From Clostridia bacterium (GTDB lineage Bacteria; Bacillota; Clostridia; Oscillospirales; CAG-272), in contig JAFTRA010000045.1 in NCBI GenBank assembly GCA_017462485.1, positions 1 to 33,471 of the forward strand: DNA of 33,471 nucleotides, read 5' to 3'. Below the pieces are notes generated by a model. That model saw only the letters and a list, made by a program, of their open reading frames with translations, had not been told where the DNA came from and did not search any database. The position numbers and the translations under genes were made by a program. This document shows positions 1-33,471 of this stretch, one piece after another. Within the stretch, counting starts at the first letter, position 1; each line of letters begins with the position of its first letter.

Positions 1-4
1 TATG

Positions 5-153
5 CAGTGGGTCCAGGGTGAGCAAGTAAAAACAACTAAGTGTTGTTTTTACGAAGCGAAGTCCCAAGAGCGCGAGCGGGCAGAGCCGAGTATACGCAGG
101 CGATAGAACGCGACTCGCGAATGGTCAGGCAGCGAGTCCCTGGAGGTGCACCA
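5..153 (+). pseudogene. tRNA-Lys 3' half interrupted in the T-loop
   Basis: Bases 5-19 match the tRNA-Lys anticodon-stem 3' side, variable loop and T-stem 5' side (CAGTGGGTCCAGGGT). Bases 133-153 match the rest of the T-arm, the acceptor stem and the CCA end (GAGTCCCTGGAGGTGCACCA). Between them, in the T-loop, lie about 113 extra bases, beginning with a perfect 11-bp hairpin at 26-52. The four bases before position 5 (tatg) do not match the expected anticodon loop (TTAAT), so a second break probably lies just outside the window. The identification rests on recalled tRNA-Lys consensus. Whether the gene is dead or processed is not visible. Confidence 0.6.
26..52. repeat. Perfect 11-bp hairpin inside the tRNA-Lys T-loop
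   Basis: GTAAAAACAAC and GTTGTTTTTAC are exact inverted repeats around a 5-base loop. The hairpin sits near the start of the extra DNA that splits the tRNA-Lys T-arm. It has no run of T after it, so it does not look like a terminator. Confidence 0.7.
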
Positions 154-160
154 ACGGTAT

Positions 161-319
161 TCCTCGATAGCTCAGTCGGTAGAGCGCATGACTGTTAATG
201 AGCTAGCGCGCGGAGAGTAAAAGGTGTGCGTTCCACTGTAGTGCCAAACGTTCGAATTCCCACGCGAACGCTCGATACCGCAAGCGGTATGCACGAGTCA
301 CTGGTTCGAGCCCGGTTCG
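161..319 (+). pseudogene. Interrupted tRNA-Asn (GTT)
   Basis: Bases 161-199 match the tRNA-Asn acceptor 5' strand, D-arm and anticodon arm through GACTGTTAAT. The match resumes at about 296-319 with GTCACTGGTTCGAGCCCGG and the start of the acceptor 3' strand. About 96 extra bases separate the halves and contain hairpins CGTTCG/CGAACG (249-270) and ATACCGC/GCGGTAT (275-290). The acceptor 3' strand then runs into another hairpin array and no CCA end is seen. It follows the tRNA-Lys CCA by 7 bases, like a normal tRNA cluster. A spliced or functional tRNA seems unlikely, but the intact left half is striking. Confidence 0.6.
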
Positions 320-321
320 GT

Positions 322-419
322 GATTCCATACATCACTTCGTGATGATTCCATACAAGGCTTACGCCTTGATTTCATACACGCCTTCAGCGTGGTTTTATG
401 GCGATGACGCGCGCCATCG
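322..419. repeat. Tandem array of variable hairpins with a shared linker
   Basis: The linker GATTCCATAC (variant GATTTCATAC) starts at 322, 345 and 369, a 23-24 base period. Each copy is followed by a different palindrome: CATCAC/GTGATG (331-345), CAAGGC/GCCTTG (354-369) and CACGC/GCGTG (378-392). A fourth stem, CGATG/CATCG (402-419), follows. Linkers are conserved while stems vary in sequence but not in form, which implies selection on, or copying of, structure. Confidence 0.7.
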
Positions 420-422
420 TTG

Positions 423-454
423 TGAGCGAAGCGAACTGTGTCGTTCAGTTCAAG
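423..454. repeat. 32-bp direct repeat, copy 1
   Basis: TGAGCGAAGCGAACTG begins a 32-base unit that recurs at 581-612 with four mismatches by eye. Each copy holds an imperfect stem (GAACTG/CAGTTC in this copy). The unit flanks the tRNA wreckage upstream of the YgjV-like gene. Confidence 0.6.
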
Positions 455-580
455 CCGCAACCGCCCCGTCCGCCCGCCCACACCCCCGACTGCGTTACAG
501 TCACCGCCCTCGCCATTCCCAGAGGGGTGCAAGAGTAGATGTACCAGGTATATTGTTTTACCTGCGCAAGGGGCTCTTTT

Positions 581-612
581 TGAGCGTAGCGAACTGTCTC
601 GTTCGGCTCAAG
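581..612. repeat. 32-bp direct repeat, copy 2
   Basis: This is the second copy of the unit at 423-454, beginning TGAGCGTAGCGAACTG. It lies 33 bases before the -35 box of the YgjV-like gene. Another hairpin, CAGGTA/TACCTG (545-564), lies between the copies. I see no gene in 320-713. The open frames there run through the hairpin array and have no convincing ribosome site. Confidence 0.6.
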
Positions 613-644
613 TGGCACGGGTCGTACGACCTTCTTTTTTTTGC

Positions 645-673
645 TTGACATTTTTTGTGTAGTGTGTTATATT
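645..673 (+). promoter_or_regulatory. Sigma-A promoter of the YgjV-like gene
   Basis: A consensus -35 TTGACA (645-650) is followed after exactly 17 bases by TATATT (668-673). The predicted start of transcription is about 35 bases before the ATG at 714. Confidence 0.75.
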
Positions 674-713
674 ATACGGGTAAAATAAATCAAAGCCGAA
701 AGATGAGATAGAT

Positions 714-1280
714 ATGTCTGAGTTAGCTTTTGTGATGAGTACAACAGCCCTTGCTTTGTACTGCTTAAGTTATTTTTTCAATAGTAAAAGAAATTATCTG
801 ATATTGCAGCTTGCAGGTAATGTTTTTTTGTCATTCTCCTATTTGTTGATTGGTTCCTATTTTACTATGATTGCCGTGATTATAGGGATTGCGCGCGGAA
901 TGATTTGCTACATATACGAAAAGAAAGATAAAAAAGTCCCGATTTTCTGTATTATTGGATTGTGTTTTGTAACGATTTTAAGTTATATTATCGTAAATTG
1001 CGTCGTGCTACAGTCGCAAGCTTCGATATGGGATTTCTTATACTTGTTTGCCTCTTGTATGTATGCGGTCACGTTTGCTATCCGCAATCTTAAAGTTATG
1101 AGATATATGGTCTTGATTCCTCACGCCAGCGCGGTTGCATATAATTTGCTTATCCAAGCCCCGATTTCTTCGGCAATATCCTACGGAATTGAGTTGGTTG
1201 TCACGGTTGTGGCAATTATTAAGTATGAAGTGACAAAAGGAAAAAACAAGAATAAATATAACGAAAATACAACGTTGTAA
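714..1280 (+). CDS. YgjV-family inner membrane protein
   Basis: This 188-aa protein is almost entirely hydrophobic, with about six predicted membrane segments. A short basic loop (KKDKKV, about residues 70-75) and a charged tail (KGKNKNKYNEN) lie between or after them. Length, membrane pattern and the conserved opening fit the YgjV (Imp-YgjV) family, whose biochemical role is unknown. Some members in Firmicutes lie near mobile or regulatory genes. The ATG follows a weak purine-rich site (AAAGATGAGATAG). The gene stands alone, with its own strong promoter upstream and an intrinsic terminator 21 bases after its stop. Confidence 0.7.
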   Translation: MSELAFVMSTTALALYCLSYFFNSKRNYLILQLAGNVFLSFSYLLIGSYFTMIAVIIGIARGMICYIYEKKDKKVPIFCIIGLCFVTILSYIIVNCVVLQSQASIWDFLYLFASCMYAVTFAIRNLKVMRYMVLIPHASAVAYNLLIQAPISSAISYGIELVVTVVAIIKYEVTKGKNKNKYNENTTL

Positions 1281-1301
1281 TTTTGTCCTGTAACCACATA
1301 G

Positions 1302-1330
1302 AGCAGTTCTGAAAAGGACTGCTTTTTCTT
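1302..1330 (+). terminator. Intrinsic terminator after the YgjV-like gene
   Basis: AGCAGTTC (1302-1309) pairs with GGACTGCT (1316-1323), with one G-U pair and a 6-base loop, followed by TTTTTCTTTT. The same hairpin occurs at 2651 after the next gene because it is the left end of a longer direct repeat. Confidence 0.8.
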
Positions 1331-1465
1331 TTGCTCCCGAATGGGCTCGAATCAATGACACCCGACCGAACAATCATTGTTCTGTCGGGTTTTTATGATT
1401 AATAGTAAAACGGTTAGTTTTGATAAAAATTTTATAATAGAGGACAGAACGACTGTTAATTTCGC

Positions 1466-1558
1466 CTTTGGCGAATGTTGCACGATGTCACTGGTCAAGA
1501 ATTGCATACAATTCTTGTTCGGATGCTACGCATCCCTTCGAGCATCCAGTTCGGGGAG
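1466..1558 (+). pseudogene. tRNA-Asn 3' half carrying hairpin inserts, copy 1
   Basis: GAACGACTGTTAAT (tRNA-Asn anticodon arm and loop) is followed by a hairpin insert (TTCGCC/GGCGAA). The match resumes at CGATGTCACTGGT. A second hairpin (CAAGAATTG/CAATTCTTG) and a third palindrome interrupt the T-loop. The rest of the T-stem and the acceptor strand (CCAGTTCGGGGAG) follow without CCA. The breaks fall at the same two places as in the tRNAs at the window start. Confidence 0.55.
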
Positions 1559-1570
1559 TAATATGAAAAG

Positions 1571-1615
1571 ACCTTGTAATCCGAACCATTACGGTTTAGA
1601 TACAAGGCCTTTTTG
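1571..1615 (+). terminator. Terminator-like hairpin
   Basis: CCTTGTA (1572-1578) pairs with TACAAGG (1601-1607), with an inner AACC/GGTT stem, followed by CCTTTTTG. It lies just after the repeat copy and may end read-through from the tRNA region. Confidence 0.55.
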
Positions 1616-1760
1616 TGTCTTATAGTCTTATATTTCAATGCTTATTTGCTTTTTTTGCTCTTGGATTTGTCTATTGCTGGATTTTAAAAAAATTTCAAAT
1701 TCTGGTATCATATTTGTACAGTTAAAGTATAGTAACATCCAAAAAATGAGGAATGACATA

Positions 1761-1780
1761 AAAGTAACACAAAAGTAACA
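1761..1780. promoter_or_regulatory. Tandem AAAGTAACA motif, possible operator
   Basis: AAAGTAACA occurs at 1761-1769 and 1772-1780, an 11-base period that places both copies on one face of the helix. The pair lies 22-41 bases before the -10 box of the XRE gene. Autoregulation is an inference. Confidence 0.4.
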
Positions 1781-1801
1781 ACACGTTTTCTTGATTTGTG
1801 C

Positions 1802-1807
1802 TATAAT
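1802..1807 (+). promoter_or_regulatory. -10 box of the XRE regulator gene
   Basis: A perfect TATAAT lies at 1802-1807, 24 bases before the ATG. No good -35 box lies 16-18 bases upstream. The region it should occupy overlaps the AAAGTAACA pair, which suggests regulated transcription. Confidence 0.5.
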
Positions 1808-1831
1808 ATAGGTGCTTGGAGGTAGCATAAT

Positions 1832-2617
1832 ATGGAATTTAAGGAAAAACTAAAGCAACTGCGAATACAAAAAGGACTCACACAAGCGCAATTGGCAGAC
1901 AAACTCTTTGTGAGCCGTAGCACTGTTGCAAAATGGGAAAACGGTCTGGGGTTGCCCAATCCCGAATCTATGGTTACGTTGGAGAATCTTTTTGATATTT
2001 TTGCCGAGGAACTTGCCACCGAAGAGCCTGAAAAAGTAATCGTAAAAAAGAATCGGAAATTATGGCAGATAGGACAGATTCTCGGATGGTCAATAATTCT
2101 CGTCTTGCTTATTGCGATGACTTATCTTCCGTTTGCAATACATAATGGAGAGTATGGCTTTACTCCGGATATGGCTGCCGGAAGTTACGCTGATGAGGCG
2201 TATATTGACACCGGTGATTATCGAATATATTATTTCACATTCGGGGGCGATTTGGAGAATGGCAGACATTGGTCTGATCTGCAAGGGTTTAAACCTGTAA
2301 AAAAGCATTTTTTGGGGTGTACTGTTTCAGAAGATGACTACGCCTACAAGGTGTTTACCAAAGACAATTACGTTGTTGGAAGGCTCTATACCATTAAAGG
2401 AGAAGGTGGGTATTACAATCTAATCGATAAGGCTGGAATATATAAAGTCGAGGAGCTGGGGACGCCGGCAATCTGGGATATTCCCAGCGAATTGATTACA
2501 GCTACAACGATTACGATCTCAGGTGTAGAATATGAGCTTCAAGAAGGGTTCTTTTTCATTACGAACGAACCTGTAAGATATTTCGAAATTGGTGAAGAAT
2601 GGTATGACGTAGAATAA
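1832..2617 (+). CDS. Membrane-anchored XRE-family transcriptional regulator
   Basis: This 261-aa protein has an N-terminal Cro/C1-type helix-turn-helix (residues 6-60; GLTQAQLADKLFVSRSTVAK, then WENG and a PNPES turn typical of the family). A basic stretch (VKKNRK) leads into one membrane helix (about 84-104). The remaining ~155 residues would lie outside the membrane and contain many Tyr, Gly and acidic residues. I recognise no domain there. A sensor that binds DNA inside and reads a signal outside is the simplest model. GGAGG (1818-1822) precedes the ATG by 9 bases. The gene is monocistronic and flanked by the two copies of the ~255-bp repeat. Confidence 0.8.
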   Translation: MEFKEKLKQLRIQKGLTQAQLADKLFVSRSTVAKWENGLGLPNPESMVTLENLFDIFAEELATEEPEKVIVKKNRKLWQIGQILGWSIILVLLIAMTYLPFAIHNGEYGFTPDMAAGSYADEAYIDTGDYRIYYFTFGGDLENGRHWSDLQGFKPVKKHFLGCTVSEDDYAYKVFTKDNYVVGRLYTIKGEGGYYNLIDKAGIYKVEELGTPAIWDIPSELITATTITISGVEYELQEGFFFITNEPVRYFEIGEEWYDVE

Positions 2618-2650
2618 TGTAAGTTGAATTTTTGTACTATAAACCCAAAA

Positions 2651-2680
2651 AGCAGTTCTGAAAAGGACTGCTTTTTTCTT
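2651..2680 (+). terminator. Intrinsic terminator after the XRE gene
   Basis: AGCAGTTC and GGACTGCT (2651-2672) form the same hairpin as at 1302, followed by TTTTTTCTTTT. It begins 33 bases after the XRE stop codon and is the left end of repeat copy 2. Confidence 0.8.
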
Positions 2681-2904
2681 TTGCTCCCGAATGGGCTCGA
2701 ATCAATGACACCCGACCGAACAATCATTGTTCTGTCGGTTTTTATGATTAATAGTAAAACGGTTAGTTTTGTTAAAATTTTATAATAGAGGACAGAACGA
2801 CTGTTAATTTCGCCTTTGGCGAATGTTGCACGATGTCACTGGTCAAGAATTGCGTGCAATTCTTGTTCGGATGCTACACATCCCTTCAAGCCCAGTTCGG
2901 GGAG
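2651..2904. repeat. ~255-bp direct repeat, copy 2
   Basis: This is the second copy of the block at 1302-1558. Differences are few, for example a missing G in the CCCGAC hairpin's 3' arm, one A lost from the AT-rich part, and a shorter third palindrome. The near identity suggests recent duplication or gene conversion. The 2618-3145 gap contains this block, the tRNA remnants below and a convergent hairpin. I see no protein gene in it. Confidence 0.85.
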
Positions 2905-2907
2905 CCA
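2815..2907 (+). pseudogene. tRNA-Asn 3' half carrying hairpin inserts, copy 2, with CCA
   Basis: As in copy 1, GACTGTTAAT is followed by the TTCGCC/GGCGAA hairpin, CGATGTCACTGGT, a hairpin with CAAGAATTG/CAATTCTTG, and then TTCAAGCCCAGTTCGGGGAG. This copy keeps the tRNA 3' end GCCA (2904-2907). It is therefore the more complete relic. Confidence 0.55.
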
Positions 2908-2944
2908 CTTCCAAAAGGAAGACAAAAACCATATAACCTTATAT

Positions 2945-2974
2945 GCACCTCTAGCTCAGTTGGTAGAGCAACTG
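2945..2974 (+). pseudogene. tRNA-Lys 5' half, broken at the anticodon stem
   Basis: Thirty bases match the tRNA-Lys acceptor 5' strand, D-arm and the start of the anticodon stem (GCACCTCTAGCTCAGTTGG, then TAGAGCAACTG). The match stops abruptly and is followed by a small palindrome, ATTCC-GTA-GGAAT (2976-2988). No 3' half follows before the next gene. It lies 37 bases after the tRNA-Asn CCA, so this was once a tRNA cluster. Confidence 0.6.
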
Positions 2975-3047
2975 CATTCCGTAGGAATATTGCGTAGCGA
3001 GGAGCATGGGGTAGAAACAAAAAAAGCGGTACAATTAGTATAAACAT

Positions 3048-3086
3048 AACCCCGAGCGATAAACTCTGAATTTGCCGCTCGGGGTT
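3048..3086. terminator. Strong 11-bp hairpin, probable terminator
   Basis: AACCCCGAGCG (3048-3058) pairs perfectly with CGCTCGGGGTT (3076-3086). It lies 60 bases beyond the stop of the minus-strand 851-aa gene. The T-tracts are short on both strands (TTTC on plus, TTATG on minus), so efficiency is uncertain. Confidence 0.55.
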
Positions 3087-3145
3087 TCAATATAATTTGA
3101 TTGTGTTACGTTATAAAAACTTTACGAGATTTTGTGAACATCAGC

Positions 3146-5701
3146 TTAAGATTCCGCTTCTTCAGCAATGGCTTTGTCGAGAGCTTGAGTTTTATAAAGC
3201 TCGGAAACCTCTGCGTATGCGCGCAGAGCGCTTGCAAGAGGAAGCGAAGCTGCGAATTCATCTTTACCGGTAGCGTATGCTACGTAGGTTTCAAGACTGT
3301 ACTTACCGTTTTCTACGTTGACAGGCACGCCATTAACAGTGCCTTCTGCTGTTATGGTAAGAACGGTACCGAAGTTGTAAGCCTTCATACCGCTAACTAT
3401 GATATAGCCGTCGAGCGCGTCGGTGTGAGAGTAGGTCTCGGTCACCTTGTTTCCGGCATAGGTCACGATTATCGTACCCTCAAAGCCATTTACAAGCTCG
3501 AACGCAAATGTCGGAGTGGGATTAAGGACAATCGTAGCCTTGGTGAATATACCGTTAAGATTTTGATTTTCAATGATTTCAGTCTCATTAAGCGAGCTAA
3601 CCGTGTACTTGCTTGCAACGGATGAATTAGCTTCAAGAAGAGTAGTGATTTCGGCAACTTTCTCTCCGTCAATGTAACCCGACGCTTCGTTTGCGTAAGT
3701 TAGCATATAATAAATGAGAACCTTATCCGCATCCTTGAATTCTCCTTCAAGAACTGCTTTAGCATAGCTTACTATGGAAACGCTTGCCGTAAGAGTTCCT
3801 TCGAAGTCACCCTCTTTTACGTTAAGGGTGAAGGTAACGGCATCGGAAGTCTTGTTGCAAAGCTGCTCGAGTGTAGCCTTAAGATATTTAGCGCCGTCTG
3901 CCGTGGTAACCTCGATAAGCTCAAGTCTATCAACTGTTACAAGACCTGCGTAATCTGCAGGGATATAAAGGTTAACGCCGAAGTCGGCATAAAGCGAAAG
4001 GTTAACCCGTAGCCCCGTTACGTTTTCTGCCAGCGTGTAGCTGCCTACGTTTACGTCGGTGTCTGCCTGAACGTTCTCGGGAAGCGCTTCCCAAGACTTG
4101 AATATCTTCTTCGTAACCTTGAGACCGGTAGAGGAATCGGGAACCAAAACGCCCGCGTCAAGAACGTTACCGCCCTTTGCGTAAATCTCAGTTAAAAGCG
4201 CATTTCCGTCAAAGTCGTTCCAGCTTACGCCTACAGCATCACCCTCGGAAACGGTTTTAACGGCAAGTATTGGAAGAGAAGCCGCATATATTACGTACTC
4301 ATTGTAATTTGGCTCGGAGGTTGTAGTTGTGTCGGGAAGAGAAATAGTATGAACAATGAGCGTCTCGCAGCCTTCTCCGAGAGACATTTTAACATTCCAT
4401 TTAGCGTTTACGCAGCCCTCGGGAATGGCAAAGCCGTTAGAATAAAATGCAGTATCCTTTACGATAACAGTGCCGGTCTTTGTACCTGTAGCATCAATGC
4501 TTCCGTTTGTGATACAATTGATAAAGCTTACTTTATCGGCGCCGGTAACGTTGGTGATTAAGCTTGCGCCGTCCGTTTTGGTAATAATTTTGCAATTATT
4601 AAAGGTCATCAAATCCGTAGATGAATCCTCTTGCAGTAAGATGCTGGTATCGTATGGCAAAACTATTGTTGAGTTAGTGACAGTGAGTGATGCTTGCGCC
4701 CCTGACTGTGAGTAAAAGAGTGCTGTAGATTTAGTGCTTGTTTTGTTATTACCATTTATTACGGTGCAACCGTCGATTTTTATAGAAGAGCTTGCCTTGC
4801 AAGTATTATTAAGTCTAACGATTGTGGCGCCGTTAAGCGTGAGATTTGAGCCGGGATAAATTCTTCCGTTAACAGTAACCGTACCTACGTTGACGTGACT
4901 GTCTTCGTAACCGTATATTCTAATAAGATATCCGCCGCTTAATTTACCCTTTGCCGTATGTCCAACATCCGAGAGAACGCCTCCCGGACGTGATGAGTAT
5001 ATGTAAAAGGTGTCATAATGCTCGGGGAAGAACGTAGCAGTAGATACTAGTTTTGTGTTACTTCTCCAGTCAGAGCGTACGCTGTGACCGTTCATATCAA
5101 AGTAAAACGTCTCTTTCTCGGTACTGCTATTATTTGTAGGAGTTACCGTATCCGCAAAGTAAACTCCGTCCATTTGTGCTATGAATACTCTGCCGCTTGT
5201 GAACTGAATGTTTGTCCATGCATCAGCGTCAAAGCCAAGGTTGGTACCGCCCTCAACGAAGCTTCCGTCCTCTTCGGTGATAACCCAAGCGAGCTTTTGA
5301 TAGGGAGTGCCGTATGCGGCGTAGAGCGTTACGGTTTCGCCGCTGTTAGCTAAAGCGTATTCCTCCGTAAGAGGCTCGTCTCCAAATATCTCGCCGCCTT
5401 CGGTCAAGCTCCAGCCTATGTGTTCACTTGATTTGAAATGGTTGTCCTCCGTTTTGCTTAAACGGTCAGGTACTGTGCCGGTGAAGAGTTCTGCGGGAAC
5501 CGCGCCGACAGCGCATTCGTAAGGCCCGTCCGTTACATCACCGTGAGAAAATATGAAATTAACCGAGCCTGAATCGGTGCTTGTGCCGTCCTCCGTAGTA
5601 CTTGTCAACTCGGTATCTTCAGCGCTGACAGCGATAATGAGTCCCGAGCAAACGAGTGCGAGCGAGAGAAGAAGTATCAGAATTCTAGCAAATTTCTTCA
5701 T
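3146..5701 (-). CDS. Secreted beta-helix-like surface protein, 851 aa
   Basis: The N-terminus is a clear Sec signal peptide (MKKFARILILLLSLALVCSG, cleavage likely after VSA near residue 27). Residues ~50-130 resemble an InlB-type repeat region (WSLTEGGEIF, TVTLYAAYG). Residues ~210-450 are rich in Asn, Thr and Val in short strands (TVTVNGRIYPGSNLTLNGAT and similar), as in right-handed parallel beta-helix proteins. The C-terminal half carries two related modules ending in helical segments (VSYAKAVLEGEFKDADKVL and VAYATGKDEFAASLPLASAL), a pattern seen in many clostridial surface proteins. No sortase motif is present, so attachment is unknown. AAGGAG precedes the ATG. It shares its promoter element with the 6934 gene. 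No enzymatic activity can be assigned. Confidence 0.7.
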   Translation of the reverse strand: MKKFARILILLLSLALVCSGLIIAVSAEDTELTSTTEDGTSTDSGSVNFIFSHGDVTDGPYECAVGAVPAELFTGTVPDRLSKTEDNHFKSSEHIGWSLTEGGEIFGDEPLTEEYALANSGETVTLYAAYGTPYQKLAWVITEEDGSFVEGGTNLGFDADAWTNIQFTSGRVFIAQMDGVYFADTVTPTNNSSTEKETFYFDMNGHSVRSDWRSNTKLVSTATFFPEHYDTFYIYSSRPGGVLSDVGHTAKGKLSGGYLIRIYGYEDSHVNVGTVTVNGRIYPGSNLTLNGATIVRLNNTCKASSSIKIDGCTVINGNNKTSTKSTALFYSQSGAQASLTVTNSTIVLPYDTSILLQEDSSTDLMTFNNCKIITKTDGASLITNVTGADKVSFINCITNGSIDATGTKTGTVIVKDTAFYSNGFAIPEGCVNAKWNVKMSLGEGCETLIVHTISLPDTTTTSEPNYNEYVIYAASLPILAVKTVSEGDAVGVSWNDFDGNALLTEIYAKGGNVLDAGVLVPDSSTGLKVTKKIFKSWEALPENVQADTDVNVGSYTLAENVTGLRVNLSLYADFGVNLYIPADYAGLVTVDRLELIEVTTADGAKYLKATLEQLCNKTSDAVTFTLNVKEGDFEGTLTASVSIVSYAKAVLEGEFKDADKVLIYYMLTYANEASGYIDGEKVAEITTLLEANSSVASKYTVSSLNETEIIENQNLNGIFTKATIVLNPTPTFAFELVNGFEGTIIVTYAGNKVTETYSHTDALDGYIIVSGMKAYNFGTVLTITAEGTVNGVPVNVENGKYSLETYVAYATGKDEFAASLPLASALRAYAEVSELYKTQALDKAIAEEAES

Positions 5702-5756
5702 TTTGCTCTTTCTCCTTATTGTTTGTATAGTTTAATTTTAAAACATATCCACGTTC

Positions 5757-5819
5757 ATTATATCATATCCGTAGGATAAAATACGAGAAAAATGCTACAA
5801 TATAGCGACAAAAGTTTAC
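5757..5819 (-). promoter_or_regulatory. AraC-type promoter-operator of the 851-aa gene
   Basis: Read on the minus strand, the block begins GTAAACTTTTGTCGCTATAT at 5819 and ends in TATAAT at 5762-5757, about 56 bases before the start codon. It aligns without gaps to 6835-6897 (52 of 63 positions by hand, 31 of the first 32). The conserved core holds GCTA-tattg-TAGC. No -35 consensus lies 17 bases from the -10 box, as expected for an activator-dependent promoter. Confidence 0.65.
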
Positions 5820-5903
5820 CTTGATAAAAATATACAATGATATTAAGCCACTGCTCTTTACGAAATTATCTTTCATAAAAGCTAAGGCGTAAACAAAATA
5901 AAA

Positions 5904-5984
5904 AAGCAAGAATAGAAGATTTTTGATATGCGATTTCAAAGTTGATGGTTTTCGCTGCATATCTTTTTTCTTTTATTCTTGCTT
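5904..5984 (-). terminator. Terminator of the AraC-type gene
   Basis: AAGCAAGAATA (5904-5914) pairs with TATTCTTGCTT (5974-5984). An inner GATATGC/GCATATC stem extends the structure. On the minus strand the hairpin is followed by TTTTTATTTTG. It starts 5 bases after the regulator's stop codon. Confidence 0.7.
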
Positions 5985-5988
5985 CTTG

Positions 5989-6807
5989 TCAATCGTTGCT
6001 TTGCTTTTTGCTTTTTCTGTACTCGCTTGGAGACGTACCCGTGATTTCTATAAACGCTCTTTGAAGCGTGCGCTCACTTGTAAAGCCGCACTCAAGCGCA
6101 ATATCAAGTATTTTAAAATCGGTAGAGGAAAGCAGGCTTTTAGCGCGGTCTATCCGCAATGAATTTACGAGCTTTCTGAAGTTGACGCCGTGTATTGTGT
6201 TCACACAACGGGACAAATAAGTTTTATTGTAGCCGAGCTGAGCCGCGACGCTGTCGAGATTTATATTTTCGGTGTAGTGCTCGTTGAGATATATTAACAG
6301 CTTCGTTAAAGCGTTATGGTTAAAATCTATCGGCCTTTTCGGAACTGTGCGCATATATTCGGTAAACACCGCATATACAATAGATTTTATCGTTCGGTAC
6401 TTATTCACGTCGGAATCTATATTGTATTGCATTTTATGAGGCTCGGGAAAACTTTCAACGACGTAGTCAAAAAGCGCTTTTGAGGGAGTAAATACCGCTT
6501 TTGTTCCGCTGATATATAAGTTTTCTCCCGATAAAAATTCTTCGGTGAAATCGAGCGAAACGATGAGCTGCCAAGCCGTAACGCTTACCGGAGCGCCGCA
6601 ACTGTGAGTACGAAATGGAGTTATAACACAAATGTCGCCTTTATTCGCTACCTCGGTCACGCCGTCAACCGTAAGCTCGAGGCTTCCGTCAATTATGCAA
6701 AGTATTTCGGGAAGCTGGTGTATTCTGTTGGGATACACCATTTTGCCATAAAAATGCCTTGTTTTCGCTGCAGCATTAAAGCTGAAATCTTGAAATTGTA
6801 CGTACAT
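5989..6807 (-). CDS. AraC-family transcriptional regulator
   Basis: The 272-aa protein has an N-terminal cupin-like sensor (residues ~1-100; LPEILCIIDGSLELTVDG, then NKGDICVITPFRTHS). The C-terminus has the double helix-turn-helix of AraC proteins (~165-268; LDSVAAQLGYNKTYLSRCVN, then ILDIALECGFTSERTLQRAF and SPSEYRK). Members usually sense a sugar or other small molecule and activate neighbouring genes. GGAGAA sits before the ATG. It lies between two secreted-protein genes with matching upstream elements, and the nearer element (6835-6870) also lies upstream of its own start. Control of all three genes is inferred. Confidence 0.88.
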   Translation of the reverse strand: MYVQFQDFSFNAAAKTRHFYGKMVYPNRIHQLPEILCIIDGSLELTVDGVTEVANKGDICVITPFRTHSCGAPVSVTAWQLIVSLDFTEEFLSGENLYISGTKAVFTPSKALFDYVVESFPEPHKMQYNIDSDVNKYRTIKSIVYAVFTEYMRTVPKRPIDFNHNALTKLLIYLNEHYTENINLDSVAAQLGYNKTYLSRCVNTIHGVNFRKLVNSLRIDRAKSLLSSTDFKILDIALECGFTSERTLQRAFIEITGTSPSEYRKSKKQSND

Positions 6808-6834
6808 TTTTTCTCCTATGTTTTTTGAGCTAAT

Positions 6835-6897
6835 GTAAAGTTTTGTCGCTATATTGTAGCATTTTTTTCGTATCTTGTCAATAGCGTATGGTATAAT
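6835..6897 (+). promoter_or_regulatory. AraC-type promoter-operator of the 1002-aa gene
   Basis: The block begins GTAAAGTTTTGTCGCTATAT and ends in TATAAT at 6892-6897, 36 bases before the ATG at 6934. It matches the element at 5757-5819 in the same orientation relative to the gene. The half nearest the regulator is 28 bases from the regulator's own start codon, so it may serve both directions. Confidence 0.65.
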
Positions 6898-6933
6898 GAA
6901 TACAAGAATACTTCTTTTGAAAGGAGAAAAAGT

Positions 6934-9900
6934 ATGAAAAAAAGAATATTGGCGATATTTGGCGCTTTAATTATGACTGTTGGAATTGTTGCGATAATGG
7001 CGATAGGAGCCAGCGCGGCAACCGCAATTCCCGCCGAAGGAACAGCCTTCGAACAGGATACGGTTTATGAAATGTATGATATTGTGCAGATAGATGAGGA
7101 CTTCACTATCGAATCGGAGCTTTGGATTGATCCTGCGAGCTCGGATTCCTATCGCGGCGGTATTATTGTTAGTGACTATATGAATTACGTAGATGAAACT
7201 GCGGGAAGGGTGCCTTTAAAGAGAATGGCGCTTGAGATGTATAAAGGTGGCAAGCTGCGTTTTTGGACCGATGATTGTGGAGAATATATATTTGATCTCG
7301 ATTTTCGCACTGTAATTACAGAAACCGAATTCGTAAAGATTGCGGTTGCTGTTAATGTTTTTAAGAGTGATGAAACTTACGTTGATGCGAATGGCAAAAC
7401 TGTATATGCTGATATAACTCTTTACGTAAACGGGGAAAATGTGCAAACGTTGTATATCACAGACGAGACCTGCGTTCCGGGTTGGTTTACCCTTGATTCT
7501 CCTCTTTGGATAGGCGGCGACCAGCGCATAGTTGACGGTGAATATAACAGTGAGTATTTCGAGGGCAAGATAAAGAACGTTACTATGTACTCGGATATCC
7601 GTACCGCAGACGAGATTAAGACGAGCGCAGAGTCAGAGGCTTATACGGTAGATACAACCGACACCGCGCTTCTCGTAGCGTACGATATGACGGGTGAATC
7701 CTTCACGACCGACATTTCGGCAAACGGAAATAATCTTAAGTTTGTGTCCCGTTACGGAGAAAGCTTTTTGGATAAAGAAGGACGCTATTATGTCGAAAAG
7801 CCTCTTACCGAGACTCCCCGTACATACGAGGCGGTTGTTTATGTTCCCACTTCCGGCTTAGAGAACGGAAGAGGCGGCGTTATAATGGGTAACTATTATC
7901 AGGATGCTGACAAGGTCGAACATAAATGCCTGAACTTTGAGATATATAACAACGGTGCGCCCCTACTTTATATTGTGGATGATGCCGGAAGAGTAAAGGC
8001 AAGCTTCGAATCGGAAGCATCGGACGCACGAAGAGAGGGCTGGGTCCACGTTGTTATAGTTGATGACGGCTCGTATTACCACTGCTATATCGACGGAGTT
8101 TTAACAGAATCTCTTGCTCACAAGGACGTTACTTCCACAAAGCTGGAATCGTATGATTTTGATATAGCTAACGTGCAGTCCGAGAATACGTTATCAATAG
8201 GAAGAGACATAAGACAAAAGCAAATATTTAAGGGCAAGATAAGGCACATCGCATACTATTCCGAGCCTCTTACGGCGGAGGAGGTTAAAGAGTCGTACGA
8301 GAACGGCGTAGATACGTCAAACGAAGACCTCATTCTTTATTACGATATGAATGACGGAGACGTTAAAAACGTCATTAAGGATACTAGCGGAAATAACTAT
8401 CACGCATCTCTGGGTGCCGGTTACTACGAAAGAGAAGAGAAAGTAAAGGATTACGCATACTCCTTCGCGGTAGTCGGAGATACTCAAAGACAGGTATGGG
8501 CAGATTTCAAGACCGCAAACGATGACGTTGTTGGTAACGAGACCAACTATACGGAAAACATCTACAAATGGATAGTTGAGAATAAAGACGAAAAGAATAT
8601 TCAGTGGGTATTCGGCCTCGGTGATATAACCGAGAATAACGGTATCCAGAACGGCTCAAATCTGATGGAATGGGATATAGCCAAGGCGGCTATAACGCAG
8701 ATGGACGCTGCGGGAATTAATTATTCCATTATTTTAGGAAATCATGATTTCCGTGGCGGTACAACCGCAAACTTCAATAACTATTTCGCAAGTCCCGACG
8801 ATGACTTCTATACTAAGAGAATAACGGGCTATTACGAAGAAGGCAGAATCAATAACTATTATATCAATTTCGAGGTCTCCGGCGTTAAGTATATGGTGCT
8901 TTGTCTTGAGTACGGTCCTAATAACAAGATACTTAATTGGGCGAGTGAAATCGTTGAAGCGCACCCCGAAAGAAGAGTTATAGTAACTACTCACGCTTAT
9001 ATGTACGTTGACGGAACAACGGTTGATAAGGATGACGCTACTCCTCCTAACAAAAGCGGTGTAACAAACAGTGATACCGATAGAAACAACGGCGATATGA
9101 TGTGGGAGAAGTTCGTTTCTCAGCACAGAAACATTCTTTTCGTGCTTTCGGGACACGAAACCTGCTCGGACGTTATCATGCGTCAGGACAGAGGTATTAA
9201 CGGAAATATGGTTTCTCAATTCCTCGTTGACCCGCAGGGAGCATCGCAAGAAACTGACGGAATGGTATGCATGTTCTACTTCTCCGAGGACGGAAGGGAA
9301 GTTTCGGTAGAGTGGATATCCACCGGTAAGACGCTTGCGGCTCAGGCTGAAAATCCCGATGCGGACGACGTTCTCTACAAGGCTATAAACCAGTTCGATT
9401 ACGTTGTTTACGATAATTACAATAATTTCGTATATTCAAGCGAAATGGTAGAAGAAGAATCCGATGAAACTAAAACCATTTACAGAATTTACTACACCAA
9501 CGGAACCTATTCCGAGTTCGTAATAAATCACGGTAAAGACGGCGCTGATGGCAAAGACGGAGCTGACGGCAAAGATGGCACTAACGGAAAAGACGGAGCA
9601 AGCGTGACAGTTACCGAGGTTAAAAAGACCGGAACCGACGGACTCGTTGATACCTACACGATAACCTTCTCAGACGGAACGACCACGAGCTTTACCGTAA
9701 CCAATGGAGCTGACGGCAAAGACGGAGTTGACGGAAAAGACGGAGTCGATGGAGAGGATGGCAAAGACGGAGCTGACGGCAAGGATGGCGAGAATGGAAA
9801 AGACGGTGCTAATGGCAAGGATGCAACGGTCGTAACCCCCGACGAAAACGAGGAAGCAGAGCCTAAAGGCTTCTTCGAGATTCTTGCGGAGTTCTTCAGA

Positions 9901-9942
9901 AATTTGTTTGCAGGATTGTTCGGCTTCGGTAAGGAAGAATAA
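6934..9942 (+). CDS. Secreted LamG / metallophosphoesterase / collagen-like protein
   Basis: The 1002-aa product has a Sec signal peptide (residues 1-29, ending ASA-A). Two LamG-like jelly-roll domains follow (~45-245 and ~275-490; each has WVHVVIVDD/FVKIAVAVN-type strands and a YYSEPLTAEEV or MYSDIRTADEI closing motif). A calcineurin-like phosphoesterase spans ~508-790, with VVGDTQ (~514), GLGDITE, GNHD (602-605), THAY (H687) and GHE (740-742), so the metal-site motifs are present. Collagen-like GKDGADGKDG repeats (~867-888 and ~925-962) flank a small beta domain. The tail (FFEILAEFFRNLFAGLFG) is amphipathic. The substrate is unknown and could be a phosphorylated surface glycan or nucleotide. 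AAAGGAGAA precedes the ATG. Confidence 0.8.
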   Translation: MKKRILAIFGALIMTVGIVAIMAIGASAATAIPAEGTAFEQDTVYEMYDIVQIDEDFTIESELWIDPASSDSYRGGIIVSDYMNYVDETAGRVPLKRMALEMYKGGKLRFWTDDCGEYIFDLDFRTVITETEFVKIAVAVNVFKSDETYVDANGKTVYADITLYVNGENVQTLYITDETCVPGWFTLDSPLWIGGDQRIVDGEYNSEYFEGKIKNVTMYSDIRTADEIKTSAESEAYTVDTTDTALLVAYDMTGESFTTDISANGNNLKFVSRYGESFLDKEGRYYVEKPLTETPRTYEAVVYVPTSGLENGRGGVIMGNYYQDADKVEHKCLNFEIYNNGAPLLYIVDDAGRVKASFESEASDARREGWVHVVIVDDGSYYHCYIDGVLTESLAHKDVTSTKLESYDFDIANVQSENTLSIGRDIRQKQIFKGKIRHIAYYSEPLTAEEVKESYENGVDTSNEDLILYYDMNDGDVKNVIKDTSGNNYHASLGAGYYEREEKVKDYAYSFAVVGDTQRQVWADFKTANDDVVGNETNYTENIYKWIVENKDEKNIQWVFGLGDITENNGIQNGSNLMEWDIAKAAITQMDAAGINYSIILGNHDFRGGTTANFNNYFASPDDDFYTKRITGYYEEGRINNYYINFEVSGVKYMVLCLEYGPNNKILNWASEIVEAHPERRVIVTTHAYMYVDGTTVDKDDATPPNKSGVTNSDTDRNNGDMMWEKFVSQHRNILFVLSGHETCSDVIMRQDRGINGNMVSQFLVDPQGASQETDGMVCMFYFSEDGREVSVEWISTGKTLAAQAENPDADDVLYKAINQFDYVVYDNYNNFVYSSEMVEEESDETKTIYRIYYTNGTYSEFVINHGKDGADGKDGADGKDGTNGKDGASVTVTEVKKTGTDGLVDTYTITFSDGTTTSFTVTNGADGKDGVDGKDGVDGEDGKDGADGKDGENGKDGANGKDATVVTPDENEEAEPKGFFEILAEFFRNLFAGLFGFGKEE
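9537..9831 (+). repeat. Collagen-like coding repeats (G-K-D-G-A-D)
   Basis: Two blocks of 9-base GGC-AAA-GAC-like units (about 9530-9600 and 9706-9828) encode Gly-X-Y triplets, mostly GKD and GAD/GVD. They are part of the 1002-aa protein. Such tracts can change length between strains by slippage or recombination. Confidence 0.8.
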
Positions 9943-10005
9943 ATTCACTTCAAAACAGGGGTTTATGAAACCTTCCAATATGAAAATTTAATAAAAGCAT
10001 AGAAT

Positions 10006-10053
10006 AAAATTGCGAATCTCGGTGCGGTATTGCCTCGGGCTTCGCAATTTTTT
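10006..10053 (+). terminator. Terminator after the 1002-aa gene
   Basis: AAAATTGCGAA (10006-10016) pairs with TTCGCAATTTT (10041-10051), followed by further T residues. It lies 63 bases after the stop codon. Confidence 0.8.
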
Positions 10054-10141
10054 CTCTAAAGGAAGATAATTATTTGAATCGCAGTAATAGAATTCGCAAG
10101 GCTTTAGGGCAGTGTTTGCTAGCGAAATAATTAAAAGCATA

Positions 10142-10170
10142 TTGTAATTTTTATTTATGTCTGTTATAAT
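10142..10170 (+). promoter_or_regulatory. Promoter of the DUF4432 gene
   Basis: TTGTAA (10142-10147), a 17-base spacer and a perfect TATAAT (10165-10170) lie 38 bases before the ATG at 10209. Confidence 0.65.
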
Positions 10171-10208
10171 AAACTCGTATTAAGAATCTTTTAAAGGAGC
10201 TGTGATAT

Positions 10209-11123
10209 ATGGATGGCAGAATTTCTAATTTAAGTCAGGTGGCGAGTATTCGCCGCTATACTTTGACCGAGGGCAGAGCAATAGGACTTGAAGTTCTCGA
10301 TTGCGACAACGGAAAAATACGTTTCCTCTTGAATTTAAGTAAGGCTTGCGATATTATGCAGCTTTATCACGAGGGGCAAAACGTATCCTTTATATCTAAA
10401 AACGGGTTTACAAAGCGTGAAACACCTTTTTCAAATCGTTTTGAGGGCGGTATGCTTTATACCTGCGGCCTTGATAGCGTTGGAGGCAGAGAGGGCTACG
10501 AATTGCACGGCACACTCCATAATATCCCCGCAGAGCTTGTTCGCGCAGAATGTAATGGGCAGCAAATTGTCATTGAGGCTATTATGAGAGATACGGCGCT
10601 GTTCGGAAAAAATCTTGTTTTGAAGAGGAAGATTACATCCGGAATTGGTGCTGATACGGTGACAGTTGAGGATACGCTGATAAACGACGGATTTAGAGAT
10701 GAGGAATACTGTTTGCTCTACCATATCAATATTGGATATCCTATGCTTGATGAGGGCGCAAAAGTGGTTGCCGACGTGGAGAAATGCGAGCCGAGAACTC
10801 CTTGGTCACGTGAAAATATGTCTACAATGTACGAGATAGGGGAAACCGTTCCGAATGAAGAGGAGACCTGCTATTTTCTGACTCTTAAGAACCCCGAGGT
10901 TTTACTCGTCAACGAGAAGCTTGGTAAGGCGTTGACTGTATCATATTCGGGCGAAACCTTACCTCATTTTATAGAGTGGAAAAGTATGGCGAGCGGAGAT
11001 TACGCTCTGGGATTCGAGCCCTGCACGACGGAGCTTGATGATAGGTTTGCGTATAAGACGATCAAATCCGCAGAGAGCATCTTATTCAAAACGAGTATAT
11101 CTGTAACAAAATTGCATAAATAA
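10209..11123 (+). CDS. DUF4432 aldose 1-epimerase-like protein
   Basis: This 304-aa protein has the galactose mutarotase fold signature of the DUF4432 family. The likely active-site residues are H100 and H104 (YELHGTLHN), H172 (LLYHINIGYP) and E270 (DYALGFEP). The family is thought to interconvert anomers or bind sugars, though few members have been tested. AAAGGAG precedes the ATG. It opens a plus-strand run of carbohydrate genes but has its own promoter. A signal peptide is absent, so it acts in the cytoplasm. The true sugar is not visible from the sequence. Confidence 0.8.
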   Translation: MDGRISNLSQVASIRRYTLTEGRAIGLEVLDCDNGKIRFLLNLSKACDIMQLYHEGQNVSFISKNGFTKRETPFSNRFEGGMLYTCGLDSVGGREGYELHGTLHNIPAELVRAECNGQQIVIEAIMRDTALFGKNLVLKRKITSGIGADTVTVEDTLINDGFRDEEYCLLYHINIGYPMLDEGAKVVADVEKCEPRTPWSRENMSTMYEIGETVPNEEETCYFLTLKNPEVLLVNEKLGKALTVSYSGETLPHFIEWKSMASGDYALGFEPCTTELDDRFAYKTIKSAESILFKTSISVTKLHK

Positions 11124-11271
11124 GCAAACAATTGTTTAAAAAAGCACGCATTAAAACTTCATAATGATGGAAACCGGCATAAAACAGTTCTTCTAAAAAA
11201 ATGAATCAAGCATATTTGATTATTTAATCATATATTTTGCTACGAAATTTATAGTTTTTTTGTTCTTTTTA

Positions 11272-11292
11272 TGATACATTAGAATTGTATCA
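11272..11292. promoter_or_regulatory. Inverted repeat, probable operator
   Basis: TGATACA (11272-11278) and TGTATCA (11286-11292) are perfect inverted arms separated by 7 bases. They overlap a possible -10 box (TATGAT, 11270-11275) and end 26 bases before the ATG at 11319. A second small palindrome, TGATT/AATCA, lies at 11217-11230. The shape suits a dimeric repressor. The protein that binds it is not identified. Confidence 0.5.
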
Positions 11293-11318
11293 AAATTTAA
11301 TAATTGTCGGGGGTAAAA

Positions 11319-13169
11319 ATGAAAAAAGCACTTCGTATCAGCTATAATGCATATTTTGATGATAAGGTTTTTGAGAGAAATATAAAGCTTGTCAGAGAAA
11401 ACGCTGATGTAATTGATGAAATAACGCTCTTTACTAATCCAACTCACCAAGGCTATTGGACTCTTGAACGAGAAAGAGAAACCGTCGATGTCTTGAAGGA
11501 TAGAATCAAAAAATATAAGGAAGCGGGAATAAATAGAGTTGGTCTTAATGTTCTTTCCACGCTCGGTCACACCGAGGACGGAACAATGATAGCTCCAAAA
11601 GCAGACCTTCAGTACATAATGAATATTGATGGCGTTACCTCGGGAGCATGCCTATGTCCCTCTGATGATAGATTTACTCCTTACGTATATGAAAAATACT
11701 CTTATTTTGCTTCCTGCGGCGCAGATTTTATATGGCTTGACGATGATATTCGAGCAAGAGGACACGGTGTTGCAAAGGACTATTGCTTCTGCCCCGAATG
11801 TGTTAAAAAATTCAATTTGAAATTCGGTACGGATTATACCATAGAGCAAATAAGAGAGCTTTATAAAAGAGATTGGAACTTTAAACTCAAATGGAAACAG
11901 AACGCACACGATACATTCAATCGTCTTTTTAAAACACTGCGTGATGCCATAAAGAATACGAATCCGTCTGTTGACATTGGATATATGAGCGGACTCGAGG
12001 CAACTGTGCCAGAATGGATAGAATCGAGCGGTTCAACTCTTGGACGTCCCGGAGGCGGTTTCTATAACGATTTAACACCGGTTCAAATGTTTGAAAAGGC
12101 ATTTATGATGCAACAGTGTATCGAAAGATACCCGAAAGAAATAACCGATATTCAGTATGAATACGAGGAATATAACTTTTTAACCTTGCAGAAATCACGT
12201 TATATAGCCGAGCTTGAAAGCTCGCTTATGATACTTGCGGGTTGCAACGGAATGCTTTATAACCGACTGGAGCATACTGCGGATTTTGTAGATATGATGA
12301 GAAAATCCGCAAAGAAATGGGACGTTCTCTGTGATTCGAATGAGGGATGCAAGCCGATTGGAGTATTTTGTGTAAATTGCCATCAAGCGCGTTGTTTAAA
12401 TGAGATAGGGATTCCAACCACGGCTTATATGGATAAGGCTTATGCTTTCTATATTTTGTCAGGCGATTGGAACAGATTTTCAAACGACGAGATAGAGAAA
12501 ATGCTTAAGGTCGGCGTTTATACCGATGCGGTAGGACTTACCTGGCTTAAAAAGAAGGGCTTTTGCGACCTTGGCGGTGAGGTCGGCATCTGTTATCCGA
12601 ACGGTGTTTGGGAGCACTTCACCGACCATAAGCTTAACGGCGACGTAGTAAGCCGTGAGAGATGGGTTTCTCTTGATATATTCAAGGAGGCTGACGCCTT
12701 TGAGCTTATCCCCGACGAGTCGGCTGAAACGCTTTCGATGCTCAATTCCGCATTCGGCGGACTCAGGGGAGCTTCTATGTACGTTTACCGCCGTGATGAC
12801 GGCTCGGTTATTGCCGTTGACGGCTGCCTGATGCCGAAGCAGCTTCAGACGGATAACAAAAAGGTGCAGATGACGAACGTTTTCGATTTGATTTCGGGCG
12901 GTAATATGCCTGTCGTTATTGAAAAAATCGTAAAGGTTATCCCCACCGTAACCGCAAATGAAAGAAACGTGAATATTATGCTTACCAACGCTCATTTTGA
13001 CCCGACGGGTGAGTTTGAGGTGAAGATCCGTAAGGGTAAGGACTTTAAGCTTCTTTCGGGTGATGGAGAGCTTCTCCCGATTTCTCAAAGACGGGAGGGC
13101 GAAGAAACTGTTATCACGGTTGAGAATATGGGCGCTTGGCAGTATCTTCTTCTTATCGGAAACGCATAA
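11319..13169 (+). CDS. Putative glycoside hydrolase-like protein (TIM barrel)
   Basis: The start is ATG 11319, 6 bases after a GGGGG site. An upstream in-frame TTG at 11304 has no ribosome site. The 616-aa protein resembles GH42/GH-A-type TIM barrels only loosely. It has WLDDD (139-143) at a likely strand end, a Cys motif (CFCPEC, 156-161) seen after catalytic loops in several uncharacterised glycosidases, and a C-terminal beta domain (~500-616). I cannot assign a CAZy family. No signal peptide is seen. The genes around it (DUF4432, HAD, GH36) support a role in intracellular sugar release. Confidence 0.55.
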   Translation: MKKALRISYNAYFDDKVFERNIKLVRENADVIDEITLFTNPTHQGYWTLERERETVDVLKDRIKKYKEAGINRVGLNVLSTLGHTEDGTMIAPKADLQYIMNIDGVTSGACLCPSDDRFTPYVYEKYSYFASCGADFIWLDDDIRARGHGVAKDYCFCPECVKKFNLKFGTDYTIEQIRELYKRDWNFKLKWKQNAHDTFNRLFKTLRDAIKNTNPSVDIGYMSGLEATVPEWIESSGSTLGRPGGGFYNDLTPVQMFEKAFMMQQCIERYPKEITDIQYEYEEYNFLTLQKSRYIAELESSLMILAGCNGMLYNRLEHTADFVDMMRKSAKKWDVLCDSNEGCKPIGVFCVNCHQARCLNEIGIPTTAYMDKAYAFYILSGDWNRFSNDEIEKMLKVGVYTDAVGLTWLKKKGFCDLGGEVGICYPNGVWEHFTDHKLNGDVVSRERWVSLDIFKEADAFELIPDESAETLSMLNSAFGGLRGASMYVYRRDDGSVIAVDGCLMPKQLQTDNKKVQMTNVFDLISGGNMPVVIEKIVKVIPTVTANERNVNIMLTNAHFDPTGEFEVKIRKGKDFKLLSGDGELLPISQRREGEETVITVENMGAWQYLLLIGNA

Positions 13170-13201
13170 AGCTTTAAAGAATGGCAAAAAGCCAACAAAT
13201 A

Positions 13202-13230
13202 TTGACAATTTAATGCTTAAATTCTAAAAT
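13202..13230 (+). promoter_or_regulatory. Upstream promoter of the HAD gene region
   Basis: TTGACA (13202-13207), 17 bases and TAAAAT (13225-13230) form a good sigma-A promoter just past the preceding gene. The transcript would run through the hairpin at 13269-13313 before reaching the HAD start. Confidence 0.6.
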
Positions 13231-13268
13231 TAGAGTGTAATTTTTAACGGCGCTCAAAAGAGACGAGC

Positions 13269-13320
13269 AAAACGGGCGGAGATACAGTGATTTGCTTTAT
13301 TTTCGCTCGTTTTTATTTTT
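13269..13320 (+). terminator. Terminator or attenuator in the leader of the HAD gene
   Basis: AAAACGGGCG (13269-13278) pairs with CGCTCGTTTT (13304-13313) with one G-U pair, followed by TTATTTTTT. It lies downstream of the 13202 promoter and upstream of the 13338 promoter. It could end the 11319 transcript or attenuate the leader. A competing GCTC/GAGC pairing upstream is possible. Confidence 0.5.
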
Positions 13321-13337
13321 TCATTACCGTTTGTGTG

Positions 13338-13366
13338 TTGACAAAAGGGCGGTATAATGATATACT
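13338..13366 (+). promoter_or_regulatory. Proximal promoter of the HAD gene
   Basis: TTGACA (13338-13343), 17 bases and TATACT (13361-13366) lie 37 bases before the ATG at 13404. A TATAAT at 13353 is only 9 bases from the -35 box and so is not its partner. Confidence 0.65.
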
Positions 13367-13403
13367 TTTGATTGATAAAGCTATCTCGGAAAAGGAGAAA
13401 ATA

Positions 13404-14225
13404 ATGGGTAAGTTTGACGGAATACTGTTTTGCACCGACCTTGACGGTACGCTAGTAAATTCAAAGGGGGAGATATCCGAGGAAAACATTCGCGCGATTG
13501 AGTATTTCAAGAGCGAGGGCGGAATATTCACATTTGTGACCGGAAGAATGCCGTTTTACGCAAGGCGTTTTTACGACGTAATAAAGCCCAACGCTCCGAT
13601 TGGCTGCGTGAACGGCGGCGGACTTTACGATTACACGGAAGAAAAGTATATATGGACCGGCGTTATGCCGGACGGCGTTACCACACTGATTAAGCTTATC
13701 GACGATAATTTTGATAACGTTGGCATTCAGGTCAATACCTTTTACAAGACCTATTTCTGCAAGGAAAATGACGTTATGAAAAGCTTCAGAAAGGGAACGG
13801 GGCTTGAAAATCTCGTTTGCCTATACGACGAGGTGAAGGAACCGATTGCGAAAATTATCTTTGGCAGCAGCGATAACGAGGAGATTCTTGAGATAGAGAG
13901 GACGCTTAAAGCACATCCACTGGCGGACAGCTTTGACTTTATACGCTCTGAAAGAAAGCTTTATGAAATTCTACCAAAGGGAATATGCAAGGGAGTATCA
14001 ATTACGAAGCTTTCGGAAACGCTCGGTATTGACATAAATAAAACGATAGCGATAGGCGATTACAATAACGATATTTCAATGTTCCGCACCGCCAAGGTTG
14101 GCATAGCGGTAGCAAACGCTTGCCCTGATGCGCTTAGAGCAGCCGATTACGTAACCGTAAGCAATGACGAGCACGCAATAGCTAAGGTTATTTATGATTT
14201 GAGTGAGGGAAAATTTTTAGAATAA
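13404..14225 (+). CDS. Cof-type HAD phosphatase
   Basis: The ATG at 13404 follows AAAGGAGAAAATA. The longer frame from 13287 starts upstream of the promoter and is rejected. The 273-aa protein has HAD motif I (DLDGTLVN, D12 and D14), motif II/T in FVTGRMP, and motif IV (GDYNNDISMF), with a C2-type cap between. These enzymes dephosphorylate sugar phosphates or flavin-type substrates in the cytoplasm. Substrates of the Cof class are broad, so none is named. The position among glycosidases suggests clearing of sugar phosphates. Confidence 0.85.
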   Translation: MGKFDGILFCTDLDGTLVNSKGEISEENIRAIEYFKSEGGIFTFVTGRMPFYARRFYDVIKPNAPIGCVNGGGLYDYTEEKYIWTGVMPDGVTTLIKLIDDNFDNVGIQVNTFYKTYFCKENDVMKSFRKGTGLENLVCLYDEVKEPIAKIIFGSSDNEEILEIERTLKAHPLADSFDFIRSERKLYEILPKGICKGVSITKLSETLGIDINKTIAIGDYNNDISMFRTAKVGIAVANACPDALRAADYVTVSNDEHAIAKVIYDLSEGKFLE

Positions 14226-14241
14226 CGAAAAGATGCGTAAG

Positions 14242-14262
14242 CCTTCTCTGCGTTAGAGAAGG
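14242..14262. repeat. 8-bp hairpin between the HAD and GH36 genes
   Basis: CCTTCTCT (14242-14249) and AGAGAAGG (14255-14262) pair around a 5-base loop. No T-tract follows, so it may be an mRNA processing or stability element. Confidence 0.5.
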
Positions 14263-14294
14263 TCGGTGATATAAATGAAAGAAGGTTTATAAAA

Positions 14295-16280
14295 ATGAAG
14301 TCTTTGCATAAGATAACTGGCAAGGATATGGCGATGATTTCGGGACTTATGAAGTTCTCTTCGGCAGAGAACGTTCCGATTGAATTTCAGTACGGAGAAC
14401 GCACGGTTTCGGGTATTCCCGAGGATTTTGCTCCGAGCGTATCGTACAGAATGCTCACCGCAAACACGGTGCAGTATATTATTGAGGGAACAGATGCGCA
14501 CGGATTGAATATACGTGCTGAGTACATAGAGTACCGTGATTTTCCCGTTACCGAATGGGTGTTTTATTTCACAAATAAGGGCGAGTGTGACACGCCCGTA
14601 CTCAAAAATATTCGCATCGAGGGTGAGATTTCTTGCCCCTCCGCCGTGTTGGAATACGGAAACGGTGACGACAGAAAGGAAAGCGGATATCACTTTTTTG
14701 AGAAGACTGTTGATGAAGAAATAAGATTGACGCCTACTACGGGTACTTCTTGCGAGGGAGCATTCCCTTATATGACGCTTCACGGCTCCGACCGCGAGGT
14801 GCGCGCTGCAATAGGCTGGCCGGGAAAGTGGTCAGCTCGTATTGCTCCCGGTGAAAACGGCGTAACGTTTTCTTGCGGTCAGGACAGATGCGCAACTCTG
14901 CTTCACCCCGGTGAGACCTATCGCACACCAAGGCTTAACCTTATGGCTTATACTAACGAAGATGCTCCGTTCAGAGGAATAAATATCTGGCGTCATTGGT
15001 ACTTTAAGCATATACTTCCGAAAGAAAACGGTCAGCCTATACCCCCGAAGCTTTGCTTACATTATTTCGAGGCTGACGGAAAACCCGAATTTACGGGCGC
15101 AAGCGAAGAGAACCAGGTGCATGCGCTAGAGGAATATCTGCGCCGTGATATGAAGCCTGATATATGGTGGATTGACGCGGGCTGGTATCCCTGCGATTAC
15201 GAGTGGCATAAAACGGGAAGCTGGTATCCCGATCCCGCTCGCTTCCCGAACGGTCTTTCTCCGATTGGAGAGGCTTGCGAGAAGAACGGCGTTCAGCTCT
15301 TGCTTTGGTTTGAGCCCGAGAGAGTATGGCGAGGCGAGGCGCTCGATCGTGAGCATCCCGAATGGCTTCTTAAGAAAAAGGGCGAGGAAGACCCGAGGCG
15401 TCCTTACAAGCTCTTGAATCTCGCAAATAAGGATGCGCTTGCTTGGCTTATCGAAAGAGTTGATTCTATTATAAAGGACTCCCACGTGAAGATTTATCGT
15501 CAAGACTTTAATATGGACCCTCTTCCTATATGGATAGATAACGAGTCCGAGGACCGCATTGGTATGACCGAAAACTTACACGTGCAGGGGTATCTTGCAT
15601 ATTGGGATGCCTTGATACTTAAAAATCCCGGGCTTTGGATAGACTCCTGCGCTTCGGGCGGCAGACGAAACGACCTTGAAACCATGCGCCGTGCGGTAAC
15701 GCTCCACTATACCGACGTTGGATACGGACATCACCCTATAAAACAAAAGCAGCACCGTGAAATGTTTGAGTGGATACCCTATTTCAGAGCGCATAATATG
15801 AGCTGGGATAATCCCGAAACAGGCACGTACGAGTCAAAGAAGCAAAGACCGGCAGATGAATTTTCCTTCCATTGCGCTCTTACTCCGTCGCTTACCTCGT
15901 TATACACCTACGACGACACCGAGGAGCATTTTGAAATAGGCCGTAAAATGAATGCGATATGGCGAGAGGCTGCCGAGCTTGAGCTTTCCGGAGACTACTA
16001 TCCTATAAGCGAGTGCAGATGCGACGCACACGATTGGTACTCTATGCAGTTTGACAATCCGGTCGAGCAAAAAGGATTCCTTCAGGCAATACGCAACACT
16101 CTTTCGGAGGACGGGACGTACACACTTATACCGCCCTGCGTTCACGAGGGTAAGACGTATATCTTGACGGATAGAGAGAGCGGAAATACCCTTACGCTTA
16201 CCGCAGAGACCTTTGCAAAGGGAATTGAAATTGCTTTGCCTAAGCGTTCGGGAATAGTGTATTTCTACGAATATAAATAA
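14295..16280 (+). CDS. GH36 alpha-galactosidase
   Basis: This 661-aa enzyme has the GH36 layout: an N-terminal beta-sandwich (~1-270), a TIM barrel (~270-570) and a short C-terminal beta domain. The nucleophile is D404 in YRQDFNMD. The acid/base is probably D460 in DSCASGGRRND. WWIDAGWYP, WFEPERV and the FNMD motif are typical. It should remove terminal alpha-galactose from raffinose-family sugars, galactomannan fragments or host glycans. No signal peptide is present, so the substrate is imported. GAAGG lies about 8 bases before the ATG. The length is slightly below the usual 700-740. Confidence 0.88.
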   Translation: MKSLHKITGKDMAMISGLMKFSSAENVPIEFQYGERTVSGIPEDFAPSVSYRMLTANTVQYIIEGTDAHGLNIRAEYIEYRDFPVTEWVFYFTNKGECDTPVLKNIRIEGEISCPSAVLEYGNGDDRKESGYHFFEKTVDEEIRLTPTTGTSCEGAFPYMTLHGSDREVRAAIGWPGKWSARIAPGENGVTFSCGQDRCATLLHPGETYRTPRLNLMAYTNEDAPFRGINIWRHWYFKHILPKENGQPIPPKLCLHYFEADGKPEFTGASEENQVHALEEYLRRDMKPDIWWIDAGWYPCDYEWHKTGSWYPDPARFPNGLSPIGEACEKNGVQLLLWFEPERVWRGEALDREHPEWLLKKKGEEDPRRPYKLLNLANKDALAWLIERVDSIIKDSHVKIYRQDFNMDPLPIWIDNESEDRIGMTENLHVQGYLAYWDALILKNPGLWIDSCASGGRRNDLETMRRAVTLHYTDVGYGHHPIKQKQHREMFEWIPYFRAHNMSWDNPETGTYESKKQRPADEFSFHCALTPSLTSLYTYDDTEEHFEIGRKMNAIWREAAELELSGDYYPISECRCDAHDWYSMQFDNPVEQKGFLQAIRNTLSEDGTYTLIPPCVHEGKTYILTDRESGNTLTLTAETFAKGIEIALPKRSGIVYFYEYK

Positions 16281-16359
16281 CCGAAATTCGATTATATTAG
16301 TTATAAATGTAAATTGTTGTAGTCAAAAATGCGTTTTTAGCAAAAAACGAGGTGCGCTT

Positions 16360-17088
16360 ATGAAGTATATAAACCGAGATAATCTTTTTGATTATGCCTT
16401 TCTTAACGAGGACACTCTCGTATATCCCGTGCGCGCGGTATGCGTATGCTTTCACGGATATACAGATGCGACTATATATGATAGGAGCAACGAGGAGGCG
16501 AGGTCGCTAGGTGAGAGGGGAATAGCGTGGGTTTTCCCGTATTACAGTGTATGGGCTTGGATGAGTAAAAGCTCGCAAAGCTTTTGCGAGCAGGTATTAG
16601 ACGCTGTGTATGATAGACTCGGGATAGACGAGGACGTTCCGCTTGTTGTCAGCGGTGGCAGTATGGGTGGACTTACAGCGCTTAACTACTTGGTTTATGG
16701 CAAAAGACCTGCTATAGCTTGCGCTCTTAACTGCCCGGTTACCGATATGAACAGAATTTTTGAGGACAGACGCGATTTCAGACGTGCGATACTCTCGGCT
16801 CATATCGAAGAGGATGGTGAGCTATCTGCCATTATGGAAAAATATTCACCGGTGCGCTTTGCTGACCGCTTGCCGAAAATTCCGTATTTTTTGGTTTTCG
16901 GGGAAGATGATCCTTACTTCATAAAGACGCAGATGCCACCGATTGTTGAGAGATTTAAAGAGTGCGGAATTTCACACGTGCTGCGTCTTGAGCCGGGAAT
17001 GAAGCACTGCGATCTCGTTTCTCATAATGAAGCATTTCTTGCCTATTGCGGATTTTTAATTTGCGCGGCTGAGAATAAAAATAATTGA
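16360..17088 (+). CDS. Alpha/beta hydrolase (esterase-like)
   Basis: The 242-aa protein has a complete catalytic triad by position: S101 in GGSMGG, D183 or D184 in FGEDDPY, and H216 in GMKHCD. The fold is that of prolyl-oligopeptidase or dienelactone-hydrolase relatives. It may deacylate sugars before glycosidases act, as neighbouring esterases often do. GAGGTG precedes the ATG. It is cytoplasmic by lack of a signal peptide. Its substrate cannot be read from the sequence. Confidence 0.75.
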   Translation: MKYINRDNLFDYAFLNEDTLVYPVRAVCVCFHGYTDATIYDRSNEEARSLGERGIAWVFPYYSVWAWMSKSSQSFCEQVLDAVYDRLGIDEDVPLVVSGGSMGGLTALNYLVYGKRPAIACALNCPVTDMNRIFEDRRDFRRAILSAHIEEDGELSAIMEKYSPVRFADRLPKIPYFLVFGEDDPYFIKTQMPPIVERFKECGISHVLRLEPGMKHCDLVSHNEAFLAYCGFLICAAENKNN

Positions 17089-17095
17089 TTTTTAA

Positions 17096-17197
17096 GGAGA
17101 TTTTGCTATTTTTTATCCCCACGATATTCACAAACCCGGAATGAGATATGAAAAGCTCTCTGCCGTTAAGAAAATCGTGGTAAAGGTGAAGATTTAA
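17096..17197 (+). pseudogene. C-terminal fragment of a YhcH/YjgK/YiaL (DUF386) gene
   Basis: The frame after the TAA at 17093 reads GDFAIFYPHDIHKPG and then SAVKKIVVKVKI before TAA at 17195. This is the typical end of YhcH/YjgK/YiaL proteins (FAIFFPxDxHxPG, then VKKxVVKV), which act as sugar anomerases in sialic-acid, xylulose and beta-galactoside pathways. A full protein is about 150 aa, so about 115 residues are missing. No start codon with a ribosome site lies before it. It is a relic left by a deletion between the hydrolase and the next glycosidase. Confidence 0.7.
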
Positions 17198-17227
17198 CAA
17201 AAGCTGATTGCTGAATGAGGAAAAAGA

Positions 17228-18697
17228 ATGACCGAGCTTTTTAAAAAATACGTCGAGGAGTTTAACTCACACGACGACGAGCTTTATAAAAACGATATAC
17301 CAAACTCCGAAGCATACGAGTGGTTGGCTGAGAGAATACCGCTTTTTGAATGCTCGGACAAGGAGATAGAGAAAACTTACTATTTCCGTTGGTGGACCTA
17401 CAGAAAGCATATAAAAAGCACGCCTGACGGCTATGCGATAACCGAATTTTTGCCGAACGTGCCCTGGGCGGGAAAGCACAATATAATCAATGCGCCGGCA
17501 GCTCATCACTTATATGAGGGAAGATGGCTTCGTAACTCGGATAAAATATTCTCGGACTATCTTCGTTACTACTTGAATAACACCGAGGATTCACACAGAT
17601 ACAGTGTGTGGCTTCTGAATTCGGCTATGGAATACGAGATAGCAGGCGGTGAGCTTCGGATAGGCAAGGAAGAGCTTGCAAAAATGGTCGAGTATTATGC
17701 CGAATGGGAGCGCACGCACGGACATAAGTCAGGAATGTTCTGGTCTGTTGATGACAGAGATGCTATGGAATACTCCATAAGCGGCAGACGAGAGGGAAAG
17801 GCGGTTAAGGGTATTCGACCGACGCTTAACTCTTATATGTATGCCGAGGCAAAGGCTATTTGCTATTTTGCGAAGAAGCTCGGTGAGAGCGGCATAGCGG
17901 AGCAGTTTGAAAGCAAGGCCGAGAAGTTAAAGCATCTCATAAATGAAAATCTTCTGCATGACGGCTTCTATTTTGCAAAGCACGGAGATTCTGACGGAGA
18001 GCTTGACGGTGCTCTTGACAGAGTGGGCGGAATCGCTTCTCCTATGGAGCTTATAGGATATATTCCTTATATGTTCGGCATTCCCGACGATAAGCTCTCA
18101 AAATGCTTTGAATATCTTCTTGATACCGAAATCTTTCTTGCAAAGACCGGTATGACGACCGTAGATAAAAGACATCCTGACTATCTTAAGAGCTATAATC
18201 ACGAGTGCCTTTGGAACGGATACGTATGGCCGTTTGCTACCTCACAGGTGCTGACGGGACTTATTAAAACTATACACGGGGGTCACTCCGAGCTTAAAAA
18301 TATACTTATACGTCATCTTGAGCTTTATGCTTACAACCACAGAATTAACCTTGATGGAAAGACGCTTCCATGGATAGATGAGGTGCTGAGCCCAAATGAG
18401 ATGAAATGGACGTCACGAGAGATACTCCGAGAGCTTGGTTGGAGAGAAAACCTTGGCGGCAAGGAGCGTGGCAAGGACTATAACCATTCGACCTTTGCCG
18501 ACCTTATTATAACCGGTATCGTCGGCGTTAAGACGGGTAGCGAAAAGCTTGAGCTCGACCCGGCAATCCCTGACGGGTGGGATTATATGAAGCTTGAAAA
18601 CCTCTCTTACCGTGGAAAGCTTTATACCGTAGTGTACGATAAAACGGGCGATAAATACGGACTCGGCAAGGGAATTACGGTTATTAAAAAGCAATAA
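17228..18697 (+). CDS. MGH1/GH63-like glycoside hydrolase
   Basis: This 489-aa protein is an (alpha/alpha)6-barrel enzyme of the GH63-like/MGH1 group. Characteristic parts are EFLPNVPWAGKHN (~75-90), HLYEGRWL, WSVDDRDAMEYSISG (172-186, with the likely acid at D176 or D178), RPTLNSYMYAE, and a late GNGYVWPF-like WNGYVWPFATSQ followed by LPWIDEVL. These enzymes cleave alpha-glucosides, alpha-mannosides or mannosylglycerate. The exact bond is uncertain. The ATG follows GAGGAAAAAGA. It ends the plus-strand sugar cluster. Confidence 0.75.
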   Translation: MTELFKKYVEEFNSHDDELYKNDIPNSEAYEWLAERIPLFECSDKEIEKTYYFRWWTYRKHIKSTPDGYAITEFLPNVPWAGKHNIINAPAAHHLYEGRWLRNSDKIFSDYLRYYLNNTEDSHRYSVWLLNSAMEYEIAGGELRIGKEELAKMVEYYAEWERTHGHKSGMFWSVDDRDAMEYSISGRREGKAVKGIRPTLNSYMYAEAKAICYFAKKLGESGIAEQFESKAEKLKHLINENLLHDGFYFAKHGDSDGELDGALDRVGGIASPMELIGYIPYMFGIPDDKLSKCFEYLLDTEIFLAKTGMTTVDKRHPDYLKSYNHECLWNGYVWPFATSQVLTGLIKTIHGGHSELKNILIRHLELYAYNHRINLDGKTLPWIDEVLSPNEMKWTSREILRELGWRENLGGKERGKDYNHSTFADLIITGIVGVKTGSEKLELDPAIPDGWDYMKLENLSYRGKLYTVVYDKTGDKYGLGKGITVIKKQ

Positions 18698-18705
18698 AAT
18701 AAAAC

Positions 18706-18745
18706 AAGCCCTGACGGCGCAAATTCATACTCTCCGTCAGGGCTT
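18706..18745. terminator. Bidirectional terminator between convergent genes
   Basis: AAGCCCTGACGG (18706-18717) pairs perfectly with CCGTCAGGGCTT (18734-18745). It is flanked by A-rich sequence on the left and TATCCTTTT on the right. It closes both the plus-strand glycosidase run and the minus-strand operon. Confidence 0.85.
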
Positions 18746-18785
18746 ATCCTTTTAAAAGTAAATATTAGTTGTCCTTTTTGACACT

Positions 18786-20192
18786 TTAAGAGTCGAGCTT
18801 ATCTACGTGAAGATTCGGGAAGTACTTGCAGAATTCCTTTATCTCCTTGGTATAATCACCCTTCATCTCAATGAAGTGATGAATATAAGGTCCTTCCATG
18901 AGCTTCGTTTCAACGGCTCCGAGATCCTCGAATTCTCCCCAGATATACGTTCCGTGAGTTTCGGGACCTTCGGTTGTGTTGCAAAGCATAGGAAGTATCA
19001 TATACTTTCCACCCTCGGCTCTGTCAATACGCGCAACGGTATATTTGCCGTCGGCTCCTCTGAGCCATGCTCTCTGATTTACAAGTCGAGCCTTGCTTTC
19101 GGGCGCTTTCTGAGAGAGAGGGAACGGTCCGCAGTGCCATAAGAGCTCTGCGTTTTTGTTCTCGGGGTGACGAACGGTAAACTCACCGAATAAGGGGTAA
19201 CCCTTTCCGAGAGTTGCGCTCTTGAGAAGCACCATAGTCATTGCCGCGTGAAGATCGCTCTCGCAGGATATCATATATCCGAGGTCGTTGAGCATACTGT
19301 AAACCGCGCAGGGAGCAAGTCCGTCAAACATCACAGGGGTTGCGGTCCAGCACTCCGCGGAGATAACGTCGAGCTTGAATTCCTCAAACAGATGCTTATA
19401 CATAGCCGCCATGGTTGCCATTGGCTTTATGTATTTCGGAGTAAGCTCATCTAACGTATAATTCGACATAAAATAGTTTTCATATTCAGTTATCTCGTCC
19501 TTGTAAAGCTCGGGAGCCGCTTTCATTCTCTGTTCGATAATAGCAAAATTGATAGGTATTATTCTGATGCCGAACTGCTCCATAAGCTCGCCTTCGTTCC
19601 AAATAACCGAGAAGAAGGGAGCGGGACGGGCGCCAACCTGACCTATGCGCATTCCCTTAAAGTTTTTAACCATACAAGCAACTCTGACGAATCTGTCAAA
19701 TCCGTCCTTGAATTCCTCGGAATCCACCTCGCAGGAGCGAATGAACGAGAACGGAACGTGATATCTCTGCATCTGACGGGAAAGTCCGAAAATTCCGCAC
19801 TGCGAATCGGTGGGGCGCATACCGTCAACGTAGTATTCATCATCAAGAGGCGCCCAAAGCAAAACGGGCTTACCAACTGCTTTTGCGATATCTGTTGCAG
19901 CTTCCTCGTTTCCGAAGTTGCAGTTGATTATCATTACCGCATCTACGTTTTCGTTTTTAAAGCGCTCTGCGACTTCTGCCGCGCTAGCATCGTCAAAAAC
20001 AAGATCCTCGTGACCTATGCCCTTGTTGTCAACAAAGGAAACGTTGTCGCTTGCAAAATTGTTTTCTATGTAATCGACAAATCTCTTTCCTCGTTGCTCT
20101 GCGGAATACCAAGTCAAAAACGTTCCGCGAGGGCGGTCGGTGGTATTTCTTCTCATTGCCACCAAGCCTATCTTAATCTTATAATCAAGCAT
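18786..20192 (-). CDS. L-fucose/L-arabinose isomerase-like protein
   Basis: This 468-aa protein belongs to the FucI/AraA-like isomerase superfamily. Evidence is the Rossmann-like N-terminal half (KIGLVAMRRN, then VMIINCNFGNEEAA), the VGARPAPF and ECWTATP motifs, and the C-terminal GTYIWGEF and IHHFIEMKGDY motifs. Classical FucI is ~590 aa and AraA ~500, so this is a shorter, uncharacterised branch. It probably interconverts an aldose and a ketose with a metal ion. It is the last gene of the operon. GGAGAG lies 7 bases before the ATG. The substrate is not known. Confidence 0.75.
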   Translation of the reverse strand: MLDYKIKIGLVAMRRNTTDRPRGTFLTWYSAEQRGKRFVDYIENNFASDNVSFVDNKGIGHEDLVFDDASAAEVAERFKNENVDAVMIINCNFGNEEAATDIAKAVGKPVLLWAPLDDEYYVDGMRPTDSQCGIFGLSRQMQRYHVPFSFIRSCEVDSEEFKDGFDRFVRVACMVKNFKGMRIGQVGARPAPFFSVIWNEGELMEQFGIRIIPINFAIIEQRMKAAPELYKDEITEYENYFMSNYTLDELTPKYIKPMATMAAMYKHLFEEFKLDVISAECWTATPVMFDGLAPCAVYSMLNDLGYMISCESDLHAAMTMVLLKSATLGKGYPLFGEFTVRHPENKNAELLWHCGPFPLSQKAPESKARLVNQRAWLRGADGKYTVARIDRAEGGKYMILPMLCNTTEGPETHGTYIWGEFEDLGAVETKLMEGPYIHHFIEMKGDYTKEIKEFCKYFPNLHVDKLDS

Positions 20193-20207
20193 TGATTTAT
20201 CTCTCCA

Positions 20208-21608
20208 TTAAATATTTTTATCAGCTATTTTGTTGAAATCGAATTCTTCGACTATACCGTAGTCGGCGTAATCGAAAATATTTGCGTTTTTATCGGGGTT
20301 TATCGCTATAACCGTGCCGGCACGCTCTATTCCCGCAACGTGATGAACCGCTCCCGATATACCTATCGCTATATACACGGGCGGGCTTACCGTCTTACCC
20401 GTCAGACCGAGCTGAATTTCGTAGTCGGCATAGCCGTTGTCAACGAGCTTTCTGGAAGCGCCAAGCTCGGCTCCGATTCTTTCGGCAAGAGCCCGAACCT
20501 CATTTGTTTGGTCCTTGACGCCAAAGCCCATTCCTATGATTATATTGCTACCCGCTCCGCTGTCGGTTCGCACGGTTGCCATTGCGGGTTTCGTAAGGCT
20601 CTTGATTTTAGCTATAATGCTTCCCGAAAGAGCAGGGCGGTACATAATGAGATTTTCACCCTCGCACTCAAGTCGGGTGCAATCGGCACAAAGCCCGAGA
20701 CCGAGCTCTGCCGAAACTGTTGCCGCAAGCCTTTTTGATTTTGAATCGCTGCCCCATAAGACAGCGGTGGGAGTAAGCGCAAGTATCCTTTTTTTGATAT
20801 CCTCGGCATCGGTGAGAGGGATAACTGTAATATCGTCGCTGACCGATTTCGCAAATTCAAAAGGAGCGTCTGTGACTATGCACACCCTCTTTAATCGCTC
20901 GCCACCCTCGGAAATCTCCGGAGTGTCGGGCCTTTTTTGTAATGCTTCGCGGATAACCTCACCGAGCTTTTCCATAGGGATAAACTTGCATTTTCTTTTT
21001 CCCGATGCGTTTTCAAAGGTTTTTATAACCCTCGTCGGCGAGCCCGTAAGTCCTATTCTCTCGGGAGCGGCGCCTATTTTTTCTTTGTCCCATACCTCAA
21101 GCTCTCCAAGTGTCGAGCGGAGCCTTGGCAAACGAAGCTTGACTGATTTTTCCATAGTAAGAAGCAGGGGAAGCTTTGCTTCTGCCTCGCCCTCGCTTCT
21201 TGTCAGAAGTCGAATTTTTTCGCTCTCTGTATCCAAAATCCTCATTACGCCTGTGACGAGATTCATTCCCGAGAGAACGGAGAGCATAGCTCCCGTCTGC
21301 CCCGTGTCTCCAACGAGAGTTTGCCTGCCGCAAAGCACGAGGTCGGGAGATAGCTTTTTTATCGCAAGCGAGAGCGTGTAAGCCGTAGCAAGCGTATCAG
21401 CGCCCGCAAATGCCTTGTCCGAAAGGAGTATCGCCCTCTTTGCTCCGAGTCTCGTCAGCTTTAAAAGCATATCGGAGTGAGAGACGGGACCCATCGAAAG
21501 AATAGTTACCTCGGTACCCGGTACAGAAAGAGCCGTCTCGTAGGCAGAGGCGTCGAACGGACCAAGCTCGCCGTCAAGCCCAAACCTCACGCATACTACG
21601 ATTTTCAT
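20208..21608 (-). CDS. Fused electron transfer flavoprotein (EtfB-EtfA)
   Basis: The first ~185 residues match EtfB (KIVVCVRF, GADTLATAYTL, GRQTLVGDTGQTGAMLS at the nucleotide site). The rest matches EtfA, ending in the FAD motif GISGAVHHVAGI and AINPDKNANIFDYADYGIV. At 466 aa it is shorter than separate subunits combined (~590), mainly through loss of linking and N-terminal EtfA parts. Etf proteins pass electrons between flavin dehydrogenases and other carriers and in some anaerobes bifurcate them. The oxidase and Fe-S genes of the same operon are its likely partners. Its ATG overlaps the kinase stop (ATGA). Confidence 0.85.
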   Translation of the reverse strand: MKIVVCVRFGLDGELGPFDASAYETALSVPGTEVTILSMGPVSHSDMLLKLTRLGAKRAILLSDKAFAGADTLATAYTLSLAIKKLSPDLVLCGRQTLVGDTGQTGAMLSVLSGMNLVTGVMRILDTESEKIRLLTRSEGEAEAKLPLLLTMEKSVKLRLPRLRSTLGELEVWDKEKIGAAPERIGLTGSPTRVIKTFENASGKRKCKFIPMEKLGEVIREALQKRPDTPEISEGGERLKRVCIVTDAPFEFAKSVSDDITVIPLTDAEDIKKRILALTPTAVLWGSDSKSKRLAATVSAELGLGLCADCTRLECEGENLIMYRPALSGSIIAKIKSLTKPAMATVRTDSGAGSNIIIGMGFGVKDQTNEVRALAERIGAELGASRKLVDNGYADYEIQLGLTGKTVSPPVYIAIGISGAVHHVAGIERAGTVIAINPDKNANIFDYADYGIVEEFDFNKIADKNI

Positions 21609-23083
21609 ATATCTGTCTCCTCACTGTAAATAGGGGCGAGAGCATCGTGTACTTTCTTGTATTTTGTAAATAATTGTTTGTATTTTTCTGTATTTTCGTG
21701 ATTGGGATAAATAATTTCTTTCTGTTTTACACAGAGCGAAACCGCATCCTTTGCGGATTTAAATATACCAACGGCAACGCCTGCAAGCATAGCGGAGCCG
21801 AGAGAGGAATCCGAGCTTTCGGTCGTTTTCAGCACCATTCCGAGCGCATCTGCTGTAATGCTTGCCCAAAGCTTACCCTTTGCGCCGCCGCCTATGAGAG
21901 TTGCTTCCTTTTTGTAGGGAATATTAAGGCTGTCAAGATACGTCTTGCAGTCAAGAAGCGAGAGCGACACACCCTCAAGCACGGCTCTGGTGAAGTGAGC
22001 TTTCGTGTGAGTTGCTCTTACACCTATAAAGCTTGCCGAAAGCTTCGGGTCGGCGTACGGTGTCAGCTCACCGTTAAGATGAGGATGGAACATAAGTCCG
22101 TCGCACCCGATATTCACCTTTTCGGCACCTTCGTTAAGAGAGGCGTAATCTCCGCCAAAGGTATCTCTGTACCAGCGGTAAGATGCCGCCGCCGACTTCG
22201 TTCCCGTTCCTGGATACCAAAGTCCGTCGATTATATGCGAGTAGTTTATCATATGTCTGTCGGGATACGGGCGGTCGGTGATTACGCATATTCTGCCTGC
22301 CGTCGCAAGCTTTACCGTAACGTCACCAGCCTCAACGGCTCCCGAGGCGAACACCTCCATAGCGGTATCGGTAGTACCCGTGATAACCGGTGTTCCTGCC
22401 TTAAGCCCCGTTGCCTCTGCCGCAGCCTCGGTAACGCAACCGATAATATCCGTGGGCTTTCTGATTTCGGGAAGGATAGACACGTCTATGCCGCATAAAG
22501 CGCAAAGCTCACCGTCCCACCTCATATTTACCGAGTCGAAGAGCATACTGCCCTCCGCTTCGATATAATCGGTACAGTAAACTCCCGTAAGGAAGTATCT
22601 TATATAGTCCTTTTCGAAAAATATTCGACCTATTTTGCCGAAAAGCTCGCCCTCGCGCTCACGAAGCCAGAGAAGCTGGGGGAGAGTCCATATGGTGTCG
22701 GGCTTGTGGAATGTTTTTTTGAATATTTCCTCGCCGCATTTTTCGTAAAGCTCCCTTGCGTGCTTAACGCTTCTTGAATCCGTCCAATGAATAGCGTTGC
22801 GAAGAGGCTTTGAGTCCTTATCGCAGGCAAGGAACGTATGAGTCGCCGAATCTATGGCTATTGCCGCTATATCCTCGGCGGCTATGCCGCTTTTTTCAAG
22901 CACGGCTTTCGAGTTTTTGATAAGCGCCTCTATCCAATCGTCTGGCGATTGCTCGCAAGCACCGTTCTCAACGTAGAGGGTAGGGTATTCGACGGTATTT
23001 TCCGCCACTATACGACCGTCCTCTGAAAGCAAGGTTGCCTTTGAAGCGCCGCCGCCAAAATCTATTCCAAGCAAATACTTCAT
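21605..23083 (-). CDS. FGGY-family carbohydrate kinase
   Basis: The start is ATG 23083, preceded by GGGAGAAATACCT. The upstream TTG at 23101 lies in the previous stop codon and is rejected. The 492-aa product shows the FGGY two-domain kinase fold: YLLGIDFGGGASKATLL (N-terminal phosphate loop), GTTDTAMEVFASG, YPGTGTKSAAA and a C-terminal GGGAKGKLWASITADAL adenosine loop. Closest in form to xylulokinases. It would phosphorylate a keto sugar made by the isomerase. Start lies 15 bases after the DUF4867 stop. Confidence 0.85.
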   Translation of the reverse strand: MKYLLGIDFGGGASKATLLSEDGRIVAENTVEYPTLYVENGACEQSPDDWIEALIKNSKAVLEKSGIAAEDIAAIAIDSATHTFLACDKDSKPLRNAIHWTDSRSVKHARELYEKCGEEIFKKTFHKPDTIWTLPQLLWLREREGELFGKIGRIFFEKDYIRYFLTGVYCTDYIEAEGSMLFDSVNMRWDGELCALCGIDVSILPEIRKPTDIIGCVTEAAAEATGLKAGTPVITGTTDTAMEVFASGAVEAGDVTVKLATAGRICVITDRPYPDRHMINYSHIIDGLWYPGTGTKSAAASYRWYRDTFGGDYASLNEGAEKVNIGCDGLMFHPHLNGELTPYADPKLSASFIGVRATHTKAHFTRAVLEGVSLSLLDCKTYLDSLNIPYKKEATLIGGGAKGKLWASITADALGMVLKTTESSDSSLGSAMLAGVAVGIFKSAKDAVSLCVKQKEIIYPNHENTEKYKQLFTKYKKVHDALAPIYSEETDI

Positions 23084-23097
23084 AGGTATTTCTCCCG

Positions 23098-23748
23098 TCA
23101 ATAGTTAATCTTGTAATTTTCTCCAAAAATTCCCGCTACCGCGCCTTTTGCTATAAGTCCCTCGTTTTCCTCGTGAGCTATAAGCCATTTGTTTTTGCGG
23201 AAGAGGGTTTTGTCATCGGTTTCATAGTCCAGAGGCAGATTCGTTCCCTCGGGGAGTCCAACGACGCACCCGAAGCCCTCTTCTGTTACCTCGCAGGGAC
23301 AGAAATGGAGAGTCGTAGCGTAAACCTCAACTACTGTACCTTGTGGCAGATAAAACGCCTTCATATCGGCGGAGTTAAGCCTGCCGTTACGAATATCGCT
23401 TCTCTTTCCGAGTATAAGAACAAGGGGAGTTATAGCGATATTAAGCTCCGATGAGGAATGCCACTCGGTAGCGCCGAGGATATTATTGTGTCCGTGGCAG
23501 TAACCTATCTCGCAGGGAAGAGTTCCGAAAATTTTGTCCTTTATCTCTTTCGCCACGGTCAAGCTCTCAAAGGTCGGAACCGAGGCGGAGTAAAGCGAGC
23601 CCTCTTTGACGCGGGAAATTTTCTTTGCCTCTTCGGTTATCTCGCTTGCGTCAAGGTCATAGAGCGGTCTGCCGTACTCAAGGAATTTTTCGTCTGTTAC
23701 GTCGAATAATTCAAGCGAGGGGTTAAGCTCTCTCAAGCGTTCAATCAT
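23098..23748 (-). CDS. DUF4867 family protein
   Basis: This 216-aa protein fits the DUF4867 family, known mainly from sugar operons of Firmicutes. It appears cupin-like. Candidate metal ligands are H85 and H87 (YCHGHNN), E95 and H97 (TEWHSS), E101, and H148 (TLHFCPC). A role as a sugar isomerase or mutarotase is possible but not established. AAAGGA precedes its ATG and it is co-transcribed with the isomerase and kinase genes. Confidence 0.65.
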   Translation of the reverse strand: MIERLRELNPSLELFDVTDEKFLEYGRPLYDLDASEITEEAKKISRVKEGSLYSASVPTFESLTVAKEIKDKIFGTLPCEIGYCHGHNNILGATEWHSSSELNIAITPLVLILGKRSDIRNGRLNSADMKAFYLPQGTVVEVYATTLHFCPCEVTEEGFGCVVGLPEGTNLPLDYETDDKTLFRKNKWLIAHEENEGLIAKGAVAGIFGENYKINY

Positions 23749-23760
23749 AGCTTTAATCCT

Positions 23761-24555
23761 TTATCTGTTTTCTATCCAGACGTGCTCGGGGTCGGAGCTT
23801 CTGTTAAAGCCCTGATGGTCACCCGCCATAAGCCAGAGGAAATAACTCTTGTAGCCGGGGGTGGTAACCGTCGTGTGATAGCCGTAGGGGAACTCAACGA
23901 GCTCGTCGTTTTTAACACGGTACGCCTCATCTACCTCACCGTCAGCAGTGTAAAGGCACTGAACGGCAAAGCCGCTCTTCGGCTCGAAGAGGAAATAATA
24001 TATCTCCTCGGCAACGCACTCATTGGGCATATTGTCCTCGTCGTGCTTGTGGGGAGGGAAGCCCGCCCAGTTGCCCTCGACGCAGTAAGCCTCGCCTACC
24101 GTGAGAGCTTTAGCGTTGGTCGTTCCGTCAATTATGAAGCTCGTTTCTCTCTGGTAGGGAACCTCTCCGAGAAGCTTCAATGTAACACGCTCACCGCGGA
24201 GAAGCTGGGGGGCGGTCTTTTCCTTTACGGGTGCGGAGCAAACGGCAATTTTTATTTTATCTAAAGCCTCAATTTCGCATTTTTCGTCTATTGGCATATA
24301 AAAGCTTTCCGCACGTCTGTTTTCAAAAACGGTGTTTCTGTTTCCAACGTTTTCCCACTTTTCATTGCCTACGTAAACGTTGCAGTGGCCCTCAAGCATA
24401 ATGAAAGCGCACTCCTTGTCCTCGGTGTAAAACTCAAGGCGCTCCGAGGCGTCAAGCTCGATTATACCGAACTCGAGTCTTTTAAGCGAGCACTCACCGA
24501 TTTTACACACGGGTGTATATCCTTTTTTTGATTCGTATGTCTTTTTATAGTTCAT
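23761..24555 (-). CDS. IolB/KduI-like 5-deoxy-glucuronate isomerase family protein
   Basis: The 264-aa protein has the bicupin layout of IolB. The metal site is visible as H169 and H171 (PPHKHDEDNM), E183/E184 (AEEIYYFLF) and H227 (YGYHT). IolB interconverts 5-deoxy-glucuronate and 5-dehydro-2-deoxygluconate in inositol breakdown. Here IolG, IolE and IolD are absent, so another uronate-like or deoxy sugar is possible. The ATG overlaps the PfkB gene end by 11 bases, and GGGAG lies inside that gene. Confidence 0.8.
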   Translation of the reverse strand: MNYKKTYESKKGYTPVCKIGECSLKRLEFGIIELDASERLEFYTEDKECAFIMLEGHCNVYVGNEKWENVGNRNTVFENRRAESFYMPIDEKCEIEALDKIKIAVCSAPVKEKTAPQLLRGERVTLKLLGEVPYQRETSFIIDGTTNAKALTVGEAYCVEGNWAGFPPHKHDEDNMPNECVAEEIYYFLFEPKSGFAVQCLYTADGEVDEAYRVKNDELVEFPYGYHTTVTTPGYKSYFLWLMAGDHQGFNRSSDPEHVWIENR

Positions 24556-25459
24556 ATCCGTTCTCCCTCATAAATTTTACGACCGTGTCGAAATCCGGCA
24601 CGCTCTCTCTTGCGCCAACCGAGGTGCATTTGATAGCCGATACGGCGCTTGCGAAAAGGCAGCATTTTTTAAAGTCAAAGCCCTTTGCCATTCCTGCCGC
24701 AAACGCTCCGTGGAAAACGTCGCCCGAGCCGTTGGTATCAACCGCCTTTACCGAAAACGCGGGATAATGAATTAAGGTGGATCCGTCGTACATAATTCCG
24801 CCGAGCTTACCCTGTGTTACTACTACAACCTCGGGAGAATAGAGCTCGAAGAGTCTTTTTGCCGCTTCCTCGGCGGTTTTCGTTCCCGTATGTCCCATAG
24901 CGAATTCCTCTGACGGAATCATAATGTCGGTAAGCGAAAGAAGTCTATCGACTCCCTCGTAAAGACCGCCGCAATCGTAAAGCACCTTAACGCCGCTTTC
25001 CTTTGCGACTCTTGCCGCCTCGACGGCGGCGCTCATCTCGTTGCCGTCAACCATAAGAAGAAAGGCTTCCTCTAGCGCGCGCTTTTGCGCTTCAGAAAGA
25101 ACGAGAGGCGGAAGGTCGCCCCTGTCAAATACGCAGGTGCGGGAGGCAGTGTCGGCAGAGAGCCATAAAACCGACGCAAACGAGCGATATCCGTCAAAGA
25201 CGTCGATAAGACTTGTATCAATACCGTATTTTTCAAAATCCTTTTTGAGAAATACTCCGCCGCTGTCACTCGAAAGAACTCCGATATACGCAGCGCTCTC
25301 TCCGAGCTTGCTTGCGGCAACCAGCCCTGTCGCCGTGGGGCCGCCGCCCGCGCACTTTGAGCCGGTGGCTCTCATCTTCGTATCCTCGGAGGGATACGAA
25401 GGTACGTTGTAGAGCGTGTCAAACACACACGCTCCTATTCCTACAATTCTTTTTCCCAT
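24545..25459 (-). CDS. PfkB-family carbohydrate kinase
   Basis: This 304-aa protein is a ribokinase/PfkB kinase. The N-terminal sugar-binding glycine motif is GSKCAGGGPTATGLVAASKL. The C-terminal signature is DTNGSGDVFHGAFAAG, with catalytic base D247. In inositol operons an IolC kinase of this family phosphorylates 5-dehydro-2-deoxygluconate before an IolJ aldolase splits it, so the local order is similar. Sulfofructose and ketohexose kinases are other relatives. Separated by one base from the aldolase stop. Confidence 0.85.
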   Translation of the reverse strand: MGKRIVGIGACVFDTLYNVPSYPSEDTKMRATGSKCAGGGPTATGLVAASKLGESAAYIGVLSSDSGGVFLKKDFEKYGIDTSLIDVFDGYRSFASVLWLSADTASRTCVFDRGDLPPLVLSEAQKRALEEAFLLMVDGNEMSAAVEAARVAKESGVKVLYDCGGLYEGVDRLLSLTDIMIPSEEFAMGHTGTKTAEEAAKRLFELYSPEVVVVTQGKLGGIMYDGSTLIHYPAFSVKAVDTNGSGDVFHGAFAAGMAKGFDFKKCCLFASAVSAIKCTSVGARESVPDFDTVVKFMRENGYEL

Positions 25460-25460
25460 A

Positions 25461-26303
25461 TCAAAGGGCCTTTCCGTCAGCTCCGGTAAGTCTTATCTTG
25501 CTTACCGCAAGCGCTTTTACGTATTCGATTGGCTTTTTCATAAAGATATCTATGGCAAGGCTTCTTTCCGGGTCGTCAAGGGTAGCTTTCGTTCCGTCCG
25601 CGAAAGCGCAGCAAACGTCTGTTCCGATATTCATTTTGCGAATACCTGCAGCAATAGCCGCCTTTACCTCTTCGTCGGGAATACCCGAGCCGCCGTGAAG
25701 CACGAGCGGAATGCCGCCCGTCGCCTCTCTTATAGCCTTTATTCTTTCAATATCGAGCTTCGGGGGCTTTTTGTAGTGACCGTGAGCGTTGCCTACGAGC
25801 ACCGCAAGACAGCAGACACCCGTCTGCTTTACGAATTCGGCAGCCTCTTCGGGAGATGTGAACTCCTCCATAGCGTCGTCGTTAACGCTTCCGACGTGAC
25901 CTATCTCACCCTCAACTCCGATGCCTATCGACTTGCATACGTCAACTATGTGCTTCGTCATTTCAACGTTTTTCTCGAAGCTGTGTACCGAGCCGTCAAG
26001 CATAATGCCCGTGCAGCCCCAACGGAGAGCGCGTGTTACCTCCCACTCCGACGGTCCGTGGTCGAGGTGGAAGCAAACGGGAACGCTCGCTCTTTCTGCC
26101 GCCGCAACAACGGCGGGGCAGAGATAAAATCCTACCTCTTCGTTTAAAAGTCTCGGATATACCTGAATGATAACGGGAGCCTTTTCTTGCTCCGCGGCGT
26201 CGATAACACCCATTACCGTCTCGGTATTATATACGTTGAATGCGGGAACGCAGAAATTACCGCGCTCCGCCATTCCTATAATGGTCTGTAATGAAACTAA
26301 CAT
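25461..26303 (-). CDS. Class II fructose-bisphosphate aldolase family protein
   Basis: The 280-aa protein has all class II aldolase landmarks: PAFNVYN, D81 and zinc ligand H82 (HLDHG), E131/E133 (GVEGEIGHVG), H174/H176 (GNAHGHYK), H203 (LHGGSGIP) and NIGTD. The family splits ketose-1-phosphates or bisphosphates into DHAP and an aldehyde. Fructose-, tagatose- and IolJ-type substrates are all possible. GGGGGAGAAATAACAA precedes the ATG. It lies between the oxidase genes and the PfkB kinase, so it likely handles the kinase product. Confidence 0.88.
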   Translation of the reverse strand: MLVSLQTIIGMAERGNFCVPAFNVYNTETVMGVIDAAEQEKAPVIIQVYPRLLNEEVGFYLCPAVVAAAERASVPVCFHLDHGPSEWEVTRALRWGCTGIMLDGSVHSFEKNVEMTKHIVDVCKSIGIGVEGEIGHVGSVNDDAMEEFTSPEEAAEFVKQTGVCCLAVLVGNAHGHYKKPPKLDIERIKAIREATGGIPLVLHGGSGIPDEEVKAAIAAGIRKMNIGTDVCCAFADGTKATLDDPERSLAIDIFMKKPIEYVKALAVSKIRLTGADGKAL

Positions 26304-26319
26304 TTGTTATTTCTCCCCC

Positions 26320-27405
26320 TTATCCAAGAATAAGGTCCTCGAGCGAGAGTATTTCAACGCTCTCGTCTGCTACTGCCTTAAGAGAACGGTATTCCGAAAC
26401 GCTTGCCGTAACGATAACGGACTCTCCAAGGCTCTTTGCGTTGAATATTCTTCTCTCTGCCACGAGCTTCATAACCTCGGGCATATACTGTGCCATAAGG
26501 ATATTTCCTGCCCATACGGTCTCGGCTCTGTTTAAGTGCATCTCGTGAAGAGTAGCAAATGCCGAGATAACCTCTCTTGCGCACTCGGTCTCCTCGAGGT
26601 CGCGAGAAAGCTGGAAGGGGTCCTGATATACTACGGTCTTGCCGCTTGCCTTTGCTTTAAGCGCTCCCGACTTTACAAGCTCTGCGAGGTATGAGGTATA
26701 GGTATATGCCTTGCACTCAAGCTTAACGTCGTAGGTGGGGTAGGTCTGCTTAACCGTCTTTGCGTCGGCAGGGTCGTAAAGAATTACGGTCTTGTAGCTG
26801 TTCATAACCGAGGCTGTCTTGTTCATCTGCTCCTTGGTTTCGTCGGATGCGCCGATAAGGAAATCAAGCTGTGCGCCCGAGTCGGTCTCGTCCTGAAGAA
26901 CGGTGAACTCAACGCCTGCGCTCTCGAGAACCTTTATAGCCTTGACTGCCTCCTCGCACGCCATATAACGAGCGTCAGAGCCTAGGAAGAGAAGAGTATC
27001 CGTTTTCTTTTCGTGCTTTGATATAGCCTCCGAAAGCTTACCGCAAAGAGCAGTCTTTCCGTAGGCATTTCCTATATCAAGGCAGTTGTCTACCATTTTA
27101 TTTATGTATTCGGGGAGCTTACCGTCAAGAGCCGCCTGGAGTCTTACCTCCTTTGTGAACATAACGGGGTCCCAACCTGTAACGCAATCGCGAACGCAAG
27201 CGCCGCAGCCTGCGCACTCGTAAATGTTGTCCATTATTTCGTCGAGCTCAATAGCTCCTCTGTTTACCATTGAGATACCGAGCGCTCTTGCTCTCGGGGT
27301 GCTTCTCTCGTGTCCCGTAGCGTTTCCTATGGGGCAGATGTGGTGGCACATCCAGCAGAAACGGCAGGAGTCAACGTGCTGTTTGGATTTTTCTGACATT
27401 ATCAT
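26320..27405 (-). CDS. Fe-S subunit of the oxidase, with degenerate CCG domains
   Basis: The start is ATG 27405. GGAGG (27418-27414) lies 8 bases upstream. The in-frame ATG at 27420 would place that site inside the gene. Of 361 aa, the first ~85 hold two [4Fe-4S] motifs (CRFCWMCHHICP and CAGCGACVRDC), as in GlcF/GlpC. The rest aligns with two CCG domains, but FPGC is FLGS, DPCHLGR is DPFQLSR and CCGAGG is VWAGN. So no CCG cysteine cluster remains. It should shuttle electrons between the FAD oxidase and Etf. Confidence 0.8.
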   Translation of the reverse strand: MIMSEKSKQHVDSCRFCWMCHHICPIGNATGHERSTPRARALGISMVNRGAIELDEIMDNIYECAGCGACVRDCVTGWDPVMFTKEVRLQAALDGKLPEYINKMVDNCLDIGNAYGKTALCGKLSEAISKHEKKTDTLLFLGSDARYMACEEAVKAIKVLESAGVEFTVLQDETDSGAQLDFLIGASDETKEQMNKTASVMNSYKTVILYDPADAKTVKQTYPTYDVKLECKAYTYTSYLAELVKSGALKAKASGKTVVYQDPFQLSRDLEETECAREVISAFATLHEMHLNRAETVWAGNILMAQYMPEVMKLVAERRIFNAKSLGESVIVTASVSEYRSLKAVADESVEILSLEDLILG

Positions 27406-27419
27406 AGTATCTACCTCCA

Positions 27420-28856
27420 TTAAAGACCAAGCTTGAACGGGTTCATAATTCCGTTCGGGTCGAGCTGCTTTTTAAGTCCCTCAAATACCTGCATAGCGGG
27501 GCCGTACTGCTCTTTCATAAGTCTGCCGAGCTTGATACCGACACCGTGGTGGTCGTTTACTACGCCGCCGTGAGCCAAAGCCGCACGTACGCCGCAGGTC
27601 CAGATAGCCTGGTGAAGTCTGAGTGCCTCAACCGGATCCTCGGGAACGTCCTTGCCGTCAACGATGAAGCGGTCGTAAACCATAGCGCCCCACTCGTACC
27701 AGTGAGAGAAGTGAGCTATAAACTTCGCCTGGGGGAAGTTCGTCTCTATCGCTTCCTTCATAGCCCAGTAAATTTCCTCTATCTTGCCGTAGGGCGCAAT
27801 AGTATCCATAGTACCGAACATCTGGGGAATATCCATCATATGACCGGGGTAGAAGAAGGTTATCTTTTCTTTCCACCACTTCTCACCGTACTCGCTTCCG
27901 AGGTCCTCTGCGCCGTACTTTTTGAAGGTGTCAAGAAGAATCTTTTCCTCAACCTCAACCATTTCGTGACATCCCTCAATAGCAACGTTCATAAACGCGC
28001 CCTTGCGCTCCACACCTACTATTTTCTTGATAAGAGAACCTGTTTCGGCCTCGTCGTAAAGACGCATAACAGAGGGCTTGAACTTCTGAAGAAGCTCGCG
28101 GGATGCCTGGAAAGCGCCGTGCATATCCTGGAATAAGAATCCGCGGAAGCGACGTTCCTCGGGCTGATCGAAAATGCGTATCTGAGCCTTGGTGATGATA
28201 CCGAGCGTACCCTCGGAGCCTATGAATATCTGGTTAAGGTCGGGCCCTGCCGCGTGCTTCGGAGCGGGAGAGGTCGTGATAATATCTCCGTTCGGGAGAA
28301 CTACCTCCATCTGAAGTACCATATCGTCGATTTTACCGTACTTCGTAGAGCAAACGCCTATTCCTCTGTGCGCAAGGAAGCCTCCTACCGTAGAGCAGGT
28401 GAGAGAAGAGGGATAGTGCATAGTTGCCTTTCCAACCTCGTTAGCCGCCCACTCGATGTGCTTGTAAATAGCGCCGGTTCCGCATTCTATGTACATTCCC
28501 TCGGTGTTAACCTCGTAGATTTTGTTCATTCTCTTGGTGTCGAGAAGAATGCCGCCGCAAACGGGAATAGCACCGCCCTGCGTTCCGCCGCCTGCGCCCC
28601 AGGTGGTTAAGGGAAGCTTGTAGTAGTTTGCGATTTTAACGACCTTGGAAACCTCGGTTGCGTCCTTGGGCGAAACTATAAAGTCAGCCTCGGGCATACG
28701 GCAGCCGCGGTCAGCCCACATACGTGAGAGCCAGTAGTAGTCCACGCTGTGAGTTGCCTTGTCGATTTGTCTTACCGAGCAGTTTTCAACGCCTACCGCG
28801 TCTTCAAGCTCTGTAAGAATCATAGAAAATAAAAAGTTGTTCATTTGAATTTGCAT
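27420..28856 (-). CDS. AGPS/GlcD-like FAD-binding oxidase
   Basis: The 478-aa protein has the PCMH FAD-binding region (TTWGAGGGTQGGAIPV; ECGTGAIYKHIEW; HYPSSLTCSTVGGFLAHRGIG; GSEGTLGIITKAQI) and a C-terminal cap ending RAALAHGGVVNDHHGVGI. The His-His-Gly motif is typical of alkyl-DHAP-synthase-like and some 2-hydroxyacid dehydrogenases. With the Fe-S and Etf genes it forms a likely lactate/glycolate dehydrogenase-type complex. The oxidised substrate is not known. It is the first gene of the operon, and AGGAG lies 7 bases before the ATG. Confidence 0.85.
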   Translation of the reverse strand: MQIQMNNFLFSMILTELEDAVGVENCSVRQIDKATHSVDYYWLSRMWADRGCRMPEADFIVSPKDATEVSKVVKIANYYKLPLTTWGAGGGTQGGAIPVCGGILLDTKRMNKIYEVNTEGMYIECGTGAIYKHIEWAANEVGKATMHYPSSLTCSTVGGFLAHRGIGVCSTKYGKIDDMVLQMEVVLPNGDIITTSPAPKHAAGPDLNQIFIGSEGTLGIITKAQIRIFDQPEERRFRGFLFQDMHGAFQASRELLQKFKPSVMRLYDEAETGSLIKKIVGVERKGAFMNVAIEGCHEMVEVEEKILLDTFKKYGAEDLGSEYGEKWWKEKITFFYPGHMMDIPQMFGTMDTIAPYGKIEEIYWAMKEAIETNFPQAKFIAHFSHWYEWGAMVYDRFIVDGKDVPEDPVEALRLHQAIWTCGVRAALAHGGVVNDHHGVGIKLGRLMKEQYGPAMQVFEGLKKQLDPNGIMNPFKLGL

Positions 28857-28887
28857 ATAAGTGCTCCTCTCTTTATATTACGTGTTC

Positions 28888-28916
28888 ATTTTAGCATAGG
28901 GCAGAGGGCATTTCAA
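28888..28916 (-). promoter_or_regulatory. Promoter of the nine-gene operon
   Basis: On the minus strand, TTGAAA (28916-28911), a 17-base spacer and TAAAAT (28893-28888) lie 31 bases before the oxidase ATG. The -35 box is 28 bases from the -35 box of the divergent RpiR promoter. Confidence 0.7.
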
Positions 28917-28922
28917 TATGGG

Positions 28923-28943
28923 TTTGAAAATATTTTTCGAAAT
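28923..28943. promoter_or_regulatory. Candidate RpiR operator between the divergent promoters
   Basis: TTTGAAAA and TTTTTCGAAA form an imperfect inverted repeat (GAAAA / TTTTC arms) centred between the two -35 boxes. RpiR proteins often bind such TGAAA/TTTCA-type palindromes. Occupancy would block both promoters. Confidence 0.45.
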
Positions 28944-28944
28944 C

Positions 28945-28973
28945 TTGACAAAATTTGAGGAATGTGCTACAAT
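28945..28973 (+). promoter_or_regulatory. Promoter of the RpiR gene
   Basis: TTGACA (28945-28950), a 17-base spacer and TACAAT (28968-28973). Because the -10 box ends 2 bases before the first in-frame ATG (28976), that codon would not be in the message. The later ATG at 29006 is preferred. Confidence 0.75.
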
Positions 28974-29005
28974 AAATGGAAATTATTTTCATTTTGAGGT
29001 GTAAA

Positions 29006-29845
29006 ATGGAATCTATACTGCATAAAATACGTTTTTCGGTTGACGAGATGGGACCTGCGGAGAAGAGAATAGCCGATTTTTTGCTATCTCACTCGGGAGA
29101 GTTTCTCGGAATGTCCATTTCAGAGCTTTCGCAAAGGTGCGGCTGCGGAGACGCAACGGTAGTAAGATTTTCACGCAGAGTGGGTGTTTCGGGATACCAG
29201 GAGCTGAAGCTCCGTATAGCGAGCGAGCTTAATTCCTCGTCAGCGGTAAGCCGCGAGATAGAGCCGACTGACAGCTGCTTTGAAATTTTCAGAAAACGTA
29301 TAGTTGATATTTCAAACTCACTGCGCAATACCGAAACCGTACTTGACGAGGAGCAGCTCGAGCTTGCGGCAGAGACGATTATGAATGCCGAGCGTATAGT
29401 GATTTTTGGGCTTGGAAATTCTGCCGCAATCGCTCATGACGCGTCGCATAAATTTTTAAGGCTCGGTCTTGCGGCTCAAAGCTGCTGCGATAACCATATG
29501 CAAGCTATAATAGCCTCGCATTTGAAAAGGGGAAGCGTTGCTATCGGAATTTCCCACTCGGGAAAATCGAGAGATATCGTCGAAGCTCTCCGCCTTTGTA
29601 AGCTCTGCGGAGCCACGACTGTATGTATAACCAACCACGGAAGCACGCCTATAACCGAGGTTTCGGATATTTCGCTTTTCACGAAGTCCGAGGAAACCGA
29701 CTATTCGATTCTCGCTATGAGCTCGAGAATCGCGCAGCTTGCGATATTTGACAGTATCTATACCTACATAGTTTTGAGGGCGGATAAGGCGTCAAGACAG
29801 GCAGTGCATAATACCGAGTTCGCGCTTGAAAACAAAAAGTATTGA
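29006..29845 (+). CDS. RpiR/MurR-family transcriptional regulator
   Basis: The ATG at 29006 follows GAGGTGTAAA. The frame could be read from 28976, but that lies inside the promoter. The 279-aa protein has the N-terminal RpiR helix-turn-helix (SISELSQRCGCGDATVVRFS and RRVGVSGYQELKL, ~1-75) and a C-terminal SIS domain (~125-250; VIFGLGNSAAIAHDA, GISHSGKSRDIVEAL, ITNHGSTPI). SIS domains bind phosphosugars, so the effector is probably a sugar-phosphate intermediate of the divergent operon. Whether it represses or activates is not visible. Confidence 0.88.
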   Translation: MESILHKIRFSVDEMGPAEKRIADFLLSHSGEFLGMSISELSQRCGCGDATVVRFSRRVGVSGYQELKLRIASELNSSSAVSREIEPTDSCFEIFRKRIVDISNSLRNTETVLDEEQLELAAETIMNAERIVIFGLGNSAAIAHDASHKFLRLGLAAQSCCDNHMQAIIASHLKRGSVAIGISHSGKSRDIVEALRLCKLCGATTVCITNHGSTPITEVSDISLFTKSEETDYSILAMSSRIAQLAIFDSIYTYIVLRADKASRQAVHNTEFALENKKY

Positions 29846-29875
29846 TAAGAGACGTTCGGCACAGCCGTAAGAAAG

Positions 29876-29913
29876 ATGGAGGAGTAAGAAAAGCTTGTTC
29901 CTCCATTCTGTTT
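29876..29913 (+). terminator. Terminator of the RpiR gene
   Basis: ATGGAGGA (29876-29883) pairs with TCCTCCAT (29899-29906), followed by TCTGTTTAATT. It lies 30 bases after the stop codon. Confidence 0.65.
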
Positions 29914-29939
29914 AATTATTTCGGCTTTATCTTTTACTC

Positions 29940-29968
29940 TTGAAAAACGAGATATAGTATGATAAAAT
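29940..29968 (+). promoter_or_regulatory. Promoter of the GH92 gene
   Basis: TTGAAA (29940-29945), 17 bases and TAAAAT (29963-29968) lie 35 bases before the ATG at 30004. The boxes are identical to those of the nine-gene operon promoter. Confidence 0.6.
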
Positions 29969-30003
29969 AAATGAAAAGACTACTATGGTAATAGGTGAAG
30001 CTT

Positions 30004-32100
30004 ATGAGTGGTAGGGAAAGAGATAAAACAGATTATTGCAAGTACGCAGACGTCTTTTACGGAAACGGAGAGACGGATAGATTTTTTGACGACGGGCTTG
30101 CGGGCGAATGGGTTTATATAAAGGCGCTTTGCGGTAATACGACTCCACACGCAACCTTGCCGTTCGGAAAAATGTCCGTTGGGGCATATAGCGGAGGTTA
30201 TCCAACGGGCTACGGCAGTCATTATCCTAATTCAAATGGTAAAATTAAAAAGCTCTTCGATAAGCCTATGGCAAGGGGCTTCTCGCATTTGCATCATTCG
30301 GGTACGGGAGCTATCAGATACTACTATAATTATGCAGTGACGACGACCTTTTACGATAAGCTCGGCGGGGCGTTCAAATACCGTGAGCTGACGAATGAAA
30401 AAGCTTATCCCGGTTATTACTCCGCAACTCTCGGGGAGGTTTTTTGCGAGATTACGGTTGATGGCAGCGTCGCTTTGCACAGATACCGCTTTGGAAGAGT
30501 AGGCGGAAAAGTTGCCGTGGATTTTTCAAACGACGGTCTTGATAAAATTTTCGGAAAAGATTTCTATTCGACGGCAAAGGACGCGTCGGTAGAGATAATA
30601 TCAAAGAGCGAGGTGCTCTTTTCGGGTGTGCTTTCTGGAGTTAGGCTTTACTTTTGTGTGAGCGCTGACACGTCCCCGGTGAAGCTTTCGCTTTTTGAGG
30701 GCGAGAGGGAAAATGACTTTCGCAAGCTTAACATAGGGGAGTCGGAGAAGAGATTCGGCGCGGTTTTCGAATTTGATGAAAGAGAAGCCCTGATACGTGT
30801 GAGCTATTCGACGGTTTCTGCCGAGACTGCGGTGGCTTCTGCGAGAAGCTCTTGCCTTGCGTTTGACGAGGCTCGCGCTCTGGCGTACGAAATATGGAAT
30901 GAAAAGCTTTCGGCTATAAAAATAAAGACCTCCGACGAGGAGCTTAAGAAGAAATTTTATTCAAATCTTTATCACTCGCTGATTAAGCCCACCGATATGG
31001 CGGGGGAGAACGTTCTTGGGGTTAATGGGAATACCGTGTGCGATTTTGCAACCCTTTGGGACCAGTACAAAACGGCGCTGCCGCTTATATACGCGCTTTA
31101 TCCCGAGATGAGCGAGAAAATAGTTCGGGGAATAGAAAATATAAGCGATACTCTCGGCAAACTGCCGTGCAGCTTCGGTATGAGTGATATATATCCTTGC
31201 GAGGAGCAGGCAAAGATGCTGGGCGTGATTACGCTATGCGACGCTTATCATATGGGCGTTTCGGGTATAGACGCAAAGGTTGTAGAGAAATGCGTGATAA
31301 GAGAGCTTCAGCGTGATGATTACAAGAAATTTCTTGAGTGCGGCAGGTTTGAGAGGTACACGCATATTCTCGACGTGACCGACGCTTGCCTTGCCGTAGC
31401 GGAGATAACAGATGACGAAGACTTGAAGCAAAAACTTCTTTCTCTTGCTGAAAACCATACAAACGCATATTCCCCCGACGGTTTGATGTCAGAGGAGTCG
31501 AGGTATTACGAGGGGGATAGGTACACCTACTCGTTCAGACTCGCGAATAATATGAACGAGAGAATTGCGCTTGCCGGCGGCAAAGAGCGCTTTGCTTTGC
31601 TGCTTGATTCCTTCTTCGGCTTTGACGCTCTTCTCGGTAACGGAAAAAAGGCGAAGGACGGGGCAAATCACAGATTCGAGGGCTTCAATAACGAATGCGA
31701 TATGGAAGCGCCCTACGCTTATATTTACGCTGACAGGCACGACAGAACAGCAGAAATAATAAAGGAATGCGTCAGCCGTTCGTTCGGAGAGGGAAAATGC
31801 GGGCTTCCGGGTAATAACGACTCGGGCGGTCTTTCTTCCTGCTTCGTATGGAACGCGCTCGGAATATTTCCGCATAGCGCGGGCGGCGAATTCTTGCTGG
31901 GAATACCGCTCTTTGATGAAGCGGAGCTTCTTTTGAGCTCGAATAGCCGTCTTGTCATACGCTTCGACAAAAGCGGCGGTGAGCTACCAAGCGCAAGGTT
32001 AAATGCCGAGCTTAACGGAGAGATGATAGAAAATTACAGAATTCCGATGAAAAAGCTTATGCGCGGCGGAATTTTGGAATTTAAATACGTGGAACAGTGA
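30004..32100 (+). CDS. GH92 alpha-mannosidase-like glycosidase
   Basis: The ATG at 30004 is preceded by AGGTG 6 bases away. A GTG at 29995 is part of that site. The 698-aa enzyme has the GH92 start (YCKYADVFYG, GNTTPHATLPFGKMSVG, SHLHHSGTG), the (alpha/alpha)6 region (TDMAGENVLGV, TLWDQYKTALPL) and the C-terminal signature LPGNNDSGGLSS with D606, followed by FVWNALGIFP. GH92 enzymes remove alpha-mannose with calcium. The usual GNEP-type motif reads NNECDMEAPY here, so specificity may differ. There is no signal peptide, so it acts in the cytoplasm, unlike most Bacteroides GH92. Confidence 0.85.
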   Translation: MSGRERDKTDYCKYADVFYGNGETDRFFDDGLAGEWVYIKALCGNTTPHATLPFGKMSVGAYSGGYPTGYGSHYPNSNGKIKKLFDKPMARGFSHLHHSGTGAIRYYYNYAVTTTFYDKLGGAFKYRELTNEKAYPGYYSATLGEVFCEITVDGSVALHRYRFGRVGGKVAVDFSNDGLDKIFGKDFYSTAKDASVEIISKSEVLFSGVLSGVRLYFCVSADTSPVKLSLFEGERENDFRKLNIGESEKRFGAVFEFDEREALIRVSYSTVSAETAVASARSSCLAFDEARALAYEIWNEKLSAIKIKTSDEELKKKFYSNLYHSLIKPTDMAGENVLGVNGNTVCDFATLWDQYKTALPLIYALYPEMSEKIVRGIENISDTLGKLPCSFGMSDIYPCEEQAKMLGVITLCDAYHMGVSGIDAKVVEKCVIRELQRDDYKKFLECGRFERYTHILDVTDACLAVAEITDDEDLKQKLLSLAENHTNAYSPDGLMSEESRYYEGDRYTYSFRLANNMNERIALAGGKERFALLLDSFFGFDALLGNGKKAKDGANHRFEGFNNECDMEAPYAYIYADRHDRTAEIIKECVSRSFGEGKCGLPGNNDSGGLSSCFVWNALGIFPHSAGGEFLLGIPLFDEAELLLSSNSRLVIRFDKSGGELPSARLNAELNGEMIENYRIPMKKLMRGGILEFKYVEQ

Positions 32101-32154
32101 TATCAATAAAATCTAAAATCAATTTTCAGAATACATTAGGGAAAGGTCATAATT

Positions 32155-33252
32155 ATGGAATCGTATATCAATATTGATAAAAACATGATAGTTAACAAAA
32201 CTATCGGTGACGTCGACGTTGTCTGGCGCGACGTAAGGGAAGAGCCCTTTGAGCTTCACGGCTTTTCCGAACCCGACGAGCGATATAATTTCCGTCGTGT
32301 TCCCGATGAGGTAGCAAGCGCGACAAGTCCCGGGGTAGCCGCTCTTTCGAGAGAGTCGGCAGGCGGACGTGTTCGTTTTTCAACGAATTCTCCTTATATC
32401 GCTATAAGGGTGAAGTTCCGCGTTGTAGGTCGCTCGCCTCACCTTACGTTGATTTCATCATCGGGATTTGATATTTATATTGACGGAGAGTATGGAAGCC
32501 GTTATGTTAAGGAATTCCGTATGCCCTACGATATGGTTAATACATATGAGCAGATAGTTAATCTTGAGGGAGAATTTATGCGCTCCTATACCATCAATTT
32601 CCCTGTTCACGCAGTTGTTGATACCTTGGAGATTGGTCTCAAGCCGGATGCTGCTCTTTCGAAAACGGCTTATCCTTACAGAGATATAAAGCCTGTTATT
32701 TTCTACGGCTCGTCGATAGTTCACGGAACTGCCGCAACGCGTCCGGGAAATATATACCCAGCGATGATTTCAAGGATGCTCAACGTAGATTTCAGAAACG
32801 TAGGCTTCTCCGGTCAAGCAAAGGGCGAAGAGGCTATGGCGAGATGGCTTGCCTCTCTTCCTATGAGCGTTTTTGTTTGTGACTACGACCATAACGCGCC
32901 GACGGTAGAGCATCTTGAGCGCACGCATCACAGATTCTATGAAATCATACGTGAAAAGAATCCCGACACGCCTTATATTATGGTAACTAAGCCTGATGTA
33001 TGGACTATGATAACCGAGCAGGAGGTAAATCTTTGCCGCCGTGACGTTATAATGGAGTCTTATCTCAAGGCGCGAGCCGCAGGTGATAAAAACGTTTATT
33101 TCATAGACGGTCTTTCATTTAACGTTATGCCTCATCAATATGAAATGTCTGTGGATGCTTGCCACCCGAATGATGCGGGCTTTATAAGAATGGCAGACAG
33201 CATCGGAACTATCATAAGATACGCTCTTGAAAAACAATTCGAAAAAGCTTAA
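32155..33252 (+). CDS. SGNH/GDSL hydrolase (carbohydrate esterase-like)
   Basis: This 365-aa protein has an N-terminal beta-sandwich (~1-175) and a C-terminal SGNH domain. The likely nucleophile is S187 in YGSSIVHG. D334 and H337 in DACHPNDAG complete the triad, and GFSGQAKGE holds the block II Gly. It fits families that remove acetyl or acyl groups from sugars. AAGGTC precedes the ATG weakly. It follows the GH92 gene by 54 bases and is probably co-transcribed. It is cytoplasmic by the absence of a signal peptide. Confidence 0.8.
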   Translation: MESYINIDKNMIVNKTIGDVDVVWRDVREEPFELHGFSEPDERYNFRRVPDEVASATSPGVAALSRESAGGRVRFSTNSPYIAIRVKFRVVGRSPHLTLISSSGFDIYIDGEYGSRYVKEFRMPYDMVNTYEQIVNLEGEFMRSYTINFPVHAVVDTLEIGLKPDAALSKTAYPYRDIKPVIFYGSSIVHGTAATRPGNIYPAMISRMLNVDFRNVGFSGQAKGEEAMARWLASLPMSVFVCDYDHNAPTVEHLERTHHRFYEIIREKNPDTPYIMVTKPDVWTMITEQEVNLCRRDVIMESYLKARAAGDKNVYFIDGLSFNVMPHQYEMSVDACHPNDAGFIRMADSIGTIIRYALEKQFEKA

Positions 33253-33274
33253 TATTTATATCCTATAAACGCAG

Positions 33275-33333
33275 AAAAGCGGAAGACTTTAAACGTTCTC
33301 AAAGCGGAACGACCAAGTCTTCCGCTTTTATAT
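33275..33333 (+). terminator. Strong terminator after the SGNH gene
   Basis: AAAAGCGGAAGACTT (33275-33289) pairs perfectly with AAGTCTTCCGCTTTT (33315-33329), a 15-bp stem with an inner CGTTC/GAACG stem. T residues end the second arm. Confidence 0.85.
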
Positions 33334-33344
33334 TAATGCCTTTA

Positions 33345-33471
33345 GGCAGTTGAGCGCGAAGTGCGAAACAGACAACCCCGCGCTATGCGTGGGGGTAACA
33401 ACAGGTTATACCAAAAAATCTCCTAATGTGGTACAATAAGATGCTCAAGTCTATTGCACAACGAAAGGAGA
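33345..33471 (+). mobile_element. Left end of an IS200/IS605-type element (truncated by the window)
   Basis: A subterminal hairpin CCCCGCGC-TAT-GCGTGGGG (33376-33394), a GGTTATACC stretch, a TACAAT-like box near 33432 and AAAGGAGA at the window edge match what I recall of the left end of clostridial IS200 elements, where the tnpA start follows directly. Hairpins in the ends are how Y1 transposases find the element. The transposase itself lies outside the window. The left boundary is approximate. It sits just after a terminator hairpin, a common landing place. Confidence 0.55.

Follow-up and report, generated by a model that had tools for sequence, protein, structure and literature searches.

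The window, the whole 33,471-nucleotide stretch of Clostridia bacterium DNA that was analysed, carries a predicted nine-gene operon whose gene set is conserved far above chance and divides into two modules: a sugar isomerase, a PfkB-family kinase and a class II aldolase (module A), and an FAD-dependent oxidoreductase, its Fe-S subunit, a fused Etf, an IolB-like protein and an FGGY kinase (module B). We tentatively propose that both modules would serve a single sugar, a hexose that would be split by module A and whose other half would be handled by module B with its FAD-FeS-Etf complex. Judged from sequence, the operon would be a variant form of known sugar pathways, of which the FAD-FeS-Etf complex is the most novel part.

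All nine open reading frames lie on the minus strand, contiguous and near-overlapping across positions 18786..28856, and are listed here in their 5' to 3' order together with a divergent regulator gene:

27420..28856, minus strand: FAD-dependent oxidoreductase, alkyl-DHAP-synthase-like and hyperconserved (FAD_binding_4 + FAD-oxidase_C)
26320..27420, minus strand: Fe-S subunit (Fer4 domains; two 4-Cys motifs)
25461..26303, minus strand: class II aldolase (PF01116; NxxTDxC motif; closest solved structure YdjI)
24545..25459, minus strand: PfkB-family kinase (PF00294), likely a ketose 1-kinase; closest solved structure sulfofructose kinase
23761..24555, minus strand: IolB-like cupin isomerase (TIGR04378)
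23098..23748, minus strand: DUF4867 cupin (SftX/SqvB family; 231.8 bits), accessory, putative ring-opening or mutarotase helper
21605..23101, minus strand: FGGY kinase, xylulokinase-like (FGGY_N/C)
20208..21608, minus strand: fused Etf, beta-alpha (ETF + ETF_alpha)
18786..20192, minus strand: sugar isomerase of the FucI/SftI superfamily (SftI model, below cut-off)
28976..29845, plus strand: RpiR-family regulator, divergent (HTH_6 + SIS)

The FAD and FeS frames have one base in common; gaps of 16, 1, 12 and 15 bp separate FeS from aldolase, aldolase from PfkB, IolB-like from DUF4867, and Etf from isomerase, respectively, and the PfkB-IolB-like, DUF4867-FGGY and FGGY-Etf pairs overlap by 11, 4 and 4. 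The common strand, the tight spacing and the conservation in relatives argue for a true operon, as the first-pass annotation had claimed. RpiR relatives adjoin many of the related operons, and an AraC-type gene lies beside others. Pattern scans for promoters (13 found versus 9.2 ± 2.7 expected) and terminators (15 versus 12.0 ± 3.6) lent no support of their own.

Comparison with other Clostridia, which the first-pass annotation had suggested, reveals all seven other core genes at 42 of 80 isomerase-anchored loci and the six non-isomerase partners at 12 of 15 flavoenzyme-anchored loci; presence counts are based on tblastn, since the greedy ORF picker behind the gene maps of relatives occasionally called the opposite strand or skipped a gene. 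Of the 80 contig records listed for the isomerase, almost all derive from metagenome assemblies, and ruminant and other herbivore guts are the source of most. Within the class, an FAD homologue of at least 82% identity is present in 22 of 291 genomes and an FeS homologue of at least 44% in 21, all among the FAD-positive 22. Isomerases of at least 43% identity occur in 18 of the 22 FAD-positive versus 2 of the 269 FAD-negative genomes, a line that was set after inspection of the table and below which one further FAD-negative genome falls at 42%; the four FAD-positive genomes in which no close isomerase was found are 83-92% complete. All 15 FAD-anchored loci have an IolB-like gene together with FAD-FeS, and 14 of them have FGGY; of the 42 complete relatives, 19 have a tblastn match to DUF4867. 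An aldose-1-epimerase-like gene occurs in relatives, and we propose that it would serve there as an equivalent helper.

The module boundaries emerge from genomes in which the set is split. In one of these (G115), isomerase, aldolase and PfkB form a separate operon and IolB-like and FGGY remain with FAD-FeS-Etf; in another (G402), the FAD-FeS pair still has its IolB-like and FGGY partners, while the 20 kb read shows no homologue of PfkB, aldolase, isomerase or Etf. These groupings do not support the branches initially envisaged, in which the isomerase was paired with FGGY and the IolB-like protein with PfkB. A further operon (G302) has no Etf or isomerase homologue within the 20 kb read. Genome G043 and the FAD-negative G237 each carry in one run genes for a glycerate-2-kinase-like protein (MOFRL/DUF4147; glycerate-kinase match 88 of 550 bits), an enolase-like protein (277 of 300 bits; dropped by the ORF picker in G237 and recovered by tblastn), aldehyde dehydrogenase, PfkB, isomerase, aldolase and DUF4867, and the aldehyde dehydrogenase-to-DUF4867 part recurs on a 6.5 kb contig of G071. 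The PfkB adjoining the isomerase in these three genomes has 29-31% identity to that of the operon, and our scheme has no use for the Ldh_2-type, KDPG-aldolase, SDR and aldo-keto-reductase genes that the G043/G237 cluster contains as well. By analogy, this gene set points to a route through DHAP and glyceraldehyde and then glycerate, 2-PG and PEP, for which it would be expected.

Within module A, the isomerase has no Pfam match at E 0.001 and a sole NCBIfam match, SftI (sulfoquinovose isomerase), at 103.5 bits versus a required 700, so that its earlier description as FucI-like is valid at the superfamily level but not as any closer identity. The idea that the PfkB kinase would feed the aldolase is upheld. 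The kinase itself stays below the IolC cut-off (101.3 versus 300 bits). The aldolase shares a Cys, kept in 43 of 43 relatives, with its best structure match YdjI, at a position where two KbaY-type tagatose-bisphosphate aldolases carry the Arg that ends their N-V-D-T-E-L-R motif. The same position is Gln in two aligned FBP aldolases (7ncc, 3q94), and the Cys alone therefore cannot tell whether a 6-phosphate is bound; it offers a weak hint of a ketose-1-phosphate substrate. DUF4867 is described in PMC11968277 as a family without assigned function.

The FAD enzyme finds its best PDB match in alkyl-dihydroxyacetonephosphate (alkyl-DHAP) synthase, over residues 57-476. Its Arg265 and Tyr394, kept in 44 of 44 sequences, align to R352 and Y508 of the synthase, whereas R447 is replaced by Pro337, likewise in 44 of 44. 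Scores are lower than required on the GlcD model TIGR00387 (190.1 versus 567.9 bits) and reach 121.6 and 97 bits against the solved structures of D-lactate dehydrogenase and LctD, respectively. According to PMC9232219, LctD uses His377, His384 and Glu422 as metal ligands and His423 as base. Mapped through the D-lactate dehydrogenase alignment and shared motifs rather than residue by residue onto LctD, the FAD enzyme keeps a His at the first ligand (His382) and at the base (His437) and has His436 in place of Glu422; by motif, it thus retains one of the three residues that bind the metal in Etf-linked lactate dehydrogenase. This pattern, together with the closer resemblance to alkyl-DHAP synthase, speaks against the lactate- or glycolate-like substrate suggested at first; a triose, a polyol or a phosphate of these is the more probable substrate. 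The FeS subunit carries two cysteine clusters (C19, C22, C25, C29 and C69, C72, C75, C79), all eight conserved in 45 of 45 aligned sequences including that of the window; a CCG domain was not found in it, and the G402 homologue carries one. The Etf, encoded together with the oxidase as first noted, contains ETF and ETF_alpha and no ferredoxin domain at E 0.001. Its top structure matches are the Etfs of the CarCDE, Bcd and Lct complexes, and we take the top eight (Car, Lct, Bcd-type and other Etfs) to be bifurcating. It is conceivable, if unlikely, that the complex represents a new bifurcating or confurcating class in a gut hexose pathway, in which an alkyl-DHAP-synthase-type flavoenzyme, capable of a flavin-N5 adduct to a carbon beside a ketone, would trade electrons via FeS with a bifurcating-type Etf; its reaction would be the oxidation of a polyol- or ketose-phosphate or, alternatively, the reductive loss of the C1 substituent.

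As for the other members of module B, the IolB-like protein scores above cut-off on TIGR04378 (221.4 versus 205 bits); the characterised IolB substrate is, we assume, a C6 acid and not a triose. The FGGY kinase falls just under the XylB cut-off (TIGR01312; 375.6 versus 380.25 bits), which a Mesorhizobium relative passes at 392 bits, and reaches 150.5 bits as a glycerol kinase. Among 14 more distant FAD contexts read, eight have an FGGY kinase in the cluster (G302, of the same operon type, being one), three have GlpK/GlpD-type genes (those of G311 assigned by eye) and three a glycerol dehydrogenase. A D-xylose route was rejected: the genome already encodes its own XylA above cut-off, and neither the xylulokinase-like FGGY nor the isomerase is therefore needed for xylose.

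In the pathway that we propose, a mutarotase-type helper (DUF4867 or the aldose-1-epimerase-like protein) and the isomerase would convert an aldose to a ketose, which the PfkB kinase would phosphorylate at C1 and the aldolase would cleave to DHAP and an aldehyde without phosphate; glyceraldehyde is the likeliest candidate and would make the sugar a hexose. In module B, IolB-like isomerase and FGGY kinase would convert this second cleavage product, or a triose or polyol related to it, into a phosphate, and FAD-FeS-Etf would oxidise a substrate that resembles G3P or is a small polyol or polyol phosphate. From the potentials that we assume for G3P and hydroxy acids, that of the substrate would be too high for NAD+ alone, hence we infer a confurcating Etf. 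Several observations count against this scheme: the xylulokinase-like rather than glycerol-kinase-like score of FGGY, the C6-acid substrate of IolB, the loss of R447, the limited meaning of the aldolase Cys, the distant PfkB of G043, G071 and G237, the unused genes and low glycerate-kinase and enolase scores of the G043/G237 cluster, the G302 operon, and the four FAD-positive genomes in which no close isomerase was found. As to the sugar itself, there are weak hints of a galactose type.

Such a sugar also figures in a reading that we consider improbable, namely that isomerase, kinase and aldolase would serve a galactose-type sugar by way of tagatose-1-phosphate and would merely sit beside an unrelated redox complex. 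GH2 relatives are found in 14 of 104 loci and GH4 alpha-galactosidase-like genes in 3 of 104, both raw counts without a background rate; two of each were scanned, with GalA as best GH2 model (731-735 of 900 bits) and GH4 scores of 476 and 481 of 486, and a gene with GLAA-B (GH110-type) domains adjoins the isomerase in one locus. Against this reading stand the constant company that IolB-like and FGGY genes keep with FAD-FeS and the galactokinase above cut-off in 16 of the 22 FAD-positive operon genomes, with no complementarity seen. Rather unlikely, too, is an electron-confurcating lactate, glycolate or glycerate dehydrogenase acting on the acid to which the released aldehyde would first be converted: the GlcD, D-lactate dehydrogenase and LctD scores and the proximity of the Etf to LctB and LctC would fit, as would an Ldh_2-type dehydrogenase after the operon in one locus (L139) and within the G043/G237 cluster, but two of the three metal ligands are by motif missing and the operon lacks an aldehyde dehydrogenase. 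A MurNAc/D-lactate route, with NagA, NagB and a MurQ-like protein in one locus (L143), was rejected as a general explanation, since 12 of the 104 loci have relatives of NagA and NagB.

A sulfosugar route, in which isomerase, DUF4867, PfkB and aldolase would form a hybrid sulfo-EMP with the oxidase acting on sulfolactate or a relative, appears highly improbable. The sulfo-EMP2 parts given in PMC9594981 include DUF4867 and a PF01116 aldolase, both present in the operon. The isomerase matches the SftI model alone, sulfofructose kinase is the best structure for PfkB, and for the Ldh_2 genes the top-scoring model is that of L-sulfolactate dehydrogenase, albeit with 241-252 of 500 bits; however, the isomerase's own score is a fraction of that required, and the route leaves FGGY and IolB without explanation. 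Of the residues that we take to bind the sulfonate in YihV, Lys27 is kept in 44 of 45 PfkB sequences (one gap), whereas Asn109 corresponds to Asp112 (Asp in 39 of 45) and Arg138 to Asn140 (45 of 45), and GH31 proteins near two relatives reach 73-76 of 553 bits on NF007746, presumably the YihQ model. Improbable too, though less so, is a divergent inositol or uronate route, with the IolB-like protein, PfkB and aldolase working as IolB-IolC-IolJ on a C6 acid from an oxidase that replaces IolG-IolE-IolD. The IolB score above a curated cut-off and the match of PfkB to IolC favour it, but the latter misses its cut-off and the IolB-like gene stands apart from PfkB and aldolase in G115 and G402. Neither IolE (TIGR04379) nor IolD (TIGR04377) has a match in the genome at E 0.001; the inositol front end is absent, as first remarked, and standard myo-inositol catabolism is ruled out.

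Should the two-module hexose model be true, it would describe a common sugar route in gut Clostridia, give DUF4867 a testable role and possibly reveal an Etf-coupled flavoenzyme of a type that is, to our knowledge, new to electron bifurcation; owing to the module split, each step is open to study with single purified proteins. Literature searches combining IolB/Etf/FGGY, alkyl-DHAP synthase/Etf/sugar, or xylulokinase/FAD oxidoreductase/glycerol dehydrogenase, and those combinations only, returned no papers.

Several characterised systems resemble parts of the operon. Sulfo-EMP2/sulfo-SFT (SftI/SqvD, SftX/SqvB, SqiA) is alike in isomerase superfamily, DUF4867 and class II aldolase; unlike it, the operon has a PF00294 kinase instead of the PF00365 sulfofructose kinase of sulfo-EMP2, an isomerase far below the SftI cut-off, additional FGGY, IolB-like and FAD-FeS-Etf genes, and no recognised sulfoquinovosidase (the GH31 proteins near two relatives having been scanned). 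The myo-inositol back end (IolB-IolC-IolJ) likewise combines IolB with a PfkB kinase and a PF01116 aldolase, but here the PfkB is below the IolC cut-off and the genome is without IolE and IolD. The pair YdjH-YdjI of E. coli K-12, which we take to be a PfkB kinase and class II aldolase for ketose-1-phosphates, includes the best structure match of the operon aldolase, with the Cys in common, yet the operon's partners (isomerases, FGGY, Etf complex) differ. On the redox side, the Ldh-EtfAB complex (LctBCD) of Acetobacterium woodii shares the FAD dehydrogenase family and an Etf close to LctBC, whereas the operon's enzyme lacks two of three metal ligands by motif, its Etf subunits are fused, and a separate FeS subunit takes the place of the EtfA ferredoxin domain. 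Finally, the FAD enzyme has the SHxY and HHG motifs and two of three mutagenesis-supported residues in common with alkyl-DHAP synthase, but it differs from that enzyme in lacking R447, in its pairing with FeS and Etf, and in its place within a sugar operon.

The operon runs without interruption beside a divergent regulator gene:

18786-28856, minus strand: nine contiguous open reading frames, with gaps of at most 16 bp or small overlaps
28976 (start), divergent, beside the operon: RpiR regulator

Family searches upheld the family names proposed by the first-pass annotation, with the qualification that the isomerase belongs only distantly to the FucI/SftI superfamily: it scores 103.5 of 700 bits against the SftI model, has no Pfam matches and finds no relative among solved structures, either by phmmer or with a 24-sequence profile. 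GH92 and SGNH-hydrolase-like genes lie beyond the regulator (29995-33252), a Melibiase-family and an MGH1-like glycosidase gene on the opposite side of the operon (14295-18697), and positions 6934-9942 encode a large protein with Laminin_G_3, metallophosphoesterase and collagen-like repeats. Two further isomerase paralogues are present in the same genome (37-39% identity; G000:C38:80022 and C40:19304, loci L182 and L183), with no operon partner recognised in the 15 kb read around each.

A search of genome contigs with the isomerase gave 168 confirmed relatives, of which the 80 best loci were retained; almost all of these come from metagenome assemblies, so that the absence of a gene may reflect a contig break. 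All seven other core genes, encoding the alkyl-DHAP-synthase-like flavoenzyme (FAD), Fe-S subunit (FeS), aldolase, PfkB kinase, IolB-like protein, FGGY kinase and fused beta-alpha electron-transfer flavoprotein (Etf), share the locus in 42 of these best 80 of 168 by tblastn, and 13 of the 80 carry none of the seven, some of them on short contigs. DUF4867, present in 19 of those 42 full-set loci, is therefore accessory; the same holds for an aldose-1-epimerase-like gene, seen in 19 of 104 loci. Median pairwise identity is 0.79 for IolB, 0.74 for the isomerase, 0.67 for FGGY, 0.66 for both PfkB and aldolase, 0.65 for FeS, 0.54 for DUF4867 and 0.53 for Etf; FAD (27420-28856), at 0.90, is far more conserved than these partners (0.53-0.79). 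Several lineages carry NagA and NagB inside the operon (L008, L012, L027, L035, L051, L141, L143, L144), intervening in L141 between the isomerase and the remainder and joined in L143 by a MurQ-like SIS protein. The IolB slot is held by two types of protein, the second 34-39% identical to ours (L016, L036, L038, L039, L044, L051 and most FAD-anchored loci). GH31, Gfo/Idh, quinone-reductase-type and EamA-type genes lie 5' of the isomerase in L013, L059, L070 and L071, with a GH3-type gene in three of these and an SDR gene in three.

To remove the isomerase bias, we used FAD as query against 291 genomes of the class. It occurs at at least 82% identity in 22 of them, below which no match exceeds 39% (the best long one has 33%); relatives at 72% and 57% from other parts of the phylum bridge this gap. 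FeS matches of at least 44% are confined to 21 of the 22 FAD-positive genomes, and two further genomes match at only 25-26%; the one FAD-positive exception, G131, has its FAD on a 3.1 kb contig. In the 15 of 22 FAD-anchored loci read (the window and six on contigs under 8.2 kb being left out), FAD, FeS and IolB-like genes are present in all 15, aldolase and PfkB in 14, FGGY in 14 and Etf in 13, and 12 loci have the complete set of six partners. The FGGY and Etf gaps (L143, L152) fall where the contig or the stretch read comes to an end, whereas the L140 operon is without aldolase and PfkB. The isomerase lies upstream in eight of the 15; the L153 contig stops at FAD.

An isomerase of at least 43% identity, a line set after the table was seen (G070 reaches 42% over part of its length), occurs in 18/22 FAD-positive versus 2/269 FAD-negative genomes. 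Located outside the operon, it can carry aldolase and PfkB along: in G115 the three form their own operon on another contig and are missing from the FAD operon, where FAD, FeS, IolB, DUF4867, FGGY and Etf stay together. A single run in G043 and FAD-negative G237 unites isomerase, aldolase and DUF4867 with a PfkB that is more distant (29-31%), and adds aldehyde dehydrogenase, MOFRL/DUF4147 glycerate-2-kinase-like and enolase-family genes; the G071 contig carries the portion from aldehyde dehydrogenase onward (family scans covered G043, to which G237 and G071 genes were matched by tblastn). The simplest reading of this context would be conversion of an aldose to a ketose, a ketose-1-phosphate, and then DHAP and glyceraldehyde, the latter passing through glycerate and 2-phosphoglycerate to PEP. 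The run also contains Ldh_2-type, KDPG-aldolase, SDR and aldo-keto-reductase genes with no place in this scheme; such genes cluster with the second isomerase-aldolase set at two loci:

L180, 281-3673: Ldh_2-type, KDPG-aldolase-type, SDR and aldo-keto-reductase genes
L184, 12394-15851: the same gene types

By alignment, the aldolase motif ends in Cys in our family (43/43) and YdjI, in Arg in two KbaY-type chains and in Gln in two FBP aldolases; on sequence it groups ours with YdjI and, given the Gln endings, does not settle 6-phosphate binding. In L040 the isomerase adjoins another aldol-cleaving partner, of fructose-6-phosphate-aldolase type (236 of 246 bits). Excerpts of PMC10101011 offer an E. 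coli precedent, in which a tagatose-evolved strain with an added isomerase uses galactose via tagatose.

Fourteen distant FAD contexts were read, from 7 of 21 other genomes and 7 of 21 plasmid records matched. An FGGY kinase is clustered with FAD in eight (G302, of the same operon type, G402, G311, Mesorhizobium, Microbacterium, Cupriavidus, Labrenzia and Paracoccus); Burkholderia shows a single 52-bit FGGY match, and none was seen in the contexts of G471, G666, G629, G418 and Methylobacterium nodulans. G402 (FAD 57%) reads RpiR, FAD, FeS, glycerol dehydrogenase, TRAP-type transporter genes (named by eye), TIM barrel, IolB-like, FGGY. GlpK and GlpD are annotated in Microbacterium, GlpA- and GlpK-like genes lie nearby in G311 (by eye), and in Cupriavidus FAD follows a GlpK-like gene (328 of 590 bits) and a GlpD-like one (275 of 360), a row that we regard as a candidate for glyceryl-ether catabolism:

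L175, Cupriavidus metallidurans megaplasmid, 5590-10434: three consecutive genes, GlpK-like, GlpD-like (both below curated cut-offs) and alkyl-DHAP-synthase-like

The oxidase thus often travels with the FGGY kinase and several times with glycerol-type genes; no lactate or glycolate gene was recognised in the 14 contexts, where family scans covered a minority of neighbours. The gene after FAD in Mesorhizobium (L172, 16437-17576) resembles by eye an FeS subunit with most cysteines gone and has no Pfam matches.

Among solved structures, FAD matches alkyl-DHAP synthase (135.6 bits) above D-lactate dehydrogenase (121.6) and LctD (97). HxSHx[YF] and HHG motifs are present in 15/15 aligned members. 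Of the alkyl-DHAP synthase residues important by mutagenesis in excerpts of PMC3509576, R352 and Y508 align with Arg265 and Tyr394 (44/44) and R447 with Pro337, assuming structure-chain numbering offset by 3 (which places Arg at R352 and R447 and Tyr at Y508). The nearest solved structures to the Etf come from the CarCDE, Bcd and Lct complexes. In G302 and G402 the surroundings of FAD showed no Etf homologue, and other electron acceptors are thus possible there.

Among known systems, inositol catabolism fails on IolE, IolD and IolC, and sulfoglycolysis does so on its isomerase and on the family of its kinase. Etf-linked lactate dehydrogenase, whose site comprises His377, His384, Glu422 and the base His423 (PMC9232219, in excerpt), fails on the metal site as judged by motif: when its positions are transferred by way of the D-lactate dehydrogenase alignment, Glu422 becomes His436 in FAD and the second His (His384) is lost. 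As far as excerpts of PMC11968277 go, DUF4867 proteins, with no proven function, occur with fucose-isomerase-family and FGGY genes in groups that are large and uncharacterised. The literature searched yielded no description of the nine-gene operon, a weak negative. We file the operon as a probable variant of the isomerase-kinase-aldolase sugar pathways, equipped with an unusual redox unit.
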